Assembly (NCBI RefSeq): GCF_004519295.1
Contig: NZ_SOZH01000002.1
Coordinates: 62,001 to 126,000, forward strand
DNA length: 64,000 nucleotides
DNA from: Cellulosimicrobium funkei
Lineage (GTDB): Bacteria; Actinomycetota; Actinomycetes; Actinomycetales; Cellulomonadaceae
Direction: 5' to 3'
Part shown: piece by piece, positions 1 to 64,000 of the stretch
Position numbering within the stretch: the stretch's first letter is position 1
Layout: every line of letters starts with the position of its first letter
Translations under genes and position numbers: made by a program
The notes under the pieces: generated by a model
Database searches by the model: none
Told to the model about the DNA's origin: nothing
Seen by the model: the letters and a program-made list of their open reading frames with translations, nothing else

Positions 1-317
1 CGGACGACGACGCCCGCCCGGACGCGATCGTCGCGGCCAACGACCTCCTCGCCATCGGCGCCATCCGGGCCGTGCGCGAGCGCGGGCTCTCGGTCCCCGA
101 GGACGTCGCGGTGACCGGCATGGACGACACGGAGATCGGCCGCGTGTTCCAGCCCTCCCTGACGAGCGTCTCGCTCGGCTCGACGGAGCGTGGGCGCGTC
201 GCCGCGCAGCTCGTCGTGGACCTCGTCGACGGCGACGCGGAGCCCGGGCGGCACACCGCCGTCGGGCCGCGCCTCGTCGTGCGCGAGTCGACCGCCCCCG
301 GGGGTGGTTCCCGGTGA
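1..317 (+). CDS. LacI-family transcriptional regulator, C-terminal part (partial)
   Basis: The reading frame is open from base 3 and ends in TGA at 315-317, so the 5' part lies outside the window. The visible ~104 residues read DAIVAANDLLAIGAIRA, then LSVPEDVAVTGMDD and then QPSLTSV. These are the effector-domain signatures of LacI/GalR regulators (the 'P.dvaV.G.Dd' strand and the 'p.lTsv' strand). The DNA-binding helix-turn-helix is not visible. The stop overlaps the GTG start of the first permease by 4 bp, so the regulator is very probably co-transcribed with the ABC transporter operon and controls it in response to the imported sugar. Family assignment is strong; the ligand is unknown. Confidence 0.9.
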   Translation, partial: DDDARPDAIVAANDLLAIGAIRAVRERGLSVPEDVAVTGMDDTEIGRVFQPSLTSVSLGSTERGRVAAQLVVDLVDGDAEPGRHTAVGPRLVVRESTAPGGGSR

Positions 318-1273
318 GCGCACCGACCCTCGCGGGCGACCCCCGTCGCTCGGCCCTGCGCCCCGACCGCGGCCCGGTGCGCCGGACCGGCGGCATGGCC
401 CGCGCCAAGCGGCGCGAGGCGATCGCGCTCGTCATGCCGTCGCTCCTGCCGATCCTCGTGCTCAGCGTCGCGCCGCTCGTCATGGGCGTCGCCCTCGCGT
501 TCACCGACGCGCGGCTCGTGCGCCAGCCGGACTACCAGTTCGTCGGCGTCGACAACTTCGTGCGCCTCGCGGACAACTCGTTCTTCTGGGACTCGTTCCG
601 CATCGGCATGATCTGGGCCGTCTCGGTGACGCTGCTCCAGCTCGTCGCGGCGATGGGCCTCGCGCTCCTGCTCAACTCGGGGCTCCGGCTCCAGGGCCTG
701 ACGCGCGTGCTCGCACTCATCCCGTGGGCCATGCCGCCGGTCGTCGTGGCGATCATGTGGCAGATGATCTACTCGCCCAACGCGGGGCCGCTCAACGCGT
801 TCCTCGGCGCCCTGGGCCTGCCGGACGACATCAACTGGCTCGCGGACTTCTCGACCGCCCTGCCCGCGGTGATCGTCGTCGGGGTGTGGGTCGGCATGCC
901 GCAGACCACCGTGACGCTGCTCGCCGGGCTCCAGCAGATCCCGGACGAGCTCCACGAGGCCGCGGCCATGGACGGCGCGGGCGCGTGGCGCCGCTTCACC
1001 GCGGTGACGCTCCCGAGCCTGCGCCCGATCATCACCTCGATCACGTCGCTGAACTTCATCTGGAACTTCAACTCGTTCTCGCTGGTCTACGTGCTCACCG
1101 AGGGCGGGCCGGGCGGCCGGACCATGCTCCCGATGCTCTTCACGTACCTCGAGGCGTTCAAGAACCGCAACATCGGCTACGCCGCCGCGATGGGCGTCGT
1201 GCTCGTCGTCGTGGTCGTCCTCCTGCTCGCGATCTACCTGCGGTCGCAGTTCCGCTCCGAGAAGGAGAGCTGA
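314..1273 (+). CDS. Sugar ABC transporter permease, MalF/UgpA type
   Basis: A 319-residue inner-membrane protein, first of the two permeases of a carbohydrate uptake (CUT1) ABC importer. After a charged N-terminus of about 35 residues come six hydrophobic segments. The cytoplasmic EAA loop that contacts the ATPase is visible at about residues 213-235 (EAAAMDGAGAWRRF). The GTG start overlaps the regulator stop (GTGA). The last membrane segment is a run of valines and leucines near residues 293-307. No ATPase gene lies in this cluster; in actinobacteria a shared MsiK/UgpC-type ATPase encoded elsewhere commonly serves such importers. Substrate inferred from neighbours: a ribose-containing or other glycosidic compound. 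Confidence 0.93.
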   Translation: MSAPTLAGDPRRSALRPDRGPVRRTGGMARAKRREAIALVMPSLLPILVLSVAPLVMGVALAFTDARLVRQPDYQFVGVDNFVRLADNSFFWDSFRIGMIWAVSVTLLQLVAAMGLALLLNSGLRLQGLTRVLALIPWAMPPVVVAIMWQMIYSPNAGPLNAFLGALGLPDDINWLADFSTALPAVIVVGVWVGMPQTTVTLLAGLQQIPDELHEAAAMDGAGAWRRFTAVTLPSLRPIITSITSLNFIWNFNSFSLVYVLTEGGPGGRTMLPMLFTYLEAFKNRNIGYAAAMGVVLVVVVVLLLAIYLRSQFRSEKES

Positions 1274-1276
1274 CCC

Positions 1277-2104
1277 GTGCGCGCACTCGTCCGCCCCGCC
1301 CAGTACGCGGCCCTGGGGTTCTACATCCTGTTCCTCGGCTTCCCGCTGCTCTGGCTCATCTCGGCCTCGCTCAAGTCCTCGGGCGAGCTCAACTCGCTCA
1401 CGGTGAGCCTGATCCCGCAGGACTGGCACTGGGAGAACTACTCCCAGGCGCTGGCTCGGCAGGGCCTCGTCCGCTCGGCCTGGAACAGCGCGATCGTCGC
1501 GGTCGTGTCCACGCTGCTCGTCATCGTCATCGCGCTGCCGGCGTCGTACGTGCTCGCCCGGCTGCGGGGGAAGATCCGCGCGGCGGGCGTCGGCTGGATC
1601 CTCGTGAGCCAGGTCTTCCCGGTGATCCTCATCATCCTGCCGCTGTTCCTCATCCTGCGGACCATCGGGCTCACGGACTCGCTCGTCGGCCTCACGCTCG
1701 TCCACACCACGTACACGCTGCCGTTCGCGCTGTGGATGATGCAGGGCTACGTGAGCGCCATCCCCGTGGACCTCGAGGAGGCGGGCTCCATGGACGGCGC
1801 GAGCCGGCTCACGGTCCTGCGCACCATCGTCTTCCCGCTGCTCATGCCCGGGATCGTCGCGACCGCGATGTTCAGCTTCGTGTCCTCGTGGAACGAGTTC
1901 TTCTTCGCGCTCGTGCTGCTCCAGTCGCCCGAGAACTACACGCTGCCCATCACGCTGAAGATGTTCATCGGCGGCGAGGGCAAGGTGGCGCTCGGCCCCC
2001 TCGCCGCGGGCTCCGTGCTCGCGGCCATCCCCAGCATCGTCTTCTTCTCGATCATGCAGAAGAAGCTCACCGGCGGCCTGCTCTCGGGCGCGGTGAAGGG
2101 CTGA
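1277..2104 (+). CDS. Sugar ABC transporter permease, MalG/UgpE type
   Basis: The 275-residue partner permease of the same CUT1 importer, starting at GTG three bases after the stop of the first permease. Six membrane segments are visible, and the EAA loop lies near residues 166-188 (EEAGSMDGASRL). The spacing and the pairing with a MalF-type protein upstream and a solute-binding lipoprotein downstream make the complex assignment secure. The last segment ends in a short basic tail (QKKLTGG), usual for the family. Confidence 0.93.
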   Translation: MRALVRPAQYAALGFYILFLGFPLLWLISASLKSSGELNSLTVSLIPQDWHWENYSQALARQGLVRSAWNSAIVAVVSTLLVIVIALPASYVLARLRGKIRAAGVGWILVSQVFPVILIILPLFLILRTIGLTDSLVGLTLVHTTYTLPFALWMMQGYVSAIPVDLEEAGSMDGASRLTVLRTIVFPLLMPGIVATAMFSFVSSWNEFFFALVLLQSPENYTLPITLKMFIGGEGKVALGPLAAGSVLAAIPSIVFFSIMQKKLTGGLLSGAVKG

Positions 2105-2175
2105 CCGTGACCCCCTCCGCGCCCGGTCCCGCCCCCAGGCTCTCTCGACCCCACCCCCACCCGAAAGGTAGAACC

Positions 2176-3465
2176 ATGAAGACTCGTGGTGCGTCCATCG
2201 CCGCATGCCTCACGATCACGACCCTGCTCGTCGCGTCCTGCTCCAGCGGGGGCGGCAGCGGGGACGACGGCACCGACGGCGGCACGGTGACGCTGAAGTT
2301 CCAGTCGCTGTCCGACCAGCCCGCCGCGATCGAGGCGACCGAGAAGATCGTCGCCGACTGGAACGAGGCGAACCCCGACGTCCAGGTCGAGATCGTGCCC
2401 GCCGGCTGGGACGGCATCTACGACAAGCTCATCACCCAGTTCAACGGCGGCGCCGCGCCGGACATCATCCACTACGAGGCCGCGAGCATCGTGCCGTTCG
2501 CGGTCGACGGGTACCTCGCGGACCTCTCGGAGTACATGTCCGACGAGCGCCGGGACGACATCCCCGAGGGCATCCTCGACGCGGTGACGGTCGACGACCA
2601 GGTCATCGCGTACCCGACCGAGCTGCAGTCCTACATGGTCTTCGCCAACAAGACGATGCTCGACGCGGCCGGCGTCGAGATCCCCACGGGCGAGACGATC
2701 ACGTGGGACGAGCTGCGGCAGATCGCGCAGGCCACGACGAAGGACGGCGCGTACGGGCTCGGGTGGGGGCTCGCGAGCCCGACGGCCGCGTTCATGGCGA
2801 TGGCCCCCGGCTTCGGCGGCGAGTACTTCGAGGGCACCGGCGCGGACGCGAGCATCACCATCGGCGAGGGCGAGATGGCCCTGCCGGAGCTCGTGGACAC
2901 GATGGCGCACACCGACGGCACGGTGCTGCCGGTGACCCTCACGCAGTCCGGGTCGGAGACGCTCGCGTCGTTCTACGCGGGGCAGGTCGCTATGACGATC
3001 CAGGGCTCGTTCCAGGCCGCGAACATCGCGAACGACGCGCCCGAGGGCTTCGACTGGGTCGTGCTGCCCCCGCTCGAGGGCCCCGACGGCGCCGAGCAGG
3101 CCGCGAACCCGCAGACGCTCTCGGTGAACATCGACTCCGAGCACGTCGAGGAGTCCGCGGAGTTCATCGAGTTCTTCACGCAGACGGAGAACCTCGCCGC
3201 GCTCAACGAGGCGGACGCGCTCATCCCCGCGACGACGTCGGCCCAGGAGGCCATGGCGGAGTCGCTCGGCGACGAGAACGGCTGGTCGACGATCCTCTCC
3301 TCCGGCCAGTACCTCACCTCGGCGCCGTACCTGTTCGTCGACGCGTACGCGCAGTGGAAGGACACCGTCGCGACGCCCGCGTACCAGAAGTTCCTCGCCC
3401 AGGAGATCGACGCCGACCAGCTCGCGACCGAGCTCGAGTCGGGCTGGGCCGAGATCACCAAGTAG
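2176..3465 (+). CDS. Sugar ABC transporter substrate-binding lipoprotein
   Basis: 429 residues, extracellular solute-binding protein of family 1 (MalE-like). The ATG follows AAAGG with good spacing. The signal peptide ends in a lipobox LVASC with the lipidated Cys at residue 22, followed by a Ser/Gly-rich linker, so the protein is tethered to the outer face of the membrane. The mature part shows family patterns such as ADWNEANPDVQVE, QFNGGAAPDIIH and GEGEMALPEL. It delivers the substrate to the two permeases upstream. A 71-base gap separates it from the second permease and a GC-rich hairpin follows its stop, an arrangement that often gives the binding protein more transcript than the rest of the operon. 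Confidence 0.93.
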   Translation: MKTRGASIAACLTITTLLVASCSSGGGSGDDGTDGGTVTLKFQSLSDQPAAIEATEKIVADWNEANPDVQVEIVPAGWDGIYDKLITQFNGGAAPDIIHYEAASIVPFAVDGYLADLSEYMSDERRDDIPEGILDAVTVDDQVIAYPTELQSYMVFANKTMLDAAGVEIPTGETITWDELRQIAQATTKDGAYGLGWGLASPTAAFMAMAPGFGGEYFEGTGADASITIGEGEMALPELVDTMAHTDGTVLPVTLTQSGSETLASFYAGQVAMTIQGSFQAANIANDAPEGFDWVVLPPLEGPDGAEQAANPQTLSVNIDSEHVEESAEFIEFFTQTENLAALNEADALIPATTSAQEAMAESLGDENGWSTILSSGQYLTSAPYLFVDAYAQWKDTVATPAYQKFLAQEIDADQLATELESGWAEITK

Positions 3466-3524
3466 CACTCTCGGTCGCTCGCCGCGGCACCGCGTCACGG
3501 GTCGCGGCGAGCACCGAGCAGCAG

Positions 3525-3558
3525 CGGCCGGGCGGCCGCGCACGCGACCGCCCGGCCG
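3525..3558 (+). terminator. Intra-operon GC hairpin after the binding-protein gene
   Basis: Perfect 11-bp inverted repeat (arms 3525-3535 and 3548-3558, CGGCCGGGCGG against its complement) with a 12-base loop and no T-run. It sits in the 158-base gap between the binding-protein gene and the first ADP-ribosylglycohydrolase gene. It may act as a partial terminator or as a 3' mRNA stabiliser that raises binding-protein levels. Nothing else was seen in this gap apart from the GGGAG ribosome-binding site of the next gene. Confidence 0.5.
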
Positions 3559-3623
3559 GGAACCGCGACCCGCACGGGTCGCACCGGCGCGAGGCGCCGA
3601 GACGGATCGACAGGGAGTGGATC

Positions 3624-4829
3624 GTGACCTGGCTGGACGACCGAGCGGTGGCAGTGATCACCGGAGCGGCGGTGGGGGACGCGCTGGGAGGCGCCACGGA
3701 GGGCTGGACGCCCGAGCAGATCGAGGAGCGCCACGGCGGCCGCGTGACGGGGATCGTGGAGCCCTGGTACCCGAACTGGCAGGACGCGCGTCCGATCGCG
3801 CCCTACCACAAGGGTGACGGGCACATCACGGACGACACCCTCATGACGCGCGCGCTCGTGGAGGTGTACGCGAAGCGCCGCGAGCACCTCGACGCGTACG
3901 CGATGGCCGAGGACCTCGTGCCCCTCATGATCGGCGAGCCGCGCTGGATCCCCGAGCTCGAGTCCACGGCCCTGCTGCTCCAGCGCGTGTTCCTCGCGGA
4001 GAAGTGGATCGTCGCGCGCCTGCACTACGGGCACGTCGACCCGCGCGAGGCCGGGGTGGGGAACGTCGTCAACTGCGGCGCCGCCATGTACGTCGCGCCC
4101 GTCGGGCTCGCGAACGCGGGCGACCCGCGCGGCGCGTACGCCGAGGCGATCGACCTGACCGGCGCGCACCAGTCGAGCTACGGCCGCGAGGCGGCGGGCG
4201 TGTTCGCGGCCATGGTCGCCGCGTCCGTCGCGCCGGGGGCCACGGTCGACGACGTCGTGCACGCCGCGCTCGACGTCGCGCACGACGGCACGGCCGCCGC
4301 GCTCCAGGCCGTCGTCGAGGCGTTCGACGGCTGGACGACGGCGCCCACCACCGACGAGGAGGAGCGCGCCCTCGCGCGGCTGATCCGCGACACGGTCGCG
4401 CCGTTCGACTCCGTCGGGCCCGCGTACCGGCAGATGTCGATGGACGCGCGGCGCCCGTCGCGCACCAAGTCCATCGAGGAGCTGCCCGCGGCGCTCGGCT
4501 TCGTGCTCGGGCACCGCGGCGACTTCCGCGGCGCGGTCCTCGGCGCCGTGAACTACGGGCGCGACGCCGACTCGATCGCCGTGATGGCCGGCGCGGTGTG
4601 CGCGGGCCTCGGCGGGACCGCCGTCGTGCCGGACGAGTGGCTCGACGCGATCGAGGAGGCGAGCCGCATGGACGTCCGGGAGACCGGGCGGCTCATGGCG
4701 TCCGCCGCGCAGGACATCCTGCGGGCCGACCGCGAGCGCGCGACCGCCCGCCTGCGCGCGCTCGCCGAGCTCGGCAGCGCGCCCGTCGACGGCGGGGCCC
4801 TCGCCGCGCGGGCGGGTGACCCGGCGTGA
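3624..4829 (+). CDS. ADP-ribosylglycohydrolase family protein (first copy)
   Basis: 401 residues from a GTG preceded by GGGAG; the frame is open further upstream, but that stretch falls in the hairpin region and does not look coding. Family features: GAAVGDALGG near the N-terminus, a metal-binding HITDDT near residue 68, and GRDADSIA near residue 314, the second metal-binding motif. The family removes ADP-ribose or ribosyl groups from proteins or small molecules with Mg2+ or Mn2+. There is no signal peptide, so it acts in the cytoplasm. Its place after a sugar importer and before a ribokinase suggests a catabolic N- or O-ribosyl hydrolase rather than a regulator of protein ADP-ribosylation; that role is inference. 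Confidence 0.88.
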   Translation: MTWLDDRAVAVITGAAVGDALGGATEGWTPEQIEERHGGRVTGIVEPWYPNWQDARPIAPYHKGDGHITDDTLMTRALVEVYAKRREHLDAYAMAEDLVPLMIGEPRWIPELESTALLLQRVFLAEKWIVARLHYGHVDPREAGVGNVVNCGAAMYVAPVGLANAGDPRGAYAEAIDLTGAHQSSYGREAAGVFAAMVAASVAPGATVDDVVHAALDVAHDGTAAALQAVVEAFDGWTTAPTTDEEERALARLIRDTVAPFDSVGPAYRQMSMDARRPSRTKSIEELPAALGFVLGHRGDFRGAVLGAVNYGRDADSIAVMAGAVCAGLGGTAVVPDEWLDAIEEASRMDVRETGRLMASAAQDILRADRERATARLRALAELGSAPVDGGALAARAGDPA

Positions 4830-6304
4830 GGCTGACCTGGGCCCAGCCCGAGGACCTGCTCGCGCACGAGCTCGTCCAGGCCGCGGCGGAGGGCAAGGAC
4901 CCCGCGGCGCTCGCGGACGTGCGCGAGCGCTGGGCCGCCGCGGGCGGGGACCCCGTCCCCGCGGTGAGCGGGGCCGGTCCCGTCCCCGCGACCCCGGAGC
5001 TGCGCGCGCTCGCGCGCGACCTGCTCGTGGAGCTCGACGCGCTGCCCGCGGCGCCCGCGCCGCACGAGCCCGACGACTGGGACGCGATCCTCGCCACGCT
5101 CCCGGCGGCGCCCGGCCTGCCCACCCGCCCGGGCGCCGTCGGGTCCTCCGCCGGCACGGGGACCGGCACCGCCGACGCCGCGTACGCGGACCGCGTGCTC
5201 GGCGCGTGGACCGGGCGCGCGGCGGGCTGCCTGCTCGGCAAGCCCGTGGAGAAGATCCCGCGCGCCGGGATCGAGGAGATCCTGCGCGCCACGGGCCGGT
5301 GGCCGCTGGACCGCTGGTTCACCGCCGTCGGGCTGCCCGACGACGTCGCCGCGCGCTGGCCGTGGAACCGGCGCAGCGCCCCGACGTCGCTCGAGGAGAA
5401 CATCGACGGGATGCCCGAGGACGACGACCTCAACTACCCGATCCTCGCGCTCGCCCTGCTGGAGCGGCACGGTCGCGGCTTCACGACGGACGACGTCGCG
5501 CAGCTCTGGCTCGACGCGCTGCCCGCGGGCCGGGTGTTCACGGCCGAGCGCGCCGCGTACCGCAACATCCTCGACGCGCGGCCGGTGCCGGAGACGGCGA
5601 CGCACCACAACCCGTTCCGGGAGTGGATCGGCGCACTCATCCGCACGGACGTGCTCGGCTGGGTCTCGCCCGGCGACGTGCGCGAGGCCGCGCGCCTCGC
5701 GTGGACGGACGCGCGCCTGAGCCACACGCGCAACGGCGTGTACGGCGCGATGTGGGCGGCCGCGCTCGCGTCGGCGGCGATGGTCTGCGAGACGGTGGAC
5801 GAGGTGCTCGACGCGGCGGACGCCGTCGTGCCGCCGGGCAGCCGCCTGGCCGCGGCGATCCGGCTCGGGCGGGACGCGGGCCGCGACGGCGACGCGTCCG
5901 AGGCGGGCGTGCGCGCCGGGCTCGACACGATCCACGCGGCGTACGGCGACCTGCACTGGGTGCACGTGCTCAACAACGCCGCGGTGATCGCCTACGCGCT
6001 CACCGCGGGGCGCGGCGCGGACGGTCGCGGCGACTTCGGCGCGAGCGTCGCGATCGCCGTCACCGCGGGCTGGGACACCGACTCGGCGGGGGCGACGGTC
6101 GGCGGCGTGGTGGGTGCGCTGCAGGGCGTCGAGGGCATCGGCCAGCGATGGACGCGCCCGCTCGACGGTCACATCGCGACCTCGCTGCCCGGCGGCGAGC
6201 AGAGGATCGTGGACCTCGCGGCGCGGACGGTCGCGCTCGCGACGGTCCCGGTCGTGGTGGCCGGGGGAGCCGTGCAGGGTCCCACGGAGGAGGCACAGGC
6301 ATGA
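4826..6304 (+). CDS. ADP-ribosylglycohydrolase family protein (second copy)
   Basis: 492 residues, starting at a GTG that overlaps the previous stop (GTGA). About 110 extra N-terminal residues, rich in Ala and Pro, precede the family core (AGCLLGKPVEK). Metal-site motifs are EDDDLNYPI near residue 198 and GWDTDSAG near residue 417, so the key acidic residues are retained. It is clearly diverged from the copy upstream (different motif spacing and the N-terminal extension), which argues for a second substrate or a second step rather than a recent duplication. Cytoplasmic; translationally coupled to both neighbours. Confidence 0.86.
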   Translation: MRLTWAQPEDLLAHELVQAAAEGKDPAALADVRERWAAAGGDPVPAVSGAGPVPATPELRALARDLLVELDALPAAPAPHEPDDWDAILATLPAAPGLPTRPGAVGSSAGTGTGTADAAYADRVLGAWTGRAAGCLLGKPVEKIPRAGIEEILRATGRWPLDRWFTAVGLPDDVAARWPWNRRSAPTSLEENIDGMPEDDDLNYPILALALLERHGRGFTTDDVAQLWLDALPAGRVFTAERAAYRNILDARPVPETATHHNPFREWIGALIRTDVLGWVSPGDVREAARLAWTDARLSHTRNGVYGAMWAAALASAAMVCETVDEVLDAADAVVPPGSRLAAAIRLGRDAGRDGDASEAGVRAGLDTIHAAYGDLHWVHVLNNAAVIAYALTAGRGADGRGDFGASVAIAVTAGWDTDSAGATVGGVVGALQGVEGIGQRWTRPLDGHIATSLPGGEQRIVDLAARTVALATVPVVVAGGAVQGPTEEAQA

Positions 6305-7281
6305 GCACGACGGCGGACGGGGAGCAGGGCACCACGGTCCCGGGCGGGTCGGGACGGGTCGTGGTGGTCGGGTCGGCGAACGTCGACCTCGTCGTCGACG
6401 TGCCGCGGCACCCCGGCGGCGGCGAGACCATCCTCGGCGGCGAGCTGCGGCGCAACCCCGGCGGCAAGGGCGCGAACCAGGCGGTCGGCGCGGCGCGAGC
6501 GGGCGGTGCCGGCACGACGTTCGTCGGCGCGCTCGGGCACGACGACGCGGCCGACCTGCTGCTCGCGTCGCTCGACCGCGGCGGGGTGCGGACCGACCTC
6601 GTCGAGCGCGTGGACGCCGCGACGGGCACCGCGCTCATCACCGTCTCGCCCGACGGCGAGAACGCGATCGTCGTGGCGCCCGGCGCGAACTCGCACGTGA
6701 CGGTCGGCGCGGCGCAGGCCGAGCGGATCGCCGCGGCGGACGTCGTGCTCGCGCAGCTCGAGATCCCGCTCGACGTCGTGCGCGCCGCCGCCGCGGCGCG
6801 CCGCCCGGGCGCGCTGCTGGTCCTCAACGCGGCGCCGTCGCGCGACCTGCCCGACGACGTCTGGGCCGCGGTCGACGTGCTCGTCGTCAACGAGCACGAG
6901 GCGGCGGACCTGGCGGGCGCCTCCGGCGACGCCGACCCGAGCACGCTCGCGGGGCTGCTGCTGGAGCGCGTGCCGGCCGTCGTCGTGACGCTCGGCGGAG
7001 AGGGCAGCCTCGTCGCGGAGCGCCGCCCGTCCGGGCCCCTGCTCACGACCGTCCCCGCGATCGCCGTCGAGGCGGTCGACACCACCGGCGCGGGCGACAC
7101 GTTCTGCGGCGTCCTCGCCGCGGCGCTCGCGCGCGGCGCCGACCTGCCCGACGCCGCGCGGCTCGCCGCCGCCGCGGGCGCGCTCGCCGTGACCCGGCCC
7201 GGCGCGCAGGACGCCGTGCCCGACGCGGCGGACGTCGTCGCGCTCGCCGAGCGCGCCGCGAACCCCGACCGACCGACCTGA
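6301..7281 (+). CDS. rbsK: Ribokinase-like PfkB-family sugar kinase
   Basis: 326 residues; the ATG overlaps the previous stop (ATGA). The first PfkB signature is at residues 52-60 (NPGGKGANQ) and the second at about 260-268 (DTTGAGDTF), whose Asp is the catalytic base. GSANVDLVVDV near the N-terminus matches ribokinases specifically. The reaction would be ATP-dependent phosphorylation of ribose or a close pentose to the 5-phosphate. Located directly after two putative ribosyl hydrolases, it probably traps the sugar they release. The exact substrate is not provable from sequence; other PfkB sugar kinases (deoxyribose, nucleosides) are alternatives. Confidence 0.87.
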   Translation: MSTTADGEQGTTVPGGSGRVVVVGSANVDLVVDVPRHPGGGETILGGELRRNPGGKGANQAVGAARAGGAGTTFVGALGHDDAADLLLASLDRGGVRTDLVERVDAATGTALITVSPDGENAIVVAPGANSHVTVGAAQAERIAAADVVLAQLEIPLDVVRAAAAARRPGALLVLNAAPSRDLPDDVWAAVDVLVVNEHEAADLAGASGDADPSTLAGLLLERVPAVVVTLGGEGSLVAERRPSGPLLTTVPAIAVEAVDTTGAGDTFCGVLAAALARGADLPDAARLAAAAGALAVTRPGAQDAVPDAADVVALAERAANPDRPT

Positions 7282-7334
7282 GCCCGTCCGCAGCACGTCC
7301 GAGCGCGGGCCCGGCCCGCCGAGGGAAAGGCACC

Positions 7335-9338
7335 ATGACCTACACGTTCGACCCGCTGGTCCCGCGCCCGATCGACCTGCCGACCGAGGTCGCGCTCGAC
7401 GGGCCGCTCACGCCCGAGCAGTCCCTCGCGCTCGACGAGGCGAAGATCTTCGTCGGCCCGGCCGACCCCGCCGACCGCCCGGCCTGGCGCGAGCGCCTCG
7501 CCGCGTGGCGCGACGACGCGCGCCGCCGCCACGGGTACACGGGCGCGGCGTACGACCGCCCGGCCGCGGCGTGGGCCGCGGGGTGCTCGACGGTCGCGCA
7601 GGTGTGGCTCTGGGACGAGCTGCTGTACTCCTTCGAGGAGCACCGGTTCACGCCCGAGCGGTTCCTCGCCGACGCGCGCGAGCGGTTCGGCGGCCTCGAC
7701 GCCGTGGTGCTGTGGCACGCGTACCCCGTCATCGGGATCGACGACCGCAACCAGTGGGACTTCTACCGCGACGTCCCGGGGATCGTCGACCTCGTACGGA
7801 CCTTCCACGACGCGGGCCTGCACGTGTTCGTCGACTACAACCCGTGGGACGTCGGCACGCGCCGCGGCGACGACGACCTCACCGAGCTCGCCGCCGTCGT
7901 GCGCGACCTCGGCGCCGACGGCGTCTTCCTCGACACGCTGAAGAAGGCCGAGCCGGAGCTCGTCGCGCGGCTCGAGGCCGCGCGCCCGGGCATCGTCCTG
8001 GAGGGCGAGTCCAAGCTCCCGGTCGAGCGCATCGAGGACCACTCGTCCTCGTGGGCGCAGTTCTTCGCAGACTCGCCCGTGCCCGGCGTGCTGCGCGCGC
8101 ACTGGTACGAGCGCCGGCACATGCAGCACCACGTGCGCCGCTGGCACCGCGACCACTCCGAGGAGCTCCAGTCCGCGTGGCTCAACGGCGTGGGCGTCAT
8201 GGTGTGGGAGGTCGTGTTCGGCGTGTGGGTCGGCTGGTCGCGGCGCGACGCCGCGACCGTGACGCGCCTGGTCACGGTCCAGCGCGCCGCGCGTCCGCTG
8301 CTGCTCGACGGCGAGTGGACGCCGCTGGCCGAGCTCGCGCCCGAGGCCGAGGCCGCCGGGGTGTACGCGTCGCGCTGGGAGCTCGACGGCGTGACCCTGT
8401 GGACGGTCGTCAACCGCGGCGAGGCGGACCACGACGGCCCGCTGCTCCCGGACGGCACGCCCGGGCGCGTGCCCGGCCGCGGCATCGCCGCGGTGCTGCA
8501 CGTGGCCGACGGCGCCGCCGAGCCCGCGTGGCTGCCGCACCTGCGCGACGTGGTCGCCTCGCTCGACGAGACCGCGCCGCACGACCCCGACGCGCGGTTC
8601 CCGCACCGGCTCGCGCGGCGCCTCGACGCCTCTGTCCCCACGTCCGCTCCGACCGGGGGGACGGACCCGGCCGGGCCGGTGGCCGTCGTCGTGCCTGCGG
8701 GGCCGTACGTGCTGACCGTCCGGTACCGCGCGCGCGAGACCGGGATGTACCAGGGCGCGCCGTACGTGGACGAGTGGAAGCCGCTCCCGCCGCGCCTGCA
8801 CGACGCGCGGACCCTCCAGCGCGACGGCGAGCTCGCCGCCCCGGTGGCGGTGGGCCGCGACGTGACGAACGCGGAGTTCGCGGAGTTCCTCGCGGCCACG
8901 GGCTACGTGCCCGCCGTCGCGCACCGCTTCCTCGCGCACTGGGTCGACGGCCGTCCCGTGCCCGGCACGGAGGACGAGCCCGTGACGTTCGTCGATCTCG
9001 ACGACGCGCGCGCGTTCTGCGCGTGGCGCGGCGGGCGCCTGCCCACCGAGGACGAGTGGCAGGTCGCGGCCGAGCAGCCCGGCTGGACGCGCGGCGAGCC
9101 TGCCGTGTGGAGCTGGACGGGTTCCGAGCACTCCGACGGCCGCACGCGGTTCGTCATGCTCAAGGGCGGCAGCGACCACCGCGCCGAGGGCTCCGACTGG
9201 TACGTCGAGGGCGGGCGCCACGCGGCGGACTACGCGGTCAAGCTCCTCGTCCCCGGCCTGGGGCTCGCGCGCGGCGCGACCGTCGGGTTCCGCTGCGCGT
9301 GGGACCTCGCCGACGACGCGACGGGGGTGACCGCATGA
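7335..9338 (+). CDS. Glycosidase-like barrel fused to SUMF1/FGE-like domain
   Basis: 667 residues, ATG preceded by GGAAAGG. Residues about 60-340 look like a TIM-barrel glycoside-hydrolase domain: VVLWHAYPVIG, VFVDYNPWD, DGVFLDTLKK and VLEGESK alternate as beta strands ending in acidic residues. Residues about 340-440 resemble a beta-sandwich. Residues about 465-660 are a formylglycine-generating-enzyme/SUMF1-like domain (VTNAEFAEFL, RGGRLPTEDEW, GFRC). True sulfatase-modifying enzymes use a pair of nearby cysteines; here only GFRC near the end has one, so it is more likely a SUMF1-fold relative of EgtB/PvdO type or a binding module. No signal peptide. The function within this operon is unknown. 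Confidence 0.72.
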   Translation: MTYTFDPLVPRPIDLPTEVALDGPLTPEQSLALDEAKIFVGPADPADRPAWRERLAAWRDDARRRHGYTGAAYDRPAAAWAAGCSTVAQVWLWDELLYSFEEHRFTPERFLADARERFGGLDAVVLWHAYPVIGIDDRNQWDFYRDVPGIVDLVRTFHDAGLHVFVDYNPWDVGTRRGDDDLTELAAVVRDLGADGVFLDTLKKAEPELVARLEAARPGIVLEGESKLPVERIEDHSSSWAQFFADSPVPGVLRAHWYERRHMQHHVRRWHRDHSEELQSAWLNGVGVMVWEVVFGVWVGWSRRDAATVTRLVTVQRAARPLLLDGEWTPLAELAPEAEAAGVYASRWELDGVTLWTVVNRGEADHDGPLLPDGTPGRVPGRGIAAVLHVADGAAEPAWLPHLRDVVASLDETAPHDPDARFPHRLARRLDASVPTSAPTGGTDPAGPVAVVVPAGPYVLTVRYRARETGMYQGAPYVDEWKPLPPRLHDARTLQRDGELAAPVAVGRDVTNAEFAEFLAATGYVPAVAHRFLAHWVDGRPVPGTEDEPVTFVDLDDARAFCAWRGGRLPTEDEWQVAAEQPGWTRGEPAVWSWTGSEHSDGRTRFVMLKGGSDHRAEGSDWYVEGGRHAADYAVKLLVPGLGLARGATVGFRCAWDLADDATGVTA

Positions 9339-10555
9339 CGGACGCACCGCGCGTCTCGCGCGACCCCGCCGCGGGCGCGCTCGCGGGCCTGCGCGTCGTC
9401 GACGCGTCGACGCTGTTCGCCGGGCCCATGGCGGCGATGCACCTCGGCGACCTGGGCGCCGACGTCGTCAAGGTCGAGCACCCCACGAAGCCCGACCCGT
9501 CGCGCACGCACGGCGCCGCGAAGGACGGCGTGAACCTGTGGTGGAAGACGCTCGGGCGCAACAAGCGCACCGTCACCGCGAACCTCGGGAGCGACGGCGG
9601 CCGCGAGGTGTTCCTCGCGCTCGTCGCCGAGGCGGACGTCGTCGTCGAGAACTTCCGGCCCGGCACGCTCGAGCGCTGGGGCCTCGGCTACGACGAGCTG
9701 TCCGCGCGCAACCCGCGGCTCGTGCTCGCGCGCGTGAGCGGGTTCGGGCAGGTCGGGCCGTACCGCACCCGCCCCGGGTTCGGCACGCTCGCCGAGGCGA
9801 TGAGCGGGTTCGCCGCGATGACCGGCGAGCCCGACGGCCCGCCGACCCTCCCGCCGTTCGGGCTCGCCGACGGCGTCGCGTCGCTCGCGACCGCGTTCGC
9901 CGTCATGGTCGCGCTGTCCACGCGCGAGCGCACCGGGCACGGGCAGGTCGTCGACACGGCCATCATCGAGCCCATCCTCGCGATGCTCGGGCCGCAGATC
10001 ACGCGCTGGGACCAGCTCCGCACCGTGCAGCCGCGCACCGGCAACCGGTCCGCGAACAACGCGCCGCGCAACACCTACCGCACGCGCGACGGGCAGTGGG
10101 TCGCGGTGTCGACGTCGGCGCAGTCCATCGCCGAGCGCGTCATGCGCCTCGTGGGTCGCCCCGAGATCGTCGACGAGCCGTGGTTCGCGAGCGGCGTCGA
10201 GCGCGCGCAGCACGCCGACCTGCTCGACGAAGCCGTCGGCGGCTGGATCGCGCAGCGCACGCGCGACGAGGTCGTCGCCGCGTTCGAGGAGGCGCAGGCC
10301 GCCGTCGCGCCGATCTACGACGCCCAGGACATCGTCGACGACCCGCAGTTCCGCGCGCTCGGCACGATCCACGAGATCGAGGACCCCGAGCTCGGCCCGA
10401 TGCTCATGCAGGGCCCGCTGTTCCGGATGTCCGAGAACGACGGCGTCATCCGCTTCACCGGCCGCGCGCACGGCGCCGACACCGACGCCGTGCTGGGCGA
10501 GCTCGGGTTCTCGCCCGAGCGCGTCGCGGAGCTCCGGGCCGAGGGGGCGGTGTGA
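9335..10555 (+). CDS. CaiB/BaiF family CoA-transferase
   Basis: 406 residues, ATG overlapping the previous stop (ATGA). Class III CoA-transferase signatures: LAGLRVVDAST near residue 10, GPMAAMHLGDLGADVVKVE, the VENFRPGTLERWGLGY block, and GQVVDTA near residue 204, whose Asp corresponds by family pattern to the nucleophile that forms the acyl anhydride. The enzyme moves CoA between carboxylic acids. Overlap with a CitE-like lyase downstream suggests the two act in sequence: activation of a hydroxy acid as its CoA thioester, then C-C cleavage, as with citramalate. That pairing is inference; the acid is unknown. Confidence 0.88.
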   Translation: MTDAPRVSRDPAAGALAGLRVVDASTLFAGPMAAMHLGDLGADVVKVEHPTKPDPSRTHGAAKDGVNLWWKTLGRNKRTVTANLGSDGGREVFLALVAEADVVVENFRPGTLERWGLGYDELSARNPRLVLARVSGFGQVGPYRTRPGFGTLAEAMSGFAAMTGEPDGPPTLPPFGLADGVASLATAFAVMVALSTRERTGHGQVVDTAIIEPILAMLGPQITRWDQLRTVQPRTGNRSANNAPRNTYRTRDGQWVAVSTSAQSIAERVMRLVGRPEIVDEPWFASGVERAQHADLLDEAVGGWIAQRTRDEVVAAFEEAQAAVAPIYDAQDIVDDPQFRALGTIHEIEDPELGPMLMQGPLFRMSENDGVIRFTGRAHGADTDAVLGELGFSPERVAELRAEGAV

Positions 10556-11415
10556 CGGGCCGGGGCGACCGGCCGGGCGCCGCGCCGCCGCTGACGCTGC
10601 TGTACGTGCCCGCGGACCGGCCCGACCGGGTGGCCAAGGCGCTCGGGTCCGCGGCCGACGTCGTGCTCGTGGACCTCGAGGACGCCGTCGCGCCGGCGCG
10701 CAAGGACGAGGCGCGGGCGCACGCCGTCGCGCTGCTCGACGACGCGGCCGCCGCGCGCGGGGTCCAGGTGCGGGTCAACCACCCCGCGACGCCGTGGCAC
10801 GCCGCCGACGTCGCGGCCCTCGCGGGCATGCCGCTCGCCGTCGGGGCGCGTGCGCCGAAGGTCGAGTCCGCCGACGAGGTGCGCGCGCTCGCGGCGGCGC
10901 TCCCCGGGCGGGCGCTGCACCTGCTGGTCGAGTCGGCCCTCGGCGTCGAGCGCGCGTTCGAGCTCGCGACGGCGTCGCCGCAGGTCGCGTCCCTCGGGCT
11001 CGGCGAGGCCGACCTCCGCTCCGACCTGCGGGTCGACAACGAGGCCGGGCTCGCGTGGGCGCGCAGCCGGATCGTCGTCGCGGCCCGGGCGGCGGGGCTG
11101 CCCTCGCCCGCGATGTCCGCGTTCACGCACGTGCGCGACCTCGACGGGCTCGCGGCGTCGTGCCGCGCGGGGCGGGCGCTCGGCTTCTGCGGCCGCACCG
11201 CGATCCACCCCGCGCAGCTCGACACCATCCGCGCCGCGTTCCTCCCGACCCCGGACGAGGTGGACCGCGCGCGCGAGGTCGTCGAGCGCGTCGGCGACGC
11301 GGCGGCGTCGGGCACGGGCGTCGTGGCGCTCGCCGACGGCACGTTCCTCGACGTCGCGATGATCGAGCGCGCGCGCACGGTCCTCGCGCTGGCGGAGCGC
11401 CGCCCACGCCACTGA
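10552..11415 (+). CDS. HpcH/HpaI aldolase / CitE-like CoA-ester lyase
   Basis: 287 residues from a GTG overlapping the previous stop (GTGA); the frame is open upstream only because of GC content. CitE-family motifs: LLYVPADRPDRVAKAL, DLEDAVAP (metal-binding acid), RVNHPAT, VESALGVERAF and SLGLGEADLRSDL. It would cleave a beta-hydroxyacyl-CoA (malyl-, citramalyl- or citryl-type) to acetyl-CoA or a similar thioester plus a keto acid. It is the last gene of the operon and is followed by a large palindrome that probably ends the transcript. Alone, as here, such proteins are usually independent lyases rather than subunits of citrate lyase. Confidence 0.86.
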   Translation: MTGRGDRPGAAPPLTLLYVPADRPDRVAKALGSAADVVLVDLEDAVAPARKDEARAHAVALLDDAAAARGVQVRVNHPATPWHAADVAALAGMPLAVGARAPKVESADEVRALAAALPGRALHLLVESALGVERAFELATASPQVASLGLGEADLRSDLRVDNEAGLAWARSRIVVAARAAGLPSPAMSAFTHVRDLDGLAASCRAGRALGFCGRTAIHPAQLDTIRAAFLPTPDEVDRAREVVERVGDAAASGTGVVALADGTFLDVAMIERARTVLALAERRPRH

Positions 11416-11418
11416 CGA

Positions 11419-11482
11419 CCGCCGAGCACGGGATCTGCGACCGGATTCCCCCGAGGACGGTCGCCAACCCCGTGTTCGGCGG
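11419..11482. repeat. Dispersed palindrome, type 1, copy 1
   Basis: Imperfect inverted repeat with 25-base arms at 11419-11443 and 11458-11482 (21 of 25 positions pair) around a 14-base spacer. The arm core is GAGCACGGG on the left and the complement of GAACACGGGGTTGGCGACC on the right. It lies directly after the last gene of the ABC/ADP-ribosylglycohydrolase operon. The same arm sequence recurs in four other gaps of this window. It could form a terminator-like RNA hairpin, followed here by a G-rich tract. Confidence 0.8.
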
Positions 11483-11538
11483 GTGGGGGGGTAGGGGGTA
11501 GGGGGGAAGTCATCACCGGATCTCGACGAGGAGAGACC

Positions 11539-14031
11539 ATGGACGCAGCACGACGGCCGCACCGGCGGCCCGAGAGGACGGCGGCGCTCGCCGCGCTGGC
11601 GGTGAGCGCGACGATCGGCGGGTCAGCGCTCGCGCTGCCCGCGACCGCCGCGGAGCAGGGCACGGTCGAGGCGGGGCGGGTGGCGGACTCCGCGGCCGGG
11701 CCGATCGACTACACGGTCTACCTGCCGCCCGGCTACGACGACGCCGTGCAGGAGTACCCGACGCTCTACCTGCTGCACGGCCGCGGCGACACGCAGGCCG
11801 CGTGGCAGCAGGTCACGGGCGACCTCGACGAGCTCATCGGGGCGGGCGAGATCCAGCCGATGGTCGTCGTCATGCCCGACGCGCCGTGGAACGACCGCGG
11901 CTCCTGGTACACGGACTCGCTCTACACCGGGGACGCGACGGGCGCCGGGGCCGGCACCGCCGTCGAGACGGCGTTCACGCGCGACCTCGTCGCGCACGTC
12001 GACGCGACGTACCGCACGGTCGAGGACCGCGAGGCGCGCGCCGTCGGCGGCTACTCCATGGGCGGCGCGGGCGCGCTGCGGTTCACGCTCGCCCACCAGG
12101 ACACGTTCTCCGCGGGCATCGTGCTGAGCCCCGCCGTGTACGTGCCGCAGCCGCCCGCGGACTCCTCGGCCCGCGACCACGGCGGCTACGGCGTCGGGAC
12201 CGCGCCGTTCGACGCCGACCGGTACACCGAGCTCTCGTACCCGACGGCGCTCGCGGCGCTCGACCCGGCGCTCCCGGTGCACCTGTTCGTCGCCGTCGGC
12301 GACGACGAGTGGGCCAACCCCGACCCCGCCGAGGCCACGCACGACATCGACTTCGAGTCCGCGCGCCTCTACAACCAGGCGCGCCGCGTCCCGGGCGTGA
12401 CGGCCGAGCTGCGCGTGCTCGACGGCGGCCACGACTGGGACGTCTGGCGGCCCGCGTTCCGCGAGGGGGTCGTCGACGTCTCGGCGCGCCTGCGCACCAC
12501 GCCCGCCGCGCCGTGGGACGCCGAGCTCCTCGGCTCCGCGGGCGACGACCGCGCGGGCGGGGTCGCGGCCCTGCCCGATGGCGGCACCGCCGTCGCGCTC
12601 AACCTCGCCGGCGCGTGGGATGGGTACGAGCCCGCGGGCGGGCTCGACACGGTCGTCGTGCGGCGCGACGCCGACGGCGCCGAGGTCTGGCGGCACGCGG
12701 TCGCGACGGCCGCGGACGACCGCGCGTACGGCGTCGTGCCGGGCGCCGACGGCGGCGTGCTCGTCGCCGGGTACGCCAAGGGCGACCTCGACGGCGCCCA
12801 CGCGGGCACGACGCGCGACGACGGGTTCGTCGCGGCCGTCACCGCCGACGGCGAGCGCGCCTGGACGCTGCAGACCGGCGACCCCGCCGCGGCCGACCGC
12901 TTCTACGCCGTCGCGCCCGACGGCGCGGGCGGCGCCTACGTCGCCGGGTACACGAGCGGTGCCGTGGGCGACGCGCCGAGCGCCGGGGACAAGGACGCGC
13001 TGGTCGGGCGGGTCTCCGCGGCGGGCGAGCTGCTGTGGCTGCGCCAGGTGGGCGGGCCCGGCGAGGACAAGGCGCTCGCGGTCGCGGCCTCGCCCGACGG
13101 CGCGGTGTACGTGGGCGGGGTGTCGGGCGGCGGGATGCCCGGGGCCGAGCGCGCGGGCGCGAACGACGGCTGGGTCGCGCGCTACGGCGCGGACGGCGAG
13201 CAGGAGTGGCTGCGCGCCGTCGCGACGAGCGAGAACGACCAGGTCAACGGCCTCGTGGCGCGCTCGGACGGGTCGGTCGTCGCCGTCGGGCACACGCGCG
13301 GGGCGCTCGGTGACGGCGGCAACCTCGGGGACAACGACGTCGTCGTGCGTGCCCTCGACACCGCGGGCGAGGTCCTGTGGACGACGCAGGTCGGGACGTC
13401 GACCGACGACCGCGGCGTGACGGGCGTGCTCGGCGCCGACGACGCGGTGCTCGTCGTCGGCACGACCTACGGCGCGCTCGGTACGGCCGCCGGCGGGGTC
13501 GACGTCGTGACGTTCCCCGTCGCGGCCGACGGCACCCCGGGCGAGGCGACGCAGACCGGGTCGCGCGAGCGCGACGGCGCCGACGAGTGGGACGACGCGA
13601 ACCTGTTCGCGGCCCCGGCACCCGCCGCCGACGGCCGCGAGGGCGCGGCGCTGCTCACCGGGCTCACGTACGGCGCCCCCGCGGGCACGACGAACGCGGG
13701 CGCCGCCGACGTGTTCGTGGCCCGGACGCCGTGGGACGCCGTCGTGCCCGACGCCGGGGCCACTGGCCCGGCGCTCGACGTCACCGCCGAGGCGCGGTGC
13801 CTCGCGGGCAAGGCCTACGTCGCCGTGCGCGCGACGAGCACCGGGGACGCGCCCGTCGACGTCGCGCTCGGGACGCCGTACGGCACGCACGTCGTCGCGT
13901 ACGTCGCCCCGGGCGCGTCGGCCTACCGGTCGTTCGCCGTCCGCGCCACGACCGTCCCCGCGGGCGAGGCGACCGCGACGGTGGACGGCCGCGCCGTCGT
14001 CGTCCCGTACGCCGCGCTCACCTGCCCCTGA
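11539..14031 (+). CDS. Secreted esterase with beta-propeller-like repeats and C-terminal domain
   Basis: 830 residues; ATG with GGAGAG upstream. A signal peptide ends near PATAAEQ (about residue 38). Residues 45-320 are an alpha/beta-hydrolase of the esterase-D/feruloyl-esterase type: LYLLHGRGD, the nucleophile elbow GYSMGG with Ser near 173, and GGHDWDVW with the probable catalytic His near 298. Residues about 325-725 contain repeated ~50-residue units (pattern 'DG...VAGYT.G...G...G..DA.V.R....GE.LW.RQ.G'), like SBBP beta-propeller repeats. The last ~95 residues form a Cys-bounded domain (RCLAGKAYVAV to the terminal TCP) also present at the end of the asparaginase at 15075-16721. Likely role: extracellular ester cleavage on plant polymers; substrate unknown. 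Confidence 0.85.
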   Translation: MDAARRPHRRPERTAALAALAVSATIGGSALALPATAAEQGTVEAGRVADSAAGPIDYTVYLPPGYDDAVQEYPTLYLLHGRGDTQAAWQQVTGDLDELIGAGEIQPMVVVMPDAPWNDRGSWYTDSLYTGDATGAGAGTAVETAFTRDLVAHVDATYRTVEDREARAVGGYSMGGAGALRFTLAHQDTFSAGIVLSPAVYVPQPPADSSARDHGGYGVGTAPFDADRYTELSYPTALAALDPALPVHLFVAVGDDEWANPDPAEATHDIDFESARLYNQARRVPGVTAELRVLDGGHDWDVWRPAFREGVVDVSARLRTTPAAPWDAELLGSAGDDRAGGVAALPDGGTAVALNLAGAWDGYEPAGGLDTVVVRRDADGAEVWRHAVATAADDRAYGVVPGADGGVLVAGYAKGDLDGAHAGTTRDDGFVAAVTADGERAWTLQTGDPAAADRFYAVAPDGAGGAYVAGYTSGAVGDAPSAGDKDALVGRVSAAGELLWLRQVGGPGEDKALAVAASPDGAVYVGGVSGGGMPGAERAGANDGWVARYGADGEQEWLRAVATSENDQVNGLVARSDGSVVAVGHTRGALGDGGNLGDNDVVVRALDTAGEVLWTTQVGTSTDDRGVTGVLGADDAVLVVGTTYGALGTAAGGVDVVTFPVAADGTPGEATQTGSRERDGADEWDDANLFAAPAPAADGREGAALLTGLTYGAPAGTTNAGAADVFVARTPWDAVVPDAGATGPALDVTAEARCLAGKAYVAVRATSTGDAPVDVALGTPYGTHVVAYVAPGASAYRSFAVRATTVPAGEATATVDGRAVVVPYAALTCP

Positions 14032-14034
14032 CTG

Positions 14035-14091
14035 CCCCCCGCCCCCCCGCCCCCCCGCCCCCCCGCCCCCCGCCCCCCGCCCCCGCCCCCG
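14035..14091. repeat. C-rich microsatellite
   Basis: Almost pure C tract made of units of five to seven Cs followed by one G, in the gap between two convergent genes and just before a palindrome. It is prone to slippage and to sequencing error. Confidence 0.85.
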
Positions 14092-14098
14092 CACGCAG

Positions 14099-14156
14099 CC
14101 GAGCACGGGGTCGGCGACCGTTTCCTCGGGATTTCGGTCGTTGACCCCGTGCTCGG
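14099..14156. repeat. Dispersed palindrome, type 1, copy 2
   Basis: Inverted repeat with 22-base arms at 14099-14120 and 14135-14156 (20 of 22 pair; the mismatch is GG against AA) and a 14-base spacer. It lies between the convergent esterase and chitinase genes, where it could serve as a bidirectional terminator. The 28 bases ending at 14120 are the same as those ending at 14994 in copy 3. Confidence 0.85.
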
Positions 14157-14184
14157 GGGGGGCGGGGAGGGGGGAGGGGTCGGG

Positions 14185-14835
14185 TCAGCAGGTGAGGTGG
14201 TCGCCCGTCGTCGTTCCGACGATCTCGACGTAGTGGCGGAAGAGGCGGACGCGGTTGTTCATCTGGCGGGGGTTGCCGCCCTCGCACTCGAGCGGGCCGT
14301 TGATGGCGCGGATGGTCTCGGCGAAGCCGTGCTCGCCGACGATCGCGTCGTGGCACGTCATCGAGGCCGTGCCGGGCTGGGTGTTCCAGTACCAGAGGGC
14401 CGTCTGCCACGCGACGGTCGGGTCCTGCTCGACGAGCCACGGGTCGGCGAGGAGGTCGATCCCCAGCGCCTCCCCGGCCGCCCGGTAGTTGAAGTTCCAG
14501 CTGAGCTGGAGCGGACCGCGGCCGTAGTAGGCGTCCTGCCCGGCGGGGCACCCGTACGGCTGCGCGGGGTCGCAGTAGTGCGGGTAGTTCGCGGTGTTGA
14601 CCTCGACGACGTGCTCCAGCCCGTGCGTCTCGTGGCTCACCTGCGCGAGGAACGCCGCGGCCTCGCGCCGGGCCACGCGGTCGCCGCCCGACGTCGCGAA
14701 CGCGGGGTACGCGACCGTCGCCGCGACGAGCCCGGCGTACGTGTAGAACGGGTTCCGCTCCGGGAACATCGCGTCGAACTGCTGCTCGGTCACCACGAAC
14801 GTCGTCGGTGCGGTGGTGGTCGTCGGGTCGGTCAC
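14185..14835 (-). CDS. Family 19 chitinase-like glycoside hydrolase
   Basis: 216 residues from a GTG preceded by a GA-rich site. GH19 signatures: AFLAQVSHETHG with the probable catalytic acid Glu69 and a second Glu shortly after, YYGRGPLQLSWNFNYRAAGEALG, and GFAETIRAINGPLEC near the end. The enzyme inverts at beta-1,4 linkages of chitin or related polymers. Only the catalytic domain is present; no chitin-binding module and no clear signal peptide are seen, although a start further upstream was not found. It could be a cytoplasmic or lysis-released enzyme, or the window sequence may hide an unusual export route. Family assignment is firm. Confidence 0.88.
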   Translation of the reverse strand: MTDPTTTTAPTTFVVTEQQFDAMFPERNPFYTYAGLVAATVAYPAFATSGGDRVARREAAAFLAQVSHETHGLEHVVEVNTANYPHYCDPAQPYGCPAGQDAYYGRGPLQLSWNFNYRAAGEALGIDLLADPWLVEQDPTVAWQTALWYWNTQPGTASMTCHDAIVGEHGFAETIRAINGPLECEGGNPRQMNNRVRLFRHYVEIVGTTTGDHLTC

Positions 14836-14971
14836 GGGGTCCCCCCTCGTCGGCGGCGGGCCGCGACGCCGCGGCCGCGCCCACCCTACGGGATTGGTGA
14901 GGAGACCTGCGTAACCGTGGAAGATGCCTCGAATGTGCCCCCGAGCCGCCCACCGAGACGCCCACGACGCA

Positions 14972-15031
14972 GCCGAGCACGGGGTCGGCGACCGGATCGG
15001 TGCGGATCCGGTCGCCGTCCCCGTGCTCGAC
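14972..15031. repeat. Dispersed palindrome, type 1, copy 3
   Basis: Arms 14972-14995 and 15008-15031 (22 of 24 pair). The stem extends inward by three further pairs, leaving a six-base loop at 14999-15004. It is the best-paired copy in the window. It sits between the chitinase and asparaginase genes, both on the minus strand, just past the asparaginase stop. Confidence 0.85.
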
Positions 15032-15074
15032 GGGGTGGTGGGCGAGGCCAGCGGGTCAGGGGGTCAGCAGAGGG

Positions 15075-16721
15075 TCAGCGGCATGCCGTCTCCGGGTAGG
15101 CGGCGGTCGTCTGCGTCTGCACGGCCCGTCCGTCGACGTCCTTCGTCGCGACGAGCGTGATCTCGCCCGCGGCGAGCGTCTTGCCCTTCACGGCGAGCGT
15201 CTTCTCGGCCGACTCGCCGGCGGGGACCGCCGAGAACGTGTGCTCGCCCGCGGGGGTCTGCACGTGCACGTCGATCGGCACCGAGTCCTCGTTCGTCACG
15301 GACGCCGTCAGCCAGAGCTGCTGGCCCGCGGCCTTGCACGACGGCGTCGCGGTGCCGGAGAAGCGGACCGTCGTCGAGCCCGGCTCGGCGCCGACCGTGG
15401 CCGCCGTCGCGGACTGGTCGAACGACGCGTTGCCGAAGGTCGTGAACCAGCCCTGGGCGGTCGCGAAGTCGTCGGTGAAAGCGCGCGACAGGAGCAGCAG
15501 GAGCCGTGCCTTGACGGCCGTGAGGTCGCCGCCGGCGATGATGCCGTTGCCGCCCCCGTACGACGACCCCGACCCGGTGCGCGTCGTCGAGACGAACCAG
15601 ACACCCTTGTCGCGGACAGCGGCGGTGCGGGCCTGGCTCATGGCGGACGAGATGCCCCCCGCACCCGTCCCCGCGGTGACGATGCCGCGGACGCCCGCGT
15701 TCGCGAACGCCGTCACGGCCTCGCCGCCGGCCTGCTGGTAGGACATGAGGATCTCGACGCGCGGGAGCGTCTTCGCGTCGACCTTCGCGAGGTCGAACGG
15801 CGTGAACCACTCCTCGGTGTCGCACGCGAGCACGCGCGCCGGGGCCCGGCCGAGCGTGACGTTGTCGCCGTCGATCCAGCCGAGCACGCCGTACTCGCGC
15901 GTCTGGAACGTGTCGGTGCGGTACGAGTTCGACTTCGTGACCTCGCGGGCCGCCTGGATCTCGTCGTTGAGCATGAGCACCGTGCCGAAGCAGAACGTCT
16001 GCTGGGACGCCGCGACCTTGATCGCGTTGTAGAGGTTCGCGGGCGCGTCCGTGCCGAACACGAGGCTCGAGTCCGGCCCGGCGCCCGACCCCCACGGGCG
16101 CATCGAGCCGGACGTGACGACGGGCTTGCGCGACCGCACGGTGAGGTCGAGCCAGTAGGCGAACTCCTCCTGCGTGTCGGTGCCCGTGGTGACGACGACG
16201 GCGTCGGCGGTCTTCAGCTGCTTCTCCACCTCGAGCGTGAGCGCGTGGAACTGCTCCATCGAGTAGCCGGACGAGCCGGCGTTGCCGAACTGGACGGCGG
16301 TGACGTCGGCGACCGCGTCGAGCTCGGGCCGCAGCGTGTCGAGCATGTCCTCCATGAGGTAGGTGCCGGCGCGGTAGCTCGTGAACGTGTCGCGGCCGGT
16401 CGCCTTGCCGGCCATCGTGCCGCCGGTCGCGACGACGACGACCTTCGGCTTCTCCGCGGCGGCGGTCGCCGTCGCGGTCGCATACTGCGCGGACGTGATG
16501 CCGAGCGGGTTGGCCGGTGCGGTCCCGGCCGCGAGCACCGGTGCCGCGGCACCCTCGGCGCGCGCGGCGGCGGCCGACGCCCGGGAGTCGGCGACGGTGT
16601 ACGCGACCGTCGCGGCGAGGGCGGCGCACGCGAGCACGAGCGCGACGACGGCCGCGACGGCGCGGCCGGACAGGGTCAGGGTGAACGTTCTCAACAGGGG
16701 GCCTTCCGTCGGGGGGAACAT
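15075..16721 (-). CDS. Exported L-asparaginase with C-terminal domain
   Basis: 548 residues as drawn. Type II asparaginase core: VVVVATGGTMAG with nucleophile Thr102, and VTTGTDTQEE with Thr181/Asp182; the remaining patterns (KPVVTSGSMRPW, GVRGIVTAGTGAGG) also fit. It hydrolyses L-Asn to Asp and ammonia outside the cytoplasm. A hydrophobic segment at about residues 21-43 serves as signal peptide or anchor. The last ~100 residues are a domain beginning near TPSCKAAG and ending in TACR, shared with the esterase upstream. A GGAAGG site lies inside the drawn N-terminus, so the true start may be the TTG at 16694. This is longer than plain bacterial asparaginases (~330) because of the leader and the tail domain. 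Confidence 0.88.
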   Translation of the reverse strand: MFPPTEGPLLRTFTLTLSGRAVAAVVALVLACAALAATVAYTVADSRASAAAARAEGAAAPVLAAGTAPANPLGITSAQYATATATAAAEKPKVVVVATGGTMAGKATGRDTFTSYRAGTYLMEDMLDTLRPELDAVADVTAVQFGNAGSSGYSMEQFHALTLEVEKQLKTADAVVVTTGTDTQEEFAYWLDLTVRSRKPVVTSGSMRPWGSGAGPDSSLVFGTDAPANLYNAIKVAASQQTFCFGTVLMLNDEIQAAREVTKSNSYRTDTFQTREYGVLGWIDGDNVTLGRAPARVLACDTEEWFTPFDLAKVDAKTLPRVEILMSYQQAGGEAVTAFANAGVRGIVTAGTGAGGISSAMSQARTAAVRDKGVWFVSTTRTGSGSSYGGGNGIIAGGDLTAVKARLLLLLSRAFTDDFATAQGWFTTFGNASFDQSATAATVGAEPGSTTVRFSGTATPSCKAAGQQLWLTASVTNEDSVPIDVHVQTPAGEHTFSAVPAGESAEKTLAVKGKTLAAGEITLVATKDVDGRAVQTQTTAAYPETACR

Positions 16722-16879
16722 CTGGCCCGCCCGACGCTAGGGACCGCGTGTTGCCTGGGGATTGCCTGGGCGTAAGAAGTACGGACGTGCGGGTTACCGC
16801 CGGAGCGGTTGACCCGCGCTGCCCGTGGGTCCAGCCTGGCGGGAGGGCCGGCGTCGGTCCGGCCCGGTCAGGAGCGGTC

Positions 16880-18319
16880 ATGGACGATCGCGACGCCGCC
16901 CTCCTGCGGGCGCACGAGCACGCCGCCGCGTGGCTCGACTCCCTCGCGACGCGCCCGGTCCCGCCCCGGGCGGGCGTCGCCGACGTCGTCGCCGCGCTCG
17001 GCACGGACCTGCCCGACGGCCCGAGCCCGGCCGCCGACGTCGTCGACCTGCTCGCCACGGCGTGCGGGCCGGGCCTCACCGCGATGCCGTCGGGCCGCTT
17101 CTACGGCATGGTCATCGGCGGCAGCCACCCGGCGGCGCTCGCGGCCGACTGGCTCACGAGCGCGTGGGACCAGAACTCTGCGCTGCGCACCGTCACCCCG
17201 GCCCACACCGCCGTCGAGGACGTGACGAGCGCGTGGCTGCTCGAGCTGCTGGGCCTGCCCGCGTCGGGCGCGGTCGGGTTCGTCACCGGTGCCACGACCG
17301 CGAACTTCACGGCGCTCGCCGCCGCGCGCGGCGAGGTGCTGCGCCGCGCGGGGTGGGACGTGCGGCGCGACGGCCTCACGGGTGCGCCGCGCGTGCGCGT
17401 GCTCGTCGGTGCCGAGCGGCACGAGTCGGTCGACCTCGCGCTGTCCTACCTCGGGCTCGGGGCGCCCGAGGTCGTCGCCGCGGACGACCAGGGCCGGGTC
17501 TCGGTCGTCGCGCTCGAGGAGGCGCTGGCCGACCCGCCCTCTCCCTCGGACGACCGGGGCTCTACCTCGCGGGACCTGGCCTCTACCTCGCGGGACCGGG
17601 GCTCTGCCCCGGCGCCCACGATCGTGGTGCTGCAGGCGGGCAACGTGCACTCCGGGGCGTTCGACCCGTTCGGCCCGGCGGTCGAGGTCGCGCACCGGCA
17701 CGGCGCGTGGGTGCACGTCGACGGCGCGTTCGGGCTCTTCGCCGCCGCGTCGCCGACGTACCGCCACCTCGTCGCGGGGTACGAGGGCGCGGACTCGTGG
17801 GCGACCGACGCGCACAAGACGCTCAACGTCCCGTACGACTGCGGGCTCGCGATCGTCGCGGACCCGGCGCCGCTGCGGGCCGCGATGGGCATGCACGGCG
17901 ACTACCTCATCCAGAGCGAGGCGGGCGACCCGCTCGACAAGGTGCCCGAGCTCTCGCGGCGCGGTCGCGCGTTCCCCGTCTGGGCGGTGCTGCGGGCGCT
18001 CGGCCGCTCGGGCGTCGCCGACCTCGTGGACGGGTTCTGCCGCCACGCGGCGACGTTCGCCGACGCGGTGCGCGCGCTCGAGGGCGAGGTGCTGCACGAC
18101 GTCGTGTTCACCCAGGTGTGCGCGGCGTTCGGCGACGACGCGCGGACGCAGGACGTCGTGCGGCGCGTGCTCGACGACGGGACCGCGTGGATGTCCGGCT
18201 CGCGCTGGCACGACCGCGCCGTGCTCCGCGTCTCCGTGAGCTCCTGGGCGACGACGGATGCCGACGTCGCGGTGAGCGTCGGCGCGCTCGGCCGGGCGGT
18301 CGCCGCGACCCGCGCCTGA
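16880..18319 (+). CDS. Pyridoxal-dependent amino acid decarboxylase
   Basis: 479 residues; the ATG at 16880 has AGGAG five bases upstream and is preferred over in-frame ATGs further 5'. Group II PLP decarboxylase pattern: GRFYGMVIGGSHPAALAADWL, GFVTGATTANFTAL, HVDGAFGLFAA, and the PLP-binding ATDAHKTLNVPYDCG with Lys313. The family includes aromatic amino acid and glutamate decarboxylases and related aminotransferase-like enzymes; the substrate is not evident. A low-complexity insert encoded by three 21-bp tandem repeats lies around residues 220-241. Divergent from the asparaginase gene, with a 158-base gap between them. Confidence 0.85.
   Translation: MDDRDAALLRAHEHAAAWLDSLATRPVPPRAGVADVVAALGTDLPDGPSPAADVVDLLATACGPGLTAMPSGRFYGMVIGGSHPAALAADWLTSAWDQNSALRTVTPAHTAVEDVTSAWLLELLGLPASGAVGFVTGATTANFTALAAARGEVLRRAGWDVRRDGLTGAPRVRVLVGAERHESVDLALSYLGLGAPEVVAADDQGRVSVVALEEALADPPSPSDDRGSTSRDLASTSRDRGSAPAPTIVVLQAGNVHSGAFDPFGPAVEVAHRHGAWVHVDGAFGLFAAASPTYRHLVAGYEGADSWATDAHKTLNVPYDCGLAIVADPAPLRAAMGMHGDYLIQSEAGDPLDKVPELSRRGRAFPVWAVLRALGRSGVADLVDGFCRHAATFADAVRALEGEVLHDVVFTQVCAAFGDDARTQDVVRRVLDDGTAWMSGSRWHDRAVLRVSVSSWATTDADVAVSVGALGRAVAATRA
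17539..17601 (+). repeat. Three in-frame 21-bp tandem repeats
   Basis: Units start at 17539, 17560 and 17581; the second and third differ at few positions and the first is more diverged. Each encodes seven residues of the type STSRDxx inside the PLP decarboxylase, so copy-number change would keep the frame. Confidence 0.8.
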
Positions 18320-18326
18320 CGACCGG

Positions 18327-18353
18327 CCCCGGGCGTCGGTGCGACGCCCGGGG
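18327..18353. terminator. Bidirectional hairpin terminator
   Basis: Perfect 11-bp stem (CCCCGGGCGTC and its complement, arms 18327-18337 and 18343-18353) with loop GGTGC, in the 45-base gap between the convergent decarboxylase and ScyD-like genes. Confidence 0.75.
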
Positions 18354-18364
18354 TCGGTGGTGCG

Positions 18365-19510
18365 TCAGCGCCCGCCGTGCCGGCCGAGGTCGATGCGCAC
18401 GAGGTGCCCGTCGGGCGGCGTCGTCTCGTCCGCCGGGAGGGCGTTCGTCGTCGCGAGCAGGCCCTTGCCGTCCCACTCGAGGCCCGCGGGGAGCGGGACC
18501 TCGACGAGGGTGCTCGGCCCGCGCTTGCCGACCTGCGAGATCTTCCCGCCGAACAGCTCGGCGACGTAGACCGTGCCGTCGCCGGACACGGCGAGGTTGG
18601 TCGCTCCGAGGAACCCGGTGGCGAGCTGGCGCACCGCGCCGCGCCAGGGATCGACCGTGTACACCGCGCCGCGCGCGCCGAGGCTCGCGTCCTCGGGCCC
18701 GCCGGGGAGCGTCGTCACGTAGAGCACGCCGCGCGGGCCCACCTCGACGTCCGTCGGGACGGGCTCGAACCAGTACGTCTGCCCGACGGCGCACGCGGGC
18801 CACCCGAGGCCCGCCGCCGCCTCGGCGGTGACGACCGCGGGCTGCGCGGGCAGCACGGCCACCGTCCGGACCCGGCCGCGGTCCCTCACCGACAGGATCG
18901 CGTTGGCGCCCGCGTCGGCGACGTACGTGGTGCCGCGGGACGACGTCGTCGCGTACGGGTGGGAGTCCGCGATCCCCGTGTACCGGGGCGGGACGGGCGA
19001 CGCGGGGACCTGGGCGACGCACGCCGGGTCGGTGTCGCGCAGGCCGTAGGTCACGCCGCCGTCGGGGTTGTTCGCCTGCTCGTACGCGAACGTGTCCGCG
19101 AGCACGACGGGCGCGCCCGTCGGGTTGCCCTGCCGGTCGGTCTGCAGCGTCGAGACCTCCGACGCGACCGGTCCCTCCTCGCCGAGCTGCGTCTCGGTGA
19201 ACGTGATCCGGCGGCCGTCGAAGGAGACGCCGCCCACCTCTCCGCCGTCGGGCGACGCGTAGAGGACGGTCGGGGTGCCGTCGCGGCCGACGGCCGTGAG
19301 CAGCCCGGGGAAGTTCTGGGTGACGTAGGTGGTGCCGCGCGGCCCGACCGCGAGGCTGAGCGGCGTGACGAGGCCGGTCGCGACGTCGGTCACGGTCGGC
19401 GGGCGCGGCGAGGGCTTGCCGCCGTGCGCGACGGCGGGCCCCGCGACGAGCACGAGGGCGGCCGTCGCGGCGGCGACGGCGGCGGGCAGGGCGGTGCGGA
19501 GTCTTCTCAT
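18365..19510 (-). CDS. Secreted ScyD/ScyE-family beta-propeller protein
   Basis: 381 residues from an ATG preceded by AGGAG; the frame runs open upstream without a supporting start. A signal peptide ends at AVAHGGK (about residue 30). The mature protein repeats units such as PLSLAVGPRGTTYVTQN, GPRGVLYVTTLPGG and NLAVSGDGTVYVAELFGG, typical of six-bladed NHL/SMP-like propellers grouped as ScyD/ScyE. Cyanobacterial members are linked to scytonemin clusters, but actinobacterial ones are widespread and of unknown function; no scytonemin genes are near. Probably an extracellular binding or lactonase-like protein. Confidence 0.8.
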   Translation of the reverse strand: MRRLRTALPAAVAAATAALVLVAGPAVAHGGKPSPRPPTVTDVATGLVTPLSLAVGPRGTTYVTQNFPGLLTAVGRDGTPTVLYASPDGGEVGGVSFDGRRITFTETQLGEEGPVASEVSTLQTDRQGNPTGAPVVLADTFAYEQANNPDGGVTYGLRDTDPACVAQVPASPVPPRYTGIADSHPYATTSSRGTTYVADAGANAILSVRDRGRVRTVAVLPAQPAVVTAEAAAGLGWPACAVGQTYWFEPVPTDVEVGPRGVLYVTTLPGGPEDASLGARGAVYTVDPWRGAVRQLATGFLGATNLAVSGDGTVYVAELFGGKISQVGKRGPSTLVEVPLPAGLEWDGKGLLATTNALPADETTPPDGHLVRIDLGRHGGR

Positions 19511-19737
19511 GGGTGCTCCTGGTCCGGCGGTCCCGCGGGGGCGAGGGGAGCCGGCGCGCGCTGCTGTCGGCGCGGGCGTCGCCCCGGGGACGAGGGTGAG
19601 GTGGTCGTCGGGCCGGACGACGTGGCGCGCCGGGGGCGTGCCGTGCGACCGGCGAGGCGCCGGCCGGGAGTCTGCTGTGCGTCGGCGGTGAGCACAGACC
19701 TCCGAGTGTGCACCCGCGGGCGGCGCCGGTCCACCAT

Positions 19738-19770
19738 CGTCGCCCCGGGCGACGAGCACCCGGGGCGACG
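19738..19770 (-). terminator. Hairpin terminator after the endo/exonuclease-family gene
   Basis: Perfect 12-bp stem (arms 19738-19749 and 19759-19770, CGTCGCCCCGGG and its complement) with a 9-base loop, just past the stop at 19785 of the minus-strand gene. The rest of the gap up to 19510 holds only the upstream region of the ScyD-like gene. Confidence 0.7.
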
Positions 19771-19784
19771 TCGGGGCCGGTGGG

Positions 19785-21068
19785 TCAGCCGCGGACGGCC
19801 AGGTCCACCCAGACGAGCCGGTGGTCGCTGCTCGGGAACGGGAAGACGCCCGTGAGCCGCGAGAGCGGGTCGGCCTGGACGGGCCAGAACACGCCCGCGT
19901 CGCGGACCCGCAGGTCGCGCGACGGGAGCACGTAGTCCGCGCGCAGGTTCCCGGGCGCGGTGTCGGCGAAGTCGGCGGTGTCGAGCGCCGGGTCGCCCCG
20001 GTGGGTCGCGTTCGCCCCGCCCTGGAGCGCGGCGGCCTCGACCGCTCCGGCGGACCGGGGCGCCGGGTCCTGGACGCGCCGGTGGTCGAGGAGCTGGTCG
20101 ATCGCGGCGTCCACGGAGTCGCCGTCCAGCGGGTCGGCGTTCTGGTCGCCCAGGACGACGAAGCTCGCGCCCGGGCGCAGCCCGCCGCGCCGGCCCGCGT
20201 CGTCGTACACGTAGCGCGACGCCGTGCCGGGCGTCACGTAGTCCGCCCAGAACCGGATCTCGTCGTGGTTGCGGCGGCCGTTGCGGTCCTCGGGGCCGTC
20301 GAACGTGGGCGGGGTCGGGTGCGACGCGAGCACGTGGACGGTCTGCCGCCCCACGCGCACCGGGACGTCCCAGTGCGACTTGCTCGACAGCCGCACCACG
20401 TCGAGCTCCTCGGGCGTGAACCAGTCGGCGGGCGCGGGCGTCGCGGGGTCGTCCGGGAGGAGCGCTCCCGGCATGTCCTTCCACAGGAAGTGCTGGAACG
20501 TGCGGACGCCGCGCGTGTCGATCGGGTACCGCGACAGCACGACCATGCCGTACTGCCCCTCGAACGCGCCGAAGCCGAACGCGTCGTCCCCGCCGCCGAC
20601 CACGCCGTCGTCGTTCAGGTCGAACCCGCTGGGCACGCCGGTGTTCGACGGCGCGACGTACGCGTAGCGGTACTCGATCGGCTCGGCGCCGCCCTGCGGG
20701 ACCTCGAGGTAGTGGTCGCGGAACAGGTCGACGGCGCGCCCGCCGGGCACGAAGTCGAACTCGTTGAGCAGCACGACGTCGGGCCGCGTGCGCTGGAGCA
20801 CCTCGGCGATCGTCGCGGCCTGCGGGTCGTCGGGGGTCGAGAGGTCGGCCTCGAGCTCGCCCGCGGCGGCGCGGTTGAGGCTCGCGTTGTACGTCGCGAC
20901 GCGGAGCGTCCCGCGGTCGTGGCCGTGGCGGTCGCCGTGCGCGGCGGCGGGCGCGGCGACGGCGCCCGCGCCCGCGACGGCGAGGGCCGCGGCGGCCGCG
21001 AGGGCGGGGACGAGCGCGGTGCGCGGTCGGGTGCGGCGCGCGGTCGGGCTGGACGGTCTCGTGGACAC
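19785..21068 (-). CDS. Secreted endonuclease/exonuclease/phosphatase family protein
   Basis: 427 residues from a GTG with GAGGAG upstream. The signal peptide is a long Ala/Val stretch ending at APAAAHG (about residue 41). Fold motifs in order: LRVATYNASLN, VVLLNEFDF (metal-binding Glu), LSRYPI, HVLASHPTPP, FVVLGDQNADPLDGDS and a C-terminal SSDHRLVWVDL with the Asp-His pair. The family contains nucleases, phosphodiesterases and inositol phosphatases; members with this secreted layout are probably extracellular nucleases or phosphoesterases. The FDLNDDGVVGGGDD stretch looks like a calcium-binding loop. Divergent from the VOC gene. Confidence 0.83.
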   Translation of the reverse strand: MSTRPSSPTARRTRPRTALVPALAAAAALAVAGAGAVAAPAAAHGDRHGHDRGTLRVATYNASLNRAAAGELEADLSTPDDPQAATIAEVLQRTRPDVVLLNEFDFVPGGRAVDLFRDHYLEVPQGGAEPIEYRYAYVAPSNTGVPSGFDLNDDGVVGGGDDAFGFGAFEGQYGMVVLSRYPIDTRGVRTFQHFLWKDMPGALLPDDPATPAPADWFTPEELDVVRLSSKSHWDVPVRVGRQTVHVLASHPTPPTFDGPEDRNGRRNHDEIRFWADYVTPGTASRYVYDDAGRRGGLRPGASFVVLGDQNADPLDGDSVDAAIDQLLDHRRVQDPAPRSAGAVEAAALQGGANATHRGDPALDTADFADTAPGNLRADYVLPSRDLRVRDAGVFWPVQADPLSRLTGVFPFPSSDHRLVWVDLAVRG

Positions 21069-21224
21069 GGTGGCTCCTCGTCGTCGGGGACGGTGGTCGT
21101 CGAGAGGTTCCCCGCCACCGTACGCACGGGTGCCCACGCCCGGAAGGTCGGGAAGGTGTCGCGCGGGCGAACACCCGGCGCCGGGCCGGGGTGACGATGT
21201 GGGCGCCCGGTGGGACGGTGAGAC

Positions 21225-22058
21225 ATGGACACCTCGCCGTCCCGACCCGTCCGCACCTACCCGCACGGCGTGCCCTGCTGGGTGGACACCGAGCAGCCCG
21301 ACGTCGACGCCGCCCTCGCGTTCTACGGCGCCCTCTTCGGGTGGGAGTTCGAGGACCGGCTCCCGCCCGGCGCGGGGGAGCGGTACGTCGTCGCCTCGCT
21401 CGGCGGGCAGGACGTCGCGGCCGTCGCGACGGTCCGCGGCGAGCCCGGCTGGATCACGTACGTCGCGGTCGACGACGTGGACGCGTCCGCGCGCGGCGTC
21501 CCGGACCTCGGGGGCGAGGTCCTCGACGGCCCGACGACGGTCGGCCCGCCGGGGCGCATGGCGACCGTGCGCGACCCCCAGGGCGCGACGTTCCGGCTGT
21601 GGCAGCCGGGCACGCGGCTCGGTGCGCAGCGCGCCAACGAGCCGGGCACGTGGAACTTCAGCGTGCTGCGCACGCCCGACGTCGCGCGGGCCCTGCACTT
21701 CTACGGCCCGCTGCTCGGCTGGGAGGTGAGCCCGGACCTCGGAGCCGGGATGGCGCGCGTCGAGGGCTACGGCGATCACCTCGCGCGGACCGTCAACCCG
21801 GAGATCGACGCGAACCAGGCGGGCGCGCCGCCCGGCTTCCGGGACGTCGTGGCGGGCGTCTTGGAGGAGCCCGGACCCGCACGCCACACCGTGACGTTCG
21901 CCGTCGCGGACCGGGACGCCGCGGCTTCGGCGGCCGAGCGCGCCGGTGCGGTGGTGCTGTCCTCGGCCGACACGGGGTGGACGCGCGAGGCGGAGGTCCG
22001 CGACCCGCAGGGCGCGGTGCTCACGCTCTCGCAGTTCACGCCGCCCGAGGGCTTCTGA
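21225..22058 (+). CDS. VOC-superfamily protein with two glyoxalase-like domains
   Basis: 277 residues. Two vicinal-oxygen-chelate domains in tandem, at about residues 10-125 (GVPCWVDTEQPDVDAALAFYGALFGW, then ATVRDPQGATFRLWQP) and 140-275 (NFSVLRTPDVARALHFYGPLLGW, then AEVRDPQGAVLTLSQF). The proteins of this layout in actinobacteria are of unknown function and may bind or modify small electrophiles or antibiotics. Cytoplasmic. The next gene starts 47 bases downstream on the same strand, so the two may be co-transcribed. Confidence 0.83.
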   Translation: MDTSPSRPVRTYPHGVPCWVDTEQPDVDAALAFYGALFGWEFEDRLPPGAGERYVVASLGGQDVAAVATVRGEPGWITYVAVDDVDASARGVPDLGGEVLDGPTTVGPPGRMATVRDPQGATFRLWQPGTRLGAQRANEPGTWNFSVLRTPDVARALHFYGPLLGWEVSPDLGAGMARVEGYGDHLARTVNPEIDANQAGAPPGFRDVVAGVLEEPGPARHTVTFAVADRDAAASAAERAGAVVLSSADTGWTREAEVRDPQGAVLTLSQFTPPEGF

Positions 22059-22104
22059 CCGGACGCTGACCGCCGGGTCGCGGCGGGTGCGGCATCATGA
22101 CGCC

Positions 22105-23472
22105 GTGAACGTCGTGACGCGCAGCCCGCACGCCCAGGTCGTCGACCGTCTCCGCGCCGCGGACCTCGAGTACGGGCGCGTCGGCCCGACGGACGAGCGC
22201 GGCTGGACCTTCGCCGAGGTCGACACCGAGGACGGCACGTGCGCCGACGAGGCGGACGTCCCCGCGTCGGTCGCCGAGTCCCTCGCGCGGGTCGACGCGC
22301 TCGTGCCGGCGCCGTGGGTCGTGCAGCTCGACGCGGGCTCGGACCTGCTGCCCGAGGGCGTGAGCGCGATCCTCGCCGCCCGCACGGACGCCGTCGCGCC
22401 GCCGGTCGTCGTCACCTGGGCCCCCGCGCAGCCCGGCCCGACCACCGACCACACGATGCGCCTCGACGGCGACCCGGGCGCCGTGCTCGCGGCCGTCGGC
22501 GCGCTCGTCGGGCTGCGGGACGCGACGACCGCCGCGGACCGGCTGCGCGCGCTCGAGCACCCCGACGACCTCCTCGAGGCGTTCGCGGCGGTCGCGGACC
22601 TGCCCGCGACGGACTCGGCGGCGCCCGACGCCGTCGTGCAGCTCGTCCGCGCCGACGCCGCGTTCGTCCGCGCCGCCGTGCGCCGGGCGGGCACGGCGTG
22701 GGTGCGCGCGACCGACGAGCGCACCGTCGTCTGGAGCGCCGCACGCCCCGAGGTGCCGAGGTTCGGCGCGGCGGACGAGGCGGAGCAGGAGGCGTTCCGG
22801 TCGGCCCTCTCGGGCGAGTTCCGCGCCCGGTCCACGATCGAGCGCGGCCTGCGGGCCGGGGAGGTCGTCGTCAGCCTGGAACGGACCGGCGGCGGCGTCG
22901 CCTGGACGCTCAGCACGCCGGGGCGCCCGTGGGTCTTCGGGAGCTGGAACGACACCTGGACGGACCTCTCGACGTCCGGCCCCGAGGGCGCGTACGAGGC
23001 CCTGGTCGAGGCGTTCGGCGCGCCGCGCGACCCGGGCCGGCTGCGCGCGCTGCTCGCCGCGTCGACCTGGCCCGGCGACCCCGTCGCCGAGCTCGCCTAC
23101 CTCCTCGGGCTGCCCGCCGCGCTCGTCGAGGCCGTCGAGGACCCGGCGCGGTTCCGGCACGGCGCCGAGCGCGTCCAGCCCCTCGGCCCGACGGCGCCGC
23201 TCACCGCGACCGAGAAGGCGGCCCTCGTCGCCCGCGCGCCCCGGCGGGGCGCGGGGAGCGCGGCGTGGGACGTCGTCCTGCTGGTGCTGGGCCTCGCGCT
23301 GCTCGGCCTCGGGGCGGCGATCCTCGCGACGGACGGCGCCGTCGTCGGGTCGGACGGACCGCCCGGGTGGGACGTCGTCCCGTGGGTCGCGGGCGGCGCC
23401 CTCGTCCTCACCGGCTGGGTGCGGGCCGGGTCCGCCCGCGGGGAGCGGCGACGCTTCCTCGCCGACGCGTGA
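22105..23472 (+). CDS. Hypothetical protein with two C-terminal membrane segments
   Basis: 455 residues from a GTG; the frame is open further 5' but overlaps the VOC gene there. I do not recognise the family. The N-terminal ~380 residues are soluble, acidic and Ala-rich, with RSPHAQVVDRLRAADLEYGRVG at the start. Two hydrophobic segments follow at about residues 391-415 and 424-442, then a basic tail (SARGERRRFLAD), which places most of the protein in the cytoplasm. Codon use fits the neighbours. No enzymatic motif was seen. Confidence 0.72.
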   Translation: MNVVTRSPHAQVVDRLRAADLEYGRVGPTDERGWTFAEVDTEDGTCADEADVPASVAESLARVDALVPAPWVVQLDAGSDLLPEGVSAILAARTDAVAPPVVVTWAPAQPGPTTDHTMRLDGDPGAVLAAVGALVGLRDATTAADRLRALEHPDDLLEAFAAVADLPATDSAAPDAVVQLVRADAAFVRAAVRRAGTAWVRATDERTVVWSAARPEVPRFGAADEAEQEAFRSALSGEFRARSTIERGLRAGEVVVSLERTGGGVAWTLSTPGRPWVFGSWNDTWTDLSTSGPEGAYEALVEAFGAPRDPGRLRALLAASTWPGDPVAELAYLLGLPAALVEAVEDPARFRHGAERVQPLGPTAPLTATEKAALVARAPRRGAGSAAWDVVLLVLGLALLGLGAAILATDGAVVGSDGPPGWDVVPWVAGGALVLTGWVRAGSARGERRRFLADA

Positions 23473-23473
23473 G

Positions 23474-23540
23474 CGCCCGTCCCCGGTCGGCTCCGACCGG
23501 GGACGGGCGACGTACCGGGCCGCTGCGCGCAGCGGCCCGG
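23474..23540. terminator. Two consecutive hairpins between convergent genes
   Basis: The first stem has arms 23474-23490 and 23493-23509 (fully complementary, effective loop of about four bases). The second has arms 23515-23525 and 23530-23540 (11 bp, perfect, loop CGCG). They fill the gap between the hypothetical membrane protein and the minus-strand GDPD gene, giving a strong bidirectional stop. Confidence 0.8.
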
Positions 23541-23571
23541 TCGATGTCAGGCGCCCCGTCAGGCTGCCCGG

Positions 23572-25461
23572 TCAGCGGCCGTCGAGGTGGTCGACCTGCT
23601 CAAGCAGGCGCTCGCGCGTGGCCGTGTCGCGCACGAACTTCTCCACGACCTTCCGCACCGACGCCCACCGCCCGGCCTCGACCGCGTCGAGCGCCTTCGT
23701 CAGCTGGCCGGGCGGGAGGTCGAGCGCCGCGAGGCGCGAGCGCAGGCCCTCCGGCGTGACGGTCACGACGACGGTCGTCTCCGCGGTCGCCTCGCCGCCC
23801 GCGCCCCGGGCGGTCGCGGTCACCGTGTGCTCGCCGAGCGCGAGGTCCGCGGCCGGGACGACCGCCCCGTTGTCCACGGGCTCGCCGTCGAGCGTCACGA
23901 CCACCTCGTCCGCGTCCGTCGTGCTCGCCGCGACGACGAGCGTGCCGCCCCGCTCGACCTCGGTGCCCTCCGCAGGACTGACGATCGTGACCGTCGGCGC
24001 GCCGGGCGCGGGCGCCTCCTGCTCGCGCGCCTGCTTCCACCCGACGAACGCTCCCGCGCGGTCGGTGATGATGCCGTCGACCCCGATCTCGGTGAGCCGC
24101 GCCCAGTCGGCGGCGGAGTTCACCGTGTACGGCATGACGGCGACGCCCGCCGCGTTGAGGTCGGCGACGACGCCCGGACGCGCGAGCAGCGCGCTCGCCG
24201 ACGGGTTGTACATGACCGCCCCGAGGTCCTGCGCCACGGCGACGGGATCGGCGTCGAGCGCGCCGCGGAGCAGCCCGCGCGGGATCTGCGGGGCGTGCTC
24301 GCGCGCGGCGCGCAGCGCGTCGACGTCGAACGACTGGAGCACCACGCGGTCCTCGAGCCCGGCCTCGACGACCATGTCGACGACGCGCTCGACCTCCGCG
24401 GACGTCTCGGGCCCCTTGATCTCCAGGAGCAGGGTCGACGAGCCGGTCTCCAGCAGGTCGAGCAGCTGCGCGAACGACGGCAGCCGCTGCCCGGCGAACG
24501 CGGGCGAGAACCAGGACCCGGCGTCGAGCGCGGTGACCTGCTCGCCCGCCAGGACGGCGACGTCGCCCGTGCCGTCGGTCGTGCGGTCGACCGTCTGGTC
24601 GTGCAGCACGACGGGGACGCCGTCGGCCGTGGTGTGCACGTCGACCTCGACGTACTCCGCCCCCGTGCGCATCCCGGCCGCGACGGCGGCGAGCGTGTTC
24701 TCGGGAGCCACCGACGAGTAGCCGCGGTGCGCGACGGTGACCGGCAGCTCGCCGTCGCCGCCGACGTACGACGCGGGCTCGATCTCCGTGACGGTCACGT
24801 CGTCGACGCTCACGGTCGCCCCGGCGGTGACGAAGCCGAGCGCGCCGTCGCGGGACCGGTCGATCCGCCCCTCCAGCACGGTCCGCCCGTCGAGCGCGTA
24901 CGTGACGGCCGCGCCCTGCACCTCGACGGACAGGTGCACGTCGCGCCCGGTCGCGGCGTCGGTCGGCGCCGAGCCGGTGTACGGGACGTTCCAGGCGTCC
25001 GCGGCGGTGCGCTGGGCGATCTCGACGCCGTTGGGCGCCGTCGTCGTGGTGCGCAGGACCGCCTGCCACCACGGGGTCGTGCCGTCGGGCGCGACGTCGA
25101 GGATCGCGCCCGCCCAGCGCGACGCGTTGTCCACGCTCTCGAACCGGAGCGTCGCGTCGAGCCGGTAGTTCTCCGCGGCGCGGCCGAACACGATCCGCGC
25201 GGGCGACGACCCGTCGGGTGCGTCGCCGACGAGCCGGCCGTCGCGCACCTGCCAGTCGCCGAGCACGGGCGTCCAGCCCTCGGGGAGGGCGTCGCCGTCG
25301 AACGACTCGGCGAGCAGCACGTCGCCGGGTGCGGCGGCGGCCGGGGCCGCGAACGGCACGGTCGCGGTCGTGGCCGTGGCGGCGACGAGGGTCGTCGCGA
25401 GCAGGGTCCCCGCCAGTGCGGCGGCGGTGCCGCGCACGGCGCGGCGTCGGGTGGTCGTCAT
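23572..25461 (-). CDS. Secreted glycerophosphodiester phosphodiesterase, multidomain
   Basis: 629 residues; the ATG follows GGAGG. The signal peptide ends near PAAAAPG (about residue 45). Residues 47-225 form a LamG/jelly-roll-like domain (LLAESFDGDALPEGW ... SVDDVTVTEIEP). Residues about 235-480 are the GDPD barrel: VTVAHRGYSSVAPENTLAA with the catalytic His and Glu, YVEVDVHTTADGVPVVLHD, and a final GVDGIITDRAG. Residues about 495-575 are an Ig-like domain, and a short helical tail ends the protein. It cleaves glycerophosphodiesters to glycerol 3-phosphate and an alcohol outside the cell, a phosphate-scavenging role. The exact phosphodiester is unknown. Confidence 0.88.
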   Translation of the reverse strand: MTTTRRRAVRGTAAALAGTLLATTLVAATATTATVPFAAPAAAAPGDVLLAESFDGDALPEGWTPVLGDWQVRDGRLVGDAPDGSSPARIVFGRAAENYRLDATLRFESVDNASRWAGAILDVAPDGTTPWWQAVLRTTTTAPNGVEIAQRTAADAWNVPYTGSAPTDAATGRDVHLSVEVQGAAVTYALDGRTVLEGRIDRSRDGALGFVTAGATVSVDDVTVTEIEPASYVGGDGELPVTVAHRGYSSVAPENTLAAVAAGMRTGAEYVEVDVHTTADGVPVVLHDQTVDRTTDGTGDVAVLAGEQVTALDAGSWFSPAFAGQRLPSFAQLLDLLETGSSTLLLEIKGPETSAEVERVVDMVVEAGLEDRVVLQSFDVDALRAAREHAPQIPRGLLRGALDADPVAVAQDLGAVMYNPSASALLARPGVVADLNAAGVAVMPYTVNSAADWARLTEIGVDGIITDRAGAFVGWKQAREQEAPAPGAPTVTIVSPAEGTEVERGGTLVVAASTTDADEVVVTLDGEPVDNGAVVPAADLALGEHTVTATARGAGGEATAETTVVVTVTPEGLRSRLAALDLPPGQLTKALDAVEAGRWASVRKVVEKFVRDTATRERLLEQVDHLDGR

Positions 25462-25674
25462 CGGGTCCTCCGAGCGTCGGGTCGGTTGCCCCGGCGACCC
25501 TAGGAACGCGGCGTTGCGCTCCGGTGGACGCCGGGCGACGCCCCGGGGACGGTCAGGTGTCGGGACGCCGCCGCCCCCTCGGCATCCCCTCGAGCCTCAC
25601 CCGGGCGGCCCGGTCGCGCCCGTCAGGAGCAGGCGACTTCGGCCCCTGCCGCCCGTCGACCACGGGGTTGATCC

Positions 25675-25738
25675 CCGTCGAGCACGGGGTTGGCGACGTG
25701 TTTCGCCGGGAGAGCGACCCCAACCCCGTGTTCGGCGG
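25675..25738. repeat. Dispersed palindrome, type 1, copy 4
   Basis: Arms 25675-25693 and 25720-25738 (17 of 19 pair) with a 26-base spacer whose flanks also pair poorly. An extra left-arm copy (GTCGACCACGGGGTTG) begins at 25655, 22 bases before the matching GTCGAGCACGGGGTTG of the left arm proper, so this copy has a duplicated left arm. The 312-base gap between the GDPD start and the histidine-phosphatase stop holds nothing else that I can support. Confidence 0.8.
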
Positions 25739-25773
25739 AGGTCTCTGCCGGGGGGGGGTCGGGCGGGTGGCGG

Positions 25774-26454
25774 TCAGGCGGGGAGCGGGGTGCTCGGGCG
25801 AGCGGGGGCGGGGCGGGCGGCGACGTGGCCGTGGCCGGCGACGTCGACCCCGACCGCGAGGAGGCGGGGGACGCCGTCGGTCACCTCGACGGTCGAGACG
25901 GACGCGTTGGGCAGCGCGACGAGGCCGGTGGGGGCGAGCGTCGCGAGCCACGCGCCGAGCGTGAGGCCGTGCCCGACGACGAGCACGTGCCGGTCGCGCG
26001 TCGCGCCCGGGCGGGACGCGTCGTCGTGCGCGGCGACGACGCGCGTGAACACCGCGCGCACGCGAGCCATGAAGTCCCGGCCCGGCTCGCCGCCGCCGAC
26101 GCCCGGGTGGGTGCCCGCGAGCATGCGGGGCACGAGCTCGGCCCACGGCTCGACGGCGTCGAGCTGCGACTCCGGCCGTCGCTCGTAGGAGCCGAACGAC
26201 AGCTCGCGCAGGTCGGGGTCGACCGTGAGCGGGAGGTCGGAATGGTGCCGCAGGATCTCCATCGCCGTGAGGACCGCGCGGCCCTGCGGCGAGGAGTAGG
26301 CGGCCGCGAAGTCGTGCCGCGCGAGGTGCTGCGCCGTGACGCGCACGCCCGCGCGTCCGGTGCGGGTGAGGGGGGAGTCGCACGCACCCTGCAGGTGGCG
26401 TCGTGCGTTGAGGTAGGTCTGCCCGTGGCGTACGAGCGTGATCGTCAGGGTCAT
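25774..26454 (-). CDS. Histidine phosphatase family protein
   Basis: 226 residues; the ATG at 26454 opens directly into the catalytic motif TLVRHGQTYLNARR, so this start is preferred over the longer open frame. Other phosphoglycerate-mutase-superfamily elements: YSSPQGRAVLTA, DLRELSFGSYERRPE and the second catalytic histidine in LVVGHGLTLGAWL. It transfers a phosphoryl group through a phosphohistidine, most likely as a small-molecule phosphatase; substrate unknown. The last ~20 residues (ARPAPARPSTPLPA) are a disordered tail. Confidence 0.88.
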   Translation of the reverse strand: MTLTITLVRHGQTYLNARRHLQGACDSPLTRTGRAGVRVTAQHLARHDFAAAYSSPQGRAVLTAMEILRHHSDLPLTVDPDLRELSFGSYERRPESQLDAVEPWAELVPRMLAGTHPGVGGGEPGRDFMARVRAVFTRVVAAHDDASRPGATRDRHVLVVGHGLTLGAWLATLAPTGLVALPNASVSTVEVTDGVPRLLAVGVDVAGHGHVAARPAPARPSTPLPA

Positions 26455-26575
26455 CGTCGCTGTGCCCTCTCCGGTTCGTCCCGGTCTGCTGGTCACGGCC
26501 GACGCTAGGGGACGGGGGTGTCGGCACGACGACCGCCGGGTGACGCCGGGGTGGCGGGTGCCGGAACGCCGTCCC

Positions 26576-27784
26576 TCAGGAGCGCGCGGTGACCTCGTCG
26601 CGGTGCCGGGCGTCGTCGGGCCCGGGAGCGTCGTCGGCGCCGCGCGGACCCGCCTGCTCGGCGTCGGGTGCCTCCGCCTGCACGGGCACGCGCTCCTCGG
26701 GCTGCTCGGGAGCGACGGGCGCGGGCCACGGCTCGTCGGCGACGGCCGACCCGGCGTGCGGTCGCGCGCCCGCGTGCCGGTGCGCGACCACCGCGAGCGG
26801 CGCCACGAGCACCCCGCACACCATCCCCCACGAGAGGCCCGCCTCGAGCACGGGGAGGGTGCGGCCGGCGTCGGGCAGCACGCCGCCCGCGGCGAGCGTG
26901 GAGGAGACGACGGGCACCGCCGCCGCGAGGGCCGCACCCCCGGCGCACGCGAGCCACACCCCGAGCAGCAGCGCCGCGCGGCCCTCGACCGGCGGCAGGC
27001 GTCGCGCGGCGAGCGCCGTGAGCAGCCCGACCGCGAGACCGACGCCGACGGGCAGCAGCAGGTGCACGGGGTCGGCGAGGAGCGCCGCGCGGTCGACGGC
27101 GATCCGGGCGGAGGGCAGCAGCACGACGTCGCGCGCCACGCCCCACGGCGACTGCGGGTCCGCCGCCCCCGGGAGCGTCGTGCGCCCGACGCCCGCGGCC
27201 GCCCACAGCACGCCCGTCGCCGTGCCCGCGGCGAGCGCGGCGGGCCACGCGCGCACGCGCGGCGGCGTCCGGGTGTGCCGCGTGCCGGCGGGGTCGTCGT
27301 GGCGGTCGGTGAGGGCGCGCGCGACGGCGACCGTCACCGCCACGAGCGGGCCGTTGACGAACCCCCACCAGCCGCCGAGCGCGGTCGCGACGAACCGGCT
27401 GATCGTGTCCGCGCGCCAGGCGAGCGTGACGCCCGCGAACCAGGCCGCCGTCGCGGCGAGCGCGGACGCGAGCACGGCCGCGCCCCAGACGGCGAGGAAC
27501 GCGGCCCAGCGGCCCTCGCCCGCGGGCAGGCGCCGCAGCACGAGGTGCGTGCCGAGGGCGACGACCCCGCCCGCGAGGGCGGCCGTGAGCACGGTGCTGC
27601 CCGACACCTGCTGACCGCCCGTGACGACGCCGGTCGGGTGGGGCAGGAGCGTCCGGACGAGCCCGGCGGGCAGGGCGTGCGTCGCCCCGGCGAGCCAGTC
27701 CGCGACCCGCCCGGTGACGACCCAGAGCACCGCGGTGAGCGTCCCCGCGGCGACGACGGCGGGCACGGTCCTCGATGACGGCAT
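26576..27784 (-). CDS. Hypothetical multi-pass membrane protein
   Basis: 402 residues starting at an ATG. Around nine to ten hydrophobic segments spread over residues 8-345, with short polar loops and a cytoplasmic acidic C-terminal tail of ~55 residues (PVAPEQPEERVPVQAE...). I do not recognise a transport family. The regular pattern of paired segments (VLRRLPAGEGRWAAFLAVWGA near residue 85 and ARRLPPVEGRAALLLGVWLA near residue 260) shows an internal duplication of about 175 residues. Divergent from the alpha/beta hydrolase gene, with a 117-base gap. Confidence 0.75.
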   Translation of the reverse strand: MPSSRTVPAVVAAGTLTAVLWVVTGRVADWLAGATHALPAGLVRTLLPHPTGVVTGGQQVSGSTVLTAALAGGVVALGTHLVLRRLPAGEGRWAAFLAVWGAAVLASALAATAAWFAGVTLAWRADTISRFVATALGGWWGFVNGPLVAVTVAVARALTDRHDDPAGTRHTRTPPRVRAWPAALAAGTATGVLWAAAGVGRTTLPGAADPQSPWGVARDVVLLPSARIAVDRAALLADPVHLLLPVGVGLAVGLLTALAARRLPPVEGRAALLLGVWLACAGGAALAAAVPVVSSTLAAGGVLPDAGRTLPVLEAGLSWGMVCGVLVAPLAVVAHRHAGARPHAGSAVADEPWPAPVAPEQPEERVPVQAEAPDAEQAGPRGADDAPGPDDARHRDEVTARS

Positions 27785-27901
27785 CCTGCGAGGGTAGTGG
27801 CAACGCGCGGCCGCGCGGACCGCTCAGTTCCGGCGGCGGTCGCCGTCTCTACGCACGGGACCTGCCGCGACGCGCGGCGGGACGACGACACGGAGGACGT
27901 C

Positions 27902-28780
27902 ATGAGCGAGACCACGACCCGCACCACGAGCCGCACCCTGGACGTGCCGGGAGCCGTCCTGGCCTACGACGTCCGGACCCCCGCGGCGCCGGGCGACCTG
28001 CCGCCGCTCGTCGTCATGGGCTCGCCCATGGCGGCGTCGGGGTTCGGGCAGCTCGTGGACCTGATCGACGACCGGGTGGTCGTCACGTACGACCCGCGCG
28101 GCACGGAGCGCAGCACGCTCGCCGCCGACGGCGAGGTGTCGGTCGAGCGGCACGCGGACGACCTGCACGAGGTCGTGGCCGCCCTCGGGCTGGGGCCGGT
28201 GGACGTGTTCGGGTCGAGCGGGGGCGGCGTCGTCGGGCTCTCGTGGATCGAGCGGCACCCGGAGGACGTGCGGACGTTCGTCGCGCACGAGCCGCCCATC
28301 ACGCCGCTGCTGGAGGACGCCGAGACCGCGACGGCGGTGCAGGCGGACATCGTGGAGACGTACCGCCGCGAGGGCTTCGGGCCTGCGATGGCGAAGTTCG
28401 TCGCGCTCGTCAGCCACGTGGGGCCGCTGCCCGCGGACTACCTCGACCGCCCGGCGCCCGACCCGGCGATGTTCGGCTTCCCGACGGAGGACGACGGGTC
28501 GCGCGACGACCTGCTCCTCGGCCTCAACCTGGCCACCATGCCGTCGTGGGCGCCCGACGGCGACGCCCTGCGCGCGGCGACGACCCGCATCGTCCCGGCC
28601 GTGAGCGCCGCGGGGGAGGGCACGCTCGCGTGGCGGGGCGGCGCGGCCCTCGCCGCACTCCTGGGCGTCGAGCCGGTGACGTTCCCGGGCGACCACGGCG
28701 GCTTCATGGTCAACGAGTGGTCGCCCGCGAACGACCCGGCCGCGTTCGCGGCGACCCTGCGCGAGGCGCTCGCGGGCTGA
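27902..28780 (+). CDS. Alpha/beta-fold hydrolase
   Basis: 292 residues from an ATG preceded by GGAGG. Fold signatures: PLVVMGSPMAASGFGQL, VVVTYDPRGTERST, and the nucleophile elbow FGSSGGGVVGL with Ser near residue 102; a C-terminal GDHGGFM holds the probable catalytic His. The elbow with SSGG is common among actinobacterial alpha/beta hydrolases of unknown substrate. Cytoplasmic, monocistronic; its stop is only 15 bases from the stop of the convergent membrane-protein gene. Confidence 0.87.
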   Translation: MSETTTRTTSRTLDVPGAVLAYDVRTPAAPGDLPPLVVMGSPMAASGFGQLVDLIDDRVVVTYDPRGTERSTLAADGEVSVERHADDLHEVVAALGLGPVDVFGSSGGGVVGLSWIERHPEDVRTFVAHEPPITPLLEDAETATAVQADIVETYRREGFGPAMAKFVALVSHVGPLPADYLDRPAPDPAMFGFPTEDDGSRDDLLLGLNLATMPSWAPDGDALRAATTRIVPAVSAAGEGTLAWRGGAALAALLGVEPVTFPGDHGGFMVNEWSPANDPAAFAATLREALAG

Positions 28781-28795
28781 CGGCGCGCCCCGGTC

Positions 28796-29404
28796 TCAGT
28801 GGAAGGCGGCGAGGGCGAGGCAGCCCAGGCCGAGGACGACGTCGAAGTACAGGCACGCCTCCGCCATCGGCCGGGGGACGACCTCGCCGCGCCGGTGGTG
28901 GACGACGTCCCAGGCGGCGTGGCCGGCCAGGGTCAGCCCTGCCACGACGAGACCGACGCCCGGGTCGACGGCGAGCGCCACCACAGCGAGGGACCCGTAG
29001 CCGAGAAGTGCGGCCGCCTGGGGGAGCGTCGGTCGTGCCGCGCCGCGCGCGACACCGATCCCGAGCAGCACGAGCGCGGTGAGCCCGATGCCGGCCCACC
29101 AGGGGATGCCCGCCACCTCGCTCGCGACCACGACGAGCGAGGCGCCGAGGATGCTCACCCAGGCGACCCAGGGGCGTCCGAGCGCTGCTGCGGCCACGTA
29201 GCAGAGCGCGGCCGCGCTCACGCCGATCGCCAGGGTGGTGCGGTCGGCCACGCCGATCGCGAGCAGCAGGACGGCGACGCCGAGGCCGAGCGCGGCGGGC
29301 CAGCGGGCCACGACGGCCCGGGCGGTGCTCGTCCCGGTGCTCGTCCCCCGCGCGGTTCCGGAGCGCGGTCCGGTGGTCTGCCGGGCGGTGCGTGGAGTGC
29401 TCAT
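28796..29404 (-). CDS. Hypothetical small multi-pass membrane protein
   Basis: 202 residues. A Thr/Ser/Arg-rich cytoplasmic N-terminus of ~33 residues is followed by about six hydrophobic segments. A HAAWDVVHHRRGEVVPRPMAEACLYFD stretch near residue 165 supplies conserved-looking His and Glu residues inside or next to a membrane segment. Unknown family. It diverges from the GlxA-type regulator gene and may be its target. Confidence 0.75.
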   Translation of the reverse strand: MSTPRTARQTTGPRSGTARGTSTGTSTARAVVARWPAALGLGVAVLLLAIGVADRTTLAIGVSAAALCYVAAAALGRPWVAWVSILGASLVVVASEVAGIPWWAGIGLTALVLLGIGVARGAARPTLPQAAALLGYGSLAVVALAVDPGVGLVVAGLTLAGHAAWDVVHHRRGEVVPRPMAEACLYFDVVLGLGCLALAAFH

Positions 29405-29481
29405 GACGTCCTCGACTCTCGTGGCGGTGCGGTCGGGTGACCGCGCTCTCCTGGGAGGACCAGCCTCACCCTGGGCTGCGG

Positions 29482-29496
29482 TACTCCCCGGGGGTA
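29482..29496. promoter_or_regulatory. Palindromic operator candidate in divergent gap
   Basis: TACTCCCCGGGGGTA, a 15-base near-perfect inverted repeat, lies in the 149-base gap between the divergent membrane-protein and GlxA-type regulator genes. It resembles TACCC/GGGTA sites of metal regulators, but no metal gene is adjacent; it could equally be the site of the neighbouring regulator. Confidence 0.4.
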
Positions 29497-29553
29497 TCGT
29501 GGACGGTGTCCGGATCCGTGGACCGGACGTCGGGAACCCGGGGGTGACGGCTC

Positions 29554-30600
29554 ATGGCGGAGCGGTTGGTGGCGGTCGTCGGCTACGCCGGCGCGGAGCT
29601 CCTGGACATCGCGTGCGTGACCTCGACGCTCGTCCTCGCGAACCGTGTGGGCGCCGCGCCGCTCTACCGGGTGGTGCTGCTGACCCCGGGCGGGCGACCC
29701 GTCGCGTGCGACTCGGGCCTCACGCTCGCGAGCCACGGCTCCCTCCAGCGGTGGGTCGAGCCGGTCGACACGGTCGTCGTGACCGGAGGGCTCGGCCACG
29801 AGGAGGCCGGTGCCGACCCGCTCGTCGTCGCGCACGTGCGCCGGGTGGCCGCCCTGAGTCGCAGGGTCGCGTCGGTCTGCACGGGCGCGACCGTCCTCGC
29901 GGCGACGGGTCTCCTCGACGGGCGTCGTGCCACCACGCACTGGCGCTACGCCGACCGGCTCGCGCAGGAGTACCCCGCCGTCCGCGTCGACCCGGCGCCC
30001 ATCTACGTGCGCGACGACAACGTCTACACGTCGGCGGGCGTGACGAGCGCGCTCGACCTCACGCTCGCGCTGGTCGAGGAGGACAACGGTCCGGAGCTCG
30101 CCCGCAGGGTGGCCCGCGCGCTCGTGACGTACCTCCAGCGTCCGGGGAACCAGGCCCAGATGAGCGTCTTCACGGCGGCCCCTCAGGTACGGGACGCATG
30201 CGTCCGGGCCGTGGTCGACCTCGTCGCCGCGCGGCTCGACGGAGACCTCTCGCTCCCCGCCCTCGCCGCCCACGCGGGCGTGAGCCAGCGCCAGCTCACG
30301 CGCCTGTTCGTCCGGCACCTCGGCCGCACGCCGGCGCGGTACGTCCGGCGAGCCCGGACCGAGGCGGCGGCCCACCTGCTCGCGTCGACCGACCGCCCGG
30401 TCACCACCGTCGCCCGCGAGTGCGGGCTGAGGTCCGCGGAGGCGCTGCGGCAGGCGTTCGCCGCGGAGTACGGCCTCGCGCCCTCGCAGTACCGGGCCGC
30501 GCACCGGCGTGCCGGGCGCCTCGCCCCGCCTGGCGGGACCGGTCCGGGAGCCGCCGGGCTCCGCGGCGCGCGCGGCGAGCAGGAGCGGCTGCCGACGTAG
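29554..30600 (+). CDS. GlxA-type transcriptional regulator (DJ-1/PfpI plus AraC HTH)
   Basis: 348 residues. Residues about 5-170 form a DJ-1/PfpI-like domain (VAVVGYAGAELLDIACVTSTL, VASVCTGATVLAATGLLDGRRATTHW with the nucleophile-elbow Cys, VYTSAGVTSALDL). Residues about 220-325 hold the double helix-turn-helix of AraC regulators (LAAHAGVSQRQLTRLFVRHLGRTPARYVRRAR, then VARECGLRSAEALRQAFAAEYGLAPSQYR). It binds DNA and probably senses a small metabolite. Its likely targets are itself and the divergent membrane protein. The ligand is unknown. Confidence 0.9.
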   Translation: MAERLVAVVGYAGAELLDIACVTSTLVLANRVGAAPLYRVVLLTPGGRPVACDSGLTLASHGSLQRWVEPVDTVVVTGGLGHEEAGADPLVVAHVRRVAALSRRVASVCTGATVLAATGLLDGRRATTHWRYADRLAQEYPAVRVDPAPIYVRDDNVYTSAGVTSALDLTLALVEEDNGPELARRVARALVTYLQRPGNQAQMSVFTAAPQVRDACVRAVVDLVAARLDGDLSLPALAAHAGVSQRQLTRLFVRHLGRTPARYVRRARTEAAAHLLASTDRPVTTVARECGLRSAEALRQAFAAEYGLAPSQYRAAHRRAGRLAPPGGTGPGAAGLRGARGEQERLPT

Positions 30601-30603
30601 GGA

Positions 30604-30636
30604 ACCCGCGCACGGCCCACCGGGCCCGTCGCGGGT
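30604..30636. terminator. Hairpin between convergent genes
   Basis: ACCCGCG at 30604-30610 pairs with CGCGGGT at 30630-30636, with further internal pairing, in the 44-base gap between the GlxA-type gene and the GH65 gene. Confidence 0.5.
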
Positions 30637-30644
30637 ACGTCCAC

Positions 30645-32966
30645 CTACGAGGTGGCGAAGAGCGGCGCGCGGCCGGGCGGCTGCGCGGGCGGCGGGTCCT
30701 GGATCCCGGCGAGCAGGGGCCGCTCGAAGACCGCGTGCTCGGGCGTGAGCTCGAACGGCTCGTCGCCGTGCACGACCCGCAGCCGCTCGCCGGACTCGAG
30801 GCGGTACGTGACGCCGTCGGGCCGGACCTCGACGCGCGCCCGGGCGTCGCCGTGGTGGACGGCGAGCGCGAGCCGCGTGAGCCGGGACGGGAGCCGGGGG
30901 GCGAGGCGGAGCCCGTCGTCGTCGTGCCGCAGCCCCACGATGCCCGTGACGACGGCGGTCCAGGCGCCCGCGAGCGACGCGACGTGCAGCCCGCCGTCGG
31001 TCGAGCCGCGCAGGTCGCACAGGTCGAGGAGCGCGCACTCGCGCGCGTAGTCGTACGCGAGGTCGACGTAGCCGATCTCCGCGGCGACGACCGCCTGCAC
31101 GGGCGCCGAGAGCGACGAGTCGCGGACGGTCAGCGGCTCGTAGTAGTCGAAGTCGCGGCGGCGCTGCTCGGGCGTGAACTCCTCGGGCGCGGCGTGCAGG
31201 GCGAGCACGAGGTCGGCCTGCTTGACGACCTGCCGCCGGTACAGCTCGACGTAGTGCACGTGGTCGTCGAGCGGGAACCGCGCGGTGCCCCGCGACTCGA
31301 AGTCCCAGGGGGCGTGCCGCGTGAAGTCCTGCGACTGCTCCGTGACGCCGAGCTCCGCGTCGTACGGGACGACCATCCGGTCCGCCGCACGCCGCCACCC
31401 CGCGCGCTCGTCCGGGGTCACGTCCAGCCGCGCCGCCTGCTCCGGGAACCGCTCGCACAGCTCGTCGGCCGCGCGCAGGTTCTTGCGCGCCATGAGGTTC
31501 GTGTACGTGTTGTTGTCCACGACGGCGGTGTACTCGTCGGGCCCGGTCACGCCGTCGATGCGGAAGCCGTCGGCCGTGTGGTGGCCGCGCCCGGCCCACA
31601 GCCGCGCGGTCTGCACCACGAGGTCGACGACGACGTCCCGGGCGAGCTCGTCGTCGTGCGTGGCGGCGACGTGCCGCACGGCGGCGAGCGCGACGGCCGA
31701 CGAGACGTGGAACGCGGCGGTGCTCGCGGGCCAGTAGCCCGACGACTCCCGACCGCTGATCGTGCGCCACGGGAACGCCGCGCCGGGCAGGCCCAGCTCG
31801 GCGGCCCGCTCGCACGCGTGGGGGAGGGTGGCGTGCCGCCAGCGCAGGTGCGCGGCCGCGGCGTCGGGCAGCACGTGGTCCAGCACGGGGAGCACGAACG
31901 TGTCCGAGTCCCAGAAGGCGTGGCCCGCGTAGCCGGTGCCCGTGAGGCCCTTGGCCCGCACGCCCACGGCCTCGACCCGCGCCGACGCCTGGACCACCTG
32001 GAACAGGCTGTGCCGCAGGGCCTGCTGCATCTCGTCGTCACCGTCGAGCTCGACGTCGCCCCGGTCCCAGACCGCGGCGAGGGCGTCGGCCTGCTCACGC
32101 TCGAGCGCGTCCCAGCCCGCGTCGACGGCCGCGGCGAGCACGGTGTGCGCGTGCGCGGGGAGCGCGTCGGCATCCGCGCCGCCCGCGTACGCGGCGAGGA
32201 CGACGACCTCCAGCCACTCGTCGGCGCGCAGGTCGACGGTGAGGACCGCGGCGCCGCCGCGGTGGTGCCAGCGCGGGCGGACGCCGTCCGCGGCGTCGAC
32301 GAGGTGCGCGGTCTCGGCCGCGACGCCGCGCTCCGAGCGCACGGTGCGCTGGCGCACCGACGACCCCTCGGCGTCGTGCCGGCACGAGACGGTGACCAGC
32401 CCGGGCGCCTCGCGGCCCGGGTCCTGCCCGCCGTGCGCGCAGCCGGGGACCGGGCGCAGGGTGACGGTGACGTCGTCGTGCGCGAGCACGCGCCAGCGCG
32501 ACGCGACGACCTCGCGGCGCGAGAGCGGCACGAGCCGCTCGTTGTGCAGCGTGACGGTCCCGCCCGACGGCGCGGTCCAGCGCAGCTCGCGCCGCAGCAC
32601 GCCCCGGCGCAGGTCGAGCACGCGCTCGTGCGCCTCGACCGTCCCGTCGGGACCCGCGGGGTCGGCGGTCCGGACGTCGACCGGCTCCCCGTCCACGGAC
32701 CAGCCGAGCCGCCACGCGTCGACGACCGGCACGAGGCGCTCCTCGACCTCGGGGTAGGCGTACGCGCGTTCCGCGTAGGTCTGCTCGAACTCTTCGTGCA
32801 CGGAGGCGACGAGGGTCGAGGGGTCGTCGTCGGGGTCCGCCTCGTCGAGCGTGCCGCGGACGCCGACGTACCCGTTGGCGAGGGACAGGAGGGACGCGGC
32901 CGTGGCCGGGTCGTCGACGTCGAGGGCCGACTCCCGGACGGACCACGCGGGGAGGTCGCGAGTCAC
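30645..32966 (-). CDS. Family 65 glycoside phosphorylase/hydrolase
   Basis: 773 residues from a GTG with GGAG upstream; the open frame extends 345 bases further but is unsupported there. The length matches GH65 (750-790). The catalytic acid is the Glu of GVTGPDEYTAVVDNNTYTN (about residue 478). Other family blocks: GYVGVRGTLDEADPDD near the N-terminus, GLTGTGYAGHAFWDSDTFVLPVL and FAWRT-like segments. Members phosphorolyse alpha-linked disaccharides such as maltose, trehalose, kojibiose or nigerose, releasing beta-glucose 1-phosphate. No beta-phosphoglucomutase lies beside it, which leaves the disaccharide open. Cytoplasmic. Confidence 0.88.
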   Translation of the reverse strand: MTRDLPAWSVRESALDVDDPATAASLLSLANGYVGVRGTLDEADPDDDPSTLVASVHEEFEQTYAERAYAYPEVEERLVPVVDAWRLGWSVDGEPVDVRTADPAGPDGTVEAHERVLDLRRGVLRRELRWTAPSGGTVTLHNERLVPLSRREVVASRWRVLAHDDVTVTLRPVPGCAHGGQDPGREAPGLVTVSCRHDAEGSSVRQRTVRSERGVAAETAHLVDAADGVRPRWHHRGGAAVLTVDLRADEWLEVVVLAAYAGGADADALPAHAHTVLAAAVDAGWDALEREQADALAAVWDRGDVELDGDDEMQQALRHSLFQVVQASARVEAVGVRAKGLTGTGYAGHAFWDSDTFVLPVLDHVLPDAAAAHLRWRHATLPHACERAAELGLPGAAFPWRTISGRESSGYWPASTAAFHVSSAVALAAVRHVAATHDDELARDVVVDLVVQTARLWAGRGHHTADGFRIDGVTGPDEYTAVVDNNTYTNLMARKNLRAADELCERFPEQAARLDVTPDERAGWRRAADRMVVPYDAELGVTEQSQDFTRHAPWDFESRGTARFPLDDHVHYVELYRRQVVKQADLVLALHAAPEEFTPEQRRRDFDYYEPLTVRDSSLSAPVQAVVAAEIGYVDLAYDYARECALLDLCDLRGSTDGGLHVASLAGAWTAVVTGIVGLRHDDDGLRLAPRLPSRLTRLALAVHHGDARARVEVRPDGVTYRLESGERLRVVHGDEPFELTPEHAVFERPLLAGIQDPPPAQPPGRAPLFATS

Positions 32967-33502
32967 GCGGTCACTCCACCACGACGCCGTGTCGCACACC
33001 CGTCCGGGGCGTGCTCGAGCCCCATCCAGGGCCGCTCCGGAGACAAGTGTCGATCGGCCGTGGACTTTTGCTTGTTGTCGACACAACTTTCGCCTACCTG
33101 TTGACATCCATGCACTGACTGCGGTGTCATGAACCTCGTTGCCCCTGGAACCGACCAGGGGGCCGGACGTCGGCGCAGGGGAGCCCGTCGTCCGGACCGA
33201 CAGCCGGACGGTACGCACCGACGCGTACCCCGGCGGGGCCACGACGGCCCTGGACCTCGCCCCACGGCCGGTCTCCCACCGGCCCGGGTCGAGCCCCGCA
33301 CGACCGAGCAACCTCTCGACCCTCTGCGACCGCGGGACACCCCCGCACCACCCAGTCCTGCTGCTCAGAGTCCCCCCGCACCACCTCGGGGAGCCTCCGC
33401 GCGCCCGAGCGCGCCGGCACGCGGGGCGGCGACCGCCGTCCCGCCGGTCCGGCGCGCCACGGACCGCCCGGACGACCCCGTACGCCCGGAAGGAGTCCCC
33501 CC
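32967..33502. promoter_or_regulatory. Long divergent intergenic region upstream of GH65 and the copper-oxidase operon
   Basis: 536 bases without a supportable gene. It contains a locally AT-richer stretch at 33060-33115, with a TTGACA at 33101-33106 that could be a + strand -35 box, an eight-base palindrome TGTCGACA near 33077, and a small hairpin (CCCCTGG 33142-33148 with CCAGGGG 33155-33161). The region probably carries both divergent promoters and a leader of more than 300 bases for the copper-oxidase operon. Exact start sites cannot be fixed by eye. Confidence 0.4.
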
Positions 33503-34651
33503 ATGCCCGACCCGACGACCGAGACGGCGCCGAGGCCGCTCTCGAGGCGGGCCCTGCTCGCCGGGGCCGGCGTCGTCGCTGCCAGCCCCGCCGCCGCGCT
33601 CCTGCTCGGAGCCGGCGGCAGCGTCGCCGCGGCGCCCCCCGCCGCCGCCGCGACGACCGTCACCGCAGCCACCGGCGTCCGCAAGATCACCATGTACGCC
33701 GAGCGCATCTCCGACACCCTCGTCGGCTACGGGCTCGAGCGCGGCAAGGCGACCGTCCCCGGGCCCATCCTCGAGATGTGGGAGGGCGAGACCCTCGAGA
33801 TCACGCTCGTCAACACGACGGACAAGCGCCTGTCGATCCACCCGCACGGCGTGAACTACGACGTCAACAGCGACGGCAGCACGTTCAACAACTCGTTCAA
33901 CGAGCCGGGCGAGACGCGGACGTACACGTGGTCGACGGTCAAGATGGCGCGCGACCGCGGCATCTGGATGCCCGGCAGCGCGGGGTACTGGCACTACCAC
34001 GACCACGCGTGGGGCGAGCACGGGACGCAGGGCCTCGCCGCGGGCCTCTACGGCGCGCTCGTCGTGCGCCGGGTCGGCGACGTGCTGCCGCAGAAGCAGT
34101 TCACGATGGTCTTCAACGACATGACCATCAACAACAAGGTCGCGCCGGACACGCCGATGTTCGAGGCGAAGCTCGGCGAGCGCGTCGAGTTCATCTGCAT
34201 CGGCCACGGCAACCAGCTCCACACCTTCCACCTCCACGCGCACCGCTGGGCGAACAACCGCACCGGCCTGCTCGCGGACCAGTACGACCCGAGCCAGGTC
34301 GTCGACAACCGGGACCTCAACCCGGGCGACGCGTTCGGGTTCCAGGTCGTCGCCGGGCTCGGTGTCGGACCCGGTGCGTGGATGTACCACTGCCACGTCC
34401 AGTTCCACTCCGACGGCGGCATGGCGGGCATCTTCCTCGTGCGCAACGCCGACGGCTCGATGCCGCCGGGCGCCCAGGAGTCGATCGACCGCTTCCAGGG
34501 TCACGGCAGCCACACCATGTCGGCCCCGTCCGGGGCCGCGCCGTCCGGCGCCGCCGCGACGACGAGCGCCCCGGCCACCGCCCCCGGCGGTCCGGCCGGC
34601 GGTGGCTCCGGGCCGGCCGTCGTCGACCTCACGGGCCACGCCGGCCACTGA
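33503..34651 (+). CDS. Two-domain multicopper oxidase (small laccase-like)
   Basis: 382 residues; the ATG follows AAGGAG. The N-terminus RPLSRRALLAGAG is a twin-arginine-type leader ending in an Ala-rich stretch, suggesting export of the folded, copper-loaded protein. All copper-ligand blocks are visible: HPHG near residue 113, HYHDH near 164, HTFHLH near 240 and HCHVQFH near 296, whose Cys and flanking His make the type 1/trinuclear bridge. Two cupredoxin domains fit the small laccase class, which works as a trimer, oxidising a donor and reducing O2 to water. A Ser/Pro/Gly-rich tail follows. First gene of a three-gene secreted redox cluster. Confidence 0.9.
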   Translation: MPDPTTETAPRPLSRRALLAGAGVVAASPAAALLLGAGGSVAAAPPAAAATTVTAATGVRKITMYAERISDTLVGYGLERGKATVPGPILEMWEGETLEITLVNTTDKRLSIHPHGVNYDVNSDGSTFNNSFNEPGETRTYTWSTVKMARDRGIWMPGSAGYWHYHDHAWGEHGTQGLAAGLYGALVVRRVGDVLPQKQFTMVFNDMTINNKVAPDTPMFEAKLGERVEFICIGHGNQLHTFHLHAHRWANNRTGLLADQYDPSQVVDNRDLNPGDAFGFQVVAGLGVGPGAWMYHCHVQFHSDGGMAGIFLVRNADGSMPPGAQESIDRFQGHGSHTMSAPSGAAPSGAAATTSAPATAPGGPAGGGSGPAVVDLTGHAGH

Positions 34652-34668
34652 CCGTCCGCTGGTGAGGT

Positions 34669-34691
34669 GGGGCGGGCCGCCGGCCCGTCCC
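34669..34691 (+). terminator. Hairpin after the multicopper oxidase gene
   Basis: GGGGCGGGCC at 34669-34678 pairs with GGCCCGTCCC at 34682-34691 (9 of 10). With no T-run it may attenuate rather than end transcription into the next gene. Confidence 0.45.
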
Positions 34692-34756
34692 GCACCCGGC
34701 AGGACCCGCTCCCGGCCCGTCCGGGAGCGTCGCACCGATGACGAAGGAGTTGGAGA

Positions 34757-37700
34757 GTGCTTTCCAGACGATCGACACCCCCCACGAGGGGGCGCTCCCG
34801 ACCGGGGGCACTACGGGCCCTGACCGTCGGCCTGACGGGCGTCGCGCTCGTCGCGAGCGCCGCCGTCCTCCCGGCGGCGGCCCAGACCGGCGCCACCGCA
34901 CCGACCACCGCGGTCAGCGCGGGCGGGTCCCTCGCGGCGGGGTCCGTCGCCGCCGCGCCGGCCGCCGCAGCCGCGCCCGTGCGCGTGCTCGTGTTCCACG
35001 GCGCGCCCGACGAGCAGACCGACCCCGTCGTCGACGCGACGGCGGCGCTCACCGAGATCGGGGCCGCCAACGGCTTCGAGGTCGAGGCGACGTCCGACCC
35101 GGAGATGATCAGCGCGGCGACGCTCGGCGAGTACCGCGGCGTCGTCATGCTCTCCGCGGAGGGCATCGAGCTGAGCGGCGAGCAGGAGGCCGCGCTCCAG
35201 GCGTACATCAACGGCGGCGGCGGCTTCCTCGGCGTGCGCGACGCCGCGCGCTCGCAGGAGGCCTCGAAGTGGTTCGAGGGCCTCGTCGGCGCCCGGATCA
35301 AGGGCGCGACCATGACGGCGGAGAAGGTCGCCGAGGCGACCGGCACCGGCCGCAGCCCGGCCGCCGAGACGCCGGCCAAGGCCGTCGACGGCGACCCCAA
35401 CACCAAGTGGCTGACGTTCGCCCGCACGGGCCAGCTCACGCTGCGCATGGAGCAGCCCGTCGCGGTGGTGAAGTACGGCATCACGTCGGCGAACGACTCC
35501 GCGGGCCGCGACCCGAAGAACTGGAAGCTCCAGGGCTCGACCGACGGGCAGACGTGGGTCGACCTCGACACGCGCGCCGACGAGGACTTCCCGCAGCGCT
35601 TCCAGCCGCGCACGTTCGACGTCGCGAACGAGACCGCGTACGGCTGGTACCGGCTGGACGTCACCGCGAACTCCGGCGACGCCGAGGTCCAGCTCGCGGA
35701 GCTCTCGATCTACGGCCCCGACTCCGTCGAGCAGCCCGACCCGGAGATCCCGCTCGAGGAGCGCACGGTCGACCTGGTCGACCGCCAGCACCCCGCGACG
35801 GCGGACCTCCCGCTCACGTGGGACCGCGAGGACCGGTGGCTCGAATGGGCCGACGACCCGACCGGTGACGTGCACACGGTCGCGACGCTCGAGCCCGGCC
35901 CCGACGCCGGCCCGACGACCAACCCGTTCCAGCCCGTCTCGTGGTGCCGCGACTACGACGGCGGCCGGTCGTTCTTCACCGGCATGGGCGGCACGCCCGA
36001 GAGCTGGGCGGACGCGACGTTCCGCGAGCACCTGCTCGGTGCGCTCCAGTGGACGACGGGCGTGGTGCGCGGCGACTGCCAGGCGACCATCGCGTCGAAC
36101 TACAAGGCCGAGCGCCTGTCCCAGGTGAACACGGCCGGCACGCTCGACCAGAACGGCGAGCAGCACGGTCTGACGATCGCGCCCGACGGCACGGTCTTCT
36201 ACATCGGCCGCGGCGCCTGCCCGACCGGCCCGATCGTCCCGTGGAGCGACCCGAACGTGGGCCTCGGCTGCGGCACGATCCACCAGTGGGACCCGGAGAC
36301 GGGTGAGGCGAAGCTGCTCACGACGCTCGACGTCATGGGCAACCGCGGCAGCGGCGACGAGCTCGTGAAGAACGAGGAGGGGCTGCTCGGCATCGTGCCC
36401 GACCCCGACTTCGCGACCAACCACTGGCTCTACGTGTACTGGATGCCGCACGAGAACATCGACCGCGAGCGTCGCGTCGGCTACCGGACCGTCTCGCGGT
36501 TCACCTACGACCCCGAGACGCCGACGATCGACCAGAGCACGCGCGTCGACCTGCTCGAGTGGGAGACGCAGATCCACAGCTGCTGCCACGCGGGCGGCGG
36601 CATGGCGTTCGACAGCGAGGGCAACCTCTACATCGGCTCGGGCGACAACAACTCGTCCGGCGGGTCGAACGGGTACTCCGGCAACAACTGGACGCAGGAG
36701 TTCGCGGGCATCAGCTTCCAGGACGCGCGCCGCACGTCGGGCAACACGAACGACCTCAACGGCAAGATCCTGCGGATCCACCCCGAGGACGACGGCACGT
36801 ACACGATCCCGGACGACAACCTGTTCCCGGTGGGCGAGTACCCCGCGGACAAGACGCGCCCGGAGATCTACGTCATGGGCGTGCGCAACATCTCGCGCCT
36901 CCAGATCGACCCCGACACCGACTGGCTGACGGCGGCCTGGGTGGGCCCGGACGCCGGCAGCCCGAGCCCCGAGCTCGGCCCGGCGAAGTACGAGACGGCG
37001 ACGATCATCACGTCCGCGGGCAACCAGGGCTGGCCGTACTGCATGGGCAACAAGCAGCCGTACCGCGACCGGAGCAACGAGGACGCGAGCGTCCTCACCG
37101 GCTGGTACGACTGCGACAACCCGAAGAACACGTCGCCCCGCAACACGGGCCTCGTGGACCTCCCGCCGGTACGGAACAACATGATCTGGTACTCGCCCTC
37201 GGGCGGCGGGCCGGTCTTCCCGGACCGCGGCAACGGCATCCCGACGTACGAGGACGACGAGGCGACCTACACCATCCCGTGGCTGCGGGGCGGCGGCCAG
37301 GCCGTCATGTCCGGTCCGACGTACCGCCAGTCGCAGGTCGACCCCGAGTCCGACGTCGCGTGGCCGTCGTACTGGGAGGGCAAGTGGTTCATCGGCGACC
37401 AGTCGAACTCGAACAACCGCGTCGCGGTGACGGTCGACCCGGAGAACCTGGACGCCCCCGTGTTCATGGAGGACCTCCGCCAGATCATCCCGGGCGGCCG
37501 CGGTGACGGGCTGCTCCAGAGCTGGATGGACGCGAAGTTCGGTCCGGACGGCGCGCTGTACCTGGTCGACTACGCGGGCGGCTTCTTCAGCCTCGACCCG
37601 AACCAGAAGCTCATGCGGATCACGTACCAGGGCGGGGCCCCGACCCCGGCCCCGGCCGCGTCCGCGACGAGCATCCAGGGCGACCCGCTCACGGTGCAGT

Positions 37701-38758
37701 TCACGGGTGCGCGGTCCGGCGGCGTCTCCTACCTGTGGGAGTTCGGCGACGGCAAGACCTCGCGCCAGGCCAACCCGAAGCACAAGTACCCCCGCATCGG
37801 GAACTACGAGGCCAAGCTCACCGTCACGTACGCGGACGGCTCGACGGCCACCGTCACGACCGACGGCTCGCCGTCGTGCACCCTGCCCGACGAGCGCGAG
37901 ACCGTGTTCTTCGGCGACGTCGACTCCACGGTCGAGAACCTCGACCTGGGCGCCTGCACGATGAACGACCTGTTCCAGGACGAGAAGGAGTGGCGCACCC
38001 ACGCCCGGTTCCTGGCGCACGTCGAGTCGGTCGCGAAGAGCCTGTACGACGACAGCCGCATCGACGAGCGCGAGCGTGCTCGCCTCGTCGACGCCGCGGC
38101 GCGGTCCCAGATCGGCGTGGACCCGGGCGGGTACCGCACGATCTTCGACGGCACGCAGGAGTCGCTGTACGACTGGTTCCAGGCACCGAGCGGCAAGTTC
38201 ACGCTCGAGCCGGGCGGTTCGCTGAAGTCGAGCGGCGGCCTCGGGATGCTCTGGTACGCGGGCGAGGAGCTCGGGGACTTCTCCGTGAAGCTCCTGTACC
38301 GCGACGTCTCCGAGGGCGACCACTACGCCAACACGGGCGTGTTCACCCGGTTCCCGAACCCGAACGACCCGGGCGACGTGCCGTGCGCGGCCAACCAGTC
38401 GCCCGCGTGGGTCGCGATCTCGTGCGGTCACGAGATCCAGATCTACGACGGTCCGACGGGCGAGCCGCAGAAGACCGGCTCGGTCTACAACTTCGACCCG
38501 CTCGGCCTGAACACCGGCGGCGAGAAGCCGAAGGGCGAGTGGAACGAGTACGAGATCCGGGTGGTCGGCCAGCAGTACACGATCATCCGCAACGGCGTCG
38601 TCATCAACGAGTGGGAGAACACCCCGGGACAGCAGTCGTCCCGTGCCGGTGACCCGCCGACCGACCTGCGCCAGTTCGACAGCGGGTTCATCGGGCTCCA
38701 GAACCACGGGAACGCGGACCTCATCGAGTTCCGCGACATCCGGGTCGCGGACCTGTAG
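34757..38758 (+). CDS. Secreted ThuA / discoidin / sugar dehydrogenase / PKD / DUF1080 protein
   Basis: 1333 residues from a GTG with AAGGAG upstream. Signal peptide to about residue 43. ThuA-like glutamine-amidotransferase fold at about 73-185 (VRVLVFHGAPDEQ, GGGGFLGVRDAAR), resumed at 335-445; an F5/8-type-C (discoidin) carbohydrate-binding domain at about 190-320 interrupts it. Residues 447-958 are a glucose/sorbosone-dehydrogenase-type propeller (GLTIAPDGTVFYIGRG, EGLLGIVPDPDF, FGPDGALYLVDY). PKD domain at 968-1038 (YLWEFGDGKTSRQANPKHKY), a ~80-residue unnamed domain at 1040-1120 shared with the next gene, and DUF1080 (3-keto-disaccharide hydrolase-like) at 1125-1333. It probably oxidises or hydrolyses sugars at the cell surface. 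Confidence 0.85.
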   Translation: MLSRRSTPPTRGRSRPGALRALTVGLTGVALVASAAVLPAAAQTGATAPTTAVSAGGSLAAGSVAAAPAAAAAPVRVLVFHGAPDEQTDPVVDATAALTEIGAANGFEVEATSDPEMISAATLGEYRGVVMLSAEGIELSGEQEAALQAYINGGGGFLGVRDAARSQEASKWFEGLVGARIKGATMTAEKVAEATGTGRSPAAETPAKAVDGDPNTKWLTFARTGQLTLRMEQPVAVVKYGITSANDSAGRDPKNWKLQGSTDGQTWVDLDTRADEDFPQRFQPRTFDVANETAYGWYRLDVTANSGDAEVQLAELSIYGPDSVEQPDPEIPLEERTVDLVDRQHPATADLPLTWDREDRWLEWADDPTGDVHTVATLEPGPDAGPTTNPFQPVSWCRDYDGGRSFFTGMGGTPESWADATFREHLLGALQWTTGVVRGDCQATIASNYKAERLSQVNTAGTLDQNGEQHGLTIAPDGTVFYIGRGACPTGPIVPWSDPNVGLGCGTIHQWDPETGEAKLLTTLDVMGNRGSGDELVKNEEGLLGIVPDPDFATNHWLYVYWMPHENIDRERRVGYRTVSRFTYDPETPTIDQSTRVDLLEWETQIHSCCHAGGGMAFDSEGNLYIGSGDNNSSGGSNGYSGNNWTQEFAGISFQDARRTSGNTNDLNGKILRIHPEDDGTYTIPDDNLFPVGEYPADKTRPEIYVMGVRNISRLQIDPDTDWLTAAWVGPDAGSPSPELGPAKYETATIITSAGNQGWPYCMGNKQPYRDRSNEDASVLTGWYDCDNPKNTSPRNTGLVDLPPVRNNMIWYSPSGGGPVFPDRGNGIPTYEDDEATYTIPWLRGGGQAVMSGPTYRQSQVDPESDVAWPSYWEGKWFIGDQSNSNNRVAVTVDPENLDAPVFMEDLRQIIPGGRGDGLLQSWMDAKFGPDGALYLVDYAGGFFSLDPNQKLMRITYQGGAPTPAPAASATSIQGDPLTVQFTGARSGGVSYLWEFGDGKTSRQANPKHKYPRIGNYEAKLTVTYADGSTATVTTDGSPSCTLPDERETVFFGDVDSTVENLDLGACTMNDLFQDEKEWRTHARFLAHVESVAKSLYDDSRIDERERARLVDAAARSQIGVDPGGYRTIFDGTQESLYDWFQAPSGKFTLEPGGSLKSSGGLGMLWYAGEELGDFSVKLLYRDVSEGDHYANTGVFTRFPNPNDPGDVPCAANQSPAWVAISCGHEIQIYDGPTGEPQKTGSVYNFDPLGLNTGGEKPKGEWNEYEIRVVGQQYTIIRNGVVINEWENTPGQQSSRAGDPPTDLRQFDSGFIGLQNHGNADLIEFRDIRVADL

Positions 38759-38764
38759 CACCGC

Positions 38765-38799
38765 CGGGCGGGGGCGGCCGGCCAGGCCGTCCCCGCCCG
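38765..38799 (+). terminator. Hairpin between the dehydrogenase and cupredoxin genes
   Basis: Arms 38765-38778 and 38786-38799 pair at 13 of 14 positions around a seven-base loop, directly after the stop. A partial terminator is likely, because the next gene follows within 110 bases on the same strand. Confidence 0.55.
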
Positions 38800-38866
38800 T
38801 ACCCGGCAGAGCCCCCAGAACCACCCCCAGAACCTTCCCGAGACACCCCCCGAGGAGTGCACCCTC

Positions 38867-41344
38867 ATGGAACGACGTACCAGTCCCGGCGGCGTCCGCC
38901 GCCGCGGCGCGCGGCGGTTCCTCGCCGCCACGGTCGCCGGGCTCACCGCGACGACGGTCCTCACCGTCGCGCCGGCGTCCGCGTCCCCCGCAGGGACGGC
39001 AGCGCCGTCGTCCGTCTTCTCCGTCGCCGACGCCACCGTCGCGGCCGAGCAGGTCCTCACGTGGACCGCGGACAACAGCGTGACCGACTACAAGGCCTTC
39101 CCCGCCACGGCCGAGGCGGGTCCCGCCACGATCGTGTTCGAGAACAGCATGGCGACCGGCAGCACGTTCGGCATGAGCCACACGCTCACGTTCGACACGT
39201 CGTCGCCCGGCTACAACCACGACGTGAACCTCAACATCCTCGCGAGCCCGTTCGACGCGAACGGCGGGCGGCACGAGGCCCAGGTCACCTTCACCCCGGG
39301 CAAGTACCGCTACTTCTGCGCGATCCCCGGGCACGGCGAGATGTGGGGCGAGCTCGTCGTGACCGACGGCGGCACCGGCGGCGAGGACACCACGGCCCCG
39401 TCCGTGACCGCGCTCGTCACGGGCGAGCAGGACGGCGACGGCGCCTACGTGGGCGGCGCGACCGTGACGCTCGACGCGACCGACGACGACTCCGGCGTGG
39501 CCGGGGTCGAGTACGACCTCGACGGCGCGGGCTGGCAGGCCTACACGGAGCCGTTCGTCGTCGACGCCGTCGGCACGCACACGCTCCAGTTCCGCGCGAC
39601 CGACGCCGCGGGCAACACGTCCGAGGCGCAGTCCGCGACCTTCACCGTCGTCGAGGGCGACGTCGAGGAGGACACGACCGCCCCGATCGTCGAGCCCATG
39701 GTCATGGGGCAGCAGGACGAGGACGGCGCCTACGTCGGCACCGCCGCGTTCATGCTCCACGCCACGGACGAGGGCTCGGGCGTCGCGTCCGTCGAGTACC
39801 AGGTCGACGGCGGCGCGTGGCTCCCGTACACGACCACGGTGCCGTTCACCGAGGTCGGCGAGCACACCGTGTCGTTCCGGGCGACCGACGTCGCGGGCAA
39901 CGTGTCCGAGGTCGGCTCCGTGACGTTCACCGTCGTCGCCGGCGGCGGCGAGGACGACACGACCGCCCCGACCGTCACCGCCGAGGTCACCGGCACGCAG
40001 GACGGCAACGGCGCGTTCGTCGGGTCCGCCACGGCGACGCTCACCGCGACGGACGACGCGTCCGGCGTGGAGAGCGTCGAGTACGACCTCGACGGCGCCG
40101 GCTGGCAGCCGTACACCGAGCCGGTCGTCGTCGACGAGCCCGGCGAGCACACGCTCGTCTACCGGGCCACCGACGTCGCGGGCAACGTCTCCGAGGAGAC
40201 CGTCACCGAGTTCGTCGTCGTCGCGGAGGCCGAGGAGGACACCACGGCGCCCGTCGTCGCGACCGAGCTCAGCGGCCAGCAGGACGAGGACGGCGCCTAC
40301 GTCGGCTCCGCGTCCGTGCTGCTCACCGCCACGGACGACGGCTCGGGCGTCGCGACCGTCGAGTACGACCTCGACGGTGCGGGCTGGACCGAGTACACCG
40401 GGGCCGTCGTCGTCGACGAGCCCGGCCGCCACACGCTCGCCTACCGCGCGACCGACGTCGCGGGGAACGTCAGCGAGCCGGCGACCGTCACGTTCGACGT
40501 CGTCGCGGGCCAGGGCGGCGACACCGTCGCCCCGACCGTCGACCACCGCGTCATGGGGGGCGACAAAAACGAGGCCGGCGAGTACCTCGACAACGTGTTC
40601 GTGCGCCTCCTCGCGAAGGACGCCGACTCCGGCGTCGCGTCGGTCGAGTACCAGCTCGACGGCGGCGAGTGGACCCCGTACGCCAAGCAGATCTCCGTGC
40701 GGACCCCCGGGTCGCACACGGTGACCTACCGCGCGACGGACGTCGCGGGCAACGTGTCCGCCCCGAAGACGGTCACGTTCGTCATCGCGGGCGGCGAGGA
40801 GCCCGGCGGCGACACCGACGGCCCCGTCGTCACGGCGGGCATCAGCGGCAGCCGCACGCGCGACGGCGACTTCGTCGCGAGCGCGCGCGTCACGCTCACG
40901 GCGGTCGACGAGGAGTCGGGCGTGGACCGCATCGAGTTCCAGGCCAACGACGGCGCGTGGCAGCGCTACGCGGCCCCGGTCGCGTTCGCGGCCGACGGCC
41001 AGCACGTGGTCCGCTACCGCGCGGTCGACGGCGTCGGGAACGTCACGAGCGGCGAGGTGACCTTCACGGTCCTCAAGCTCGTGCGCGACCGCTGCGTCGG
41101 CTCGGACATCCGTCCGACGGTGATCATCGACGGTCACGACAGCACGGTGCAGAACTACGACGACGGCACCGGCTGCACGGTCAACGACCACGTCGCCGAG
41201 AACGACGAGTACGCGACGCACCGCGAGTTCGTCGACCACGTGAGCCTCGTGACCGAGGACCTCGTCCTCGACGGCGTCCTCGACGACGCCGAGCGGGACC
41301 TCGTCATCACGGCGGCCCAGCTGTCCGACATCGGTCGCCGCTGA
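38867..41344 (+). CDS. Secreted cupredoxin with six OmpL47/Ig-like repeats
   Basis: 825 residues; ATG with GAGGAG upstream. Signal peptide cleaved near ASASPAG (about 40). Residues 62-167 are a plastocyanin/azurin-like copper domain: a His in GMSHTLTF and the C-terminal ligand loop YFCAIPGHGEMWG, with Cys151, His156 and Met159. Six ~95-residue repeats follow, beginning near nucleotides 39392, 39677, 39959, 40241, 40523 and 40814 (pattern 'TTAP.V...., GSGVA.VEY.LDG..W..Y..P, HTL.YRATDVAGN'). The last ~80 residues (DSTVQNY ... TVNDHVAE ... LSDIGRR) repeat the unnamed domain of the preceding protein. It probably shuttles electrons on the surface between the dehydrogenase and the copper oxidase. 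Confidence 0.85.
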   Translation: MERRTSPGGVRRRGARRFLAATVAGLTATTVLTVAPASASPAGTAAPSSVFSVADATVAAEQVLTWTADNSVTDYKAFPATAEAGPATIVFENSMATGSTFGMSHTLTFDTSSPGYNHDVNLNILASPFDANGGRHEAQVTFTPGKYRYFCAIPGHGEMWGELVVTDGGTGGEDTTAPSVTALVTGEQDGDGAYVGGATVTLDATDDDSGVAGVEYDLDGAGWQAYTEPFVVDAVGTHTLQFRATDAAGNTSEAQSATFTVVEGDVEEDTTAPIVEPMVMGQQDEDGAYVGTAAFMLHATDEGSGVASVEYQVDGGAWLPYTTTVPFTEVGEHTVSFRATDVAGNVSEVGSVTFTVVAGGGEDDTTAPTVTAEVTGTQDGNGAFVGSATATLTATDDASGVESVEYDLDGAGWQPYTEPVVVDEPGEHTLVYRATDVAGNVSEETVTEFVVVAEAEEDTTAPVVATELSGQQDEDGAYVGSASVLLTATDDGSGVATVEYDLDGAGWTEYTGAVVVDEPGRHTLAYRATDVAGNVSEPATVTFDVVAGQGGDTVAPTVDHRVMGGDKNEAGEYLDNVFVRLLAKDADSGVASVEYQLDGGEWTPYAKQISVRTPGSHTVTYRATDVAGNVSAPKTVTFVIAGGEEPGGDTDGPVVTAGISGSRTRDGDFVASARVTLTAVDEESGVDRIEFQANDGAWQRYAAPVAFAADGQHVVRYRAVDGVGNVTSGEVTFTVLKLVRDRCVGSDIRPTVIIDGHDSTVQNYDDGTGCTVNDHVAENDEYATHREFVDHVSLVTEDLVLDGVLDDAERDLVITAAQLSDIGRR

Positions 41345-41378
41345 CAGCACCCGTCCCACCAGCAGTCCGACCGGCGAA

Positions 41379-41415
41379 GGCCCGGACCCGCTCCCTCCAG
41401 GAGCGGGCCCGGGCC
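41379..41415. terminator. Strong bidirectional hairpin
   Basis: Arms 41379-41394 and 41400-41415 pair at 15 of 16 positions with loop CTCCA, between the cupredoxin gene and the convergent membrane protein. The 324-base gap also holds an 18-bp tandem repeat and a type 2 palindrome, and no gene. Confidence 0.8.
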
Positions 41416-41448
41416 GTCGTCGTCCCCGGGCCCCCTGGGCCCGACGGC

Positions 41449-41502
41449 CACCCCCGGTCCGCCGGACACCCCCGGCCCGCCGGACACCCCCGGTGCGCCG
41501 AG
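41449..41502. repeat. Three 18-bp tandem repeats
   Basis: Units start at 41449, 41467 and 41485 (CACCCCCGGTCCGCCGGA and variants). The third runs into the left arm of the palindrome that follows. Confidence 0.8.
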
Positions 41503-41553
41503 CACGACGTTGCTGTCGCCATGGGAGGGATGCCGACGACAAGGTCGTGCTCG
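41499..41553. repeat. Dispersed palindrome, type 2, copy 1
   Basis: Arms 41499-41518 and 41534-41553 (17 of 20 pair) with a 15-base spacer; arm core CGAGCACGAC followed by TTG. It resembles the type 1 elements in size, spacer length and the GAGCACG core, but differs in the inner half. Confidence 0.75.
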
Positions 41554-41668
41554 ACCGCGCGCAGGGTCGTGCTCGGCCTGCCCCGCGGGGAGGGGCGCCC
41601 GGGAGGGGCGTGCCGCGCCGTCAGGTTGTGGGCGGGACGGCCAGGCTGCCCGACGCCGCGCGGCCGAG

Positions 41669-42304
41669 TCAGGCCGGCGGCTCGCCGTACACCGGGCGGA
41701 CGAAGGCCAGGACGATCCCGAGCCCGCCGCGCTGGGCGAGGCGCGCGCGATCCTCCGGGTGGTCGAGCAGGTGCCGCAGGACGCGCGCGACCGCCTCGGG
41801 GTCCGTCACGACGACGGGGTCGGGGTCCGGTCCGTGCGCGGGCCGGCCCTGCAGCAGGTCCTCGCCCTCCGCGTGGCGTGACCGCGCGCCGTCGTGCAGC
41901 TCGACCCGGAGCGACGGGCGCCCCTCGCCCGGGACGACGTGGACGCGCGCGACGTCGTCCCACCGCACGACGACCCGGACCACCTCAGCGCCCCCCACCG
42001 GCAGCTCGACCCCCTGCGGCCGCAGCACGACCGCGTGCTTCGACGGCCCGCGCACGTACGCCAGCAGCCCGCCGCCGAAGGCGAGGGCGACGATGCCGAT
42101 CAGGGCGGCCGCGAACCCCTCGTCGTTCCGCAGGAGCCACACCGCGAACGCCACCGCGCCACCGCACAGCGCGAGCAGGATCAGCAGCACCGCGAGGTAG
42201 TCGACGACGGGCGTCAGGCGCTCGCGACCGCGCACGCCGCCCCGCACGGCGGTCCACACCATCGTCGGCCGGTACGGCTGCCGGGGTCGGCGGCTGCTGC
42301 TCAC
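41669..42304 (-). CDS. Hypothetical membrane protein with PH-like domain
   Basis: About 211 residues from a GTG at 42304; no clear ribosome-binding site is seen and the ATG at 42262 is an alternative. Two hydrophobic segments (VVDYLAVLLILLALCGGAVAFAV and GFAAALIGIVALAFGGGLLAYV, each about 20 residues) are followed by a soluble part resembling a small bacterial PH domain (VVLRPQGVELPVGGAEVVRVVVRWDDVARVHV). Unknown role. The neighbour on the same strand is a SHOCT-domain membrane protein. Confidence 0.62.
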   Translation of the reverse strand: MSSSRRPRQPYRPTMVWTAVRGGVRGRERLTPVVDYLAVLLILLALCGGAVAFAVWLLRNDEGFAAALIGIVALAFGGGLLAYVRGPSKHAVVLRPQGVELPVGGAEVVRVVVRWDDVARVHVVPGEGRPSLRVELHDGARSRHAEGEDLLQGRPAHGPDPDPVVVTDPEAVARVLRHLLDHPEDRARLAQRGGLGIVLAFVRPVYGEPPA

Positions 42305-42333
42305 GGAGGACAGTCTGCCGGGTGCTCGGGTAG

Positions 42334-42396
42334 GCGCCGAGCACGACGTTGCTGTCGTTCTCGCGGCGATCCCGCCAGCAACCTCGTACTCGGCGG
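42334..42396. repeat. Dispersed palindrome, type 2, copy 2
   Basis: Arms 42334-42357 and 42373-42396 (20 of 24 pair) with a 15-base spacer. The left arm shares CCGAGCACGACGTTGCTGTCG with type 2 copy 1. It separates two minus-strand genes. Confidence 0.75.
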
Positions 42397-42430
42397 CTCG
42401 GGGGCTCGGCGGCTCGGCGGCTCGTCGGTT
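42391..42430. repeat. Five 8-bp tandem repeats
   Basis: CGGCGGCT and variants repeated from 42391 to 42430, starting inside the right arm of the palindrome and ending at the stop codon of the SHOCT-protein gene. Confidence 0.75.
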
Positions 42431-43374
42431 CAGGAGCCGCCGAGGAGCATCCGCTTGGCGGCGGTGAACTCGTCGTCGGTGAGGGAGCCGGCGGCGTGCA
42501 GGCTCGCGAGCTCGGCGAGCGCCGCGGTGACGCCGTGCTGCACGGTCACCTCGGGGGTGCCCGCGCCGCGGGTCATCCGGGTCGTCGTGTACGTCGTGGT
42601 GGTCGAGGACGACGAGCGCGTGGGCGAGCCCCACGCGGGGGCGTCCGCGTCGGTCGTCGGGTCGTCGGCGACCGGTGCGTCGGCGACGGTCGCGCTCGCG
42701 GCCCGGGCGGCGTCGTGCAGCGCGCGCGTGCGGTCGCGGCGGGCCTGCACCACGACCCGCTCCCCGGGCAGGCGCCAGACGACCACGGGGTCGCCGGGCT
42801 GCGGGACCTCCGACGGGAGCAGGTTCGTGACCGGGGCGAGGCGCGTGACCGTCGTCGTCAGCGCCCCGTGCCGCACGCGCACGGCGCAGTGCGCGACGCC
42901 GCCCGACTCCGTCCGGTCCGTGACCGACGCCGTCACGACCCCGGCCTCGCGCGTCGCGGCCAGACGGTCGCGGTGGTACTGCGCGTAGAGCGGGGCGTCG
43001 TCGCGCGACCGGCGCAACGACCGCGCGTAGCCCGCCCACATCGGGCCGAGGAAGACCCACGGGAAGATCGTCCACACGACGTTCCAGAACCACGGGAAGA
43101 AGCCGTCGTGGTCCCACGCGTTGACCGTCACGAGCCAGACGAACCCGCCCGACAGCAGCGCGAGCAGCACCCCGTTGCGGATCTTCGTCCCGACGCCCGA
43201 CGGCGGCTCCATGAGCCCCTCGGGCGTGCGCGGCAGGTCGTCGACGGACTCGTCGTTGCCCACCAGCCGCAGGATGGCCTTCGGGTCGGCGGCTTTGCGC
43301 GCGAGCGCGGCGGACGGCGGCAGGGGCGATTCGTCGTGCGGGGCGGACGGCGCCCCGGTCGTGTGGTCAGACAT
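42430..43374 (-). CDS. Membrane protein with C-terminal SHOCT domain
   Basis: 314 residues from the ATG of MSDHTTG; a longer frame is open upstream. A soluble N-terminus (~65 residues) is followed by two hydrophobic segments (GVLLALLSGGFVWLVTV and FFPWFWNVVWTIFPWVFLGPMW). Then comes a beta-rich region (HCAVRVRHGALTTTVTRLAPV...VVVWRLPGERVVVQ), a Thr/Ser-rich linker, and a SHOCT motif at the end (LAELASLHAAGSLTDDEFTAAKRMLL). SHOCT is a short oligomerisation motif common at the ends of small membrane proteins. Function unknown. Confidence 0.8.
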   Translation of the reverse strand: MSDHTTGAPSAPHDESPLPPSAALARKAADPKAILRLVGNDESVDDLPRTPEGLMEPPSGVGTKIRNGVLLALLSGGFVWLVTVNAWDHDGFFPWFWNVVWTIFPWVFLGPMWAGYARSLRRSRDDAPLYAQYHRDRLAATREAGVVTASVTDRTESGGVAHCAVRVRHGALTTTVTRLAPVTNLLPSEVPQPGDPVVVWRLPGERVVVQARRDRTRALHDAARAASATVADAPVADDPTTDADAPAWGSPTRSSSSTTTTYTTTRMTRGAGTPEVTVQHGVTAALAELASLHAAGSLTDDEFTAAKRMLLGGS

Positions 43375-43444
43375 CACCCCGATCCTACGATCGCCCTGCC
43401 TCGACGGAACCACCCGCCCGCCCCGTCCTAGCCACGCCGTGGGG

Positions 43445-43500
43445 CGAACACGGGGATGGCGACCTCTTGCGGCTGTTTCTGGTCGGCAACCCCGTGGTCG
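43445..43500. repeat. Dispersed palindrome, type 1, copy 5
   Basis: Arms 43445-43464 and 43481-43500 (17 of 20 pair), spacer of 16 bases, between two minus-strand genes. It is the most diverged type 1 copy. Confidence 0.75.
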
Positions 43501-43522
43501 AGGGGCGGTGAGGGCGTGGTGG

Positions 43523-44770
43523 TCAGCGGTTTGTGGTCACCGTCGTGCCGGCGGCGCGGGTTGCGGCCAGCAGTGGCTGGAGGCCGAACGCCTGGACCGG
43601 GCCTAGCGCTCCTGTCCCGTTCGTCTCGCCGGCCGCTGCTCGCGTCGCGCCCCACGCGAGGTAGTGGGCCGTGAGGTCGTACGCGTCGGGGCCGTCGAGC
43701 CGGGCCCGACGCAGCACCTTGCCCTCGGCGTCGCGTGCGACTGCGAGCACGTGCGTGCGCGACGCCGCGCGGGCCGCCTCGTCCGGCCCGCCGCTCGACC
43801 CGCTGCGCGAGCGGGCGAGCCGCCGCAGGCCGTCGCCCAGCCCGGGGACGCGCAGCGCCGCCGTCGCGACCGCCGTCGCCACGGGCGCGAGCCGCACCGC
43901 GGGACCGGACACGCCCAGCGCCACCTCGACGTCGCGCAGCCGCGGCGCGAGGCCGGGCAGCGTGAACGGCTCGGTGCCACCCGCGGTGACACCGCGCACG
44001 CGCCGACCGCGGCGGACGTCGAACGTGACGACGCGCGCCGCGACGCGCTCGGTCCGGAGACCGCCGTCGCGCCACGCGTACGACGGCTCGAGCGCGGTCT
44101 CCAGCGCGCTCACGCGCGTGCCGCCGCTCACGCCGCCGCCGGTGGGGAAGTAGCCGATCTCCAGGCGCACCGCGTCGGCGCCCTCGTCCTGGAGCGCGAG
44201 CGCCCCCGCGAGGTTGCCGGGCACCCAGTCGTGGCCGAACGCCGTGAGCAGTGCCGCACCCGTGCGCCGGGCGCGCGGGCCGAGCTCGTCGAACACTCGC
44301 CGGATGAACGCCGGCTCACCCGTCGAGTCGAGGTACACCGCGCCCGCGTCGATCGCGGCCTCGACCGCCGGGCCGCCGTGCCGCCCGAACGGGCCGACCG
44401 TCGAGACCAGCACGTCGCCCGGCCCGACCAGCGCACGCACGGTCCGCGCGTCGTCGACGTCCGCGACCGCGGTCTCGAGCGGCGTGCGCGCAGCGGTGCC
44501 CGACGGCGGGCTCCCGGCCTCGGGCGAGCCCGCGGGCTCGGCGCGGTGACGGGCCGCGGACGGTGCCGTCGCGGTCCGTGCCGTCGCGGCTGGTGTCTCC
44601 GTGGCGAGCTCGGCGGCGAGCGCGTCCAGCCGGTCCGGGGACCGACCCGCGAGCACGGGCCGCGCGCCGCGGGCCACGAGCTCGTGCGCGACGAGCGTGC
44701 CCGTGTAGCCCGTCGCGCCGAGGAGCACGATGCGGCCCGTCGCCGGGGGAGGGGTCGGGGCGTCGGTCAT
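43523..44770 (-). CDS. Saccharopine dehydrogenase-like / trans-acting enoyl reductase family protein
   Basis: 415 residues from the ATG at 44770. The N-terminal Rossmann motif GRIVLLGATGYTGTLVAHELVARG binds NAD(P)H. After an Ala/Thr-rich low-complexity insert (about residues 60-95) come DVLVSTVGPFGRHGGPAVEAAIDAGAVYLDSTGEP and HDWVPGNLAGALAL, which match the saccharopine-dehydrogenase-like family that includes mycobacterial trans-acting enoyl reductases. Lysine metabolism genes are not nearby, so a reductase acting on a lipid or polyketide-type substrate is as likely. Cytoplasmic or membrane-associated. Confidence 0.82.
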   Translation of the reverse strand: MTDAPTPPPATGRIVLLGATGYTGTLVAHELVARGARPVLAGRSPDRLDALAAELATETPAATARTATAPSAARHRAEPAGSPEAGSPPSGTAARTPLETAVADVDDARTVRALVGPGDVLVSTVGPFGRHGGPAVEAAIDAGAVYLDSTGEPAFIRRVFDELGPRARRTGAALLTAFGHDWVPGNLAGALALQDEGADAVRLEIGYFPTGGGVSGGTRVSALETALEPSYAWRDGGLRTERVAARVVTFDVRRGRRVRGVTAGGTEPFTLPGLAPRLRDVEVALGVSGPAVRLAPVATAVATAALRVPGLGDGLRRLARSRSGSSGGPDEAARAASRTHVLAVARDAEGKVLRRARLDGPDAYDLTAHYLAWGATRAAAGETNGTGALGPVQAFGLQPLLAATRAAGTTVTTNR

Positions 44771-44897
44771 GGGGTCGCCTTTCGCCGGAACCAGGGGTCC
44801 CGCGAGACTACGGAGCGGTGCCGGGGCTCGCGCGTCAGCGGGGTGCCGGCCGCTCCCTCCCCGCGCTCGCCCGCGGCCCGCGTGGTGTCCTGGCGGT

Positions 44898-45062
44898 ATG
44901 GACCGACAGCCCGACGACCCGCGGCGCGAGGACGGGTCGACCGACGACGGCGGACGGCGCGACGGGCCCCGGCCTGGGCTCGTCGGGGTGCTGTGGTGCG
45001 TCGTCGTCATCGTGGCGGTGCTGGTGGTCGGCGTCGCGATGGGACTGCTCGACGGTCGCTGA
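44898..45062 (+). CDS. Small single-pass membrane protein
   Basis: 54 residues: a highly polar, Asp/Arg-rich cytoplasmic part (MDRQPDDPRREDGSTDDGG) and one hydrophobic segment (VGVLWCVVVIVAVLVVGVAMGLL) close to the end. No recognised family. The start is chosen because the composition upstream does not look coding. It lies alone between a minus-strand gene and the hipB operator array. Confidence 0.55.
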   Translation: MDRQPDDPRREDGSTDDGGRRDGPRPGLVGVLWCVVVIVAVLVVGVAMGLLDGR

Positions 45063-45175
45063 CCGTACCGGCCCGCATCCCCTCACGGCGTGCGCTCGGT
45101 GGGGCTTGCCGCGTGCTGGGTGGACGGCGGCGCGGGGCGGCTCGCGCCCGGAGGTCACCAGCGCCCCACTCCGCC

Positions 45176-45247
45176 GACGTCGATATCGACGTCACCCGCC
45201 ATGACTTCGATACTGACGTCGTCTAGGATGACTTCACTATCGACGTC
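45176..45247. promoter_or_regulatory. Array of three 18-bp operators upstream of hipB
   Basis: Three sites at 45176-45193 (GACGTCGATATCGACGTC, a perfect palindrome), 45203-45220 and 45230-45247 (each differing from it at three positions). They are spaced exactly 27 bases apart and end 13 bases before the hipB start. A TAGGAT at 45224-45229, between the second and third sites, could be the -10 box. The layout fits autorepression by HipB dimers bound on the same face of several turns. Confidence 0.75.
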
Positions 45248-45259
45248 GTCGGAGGCGGT

Positions 45260-45541
45260 ATGGCGGTCCGCATCGAGATCACGAGTCCCGAGCTGCTCGG
45301 CTTCGCCCTGCAGCAGGGCCGGCTGCTGCGCGGGACGAGCCAGCGGCAGCTGGCCGACCAGCTCGGTATCGGGCAGAAGTGGGTCTGGGAGATGGAGAAC
45401 GGCAAGCCCGGTCTTCTCATGGAGCGCCTCTTCGCCATGCTTGACGCGACGGGCGTCCGGCTGTGGGCGGAGATCGACGAACCGGCCGGCGACGACCTCT
45501 CCGGGGCAGGCGGGGACGACGTGGAGAAGCTCGATGGCTGA
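45260..45541 (+). CDS. hipB: HipB-like XRE antitoxin/regulator
   Basis: 93 residues from an ATG with GGAGG upstream. Residues about 12-65 are a Cro/C1-type helix-turn-helix (GFALQQGRLLRGTSQRQLADQLGIGQKWVWEMENGKPG), followed by LLMERLFAMLDATGVRLWAE, typical of HipB. The tail is acidic (AGDDLSGAGGDDVEK). HipB normally binds its operators and neutralises the kinase toxin HipA encoded in the overlapping downstream gene. Here hipA is broken after about 10 recognisable codons, so this is probably an orphan antitoxin still able to bind its operators. Confidence 0.85.
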   Translation: MAVRIEITSPELLGFALQQGRLLRGTSQRQLADQLGIGQKWVWEMENGKPGLLMERLFAMLDATGVRLWAEIDEPAGDDLSGAGGDDVEKLDG

Positions 45542-45599
45542 CCTCCTCCTGGCTACCGACGGAAGCCGAGACAGGGTGAAAACTGACCGTGGCATGTAG
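45534..45599 (+). pseudogene. hipA: hipA remnant, truncated at the island edge
   Basis: The ATG of MADLLLATDG overlaps the hipB stop by eight bases (ATGGCTGA), the classic hipBA junction, and the first residues resemble HipA starts (MADLLxxLDG). The frame stops at 45597-45599 after 21 codons, and no further HipA sequence was seen in the window. The sequence changes character from about 45560-45600. I read this as the left junction of the inserted defence island. Confidence 0.6.
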
Positions 45600-45702
45600 G
45601 CCGGCAACCTCACTGCTAGCCGTCGCAACCAATGGTGTGAAGGCGAGACACGACCAATAGGGCGCAGCCGCAATCGGGTCATGAAAGCGAAGCCCTCTTA
45701 CG

Positions 45703-45745
45703 GTGTCGTCGGCGACACTCGGATGGTCCGGTGCGTCGGTACTAT
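45703..45745 (+). promoter_or_regulatory. Candidate promoter region of the defence operon
   Basis: A small perfect hairpin (GTGTCG 45703-45708, loop TCGG, CGACAC 45713-45718) is followed by TACTAT at 45740-45745, a plausible -10 box, about 60 bases before the helicase GTG. No convincing -35 box. The remaining bases from 45600 hold nothing else that I can support. Confidence 0.35.
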
Positions 45746-45803
45746 GCCCGTGGCTTGGCGACGATGCGGAGCACGATGGAACCAACTGTCCGCGGAGGTG
45801 CTT

Positions 45804-48800
45804 GTGGGAAACGACGGCGACGCGATCGATGGCCTGCGCAAGCACCTTGTGGACGCCAACACCGTCTCATCGCTCTCAGAGTCGTTCTCGATCTTCGCTT
45901 TCGAGGCCTTCGAAGACTCGCTCACCGACGCCGACATGAACCTTCTTCTGTGGCGCGGGGCGCTCGACGAGCCCCTGAATGGCGTCGAGTCCGAGCACGT
46001 GCTGCGCTCACGCCTCGACCAGCACCATGTCGCGCAGCGCTGTCTGACCTGGGCTCAGCAGCACGTGGAAGTGCGCGAGCTCAAGCGGAGAACGCGCGAG
46101 ACCTGGGTGCAGGTTGATGGCCCAACCCCGTTCGCGCTCACCGGTGCAGGGTTCGACGCTGAGAGCATGGGCGTCGTCGCCGCCGAGGGCGTGCACCTGT
46201 TCCAGGAGCACGTCGGCGACCAGGCGGTCGCACCGATCGCCAAGCAGATGGCCCAACTCTGGGGAGACCGCACCATCGGTGTACCTGTCACCGACGAGTT
46301 CCTCGACCGCCTGCGCGAGTTGGTCCGGGACAACGACCCCGAGTCGGTGTACCTGCGGATCATCACGGCCCTGTTCGAGGACTTCCTCAACGACTCAGCG
46401 GACGACACCCGCCGGCGCGGCCTGACTGGCTTCTACGACACGCAGGTGTGGAAGAAGCTCTACAAGTTCCAGCGCGACGGTGTCCTGGGCGCGATCCAGA
46501 AGCTCGAGCGCCACAACGGCTGCATCATCGCCGACAGCGTCGGCCTCGGTAAGACGTTCGAGGCCCTGGCGGTCATCAAGTACTACGAGCTGCGCAACGA
46601 CCGCGTCCTCGTCCTCGCCCCGAAGCGGCTGCGGGAGAACTGGACGATCTACCGGAGCAACGACGTGCGCAACCCTCTGGTCGACGACCGGTTCAACTAC
46701 GACGTCCTGAACCACACCGACCTGAGCCGCGGCAACGGGTTCTCCGGAGACATCGACCTTGCCCACATCAACTGGGGCAACTACGACCTCGTCGTCATCG
46801 ACGAGTCGCACAACTTCCGCAACAACCCGCAACTGCAGCGCGACACCAAGACGCGCTACCAGAAGCTGATGGAGGACGTCTTCAAGGCCGGCGTGAAGAC
46901 CAAGGTCCTCATGCTGTCGGCCACCCCGGTGAACACCCGCCTGGCAGACCTGAAGAACCAGGTGCTGTTTGCGACCGAGGGCGACGACGACGCGTTAGCT
47001 GGCGACGGGATCAAGAGCATCGAGTCCACGCTGCGCCAGGCCCAGACGCGGTTCCGTGCCTGGCAGGACACTCCGGAGTCTCAGCGTTCCGCGCAGACAC
47101 TGGTAAGCCACCTCGGCCTCGACTACATCCGTCTGCTCGACCTGGTCACGATCGCCAGGTCGCGCAAGCACATCGAGAAGTACTACGGCACCTCGGACGT
47201 TGGGAAGTTCCCCGACCGCCGTCAGCCGGTGAACATCAAGTCGGCGATCGACGCCCGCGACCAGCTCATGCCGCTGGCGGACATCAATCGCAGGATCCTG
47301 GCGCTCAACCTCGCCTCCTATAAGCCGATGTCGTACGTCCTTCCCGGCCATCGCGACAGGTACGCCCAGCTCTACGACCACAAGATCGCCGGCTCCGGGG
47401 AGCGCATCTTCCGCCAGGAACACCGCGATAACAACGTCGTCCACCTCCTGCGGGTCAACCTGCTCAAGCGCCTCGAGTCCTCGGTGAACTCCATGGCGAT
47501 GACCGTCGGCAAGATGCTCCACACGGTCCAGACGACCATCGACAAGCTCGACGCCTACGAGGCCGACCATTCCCGCGCCATCTCGCTCGCAGAGATCGAG
47601 GGTCGCGACTGGGACGACCTGAACTTCGACGACCCGATGTTCGAGGACGCCGTCGTCGGCTCGAACGTGAAGGTCCTCCTGCCGGACATCGACCGCCCCC
47701 GCTGGCGCCAGGAGCTCGAAGAGGACCGCGACGCACTCCGCGAGCTTCTCGACGAGATGTCGGTCGTCACCCCTGCCCGCGACCTCAAGCTCGCCAAGCT
47801 CAAGGCCTATCTGCGCGAGAAGATCGAGAACCCTTACAACACCGGCAACCGCAAGGCCCTCGTCTTCACGGCCTTCTCCGACACCGCGGAGTACCTGTAC
47901 GAGCACATCGCCCCGTGGGCGGCCAAGGAGTTCGGCATCCACGTCGCGCTCGTGACGGGTTCGACGGCCAAGGCCACGCTCAAGATGCCGCGAACGGACA
48001 TGCTCGGCGTCCTGACAGCGTTCTCGCCATTGTCGAAGTCTGGGGACCCGGCCGCCGACCAGATCGATCTCGTCATCGCCACGGATGCGATCTCCGAGGG
48101 CCAGAACCTCCAGGACTGCGACACTGTCGTCAACTACGACATCCACTGGAACCCGGTTCGGATCGTCCAGCGCTTCGGCCGCGTGGACCGGCTCGGCACC
48201 CAGAACACCAGCGTGCAGCTCGTGAACTTCTGGCCGGACCTCGACCTGGAGTCGTACATCAACCTCGAGAAGCGTGTCTCGGGTCGCATGGCGCTGCTCG
48301 ACGTGTCCGCTACTGGCGAGGAGAACCTTCTTACCGAGGCCGAGCAGAAGGCGATGAACGACCTCGAGTACCGGCGCAAACAGCTGGAGCAGATGCAGAC
48401 CGCCGCCCCGACGATGGAGGATCTCGCCGGCGGGCTGAGCATCACCGATCTCACCCTCTCCGACTTCCGCATGGACGCTGCCGCCCGCGACGCCAACGCT
48501 CTCGCCGAACTGGCACAGTGGCCCCAGGCCCTCCATGGAGTCGCGCGGTTCGACGCCACCCTTGACGCCGAGGGCCTCGGCCCAGGGGCCGTGTTCTTGC
48601 TCCGCGTCCGGGACGAGGAGATCCCGCTTCCGCCGGCCTATCCGCTCGCCCCCTTCTTGCTGCTCTACGTCACCGACGACGGCACTGTCGCCCACGCGGT
48701 CGACGAGCCCAAGCTCGCCCTCGACGTCTTGCGGCGACACGGCATGGACGCGCCCTCAGTCGATGCCGAAGCGGTCGCGAGCTTTGCCAAGCGGACACGA

Positions 48801-48986
48801 GGTGGCGCGCGGATGGACCACTACCGCGGCCTGCTTGAGGCTGCGATCACCGCGGCGACCGGCAAGGGCACCGAGAACCGCGTCGCGTCGCTCTTCACCG
48901 CCGGACCCTCGCTCCTGGGCGACGGCGGCGCCTCTGCCGGGCGGGCGTCGGTCGACCTCATTGCGTGGATGGCGCTCGTCCCGTGA
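45804..48986 (+). CDS. SNF2-type helicase of the defence island
   Basis: 1060 residues from a GTG with GGAGG upstream; an ATG at 45681 is in frame, but the extra residues look non-coding. N-terminal ~220 residues are unassigned. Helicase motif I is ADSVGLGKTFEAL (Lys250), motif II VIDESHNFRN (Asp333), motif III LSATPVNTR, and the second RecA domain ends in IVQRFGRVDRLGTQN near 790. This is the RapA/SNF2 layout of double-stranded-DNA translocases. It contains a TTA codon at 46995. Its stop overlaps the next gene start by 4 bp. Likely role: DNA translocation in the anti-phage complex; it could also remodel protein-DNA complexes. Confidence 0.88.
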   Translation: MGNDGDAIDGLRKHLVDANTVSSLSESFSIFAFEAFEDSLTDADMNLLLWRGALDEPLNGVESEHVLRSRLDQHHVAQRCLTWAQQHVEVRELKRRTRETWVQVDGPTPFALTGAGFDAESMGVVAAEGVHLFQEHVGDQAVAPIAKQMAQLWGDRTIGVPVTDEFLDRLRELVRDNDPESVYLRIITALFEDFLNDSADDTRRRGLTGFYDTQVWKKLYKFQRDGVLGAIQKLERHNGCIIADSVGLGKTFEALAVIKYYELRNDRVLVLAPKRLRENWTIYRSNDVRNPLVDDRFNYDVLNHTDLSRGNGFSGDIDLAHINWGNYDLVVIDESHNFRNNPQLQRDTKTRYQKLMEDVFKAGVKTKVLMLSATPVNTRLADLKNQVLFATEGDDDALAGDGIKSIESTLRQAQTRFRAWQDTPESQRSAQTLVSHLGLDYIRLLDLVTIARSRKHIEKYYGTSDVGKFPDRRQPVNIKSAIDARDQLMPLADINRRILALNLASYKPMSYVLPGHRDRYAQLYDHKIAGSGERIFRQEHRDNNVVHLLRVNLLKRLESSVNSMAMTVGKMLHTVQTTIDKLDAYEADHSRAISLAEIEGRDWDDLNFDDPMFEDAVVGSNVKVLLPDIDRPRWRQELEEDRDALRELLDEMSVVTPARDLKLAKLKAYLREKIENPYNTGNRKALVFTAFSDTAEYLYEHIAPWAAKEFGIHVALVTGSTAKATLKMPRTDMLGVLTAFSPLSKSGDPAADQIDLVIATDAISEGQNLQDCDTVVNYDIHWNPVRIVQRFGRVDRLGTQNTSVQLVNFWPDLDLESYINLEKRVSGRMALLDVSATGEENLLTEAEQKAMNDLEYRRKQLEQMQTAAPTMEDLAGGLSITDLTLSDFRMDAAARDANALAELAQWPQALHGVARFDATLDAEGLGPGAVFLLRVRDEEIPLPPAYPLAPFLLLYVTDDGTVAHAVDEPKLALDVLRRHGMDAPSVDAEAVASFAKRTRGGARMDHYRGLLEAAITAATGKGTENRVASLFTAGPSLLGDGGASAGRASVDLIAWMALVP

Positions 48987-49723
48987 CATCGGACCCGGTC
49001 GCAGCCCTAGGGCTCCCCGCGCGAGCACTCGTCGGCGAGCGGCTCACCAAGAAGCTCCTGCTCGACATGGCCGCCGAGACCGCCAGTGACCGAAAACTCA
49101 TCACCAACGCCATCGCCAGCGCGACCGTCGAAGCGGTGCTCACCCCCGCCACCACGGGAATCGCCGAACATCGCGAACCGGGGCGGCGTGTTCAGGACGT
49201 CGCGGTGATCTCGCTCGTGCTCGCAGGCCAGGTCAGTGCGAAGGACCAGGCGCGCGTCCTCGACCTCGTGCACCGCTCGATGCCACGCCCCGTAATCGTC
49301 CTGCTCAAGGCACCTGATGACGGGGTGGCGATCTCGGCCGCACTGACCCGGGTCAGCCAGACCGACGACTCACGCTCCGTCGTCGAGGCATCCATCGCCG
49401 GAGACCTCGCCTCGCTACCCGAAGGCTCAGTCAACGTCGGCCAGCTTGTCCGCACCGATCTCTGGGCGTACTACCAGGATCTCGCGAAGGCGATCGCGAC
49501 CGACGGCAACGGGTCTCCCGACCTGGATGCCGAGCACGCCATCGCCGAGCGCCGCCGCCTCGACGGCCTCGAAGGTGATCTCGCCACAGTCGCACGTCAG
49601 GCCCAGAAGGAGAAGTCCCTTCCGAAGCGCATCGACCTGAACACACGCGCCAAGACGCTGCGCGCCGAGATCGAGGATGTCAGGGGCCTCTTCTACGCTC
49701 ACCACCGGCAACAACACCGCTAG
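48983..49723 (+). CDS. DUF4391 domain-containing protein
   Basis: 246 residues from a GTG overlapping the helicase stop (GTGA). Pattern consistent with DUF4391: RLTKKLLLDMAAETASDRKLI at the start, a VISLVLAGQVS strand, IVLLKAPDDGVAISAALTRVSQTDD in the middle, and a C-terminal LDGLEGDLATVARQAQKEKSLPKRIDLNTRAKTLR helix rich in charged residues that looks coiled-coil. Members are typically found between a helicase and type III restriction-modification genes; the biochemical role is unknown. Translational coupling on the 5' side suggests fixed stoichiometry with the helicase. Confidence 0.82.
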   Translation: MTSDPVAALGLPARALVGERLTKKLLLDMAAETASDRKLITNAIASATVEAVLTPATTGIAEHREPGRRVQDVAVISLVLAGQVSAKDQARVLDLVHRSMPRPVIVLLKAPDDGVAISAALTRVSQTDDSRSVVEASIAGDLASLPEGSVNVGQLVRTDLWAYYQDLAKAIATDGNGSPDLDAEHAIAERRRLDGLEGDLATVARQAQKEKSLPKRIDLNTRAKTLRAEIEDVRGLFYAHHRQQHR

Positions 49724-49742
49724 CAGAACCGAGAGCAGGATC

Positions 49743-51743
49743 GTGACAGAGCCGTTCGAACCCATCGACACCCTCGCCGGACCCGGCGAAGCCAAGACCA
49801 ACGCACAGACTCTGGCACGCCTCCTGGGAGAGGTGTTCCCCGAGGCCGTCACCGAGGACGGCATCGACTTCGAGGCGCTGAAGCAGTTGGTCGGCGAGGA
49901 GGCACTCCCGTCGACGGCAGAGAAGTTCGGTCTCTCGTGGCCTGGCAAGGCGGCATCGAGGCGTCTCGCCCTGCTCCCTCCGACGGGAACGCTGCTGCCA
50001 TGTCCAGACGAGTCGGTGCAGTGGGAATCAACGAAGAACATCGTCATCGAGGGTGACAACCTCGAAGTGCTGCGCCTGCTCCGTCGCGGCTACGCCGGCA
50101 AGGTCGACGTCATCTACATCGACCCGCCGTACAACACCGGCAGCGATCTCGTCTACCACGACTCTCGAGTGACGCCGAAGGACGAGTTCGAGACCCAGGT
50201 CGGCGAGCGCGACGGCGAAGGCCGGCTCGTGAAGAACACTGACGCCTCGGGTCGACGCCACGCCGCGTGGCTCGACATGATGCACCCCCGACTGTGGGCG
50301 GCGCGCGACCTGCTCAAGGACACCGGCGTCGTCATCGCAGCTATCGGCGATGACGAGCACGCACACCTCCGCATGCTTCTGGAGCAGGTGTTCGGTGCCG
50401 AGAACTTTATCTCTGACGTGGTCTGGCAAGGCGGACGCAAGAACGACTCACGGTACGTCTCGAACGGGGCGGACTACATGCTTATCTACGCCAAGAACGA
50501 GGCCAGCCTCGCTGCGAACGGTGTGCGTTGGCGCGAGCGAAAGCCCGGCGTGCAAGAAGCGCTTGAAATGGCACAGCGCATCTGGGATGAGGAGAATGCG
50601 GACCATGCGAGCGCGCAGAAGCGTTGGCGCAAGTGGCTCAAGGAGTTCAAGGCAAGTGGTGTTCCGACGGACGCAGTCACGAGGTACACAACGCTGGACG
50701 GCACCGGACGCCCCGTCCGCAACGACGGCAACATTTCGTGGCCCGGGGGCGGTGGCCCACGCTACGACGTCCTTCACCCTGTGACGAAGAAGCCTGTAGT
50801 AGTTCCCGCGCCTGGGTGGAGATACCCGGACCCGGCGACAATGCAGCGAGAAATCCTGGCTGGCAACGTCGCGTTCGGAGTGGATCACACGACGCAGCCC
50901 GGAATGGTGAATCGACTCGAAGAGTTAGATCGCCAGGTTGCGGTCTCCGTATTCGAGCGCGACCGCAATGTCGCGACAGTCGCTCTCAACACACTTTTTG
51001 ACGGAAATGCCCCCTTCACAGCGCCGAAGGATGTCAACGTCTTGGCGCGATGGATCGACCTTGTGAGCTCCGGCAACCGAGATGCAGTGGTGCTGGACTT
51101 CTTTGCCGGCTCGGGTTCGACCGGACATGCGGTCATGGACCTCAACGCGGCCGACGGCGGCAATCGTCAGTACGTGCTTGTCCAACTTGACGAGTCTGTC
51201 GACCACCCGGAGTACACCACCATCGCCGACATCACCCGGGAGCGTCTTCGCCGCGCGGGCAAGGCCATCGCGGATGCGCAGGGGCTGAACGCAGGTGACC
51301 TCGACCTGGGCTTTCGCTCCTACCGCCTTGCTGAATCCAACACTCGCAAGTGGGACGGGACCGTCGGCGATCAGTCGCTTGAGGATGCCGTGGCGACCGC
51401 CGTCGACAACCTGCTGCCAGGGCGCACCACAGACGACCTTCTGGTCGAGATGATGCTGCGTCTTGGCCTGGAGTTGACTACGCCCGTCGAGCAGCAGGAC
51501 GTCGCGGGGTCTCCGCTGTACAACCTGGGTGCCGGCACGATGTTCGCCTACTTCGGGACCGACATCACCGTCGACGAGTCGAAGCAGATCGCTCAGGCGA
51601 TCCGCACCTGGCGCGACGAGGAGGGCCCGGTCACCGAGGCGGCCGTCGTCGTCCGCGACACCGGCTTCGCCGACTCCGCAGCCAAGCTCAACCTCGCCGC
51701 CGCGCTGAACCAGGCTGGCATCACCAATCTCCGGAGCATCTGA
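49743..51743 (+). CDS. mod: Type III restriction-modification DNA methyltransferase (Mod)
   Basis: 666 residues from a GTG at 49743; an ATG at 49677 in the same frame overlaps the previous gene and is less likely. Motif IV DPPYNTGSD is at about residue 127, before motif I DFFAGSGSTGHA at about 451, the beta-class order of type III Mod proteins that make N6-methyladenine. The stretch encoded by about 50400-51000 lies between them, has lower GC and unusual codons (TTA at 50925), and is the target-recognition domain. Mod recognises an asymmetric site and partners with Res. The stop is followed directly by the Res start. Confidence 0.92.
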   Translation: MTEPFEPIDTLAGPGEAKTNAQTLARLLGEVFPEAVTEDGIDFEALKQLVGEEALPSTAEKFGLSWPGKAASRRLALLPPTGTLLPCPDESVQWESTKNIVIEGDNLEVLRLLRRGYAGKVDVIYIDPPYNTGSDLVYHDSRVTPKDEFETQVGERDGEGRLVKNTDASGRRHAAWLDMMHPRLWAARDLLKDTGVVIAAIGDDEHAHLRMLLEQVFGAENFISDVVWQGGRKNDSRYVSNGADYMLIYAKNEASLAANGVRWRERKPGVQEALEMAQRIWDEENADHASAQKRWRKWLKEFKASGVPTDAVTRYTTLDGTGRPVRNDGNISWPGGGGPRYDVLHPVTKKPVVVPAPGWRYPDPATMQREILAGNVAFGVDHTTQPGMVNRLEELDRQVAVSVFERDRNVATVALNTLFDGNAPFTAPKDVNVLARWIDLVSSGNRDAVVLDFFAGSGSTGHAVMDLNAADGGNRQYVLVQLDESVDHPEYTTIADITRERLRRAGKAIADAQGLNAGDLDLGFRSYRLAESNTRKWDGTVGDQSLEDAVATAVDNLLPGRTTDDLLVEMMLRLGLELTTPVEQQDVAGSPLYNLGAGTMFAYFGTDITVDESKQIAQAIRTWRDEEGPVTEAAVVVRDTGFADSAAKLNLAAALNQAGITNLRSI

Positions 51744-54700
51744 GTGGCAACCACAGCATCGTCGAGCTCGTGGAAGTTCGAGTCCGACCTGGAGTACCAG
51801 CGCCAGGCCATCGACGCCGTCACGGGGCTGTTCAAAGGCCAGGAGGCGATGGTCTCGAACTTTACTGTCCTGGCGAATGCCGGTGTTCAGGCCGGCTTTG
51901 ATGAGCTCTCCGACCTCGGTGTCGGCAACCGGCTCCGTCTCGACGACGAGTCCATCCTGAGCAACCTGCACAAGGTCCAGGACGCTACCGGCCTTGTGCC
52001 CGAAGACTCCCTGGAGTCGATGAACTTCACCGTCGAGATGGAGACCGGGACCGGCAAGACGTACGTCTACCTGCGGACGGTCTACGAGCTCAACGAGAAG
52101 TACGGGTTCACGAAGTTCGTCATCGTGGTTCCTTCGGTGGCGATCAAGGAGGGCGTCGAGACCTCGATCTCTCAGCTGCGCGAGCACCTGGGGTCGCTGT
52201 ACGGCAACCCGGCGATGGAGCACTTTCAGTACGACTCGGCGAACCTGTCGCGGGTGCGGTCCTTCGCCGTCGCGGACTCGATCCAGATCATGATCGTGAC
52301 GGTCGCGGCGATCAACAAGACGACGAACAACATCTACAAGAACGCCGAAGCGCTCGGCGGTGAGGCCGCCATCGACCTCATCCGGGCTACACGGCCGATC
52401 ATCATCGTCGACGAGCCGCAGTCGGTCTACGGTGACGCGGGCTTCGGGAAGCGCAAGGGAGCGGGCCGCAAGGCTCTGGAGGAGTTCAACGCCCTGGCTA
52501 CGGTCCGGTACTCGGCCACGCACCCCAAGGGTGACAAGGCGAACCTCGTGTACCGACTCGACGCCATCGCCGCCTACGACCAGCAGCTCGTCAAGCAGAT
52601 CGAGGTCGACTCACTAGAGACAGAGGCATCTGGCACCTCGGCCTACGTCAAGCTGATCTCGACCTCCCGGGCGGGCGGCAACTTCCGCGCCAAGATCGAG
52701 GTCGATCCCCCCTCGGGTACCAAGCGCAGGACGATCACCGTCGAGGTCGGCGACAACCTCGCTGACGAGACAGGCCTGGAGCGCTACCGGCACCTCGACG
52801 TCGAGAACATCGGGGCGGGCGACGACCAGTGGATCGAGCTGTCCACGCTTGCCAAGCCCCTACGGGCCGGCGAGACGCTCGGCGACGACCTGACGGCTGA
52901 GGAGCGGGCCCGGCAGATGATCGCCCGGACCATCCGGCAGCACCTGGCAAAGGAGGTCGAGTTCGCCGAGCGCGCCAAGGCTGGCGCTCCCAAAATCAAG
53001 GTGCTCAGCCTGTTCTTCGTCGACTCCGTCTCCAAGTACCGAGTCTACGAGGAGGGCCAGGCTCAGCTTGGTGAGTATGCGCGGATCTTTGAGGAGGAGT
53101 ACGCGAAGATCGCGGCCGAGTCGAGGTACCAAATCCTCCGCACCGTGAAGTCTTCCCAGGAGGTTGCTGCCGAGGCGCACCAGGGCTACTTCTCCATCGA
53201 CAGAAGCAAAAAGGGCGGGGACGTCTTCGTCGACACCGCGGAGACGACCGACAGGGGCCGCCAGCAAGCCTTCCTGGCCTACGAGCAGATCATGAAGAAC
53301 AAGGAGTGGCTGACTACGCCGGGCACTCCCATCCGCTTCATCTTCAGCCACTCTGCGCTCCAGGAGGGCTGGGACAACCCGAATGTCTTCCAGATCTGTG
53401 TGCTGCGGAACATGGGCACTGAGCGGTGGCGTCGTCAGTCGATCGGGCGTGGCCTGCGCTTGGCGATGGAATTGCACCCTGACGGGCACCTCGAACGCGT
53501 CCACGGCCAGATGATCAACCGGCTCACGGTTATCGCGAACGAGGACTACGCGACGTTCGCCGACGGCCTGCAGAAGGAGCTCGCCGAGGACCTCGGCATG
53601 GTGTTCGGGCTCATCGCAGTCGACGCCCTTGCCGCGCTCAAGTTCAAGGAGAGCGACGCTGAAGGCGCTGCGGTGGTACCCCTCGGCGCGGAGACCGCGA
53701 AGGCTCTCGTGAAAACGTTGCGCGACGCCGGCCATGTCGACGCCAAGGGCAACGTCCGGGACTCGCTGCGCGAGATGGTGCGCAGCGAGCCCGACAAGCT
53801 CATCGAGACCATTGCGGCGACCGTTCCCGAACCCGCGGTGAAGATGGTCTTCGACGCCATCCGCCGCGTCGCCAGGCCGATCGACATCAAGAAGGCCCGC
53901 GAACGCCGCGACGTCCCGCTCGTCAAGGAACGGCTCGAAAGCCCCGAGTTCCGCGCCCTGTGGGACCGGATCAAGCACCGCACCGTCTACTCGGTCGAGG
54001 TCGACGAGGACGACCTGCGCGCCGCTCTGGTGCAGGCAGTCGTGGATATGCCTCCGGTCCCGCGCCGCAAGGCATCCTGGGTGAGCACCAGGGTCAAACT
54101 CAACCAGATGGGTGTCGGCGAGAGCTCCGCTCAACAGTCCCGCGCCAAGGTCGAGTACGCCGATGCGAACGACCTGCCGGACATCCTGTCGGTGCTCGCG
54201 GACCGGACGCAGCTCACACGGGCGACGCTCGCGCATGTCCTGACGGAGTCAGGAAAGCTCGACCAGTTCAGGCACAACCCGCAGAAGTTCATCGACGAGG
54301 TGACGGCCGCGCTGACGACCGCTAAGGAGAAGTTCCTAGTCGACGGCGTGAAGTATGAGCCGATCCCCGCCGACCGGCCCGACAATGAGCGGTGGTACTC
54401 CCAAGAGATCTTCACCGATGATGACCTCGCCGGGTACGTCGGCGAAGGTGGGAACATCATCGTCGACGAGCTCGGGGAGCCGAAGAGGTTTGCCAAGTCG
54501 GTCTTCGAGTCACTCGTTACGGACTCGGACGTCGAGCGGGCGTTTGCGAACCAGCTCGAGAAGCAGAGTGAGGTCAAGCTCTTCGTCAAGCTGCCGTCGC
54601 GATTTCAGATCGCCACCCCTCTCGGCAACTACAACCCCGACTGGGCCGCCGTCCTCGAGCGGGAAGGCGAGGAGAGCCTCTACTTCGTCATTGAGACCAA

Positions 54701-54872
54701 GGGGACGACGGACAAGAGCAAGCTGCGCGCCTCCGAGCGTCAGAAGATCGACTCTGCGATCCGGCACTTCGAGGCCATCAAGGTCGCCAACACGTACGCC
54801 GACCTCGTCTACCCCACGCACCCGGTCGTCTCAGTGGCCGACCTCGGGGCGTACATTGACGGGATGGACTAA
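51744..54872 (+). CDS. res: Type III restriction enzyme, Res helicase-nuclease subunit
   Basis: 1042 residues from a GTG immediately after the Mod stop. Walker A METGTGKTYVYLRT (Lys105), motif II VDEPQSVYG (Asp223), motifs V and VI in ALQEGWDNPNVFQ and RRQSIGRGLRL. Near the end a PD-(D/E)xK nuclease is visible: NPDWAAVLE followed by FVIETKGTTDKSK (Asp near 966, Glu near 983, Lys near 985). This is the canonical Res layout, so it should cleave DNA after ATP-driven collision with a second Mod-Res complex at unmethylated sites. All catalytic residues appear intact. Confidence 0.93.
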   Translation: MATTASSSSWKFESDLEYQRQAIDAVTGLFKGQEAMVSNFTVLANAGVQAGFDELSDLGVGNRLRLDDESILSNLHKVQDATGLVPEDSLESMNFTVEMETGTGKTYVYLRTVYELNEKYGFTKFVIVVPSVAIKEGVETSISQLREHLGSLYGNPAMEHFQYDSANLSRVRSFAVADSIQIMIVTVAAINKTTNNIYKNAEALGGEAAIDLIRATRPIIIVDEPQSVYGDAGFGKRKGAGRKALEEFNALATVRYSATHPKGDKANLVYRLDAIAAYDQQLVKQIEVDSLETEASGTSAYVKLISTSRAGGNFRAKIEVDPPSGTKRRTITVEVGDNLADETGLERYRHLDVENIGAGDDQWIELSTLAKPLRAGETLGDDLTAEERARQMIARTIRQHLAKEVEFAERAKAGAPKIKVLSLFFVDSVSKYRVYEEGQAQLGEYARIFEEEYAKIAAESRYQILRTVKSSQEVAAEAHQGYFSIDRSKKGGDVFVDTAETTDRGRQQAFLAYEQIMKNKEWLTTPGTPIRFIFSHSALQEGWDNPNVFQICVLRNMGTERWRRQSIGRGLRLAMELHPDGHLERVHGQMINRLTVIANEDYATFADGLQKELAEDLGMVFGLIAVDALAALKFKESDAEGAAVVPLGAETAKALVKTLRDAGHVDAKGNVRDSLREMVRSEPDKLIETIAATVPEPAVKMVFDAIRRVARPIDIKKARERRDVPLVKERLESPEFRALWDRIKHRTVYSVEVDEDDLRAALVQAVVDMPPVPRRKASWVSTRVKLNQMGVGESSAQQSRAKVEYADANDLPDILSVLADRTQLTRATLAHVLTESGKLDQFRHNPQKFIDEVTAALTTAKEKFLVDGVKYEPIPADRPDNERWYSQEIFTDDDLAGYVGEGGNIIVDELGEPKRFAKSVFESLVTDSDVERAFANQLEKQSEVKLFVKLPSRFQIATPLGNYNPDWAAVLEREGEESLYFVIETKGTTDKSKLRASERQKIDSAIRHFEAIKVANTYADLVYPTHPVVSVADLGAYIDGMD

Positions 54873-54877
54873 CGGCC

Positions 54878-57800
54878 GTGACCGAGATCGACTTCTCACC
54901 GGAGCGTCCGAATGCGGCAGTTTCGGGCATGACCGGTCGCCGAGAGCGGAAATTCACCGCGGAGGAAGCATCTGCGGCGGCTCACGAAGTCGTTCACCAT
55001 GACCCGACGCAACATCGCAAAGTCGACTACCTACCTGCCGACGCTCACGCGGCAGCAGCGGGCGTTGAAGGACTCGCCGACGAGCTTCATGGCTTGGCCG
55101 CAACATTCCGGTACGCCCTTCAAGGAGCAGGAGACAACGCCGCCCACCTCAGCGACGATCGCTTGCAGGGCATCGCAGAACTGATCCAGAACGCCGAAGA
55201 CCTTGGAGCGACGACGGCATCGATCACAGTCGACGTGGAGCGAAGTCGCCTGCTCTTCCAACACGACGGCGCCGGACTGACCCTTCACGACGTGTGGGGC
55301 CTCACCGTCCCGTGGCTGAGCCTGAAGGCGACGGACGCCGAAAAGCACGGCCGGTTTGGTGTCGGACTTAAGACCCTCCAGGCATTGTCGCCCGTACTAG
55401 AGGTTCACCAAGGGCAGTTCCACGTTCGATTTGAGGCGAATGACCTCGCAGTCGCGGCTGATAGAAGACTGTGGCCGACGGCCTCACCAGGTGTGACCAC
55501 CTTCATTGTGCCGTTCGAGGCGGGAGTGGTGAACCATCGGGATGTGACCGACTGGCTGGAGTCGTGGGGCGACGCCGGACTTGTCTTCCTCAAGAGTATC
55601 CACACGGTCGAGTTAAAACACAAGGGCACAACGGAGATCCGCCTCCACGTCGACCGCGGGCCCAAGATCCCTCTCGAGTCATCCCCTGGAACCGTTCGCC
55701 AATCCGTCGTGTCAGCGGACGGACGCAAGTGGTCAACGTACTCCCAGAGTGTACTGGTGCCGGCAGATGCACACCGAGCCCGTAAGGCGCAGACCCGAAC
55801 CACGCCGATTGCGCTGGCGTTCCCGCAGTTCCCCGGAGATCGGGGTCACCTGCACGTTGGGCTTCCAGTCCGGCCCATCGGGCTCCCGTTCCGACTGCTC
55901 GCTCAGTTCGACCCCCTCGCTAACCGTCGGGATATCGCAGACACGACCTTCAACCGTTGGTTGTTTGAACCGCTCAGTAAACTCTGGTGCGAAGCCGTTC
56001 TCAATCTGTTCGCCGACGACCCCCAACTTGCATGGCAACAGATCCCGCTTCGCGATGAGTTCGACGCCGACAAGCGCACTAACGGGAAGATGCGCACAAT
56101 CCTGAACGAGCACCTCCTAGATCGAGCACGGCGGAACCTTACAGAGCGCCTGAAGCTGTCCGACGGCGTGCCGCGACCGCTTTCTGACCTGGCCTACGAG
56201 GCGCCCGAGCTAACAGGCGTCCTGACCGCCGATGACATCATGCTAGCGGCCGGAACTGTCGGGACACTTCACGCCGACCTCCGCGATGCCGACCAACGGT
56301 GGCGTGTCGTCATCTCGGAACTTGGCGATCTGGGCGCGAAGGTACCTGTCGAATTGGGCGTGGCGGAGGCGCTTTCACTCCTCGAGGACACATCACGCCC
56401 AGCGAGGTTCGTTGCCGACCTCACCGGAATCGGGGTTTCCGCGAAAGCAACTGAACGTCTATGGGACGTACCTTGCCTCGTTCTCGCCAATCAGGAGCAT
56501 GTCCAGCCAAATTCGGTGCGAGGGCTCCGCGTCATCCTTGCCGACGGCGCCGACGACCTCTGGGGAACGTTGGGTCTCGGTACCCGGCTCGCCGACGAGT
56601 ACCTCGCGAGCAGCGGGTGGCCAACGATCCGGACGTGGCTAATCGCCGAGAAGCTTATGCGCACAGACGTGTTTGCCCAAGACGCGCTCGAGGTCCTCGC
56701 GGACGCCGGGAACGGGCGGCAGCCGCTGCGACTTAGCGACGAGCAACTAGTCGCTGTCCGCGATGCGTTCGAAGGCCTTCCCCCGGAAACTAGGACGGGC
56801 TTCGGTCGTGGCATCGGGCGATCGATCGAACTCGAGGCGTTTACGCACGACGCCGAGGGAAAACGTATAAGGAGACACGCTCGACCTGCTGATGCTTACA
56901 TTGTCGAGCGTGACGTGAGCGCCTGGTTCGTGGCTGCAGGCGCGACACCGGAGCTTGTTTGGCTGAGCCGGCGTTATTTTGACCTCCTGACGGCTGGCCG
57001 CTCTCGCGAAGGCGTCGGGGCTCAGCAGCTCTTTGGGATTCTAGGGGCGGAACGCGCGCCTCGGCTTACTCCGCACCCCCACGGCGACACCAAGTACGCT
57101 GGCCAGCCGCCGGGCGTATCCCGCCACCTCACCAGTTCGCCCAAACGCCGCGAAGCGCAGCTGGCGAGCCACTCTGCCGACTACACGGTAGCCGACAAGT
57201 TCTCCCGCGATCTCGACGCGGTCCTTCACCACATTGCGTCCGTCGCGGGCAAGGACGCCGAAGGCATCAGGCTCCGTCGATCGGTCGCGTTACTCAATAC
57301 CCTCAATCGTGCGTGGGAACGACTTGAGCCGAAGCGTGTGATGGCTGCCAGCGCGTATTACACGTGGAATTACCGGGGAACCGTCGATGCGTGGTGGTTG
57401 GCGAGTGCGGCGTCGATACCGTGGCTGACCGCCGCCGACGGTTCGCTAGCCGCCCCCGACGACCTCCGAGTACGCACGCCCGGCACTATTGCAATCTTCG
57501 GTGACAATCCAAGCCAGTTCGTGACGGACGAGCTCGTTGCGAGCGGACACGCAACGGTACTTGCCGCATTGGGCGTCAGGGGCGACCCGAGGCCCGGAGA
57601 GCTTCTAGACGGTCTCCGCGAGATTCGCGAGGATGCTGACGTCGACAGCCGGATGGCAGGTGACCTGGCTGCCCCCATGTACAAGGCACTCGCAGCTCAG
57701 ATTCCCCCCGATGGGTCCTGGGCCAGGGGTATTGGGGACGTGAGCGCTGGTGCTTTGCGCCGCGCCTTTGCTGAAGGCAAGGGTCTGATTGCCACGACCC

Positions 57801-59383
57801 TGGGTTGGCGCCGCCCTTCGGTCGTGTTATCAGGTCCTGCCATCTTCGAAGACCTCGCGCCTTTCGTCCCGGCAGTCACCGGGACCGAACGACTTTGGGA
57901 GATCCTCGGGATCAAGGCACCGTCCGGTGACGATGCCGTCGACATCCTGCGCAGCCTCTCGAAAACGCAAAGCCTTTCAAAGCAGCACCGACTCGCCATG
58001 CTGGAGGCTCTGCGGGTGCTCGCCCGTGAGTCAAGCAACCGTTCCCTTCAACGCAGCTCAGTCTGGGTAGGGGATAGGTGGACTTCGAAGCGGCCGGTCT
58101 ACGTCGTTGACAACCCACTCCTAGCCGAAAGCCTCTCTGCCTTTATCCCGGTCTGGGCGCCCGGAGGCGCTCTCACCCAGTTTGAGTCACTGATCGATAG
58201 GTACAGGCTTACTCGTATCGACGCTTTCCGTGCGCACGTCGTCAGACCCGGGACGGCCACCTACGAGCCTCGACTAACGGCCGTCTTCGCGACAGCCGCT
58301 GCGATCCTTCGCGAGGATCTGGTCAAGAGCGACCCGGTGAGCGAGCAGAGCCTCACCGTGCCTTGGGGTGACCTCCAGAGCTTCCGCGTCTGCACCCTAC
58401 CCGGTCTTACAGTCGAGATCCGCGCCGGCGAGGCCGGCCCTATGCTCCGCTTCAACCCCGACGCTTGGCTCGACTCGGCATCCTCGACGCTCTATCTCTC
58501 GCATGACGACAACGCTGGCAAGCCCGGCGCCGGTGCGTACGCAGTTGCTTCGGCGTTCACGGGTGACGTGCGGCGAATCTCGCACGACTGGGTTGTTGCG
58601 TGGGCGCGCGCCGAGGAAGGGGTCCGTGCCGAAGAGGTAAGTTCCGCTGCGAGTAGGGAGGCGCAGTCGAAGCGCCTCCGAGACGAAAAGGACGCCCAGC
58701 AGCTCGAAGAACTCGCGCATCGACCAAAAGCAAGACCAGATAAGGCAAGGCTTGCAGGCGCCGAGGAGGTGGCGGCCGGGCCGTCAACTAGCACGAGGGT
58801 ATCGAGGGCAGTTCCTCGAACGCTCGTGGACCTCGGTTCTTTCACGCTTGTTGACGAGCGGGGCGAGCTGCTTTCTTCGAGCGCGTCGCTTGGCCCTTCC
58901 GGAGCTGACGCCAAAGGTGGGAGGAGGAGCCGGGGACTTGCTGAGCCAGATCGATCCCGCCCAAAGAAGAAGCGACCGGGCGTCGGGGCGAAAAACTACA
59001 CGGCCGAGGAACTTGAATCGAAAGGGCTGGAGCTCGCCAAATGGGTCCTTGGCCTCGATGACGGCCGTGTCGTTGACATCCGCAATCAGCACAACGTCGG
59101 AGCGGATGCGATCGACGACCTTCAGAACTTCTATGAGTTGAAGGCGTATGCGGGCCCGATCCCAGACGTCGTCCAACTCCAGGACTCACAGGTCGCGCGC
59201 GCGTTATCGACGGACAATTTTTTCCTCGTTGTGGTCGGGAACCTCGAGGAGGGCAGTGGCGTGCCGGAAGCCCGAGTCATCGTGAGCCCGCTCCGCGAGC
59301 TCCGCGCTCAACCCTCCGGAGCGGTGAAGCTCGGGGGCGTTCTGGCAGCAAAGGGAATCAGGTACACCTTCGAGCAACGATGA
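54878..59383 (+). CDS. Sacsin/HSP90-like ATPase with C-terminal DUF3883 nuclease-like domain
   Basis: 1501 residues from a GTG six bases after the Res stop. GHKL ATPase motifs at the N-terminus: GIAELIQNAEDLGA near 100-113, FQHDGAGLT near 127-135, and GRFGVGLKT near 157, like sacsin and HSP90. The ~1200-residue middle has no domain I recognise. The C-terminus (about 1395-1490) is DUF3883: ELESKGLELAKWVLG, then VGADAIDDLQNFYELKAYAG, a PD-ExK-like arrangement. GC is clearly lower than outside, with TTA codons at 55613, 57827 and 59204. Likely a sensor or effector of the defence operon; mechanism unknown. Confidence 0.8.
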   Translation: MTEIDFSPERPNAAVSGMTGRRERKFTAEEASAAAHEVVHHDPTQHRKVDYLPADAHAAAAGVEGLADELHGLAATFRYALQGAGDNAAHLSDDRLQGIAELIQNAEDLGATTASITVDVERSRLLFQHDGAGLTLHDVWGLTVPWLSLKATDAEKHGRFGVGLKTLQALSPVLEVHQGQFHVRFEANDLAVAADRRLWPTASPGVTTFIVPFEAGVVNHRDVTDWLESWGDAGLVFLKSIHTVELKHKGTTEIRLHVDRGPKIPLESSPGTVRQSVVSADGRKWSTYSQSVLVPADAHRARKAQTRTTPIALAFPQFPGDRGHLHVGLPVRPIGLPFRLLAQFDPLANRRDIADTTFNRWLFEPLSKLWCEAVLNLFADDPQLAWQQIPLRDEFDADKRTNGKMRTILNEHLLDRARRNLTERLKLSDGVPRPLSDLAYEAPELTGVLTADDIMLAAGTVGTLHADLRDADQRWRVVISELGDLGAKVPVELGVAEALSLLEDTSRPARFVADLTGIGVSAKATERLWDVPCLVLANQEHVQPNSVRGLRVILADGADDLWGTLGLGTRLADEYLASSGWPTIRTWLIAEKLMRTDVFAQDALEVLADAGNGRQPLRLSDEQLVAVRDAFEGLPPETRTGFGRGIGRSIELEAFTHDAEGKRIRRHARPADAYIVERDVSAWFVAAGATPELVWLSRRYFDLLTAGRSREGVGAQQLFGILGAERAPRLTPHPHGDTKYAGQPPGVSRHLTSSPKRREAQLASHSADYTVADKFSRDLDAVLHHIASVAGKDAEGIRLRRSVALLNTLNRAWERLEPKRVMAASAYYTWNYRGTVDAWWLASAASIPWLTAADGSLAAPDDLRVRTPGTIAIFGDNPSQFVTDELVASGHATVLAALGVRGDPRPGELLDGLREIREDADVDSRMAGDLAAPMYKALAAQIPPDGSWARGIGDVSAGALRRAFAEGKGLIATTLGWRRPSVVLSGPAIFEDLAPFVPAVTGTERLWEILGIKAPSGDDAVDILRSLSKTQSLSKQHRLAMLEALRVLARESSNRSLQRSSVWVGDRWTSKRPVYVVDNPLLAESLSAFIPVWAPGGALTQFESLIDRYRLTRIDAFRAHVVRPGTATYEPRLTAVFATAAAILREDLVKSDPVSEQSLTVPWGDLQSFRVCTLPGLTVEIRAGEAGPMLRFNPDAWLDSASSTLYLSHDDNAGKPGAGAYAVASAFTGDVRRISHDWVVAWARAEEGVRAEEVSSAASREAQSKRLRDEKDAQQLEELAHRPKARPDKARLAGAEEVAAGPSTSTRVSRAVPRTLVDLGSFTLVDERGELLSSSASLGPSGADAKGGRRSRGLAEPDRSRPKKKRPGVGAKNYTAEELESKGLELAKWVLGLDDGRVVDIRNQHNVGADAIDDLQNFYELKAYAGPIPDVVQLQDSQVARALSTDNFFLVVVGNLEEGSGVPEARVIVSPLRELRAQPSGAVKLGGVLAAKGIRYTFEQR

Positions 59384-59390
59384 GCGATGC

Positions 59391-59427
59391 GGCCGCAACG
59401 ACCGGTCGCAATGGTCTCCTTGCGGCC
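59391..59427. terminator. Weak inverted repeat after the island operon
   Basis: GGCCGCAA at 59391-59398 and TTGCGGCC at 59420-59427, a perfect 8-bp pair with a 21-base loop, between convergent genes. Confidence 0.35.
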
Positions 59428-59523
59428 CGGTGTGTGCTCTGCGCCGGGTCGCTACACGCCAAGGTGGCGGTGCGATGGACCTTTCAGTTCTGACGGGAGG
59501 AATGAGGGTCGTGCGCTGCTGCG

Positions 59524-60411
59524 CTATGCAGTTCTGAAGCGCTCGAAGCGCCAGGCGAGTAGCTCTCGGTCGGGGCGCTCCGAATAGCGACGCGGCACGC
59601 TGAGCTGTCGCCCGTGCATCTCCTGCAGCCCATGTTTGAGCATGGGACCGTCGATCTCTCGGAGGAGTTTGAGCGCGATCCGGACCTCACCGTCAGGCGT
59701 GACGCCCAGCATGTTCTGGTCGTACGCGGCGTGATGGATCTTGCAGAGGGCGAGTCCGTTGTTCACGGTCGGCAGTCCATGTTCTTCGCTGTCCGGGACG
59801 ATGTGCGCGGCGTCGAGCAGCGCCCCGTGCTTGAGCTCGCAGATTGCGCACCGGGTCTCGTAGGCGACGAGGACGCGGGTGCGGAACGCCGGCTGGTGCA
59901 GACGCTGCTTGGCGAGCCGGAGCGCGTACTCGCGCTGCGGGGTCGTGAGGTGGGCCGGGTCCGGGATGAACCGGAAGGCCTCGTCGAGGGCGATGAGGAA
60001 CTGGTTGTTCTCCGGCTCGTCGTCCACGACGTACACCGGGGCGACCGGGGTGTAGATGTTCGGGACTTCCTTGCGGAACAGGATGAGCGGCATCCCGCTC
60101 GTCATCGCCTCGCGCAGCTTGCGGTTGTCGCCGCTCCACGGGTCACCGGCGCGGTACGCGTAGTGGAGGAGACCGTCGTCGGACTCGGTGTCGTCGTACG
60201 GTCCGCTCGCCGAGCTGACGATCGACAGCGTCGAGGAGAAGCTCTGCGGGTTGCGGATCCCGCGCGAGTAGTCGATGACCGGGAGCTTGCGGCCGTCGAT
60301 GTGGAAGTCGAGCAGCTCGTCCCGGTGGAGGAACCCGCCGTTCGCCTCGGCCCGGTCGTGCACCCACTGGATGATGCGTGTGCGCAGCGCGGCTTCGACG
60401 GCAGAGTCCAT
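59524..60411 (-). CDS. HNH endonuclease
   Basis: 295 residues. The C-terminal ~110 residues hold an HNH domain: YETRCAICELKHGALLDAAHIVPDSEEHGLPTVNNGLALCKIHHAAYDQN, with the CxxC zinc pair, the AHIVP His, the NNG Asn and the final His residues all in place. The N-terminal ~170 residues are a putative DNA-recognition part of unknown fold. Nucleases of this layout are often found next to restriction systems and may cut modified or foreign DNA. Convergent to the sacsin-like gene; whether it belongs to the island or is native cannot be decided here. Confidence 0.85.
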   Translation of the reverse strand: MDSAVEAALRTRIIQWVHDRAEANGGFLHRDELLDFHIDGRKLPVIDYSRGIRNPQSFSSTLSIVSSASGPYDDTESDDGLLHYAYRAGDPWSGDNRKLREAMTSGMPLILFRKEVPNIYTPVAPVYVVDDEPENNQFLIALDEAFRFIPDPAHLTTPQREYALRLAKQRLHQPAFRTRVLVAYETRCAICELKHGALLDAAHIVPDSEEHGLPTVNNGLALCKIHHAAYDQNMLGVTPDGEVRIALKLLREIDGPMLKHGLQEMHGRQLSVPRRYSERPDRELLAWRFERFRTA

Positions 60412-60436
60412 GCCGGCAGCTCACCAGGCGGCCCGC

Positions 60437-60483
60437 AAACGGGCAAGTGTCCGTCGGGTGAAGTTCGCCGAGAGTGCCCGTTT
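60437..60483. terminator. Inverted repeat between the HNH gene and the response regulator
   Basis: AAACGGGCA at 60437-60445 and TGCCCGTTT at 60475-60483 pair perfectly around a 29-base loop, between two minus-strand genes, upstream of the HNH start and past the regulator stop. A terminator or a junction repeat of the island are both possible. Confidence 0.4.
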
Positions 60484-60515
60484 CGTCTGACGGGCTCGAC
60501 AGTTCCCGCCAGCGG

Positions 60516-61169
60516 CTACGCGCTGTTCCCAGCCGACTGCGACACCAGCACCGCGAGCTGTACGCGGTTCGTGACGCCAAGCTTCGCGCTCGCCGCGGAG
60601 AGGTGGGTCTTGACCGTCGCTTCGCTCACGTGCAGCCGCTGCGCGATCTCGGGGTTGGACAGGCCCTGCGCGACGAGCCGCGCGACGTCGAGCTCGCGCT
60701 CGGTGAGGGTTGCGACCTGCTGGGCGGCCTCCCTGCGCCCCGCCGCGCCGGGCCCGGCGGTGACCTGTGCCATGACGACGCGCGCGGCGCGGGGCGACAG
60801 CGCGCCGTCGCCGGCTGCGACGGCGCGGACGGCGGAGACGATCTCGTCGGGTGACGCGTCCTTGGCGAGGAACCCGGACGCCCCGGCGTGGACGGCGTCG
60901 AGGATGCTGGACTCGGTGTCGAACGACGTCATGGCGATGACGCCGGGCGGGTCGGGGAGCGCCCGCACGGCGCGTGTCGCCGTCACGCCGTCGACGCGGG
61001 GCATGCGCAGGTCCAGGAGCACGACGTCGGGGTGGTGCGCCTGCACGGCCGTCACGACCTCGTCGCCGTCGGCGGCCTCGGCGACGACCTCGATGTCGTC
61101 GGGTCGCAGGATGGTCCGCAGCAGCCGTCGCACCATCGGGTCGTCGTCGACCACGAGCACCTTGATCAC
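60516..61169 (-). CDS. NarL/LuxR-family response regulator
   Basis: 217 residues. Receiver domain: VLVVDDDPMVRR with the acidic pocket, VVLLDLRMPRVDG with phospho-acceptor Asp53, and MTSFD and FLAKDAS with the conserved Thr and Lys. The C-terminal LuxR helix-turn-helix is LTERELDVARLVAQGLSNPEIAQRLHVSEATVKTHLS at about residues 152-190. Its partner histidine kinase usually lies next door in actinobacteria but is absent on both sides here. Target genes unknown. Confidence 0.92.
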   Translation of the reverse strand: MIKVLVVDDDPMVRRLLRTILRPDDIEVVAEAADGDEVVTAVQAHHPDVVLLDLRMPRVDGVTATRAVRALPDPPGVIAMTSFDTESSILDAVHAGASGFLAKDASPDEIVSAVRAVAAGDGALSPRAARVVMAQVTAGPGAAGRREAAQQVATLTERELDVARLVAQGLSNPEIAQRLHVSEATVKTHLSAASAKLGVTNRVQLAVLVSQSAGNSA

Positions 61170-61309
61170 GACCCGACCCTAGCGGCGCGCGCCCACGGCG
61201 CGTCCGCCGCGACCGCCGTCCTCGGCGCCGGGCGCAACGGCCGTGCCACCCGTCGCGACCACCGCCCGTCGCCACCGCAGCCCGCCGCTGATGCGCGGCG
61301 CGACCGCCG

Positions 61310-62047
61310 TCAGGCCGATGCGCCGTCCTGGTGGCGCACCCACGTCTCGCGGACCTCGGTGAGGTGGTCGAGCATCGCGGCGCGGGCGCCATCGGCGCGG
61401 TGCGCGTCGAGGTTGTCGACGATCGCGCGGTGCGCGCGCGTGACGACGTCGATGCGGCGCGGGTCGTAGGAGAACGTCGCGACGCGCGTCTCCATGAGCC
61501 CTTCGCCGAGCACGTCGTAGAGCATGACGAAGAAGTCGTTGCCGGTCGCGACGGCGAGCCCGCGGTGGAAGGCGTAGTCGTTCTTGGACGCGGCGACGAT
61601 GTCGTCGGCGTGCCCGGGGAGCTGGTCGACGAGGTCGGCGAGGCCGGTGAGCGCGGCGTCGTCGATGCGCTCGGCGGCGATGCCGGCGACGGCAACCTCG
61701 AGCGTCGCGCGGACCTCGTGGAGCTGGAGGTAGGGCACGTTGGGGCCGTGGTGGAGGAACATCTGGAGCATCTGGCCGACGTCGTCGATGCTGGTGCGCC
61801 CGACGCTCAGGCCGGAGCCGGGCGTGGCGGTGACGATGCCCTTGGCGGTGAGGGCGCGGACGGCCTCGCGCACGACGGTGCGGGAGACGCCGTAGGACTC
61901 GCAGAGCTCGCGCTCGGAGGGCAGCCGGTCGCCGGGCTGGAGCTCGCGCGCGAGGATGTCGTCGCGGATCGCGTCGGCGACCTGGTCGGACAGTCGGCGC
62001 TGTCGCACGATGCCGCTCGTCGGCAGCGTCGCATCGGGCTCGGGCAC
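61310..62047 (-). CDS. GntR-family (FadR/FCD) transcriptional regulator
   Basis: 245 residues from a GTG preceded by GGAGGA; the ATG ten codons upstream is less likely. Winged helix-turn-helix: VADAIRDDILARELQPGDRLPSERELCESYGVSRTVVREAVRAL at about residues 20-65. The FCD ligand domain follows, with LHEVRATLEVAVAGIAA and the metal-binding His residues in YAFHRGLAVATGN and THAH-like RAHRAIVDNL. It probably represses the divergent dehydrogenase-TRAP operon and responds to a sugar acid. Confidence 0.9.
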   Translation of the reverse strand: MPEPDATLPTSGIVRQRRLSDQVADAIRDDILARELQPGDRLPSERELCESYGVSRTVVREAVRALTAKGIVTATPGSGLSVGRTSIDDVGQMLQMFLHHGPNVPYLQLHEVRATLEVAVAGIAAERIDDAALTGLADLVDQLPGHADDIVAASKNDYAFHRGLAVATGNDFFVMLYDVLGEGLMETRVATFSYDPRRIDVVTRAHRAIVDNLDAHRADGARAAMLDHLTEVRETWVRHQDGASA

Positions 62048-62151
62048 CGTTCCTCCTCGGGGTGACGACCGCGCCATTCTGCCTCACGGGGGCCGCGACC
62101 TGCCCGGACGCGGTCCCTGCTCACGGGCGTGAGACGGGGTTGGCTCAACTG

Positions 62152-62165
62152 GTATGACAGGATAC
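62152..62165. promoter_or_regulatory. GntR/FCD operator candidate
   Basis: GTAT-N6-ATAC inverted repeat (GTATGACAGGATAC) in the 235-base gap between the divergent GntR-type gene and the dehydrogenase-TRAP operon. FCD regulators usually bind short palindromes of this kind near their own promoter. The rest of the gap shows only the GAAAGAG ribosome-binding region of the dehydrogenase gene. Confidence 0.55.
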
Positions 62166-62282
62166 AGTCACTCAACCTGCTGAGCCGAGCGTCCGACGTC
62201 GGGCACCCGTGCCGGCAGGTCTCCCCTCACCCGCACGCAGAGCAACGCGGCTTCCCAGTCGCGGGGAAAGAGCTGTTCCACG

Positions 62283-63281
62283 ATGCGCGCCATCAGATTC
62301 GAGACGTCCGGGACCGCCCACGTGGTCGACATCCCGCGCCCGGTCCCCGGCCCCGGCGAGGTCCTGCTCGCCGTCACCTCCACGGGGGTGTGCGGCTCCG
62401 ACCTGGCCGCCCTCCGCGGCACCCACCCGTTCCGCGTCCCGCCGCTGATCTCCGGCCACGAGGCCGGTGGCCGCGTCGCCGAGGTCGGCCCGGACGTCGC
62501 CGACGTGGTCGTCGGCGACCGCGTCGTCGTCGACCCGCAGCGCCCGTGCGGCACGTGCGACCTGTGCACGACGGGCGGCTACCACCTGTGCGCGAGGAAG
62601 CAGATGCTCGGCGTCGCCGAGTGGGACGGCTCGTTCGCCGAGCACGTCGTCGTGCCCGCGTACACGCTGGTCCCCGCGCCCGACGGCGTGGCGGACGAGC
62701 ACCTCGCTCTCGCCGAGCCGGTCGCGGTCGCGGCCCACGCCGTCGCGCAGCTGGGGGAGCGGCGCCGCGAGCGCGCGCTCGTGCTGGGCGGCGGCACGAT
62801 CGGCGCGCTCGTCGCGCGTGTGCTCGCCGACGGCGGCAGCACCGTGGTCGACGTCGTCGAGCCGCGCGAGCACGTCCACGAGGTGCTGCGCGCGGTCGGT
62901 GCGACGGGCGTCCACCGGCCCGACGCCGCGCTCGAGCCCGGCTCGTACGACGCCGTCTTCGTCGCCGCGGGCGTGCCCGCGCTCGTCGAGCGCGCGTTCG
63001 AGGCCGTCGCGCCCGGTGGCGCGATCGTCCAGGTCGCGGTGTTCAACCAGCCCGTGCCGGTCCCGGTGGGGCAGCTCCAGGTGCGCGAGATCGCCCTGCT
63101 CGGCACGGCCATGTACACGAAGGACGACTTCCGCACCGCGCTTGACGTCCTCGCGCGCCACCCCGGGCTCGCCGACGTGCTCGTGTCCCGCACGACCTCC
63201 CTCGAGGAGGGCGCCGCGATCACGACGACCATGGCCGCCGAGGGGCCGGGCGACATCGTCAAGCTGGTGATGGTCCCGTGA
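62283..63281 (+). CDS. Zinc-dependent alcohol/polyol dehydrogenase (MDR family)
   Basis: 332 residues. Catalytic-zinc region GVCGSDLAALRGTHPF with Cys37 and ISGHEAGGRV with the following His-Glu. Structural zinc site PCGTCDLCTTGGYHLC with four Cys near residues 88-102. NAD(P)-binding VLGGGTIGALVARVL near 162. The pattern fits polyol, threonine or sugar-acid dehydrogenases that oxidise a hydroxyl. Coupled to a TRAP transporter by a 4-bp overlap, so it probably oxidises the transported acid or a close derivative. Exact substrate not provable. Confidence 0.9.
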   Translation: MRAIRFETSGTAHVVDIPRPVPGPGEVLLAVTSTGVCGSDLAALRGTHPFRVPPLISGHEAGGRVAEVGPDVADVVVGDRVVVDPQRPCGTCDLCTTGGYHLCARKQMLGVAEWDGSFAEHVVVPAYTLVPAPDGVADEHLALAEPVAVAAHAVAQLGERRRERALVLGGGTIGALVARVLADGGSTVVDVVEPREHVHEVLRAVGATGVHRPDAALEPGSYDAVFVAAGVPALVERAFEAVAPGGAIVQVAVFNQPVPVPVGQLQVREIALLGTAMYTKDDFRTALDVLARHPGLADVLVSRTTSLEEGAAITTTMAAEGPGDIVKLVMVP

Positions 63282-63862
63282 GCGCGGCCCGCGCCGTTCG
63301 CGGCGTCCTGTCCGGCGCCGAGCGCGCCCTGTTCGTGGTCTCGGGCGTCGCGATCACGCTCGTGAGCGCCGTCCTCGTGCTCCAGGTCTTCATGCGGTAC
63401 GTGCTCAACAGCCCGACCGTGTGGTCCGAGGAGTTCGCGACGCTCGCGTTCGTCTGGTGCGTCATGACGGCGATCCCCGTCGCGGTGCGCCGCAGCGAGC
63501 ACATCGCGGTGACGCTGCTCCTCGACCGCCTGCGCGGGAAGGTTCGCCGCGCGTTCGTCGCGCTCGGCTACACGCTCTCCGCGGGCCTGTTCGGCCTCGT
63601 CGCCGTCTACGCGGCGATGATGCTCCCGACGGGCGCGCGCCAGCTCATGACCGGCCTGACCATCGCGACGGGCACGGACATCACGCTGCTCGCCATGTAC
63701 GTCGTCGTGCCGATCGGCATGGGCTTCTCCTGCGTCTACGCGGTCGAGAAGCTCGTCGAGGCGCTGCGCGGCGACTTCGACACCCCCGACGACGCCGTGG
63801 AGGCGAACATCGCCGAGGCGGAGCAGCTCGTCGCGCCCACCTCCCAGGACAAGGACGTCTGA
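63278..63862 (+). CDS. dctQ: TRAP transporter small permease (DctQ)
   Basis: 194 residues from a GTG overlapping the dehydrogenase stop (GTGA). Four hydrophobic segments and the family signature VLQVFMRYVLNSPTVWSEEFATLAFVWCVMTAIPVAVRRSEHI are visible. It forms the membrane complex with the DctM subunit encoded next. The tail after ~165 is acidic (FDTPDDAVEANIAEAEQLV). The periplasmic binding protein DctP has not appeared before the end of the window. Confidence 0.9.
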   Translation: MSAARAVRGVLSGAERALFVVSGVAITLVSAVLVLQVFMRYVLNSPTVWSEEFATLAFVWCVMTAIPVAVRRSEHIAVTLLLDRLRGKVRRAFVALGYTLSAGLFGLVAVYAAMMLPTGARQLMTGLTIATGTDITLLAMYVVVPIGMGFSCVYAVEKLVEALRGDFDTPDDAVEANIAEAEQLVAPTSQDKDV

Positions 63863-63865
63863 CCC

Positions 63866-64000
63866 ATGCCCCTCATCCTCGGAGGGCTCCTCCTCCTCAT
63901 CCTCGTCATCGGCGCCCCGGTGGGCGTCGCCGTCGGCCTCGCGTCGTTCGCGAGCCTCGCCGCCGAGGGCGTGCCGCCCGAGGTCGGCGCCCAGCGGTTC
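63866..64000 (+). CDS. dctM: TRAP transporter large permease (DctM), start only
   Basis: The frame begins at the ATG at 63866, three bases after the DctQ stop, and stays open through the last base of the window (45 codons). The visible residues, MPLILGGLLLLILVIGAPVGVA then VGLASFASL, are the first membrane segment and the GxPxxxA-type motif of DctM large permeases. It is cut by the window end. Confidence 0.85.
   Translation, partial: MPLILGGLLLLILVIGAPVGVAVGLASFASLAAEGVPPEVGAQRF

Follow-up and report, generated by a model that had tools for sequence, protein, structure and literature searches.

Where do the electrons come from that a secreted small laccase passes to oxygen, when its gene stands next to those of a sugar dehydrogenase and of a cupredoxin? 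The question is raised by positions 33503-41344 of the window (the whole stretch of 64,000 nucleotides of Cellulosimicrobium funkei DNA analysed here), in which the ORF listing gives three long same-strand ORFs in a row: P1 (33503..34651, +; 382 aa, ATG), a two-domain small laccase or SLAC-type multicopper oxidase with a Tat-like N-terminus; P2 (34757..38758, +; 1333 aa, GTG), a multidomain protein of the order ThuA / F5-8C / GSDH / PKD / module / DUF1080; and P3 (38867..41344, +; 825 aa, ATG), a cupredoxin-like domain followed by six OmpL47-type Ig repeats and a C-terminal module. The gaps are of 105 nt between P1 and P2 and 108 nt between P2 and P3, and GGAG is found upstream of every ORF.

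The initial annotation had described three consecutive exported proteins acting at the cell surface. Their order holds; export is suggested by the signal-like hydrophobic N-terminal stretch of each protein, preceded in P1 by an Arg pair, a call made from these stretches and not with a signal-peptide predictor. For the surface location, on the other hand, no anchor was found: in none of the three proteins is there an LPxTG motif, a lipobox or, past residue 62, a strongly hydrophobic segment, so that a cell-surface stalk is not supported. The domains then listed (laccase, propeller, a carbohydrate-binding domain for which F5/8C is the candidate, DUF1080, cupredoxin, Ig-like repeats) are recovered, but ThuA and a module of about 80 residues had been overlooked. 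The E-values given below for the named domains and repeats are far beyond chance, except for the P3 cupredoxin.

By its sequence P1 is a small laccase of the SLAC type, with oxidase activity and a homotrimeric structure as predictions. Pfam reports Cu-oxidase_2 (E 1.6e-22) and Cu-oxidase_3 (E 1e-12), the best PDB match is the small laccase 3t9w (E 1.5e-127, aa 49-326), and 3cg8, which we take to be the small laccase SLAC (SCO6712) of Streptomyces coelicolor, is matched over aa 13-352 (E 1.9e-112). P1 has both the two cupredoxin domains and the full-length SLAC match that characterize a type B two-domain small laccase of about 300 residues. It also has the T1 ligands in domain 2 and the histidines of the trinuclear centre: His113, 115, 164, 166, 240, 243, 245 and 296, Cys297, His298, His302 and Met307, the counterparts of the SLAC copper ligands, are each kept in at least 134 of 140 homologues. 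The laccase-like oxidase proposed earlier is thus confirmed by Pfam, PDB matches and conserved ligands. The tie to the classical Streptomyces small laccase, missed in that earlier reading, is the main interest of the locus here.

One report calls the physiological roles of two-domain multicopper oxidases poorly understood (PMC13151041), which makes the gene set a concrete lead. The same report places the T1 copper of type B enzymes in the central tunnel of the trimer, so that docking of a protein donor is less obvious, and describes for one such oxidase a slow re-oxidation by O2. In vitro SLAC oxidises phenols; of 23 substrates tried it acted on 12, some of them phenolics (PMC3918160). Both the substrates and the tunnel, which suits small donors, agree with a cycle of quinones in which the laccase would oxidise plant phenols or humics to quinones or radicals, the sugar dehydrogenase would reduce these again with electrons from sugar, small molecules would thus couple the partners, and the cupredoxin would be an auxiliary acceptor. 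We come back to this reading, which we regard as unlikely, with the gene linkage.

P2 matches ThuA (1.2e-45), 3keto-disac_hyd or DUF1080 (1.2e-27), GSDH (6e-21), PKD_4 (1.1e-13) and F5_F8_type_C (3.4e-10). The ThuA domain is split: Pfam gives two stretches, a first half at 34979..35341 (+, approximate bounds) and a second at 35750..36055 (+, aa 332-433), and in tblastn the two halves match on either side of the inserted F5/8 type C domain (35360..35668, +; PF00754, aa 202-304), which is discoidin-like and possibly carbohydrate-binding. Then follow the GSDH propeller, of the glucose/sorbosone dehydrogenase type (36077..37636, +), the PKD domain (37649..37861, +), the first copy of the module and the DUF1080 domain (38129..38746, +), the latter well above the PF06439 cut-off (97.6 bits vs 26.8).

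The propeller is predicted to have the six-bladed fold of sGDH and Asd: its AF2 model (pLDDT 90.9) is superposed by VIA-align on the Thermus protein 2ism (Z 36.3, rmsd 2.3, 324 aligned) and on PQQ-bound 3das (Z 33.9, rmsd 2.5, 320 aligned). It carries the motifs Cys609-Cys610-His611 and Arg710-Asn711, and in a profile alignment His611, Arg710 and Asn711 fall on sGDH His144, Arg228 and Asn229, which we take to be the catalytic histidine and the pair contacting the quinone oxygens of PQQ. Across 137 sequences each of the three P2 residues is kept in 97% or more; the C-terminal Arg or Lys for the PQQ carboxylates was sought in the P2-sGDH alignment, which ends at chain residue 289. An equivalent trio is named in two AA12 papers (PMC6881789, PMC6881810). 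Predicted fold and aligned catalytic residues together argue that the sugar-dehydrogenase propeller announced by the initial annotation is of the PQQ type. Searches with cut-off found neither PqqC nor PqqE in the window's genome, and the cofactor must therefore come from outside or be a different one; of the 49 genomes with a laccase, only five contain PqqC above cut-off, and PqqE is above cut-off in those five alone. PQQ taken from the surroundings would be the most likely cofactor of P2.

The presence of DUF1080 beside a sugar dehydrogenase favours 3-keto-glycoside chemistry, as had been suggested, with hydrolysis by P2 as a prediction. Other carriers of the module add an isomerase-like TIM barrel to this picture: in one locus (L133) GSDH, module and an AP_endonuc_2 TIM barrel are fused in a single protein. 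Of the six-bladed PQQ enzymes characterised so far, none is known to act at C3, which counts against the C3 part of the proposal. Among the members of the DUF1080 family are a hydrolase of 3-ketotrehalose, one proposed for 3'-ketolactose, whose gene lies close to that of a periplasmic 3-dehydrogenase, and an endo-xanthanase/lichenase (PMC9007349). In Agrobacterium, what had been annotated as a sugar phosphate isomerase turned out to be a beta-eliminase of 3-keto-glucosides (PMC10628242).

The N-terminal domain of P3 (39002..39376, +) is of the plastocyanin type, with matches to Copper-bind (E 7e-4) and auracyanin A (E 0.0027). At 20.4 bits it lies under the Pfam cut-off of 21.2, which is passed by two relatives (L132, 21.8 bits; L154, 26.7 bits); we thus call P3 cupredoxin-like from its ligands and homology, and not a member of the Pfam family by cut-off. 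The type-1 ligands His105, Cys151, His156 and Met159 stand in the right order in all 126 homologues extracted, and with the ligands of P1 this conservation upholds the copper-dependence first proposed. Six OmpL47-type Ig-like repeats follow (39361..41067, +; six copies of 282 nt; NCBIfam barrel_OmpL47 NF047446, 7.6e-150 in 6 stretches). P3 might alternatively be a copper carrier or buffer loading the secreted laccase in a copper-responsive locus, with sugar oxidation as a side partner, and loci with laccase and cupredoxin but without GSDH do exist (L154-L156). However, the 126 homologues all have the His-Cys-His-Met set of an electron carrier, a simple scan for CsoR-like palindromes gave 20 matches in 80 Streptomyces loci vs 32 estimated from shuffles, and a copper carrier leaves unexplained why the cupredoxin protein of Streptomyces is fused to the module and DUF1080, so that we find this function very unlikely.

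Unlinked genes in related genomes had been set beforehand as the observation that would speak against the proposal; linkage is what we found. Among 394 genomes of the class, 49 have the laccase (E<=1e-40) and 48 the GSDH orthologue (E<=1e-130); all 48 GSDH matches start at most 3954 bases from a small laccase match, and 47 have a P3-type cupredoxin within 10 kb, the exception lying at a contig end. The cupredoxins of two of these 47 genomes (G213 and G228) are only 46-48% identical. Likewise, in 150 family genomes every GSDH (36/36) is within 3159 bases of a laccase. Among the best 80 loci by similarity to S. coelicolor SLAC, genes for a ThuA-GSDH protein and a cupredoxin-module-DUF1080 protein adjoin the laccase gene, divergently transcribed, in 78. 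The genomes counted are related and not independent. Adjacency is preserved while orientation varies between families. One locus from another family (L120) falls inside the clade of the window whether the tree is built from GSDH or from laccase, as if the locus had moved as a unit. We also found single-chain proteins (L112, L139, L149) made of GSDH, two DUF1080 matches, the module and a segment that passes Copper-bind when scanned alone—in L112 Copper-bind is absent from the whole-protein scan at E<=0.001. That the three genes form a conserved set is supported by these observations.

The set is not invariable. Of 59 laccase places, 8 have no GSDH within 10 kb, and 6 of these 8 are by a cupredoxin. 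L154-L156 contain two laccases and a cupredoxin-Ig protein, and no GSDH in the stretch read, which for L156 begins at the contig edge; three family genomes (G023, G043, G095) have the laccase and neither partner in the stretch read, and L175 retains it without partners. The conserved linkage also fits quinone cycling, yet that cycle leaves unexplained the cupredoxin kept near 47 of 48 GSDH genes, the chains uniting GSDH with a cupredoxin segment, and the laccase-cupredoxin loci devoid of GSDH.

A plainer reading is that the three proteins are co-located for shared regulation during the degradation of plant matter and work side by side, no electrons passing between them and the module being a generic appendage. 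Each of the 80 Streptomyces loci contains an element matching at 20 or more of 25 positions, which lies between the laccase and dehydrogenase genes in the four loci read by eye and fits plain co-regulation. In favour of this reading is also that the module occurs on unrelated secreted enzymes and, in some loci, is absent from P2, from P3 or from both. A candidate counterpart, upstream of P1, of the element conserved ahead of Streptomyces small laccase genes (33085..33109, +) is weak, its 16/25 match being no better than that of shuffled windows (best 15-16 of 25). Mere co-location does not sit well with a linkage that stays strict in 5 families and where the orientation changes, nor with the single chains joining GSDH to a cupredoxin segment; we judge it quite unlikely.

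A further possible electron sink is given by lytic polysaccharide monooxygenases, which would receive electrons from P2 through P3 as with the fungal AA12 enzyme, the laccase having a separate job. A fungal PQQ pyranose dehydrogenase is reported to drive LPMO action (PMC5960967), and LPMO_10 is found in 32 of the 49 laccase-bearing genomes, the window's included. But the other 17 have no LPMO_10 match at E<=1e-10 and all possess the GSDH of the set, so that an LPMO cannot be the general sink; moreover the laccase is the constant neighbour. This route appears highly improbable.

The module of about 80 residues, with two cysteines, is present in P2 (aa 1041-1120; 37874..38116, +) and at the C-terminus of P3 (aa 743-823; 41090..41335, +), both copies being supported by blastp of P2 against P3 (E 2e-12) and by profile match. 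The module of the window matches no Pfam family; for any of 33 members the best Pfam match is Abhydrolase_10 (E 0.0005; 8 members match at E<=1, in a tally without cut-off). Among PDB sequences no clear relative appears (best E 0.093), the AF2 model of the P3 copy has a pLDDT of 94.0, and structure searches for the module gave a best E of 1.6 in Foldseek and a best Z of 4.1 in VIA-align (rmsd 3.1, 61 aligned). It usually stands directly ahead of DUF1080, and is also found on a peptidase, a sialidase-like protein and a GH127. Module and DUF1080 are attached to the GSDH protein in families f1, f27 and f24, and the Streptomyces group has them on its cupredoxin protein. Among the loci read, those of f1, f27 and G177 have the module on both protein types and the 4 of f24 on the GSDH protein only; the 5 loci tested from the Streptomyces group have it on the cupredoxin protein only, and G213 and G228 have it on neither. 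Docking of P2 on P3 from module to module cannot therefore be general. As a domain family of secreted enzymes, this shared module would be new.

The most likely reading of the locus is a conserved extracellular set for glycoside oxidation. The substrate of the P2 propeller would be a sugar or a glycoside, oxidised plausibly at C3, and its cofactor most likely PQQ acquired from the surroundings. The DUF1080 domain of P2, perhaps with ThuA, would then process the 3-keto product and break the glycosidic bond. Electrons would leave P2 via the type-1 copper of P3 and be passed on to P1 by P3 itself or by a small mediator common to them, P1 reducing O2 to water, and the module may bring the enzymes to one another or to a common partner. 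The proteins, their copper ligands and their linkage are observed directly and the propeller fold is predicted, while we infer the substrate, the C3 position, the use of PQQ, each electron transfer and the role of the module. That the three genes make one extracellular sugar- or glycoside-oxidation set with electrons running from P2 to P3, P1 and O2 is an explanation that we adopt tentatively, at somewhat less than an even chance. Since the linkage includes Streptomyces, the "small laccase" may be the natural oxygen end of a sugar-oxidising chain. In its broadest form the proposal would give actinobacterial small laccases, SLAC among them, the physiological role of O2-reducing end of a secreted copper chain by which glycosides are oxidised at C3 and cleaved; an undescribed module of about 80 residues, moving along with the 3-keto-glycoside hydrolase domain, would help in assembling the pathway's enzymes. 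This broadest form is rather doubtful.

Small laccases are popular biocatalysts, and partners kept in 48/48 and 78/80 cases are a concrete, testable candidate for the source of their electrons in nature. A real chain of this kind would amount to an O2-linked oxidative cleavage of sugars or glycosides outside the cell, give an extracellular context to the DUF1080 and ThuA domains of these bacteria, and suggest a sugar-powered donor for laccase use.

Compared with the Streptomyces small laccases (SLAC SCO6712, EpoA, Ssl1 and relatives), P1 belongs to them on sequence grounds and has the copper-ligand residues, and the same two kinds of partner genes adjoin the laccase gene in 78 of 80 close relatives of SLAC; the difference is that SLAC has been studied as a phenol or lignin oxidase, and our literature search, in the parts of the sources open to it, found no report linking SLAC to a sugar dehydrogenase and a cupredoxin. 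With the soluble PQQ glucose/aldose dehydrogenases P2 shares the predicted fold (Z 28.8 for sGDH 1cq1, 32.9 for Asd 2g8s, 33.9 for S. coelicolor Adh 3das) and the aligned catalytic His and Arg-Asn pair. It differs by the setting of the propeller between ThuA and DUF1080 domains, by the Cys-Cys-His motif at the catalytic His, and by the host genomes, most of those examined being without PQQ synthesis genes.

The fungal AA12 pyranose dehydrogenases (CcPDH/CcSDH, TrAA12) are similarly secreted PQQ propellers of hosts without PQQ synthesis, and CcPDH is also multidomain, with fused redox and cellulose-binding domains (PMC6881789, PMC6881810, PMC4133262); there the electron sink can be an LPMO (PMC5960967). 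The redox partner is a cytochrome b domain in AA12 and would be a blue-copper-like protein here, and the fold match of P2 is weaker (Z 24.8 to TrAA12, 23.6 to CcPDH), below that to the sGDH/Asd group. Neither the lactose 3-dehydrogenase LacABC of Caulobacter, which goes with a DUF1080 hydrolase, nor the dehydrogenases of the Agrobacterium glycoside beta-elimination pathway are known to be GSDH propellers. What these systems would have in common with our locus is the oxidation of a glycoside at position 3 followed by DUF1080 or isomerase-like cleavage (PMC9007349, PMC10628242), whereas here the oxidiser and the hydrolase would share one chain, with copper proteins as neighbours.

Three consecutive genes on one strand fill 33503-41344, with gaps of 105 and 108 nt and a GGAG sequence upstream of each, and their ORFs, Pfam domains and PDB matches confirm the oxidase, sugar dehydrogenase and cupredoxin read there in the initial annotation. 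The first protein, P1 (382 aa), belongs to the two-domain small laccases (Pfam Cu-oxidase_2 and Cu-oxidase_3); its top PDB match is the small laccase 3t9w (E 1.5e-127), from an Amycolatopsis. P2 (1333 aa) carries the Pfam domains ThuA, F5/8 type C, GSDH, PKD and DUF1080 (3-keto-disaccharide hydrolase), the F5/8 type C domain sitting inside ThuA (34979-36055). P3 (825 aa) is made of a cupredoxin-like N-terminal domain, six OmpL47-type repeats of about 95 residues each, and a C-terminal segment matching nothing in Pfam. Neither sigma-70 promoters nor a + strand terminator-like site were found in a scan of 33100-41700. Upstream of the trio lie a DJ-1/PfpI-AraC type regulator and a GH65 family enzyme (29554-33098). 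On the other side, the block 45681-59383 is of lower GC (2-kb windows of 0.63-0.68 vs 0.69-0.79 over most of the window) and holds defence genes: type III restriction-modification Mod (49677-51743) and Res (51744-54872), a TmtA-like protein (54878-59383, 1490 bits) and a SNF2-type helicase. The C. funkei genome encodes four further GSDH-like proteins on contigs C17, C1 and C13 (frames of 1245-1894 aa), which share 38-43% identity with P2 in the parts that match.

The linkage of these genes was followed in the family of C. funkei and in its class. In the family, all 20 loci read keep the order laccase-P2-P3 on one strand, a biased rate since they were picked for the pair of modules (the two-cysteine segment common to P2 and P3); the upstream GH65 gene was matched in only 3 of them. 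Among 150 family genomes, 40 have the laccase (the G142 match being partial) and 36 a P2-type GSDH, which in 36 cases out of 36 starts at most 3159 bases from the laccase match. Of the four family laccases without GSDH, that of G146 neighbours ThuA on a contig of 4.4 kb, and those of G023, G043 and G095 have neither partner in the stretch read. Among 394 class genomes, 49 have the laccase (E<=1e-40) and 48 a GSDH orthologue (E<=1e-130), in 9 genera and 5 families. None of the 48 GSDH starts further than 3954 bases from a laccase match, and 47 of them have, within 10 kb, a cupredoxin of the P3 type (E<=1e-12), with an identity of no more than 46-48% in G213 and G228; in the exception, G313, the GSDH is at a contig end and the cupredoxin on a 3.3-kb contig. 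These genomes are kin, so that the counts are not independent events, and the two samples overlap in at least G000. The conservation of the neighbourhood, which had been put forward as a check, thus holds in family and class, and a conserved three-gene set is well supported.

Conversely, 51 of the 59 laccase places in the class are linked to GSDH and 8 are not; the searches scored up to 6 laccase and 3 GSDH candidates per genome, so that further copies may be missed. Six of these 8 places are tandem laccases by a cupredoxin-Ig protein (loci L154-L156, with GSDH absent from the stretch read and L156 starting at a contig edge); the other two stand alone. In tandem-laccase loci (L130, L154, L155, L156, L159 and L160) one copy no longer has His302 as T1 ligand, Tyr or Phe standing in its place, and in L159 and L160 Cys297, Met307, His243 and His245 of that copy are changed too. 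The copy devoid of His302 is possibly an inactive partner subunit.

The active sites are well kept: the type-1 ligands of the cupredoxin in 126/126 sequences, and the copper ligands of the laccase in at least 134/140. The model of the P2 GSDH domain (pLDDT 90.9) fits best the PQQ-type sugar dehydrogenases (2ism, Z 36.3; 3das, 33.9; Asd, 32.9; sGDH 1cq1, 28.8), whereas AA12 enzymes score lower (TrAA12, Z 24.8; CcPDH, 23.6). P2 His611, Arg710 and Asn711 align with sGDH His144, Arg228 and Asn229, and are kept in at least 97% of 137 GSDH sequences. Directly N-terminal of the catalytic His stands a Cys-Cys pair, in 124/124 sequences of at least 50% identity and in 9 of the 13 that are more distant. 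A possible parallel is methanol dehydrogenase, in which PQQ has a Cys-Cys disulfide above it. As for the supply of this cofactor, PqqC and PqqE pass the cut-off together in 5 of the 49 laccase-bearing genomes, and neither does in the C. funkei genome. Because fungal AA12 enzymes and E. coli use PQQ without synthesizing it, according to PMC6881789 and PMC6881810, scavenged PQQ is a plausible cofactor of P2; it is possible that another one is used.

What P2 oxidizes may be approached through its fusions, the GSDH being joined to DUF1080 in P2; in locus L133 its fusion partners are the module and a TIM barrel matching AP_endonuc_2. Among DUF1080 proteins there is a hydrolase of 3-ketotrehalose, and another has been put forward as hydrolysing 3'-ketolactose in the periplasm, beside a lactose 3-dehydrogenase (PMC9007349); an Agrobacterium 3-keto-glucoside beta-eliminase carries a sugar phosphate isomerase annotation (PMC10628242). 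Together, the two fusions and these 3-keto enzymes favour a putative 3-oxidation of glycosides by the set.

Concerning the electron path, single chains of three loci (L112, L139 and L149) unite GSDH, two DUF1080 matches, a Copper-bind segment and the module, which favours a putative transfer from GSDH to cupredoxin; the Copper-bind segment scanned alone scores 25.3-27.1 bits vs a cut-off of 21.2, and is absent at E<=0.001 from the Pfam scan of the whole L112 protein. The loci having laccase and cupredoxin without GSDH favour, for their part, a putative contact between these two. What speaks against a simple docking is the place of the T1 site in type B two-domain oxidases, a central tunnel of the trimer (PMC13151041). 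Electrons could instead be delivered to LPMO; as a general sink this was rejected, 17 of the 49 laccase-bearing genomes being without LPMO_10. The chain P2 to P3 to P1, putative and unproven, is our leading reading. The cell-surface sugar oxidation system initially annotated is partly supported: we retain the linked set, with a 3-keto chemistry that is favoured, and drop the surface stalk: P1-P3 carry no LPxTG, no lipobox and no later transmembrane-like segment.

P2 and P3 also share a module: residues 1041-1120 of P2 are homologous to residues 743-823 of P3 (blastp E 2e-12, 41% identity, two common cysteines). Its AlphaFold2 model from a 33-member alignment (82 residues, pLDDT 94.0) is a short beta hairpin with helices. 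That it might be a known domain was rejected, as nothing clear came from Pfam (closest family Abhydrolase_10, best E 0.0005, matched by 8/33 members), PDB sequences (best E 0.093) or fold searches (Foldseek best E 1.6; VIA-align best Z 4.1, every row below 5). At E<=0.001 the module is found in 37/150 family genomes (weakly in G015), most of which have two copies at a distance of about 2.5-3.3 kb, corresponding to the P2/P3 pair. Twenty further carriers in the family are 13 isomerase-like TIM barrels, 3 DUF1080, 3 GH127-like and one ThuA-GSDH proteins; a Pfam scan covered one of the TIM barrels (L041) and one of the GH127-like proteins (L058), the rest being assigned by similarity and reading. 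Genus g78 of family f27 (e.g. G323, L111-L119) has 9 to at least 14 copies per genome, 14 being a lower bound set by the number of candidates scored, on GSDH/ThuA proteins, peptidases and a sialidase-like protein. In 40 class loci of our own choice from the carrier list, 39 of 47 carrier ORFs have a GSDH, ThuA, DUF1080 or cupredoxin-like domain and 8 have none; four of these 8 were scanned in Pfam, which gives a peptidase of family M14 (L115), a BNR/sialidase-like protein (L117), a peptidase of family S15 (L118) and, for L150, no match. In these self-chosen loci the module is thus common on proteins of sugar oxidation and 3-keto chemistry, yet not restricted to them.

Could paired modules dock P2 onto P3? 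Both proteins carry one in the 20 family loci, in the f27 pairs and in G177 of family f36 (the contig of L123 stops inside P3, and the two genes of G313 lie on separate contigs). However, the module is on the GSDH protein only in 4/4 loci of family f24, on the cupredoxin protein only in 5/5 Streptomyces-group loci tested, and on neither in G213 and G228, so that this docking is rejected as a general rule. Wherever one protein of the set carries both, the module directly precedes DUF1080.

As for the arrangement of the genes, the trio is on one strand in the loci read from f1 (the family of C. funkei), f27 and G177, and the laccase is divergent in those from f24, f26 and G213/G228 (also f36). 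The GSDH tree (49 rows, those below 50% identity excluded) and the laccase tree (56 rows, without the degenerate copies L159 at 5842 and L160 at 9734) agree on the main splits, among those listed. These splits, compatible and differing in branch length, call for no gene replacement. Both trees group f1, f27 and G177 (99/98 for GSDH, 100/99 for laccase). Within this group G177, which belongs to a different family, branches among 15 f1 rows (100/100 and 100/99 respectively), which suggests that the locus has moved as one unit. In the cupredoxin tree, drawn from a 111-column alignment, the f24 rows group with 15 f1 rows (95/85), unlike in the two others.

P1 is of the type of the small laccase SLAC of Streptomyces coelicolor. 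The laccase of L135, a Streptomyces-group locus, matches PDB 3cg8, the SLAC entry, at E 1.3e-175. Scanning genome_contigs with the SLAC sequence gave at least 595 pattern matches, 564 of them confirmed. The best 80 of these 564 loci are 83-97% identical, and 79 are titled Streptomyces, none S. coelicolor. In 78 of these 80, ThuA-GSDH and, after it, cupredoxin-module-DUF1080 run divergently from the laccase; in L245 a contig edge cuts the locus after ThuA, and L175, Kitasatospora aureofaciens by its title, keeps the laccase without the partner genes. In the Streptomyces loci ThuA is matched in a single piece, unlike the split ThuA of P2. Upstream of the laccase (L171-L250, median position 9878) a 25-base element is matched at 20 positions or more in 80/80 loci, and at 25/25 in L175, which has no partner genes; a k-mer count had left out 8 of the 80. 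This element is possibly a shared promoter or operator. CsoR-like palindromes were rejected, with 20 matches in the 80 loci, where mononucleotide shuffling of 20 of these loci leads one to expect 32.

In the open-access literature searched, four papers name SCO6712, the SLAC gene, and these name neither SCO6713 nor SCO6714; SCO6710 occurs in a single paper, SCO6711 and SCO6709 in none. No paper tying a small laccase to an adjacent sugar dehydrogenase and cupredoxin was found in the accessible text of the best-ranked, mostly non-subscription literature. A reading in which the small laccases, SLAC included, are the O2 end of a chain oxidizing glycosides at C3, which the module helps to assemble, is rather unlikely, and slightly more so because the module is not on both proteins everywhere. 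Judging from the numbering of the S. coelicolor genes, the partners of SLAC are presumably SCO6710 and SCO6711.
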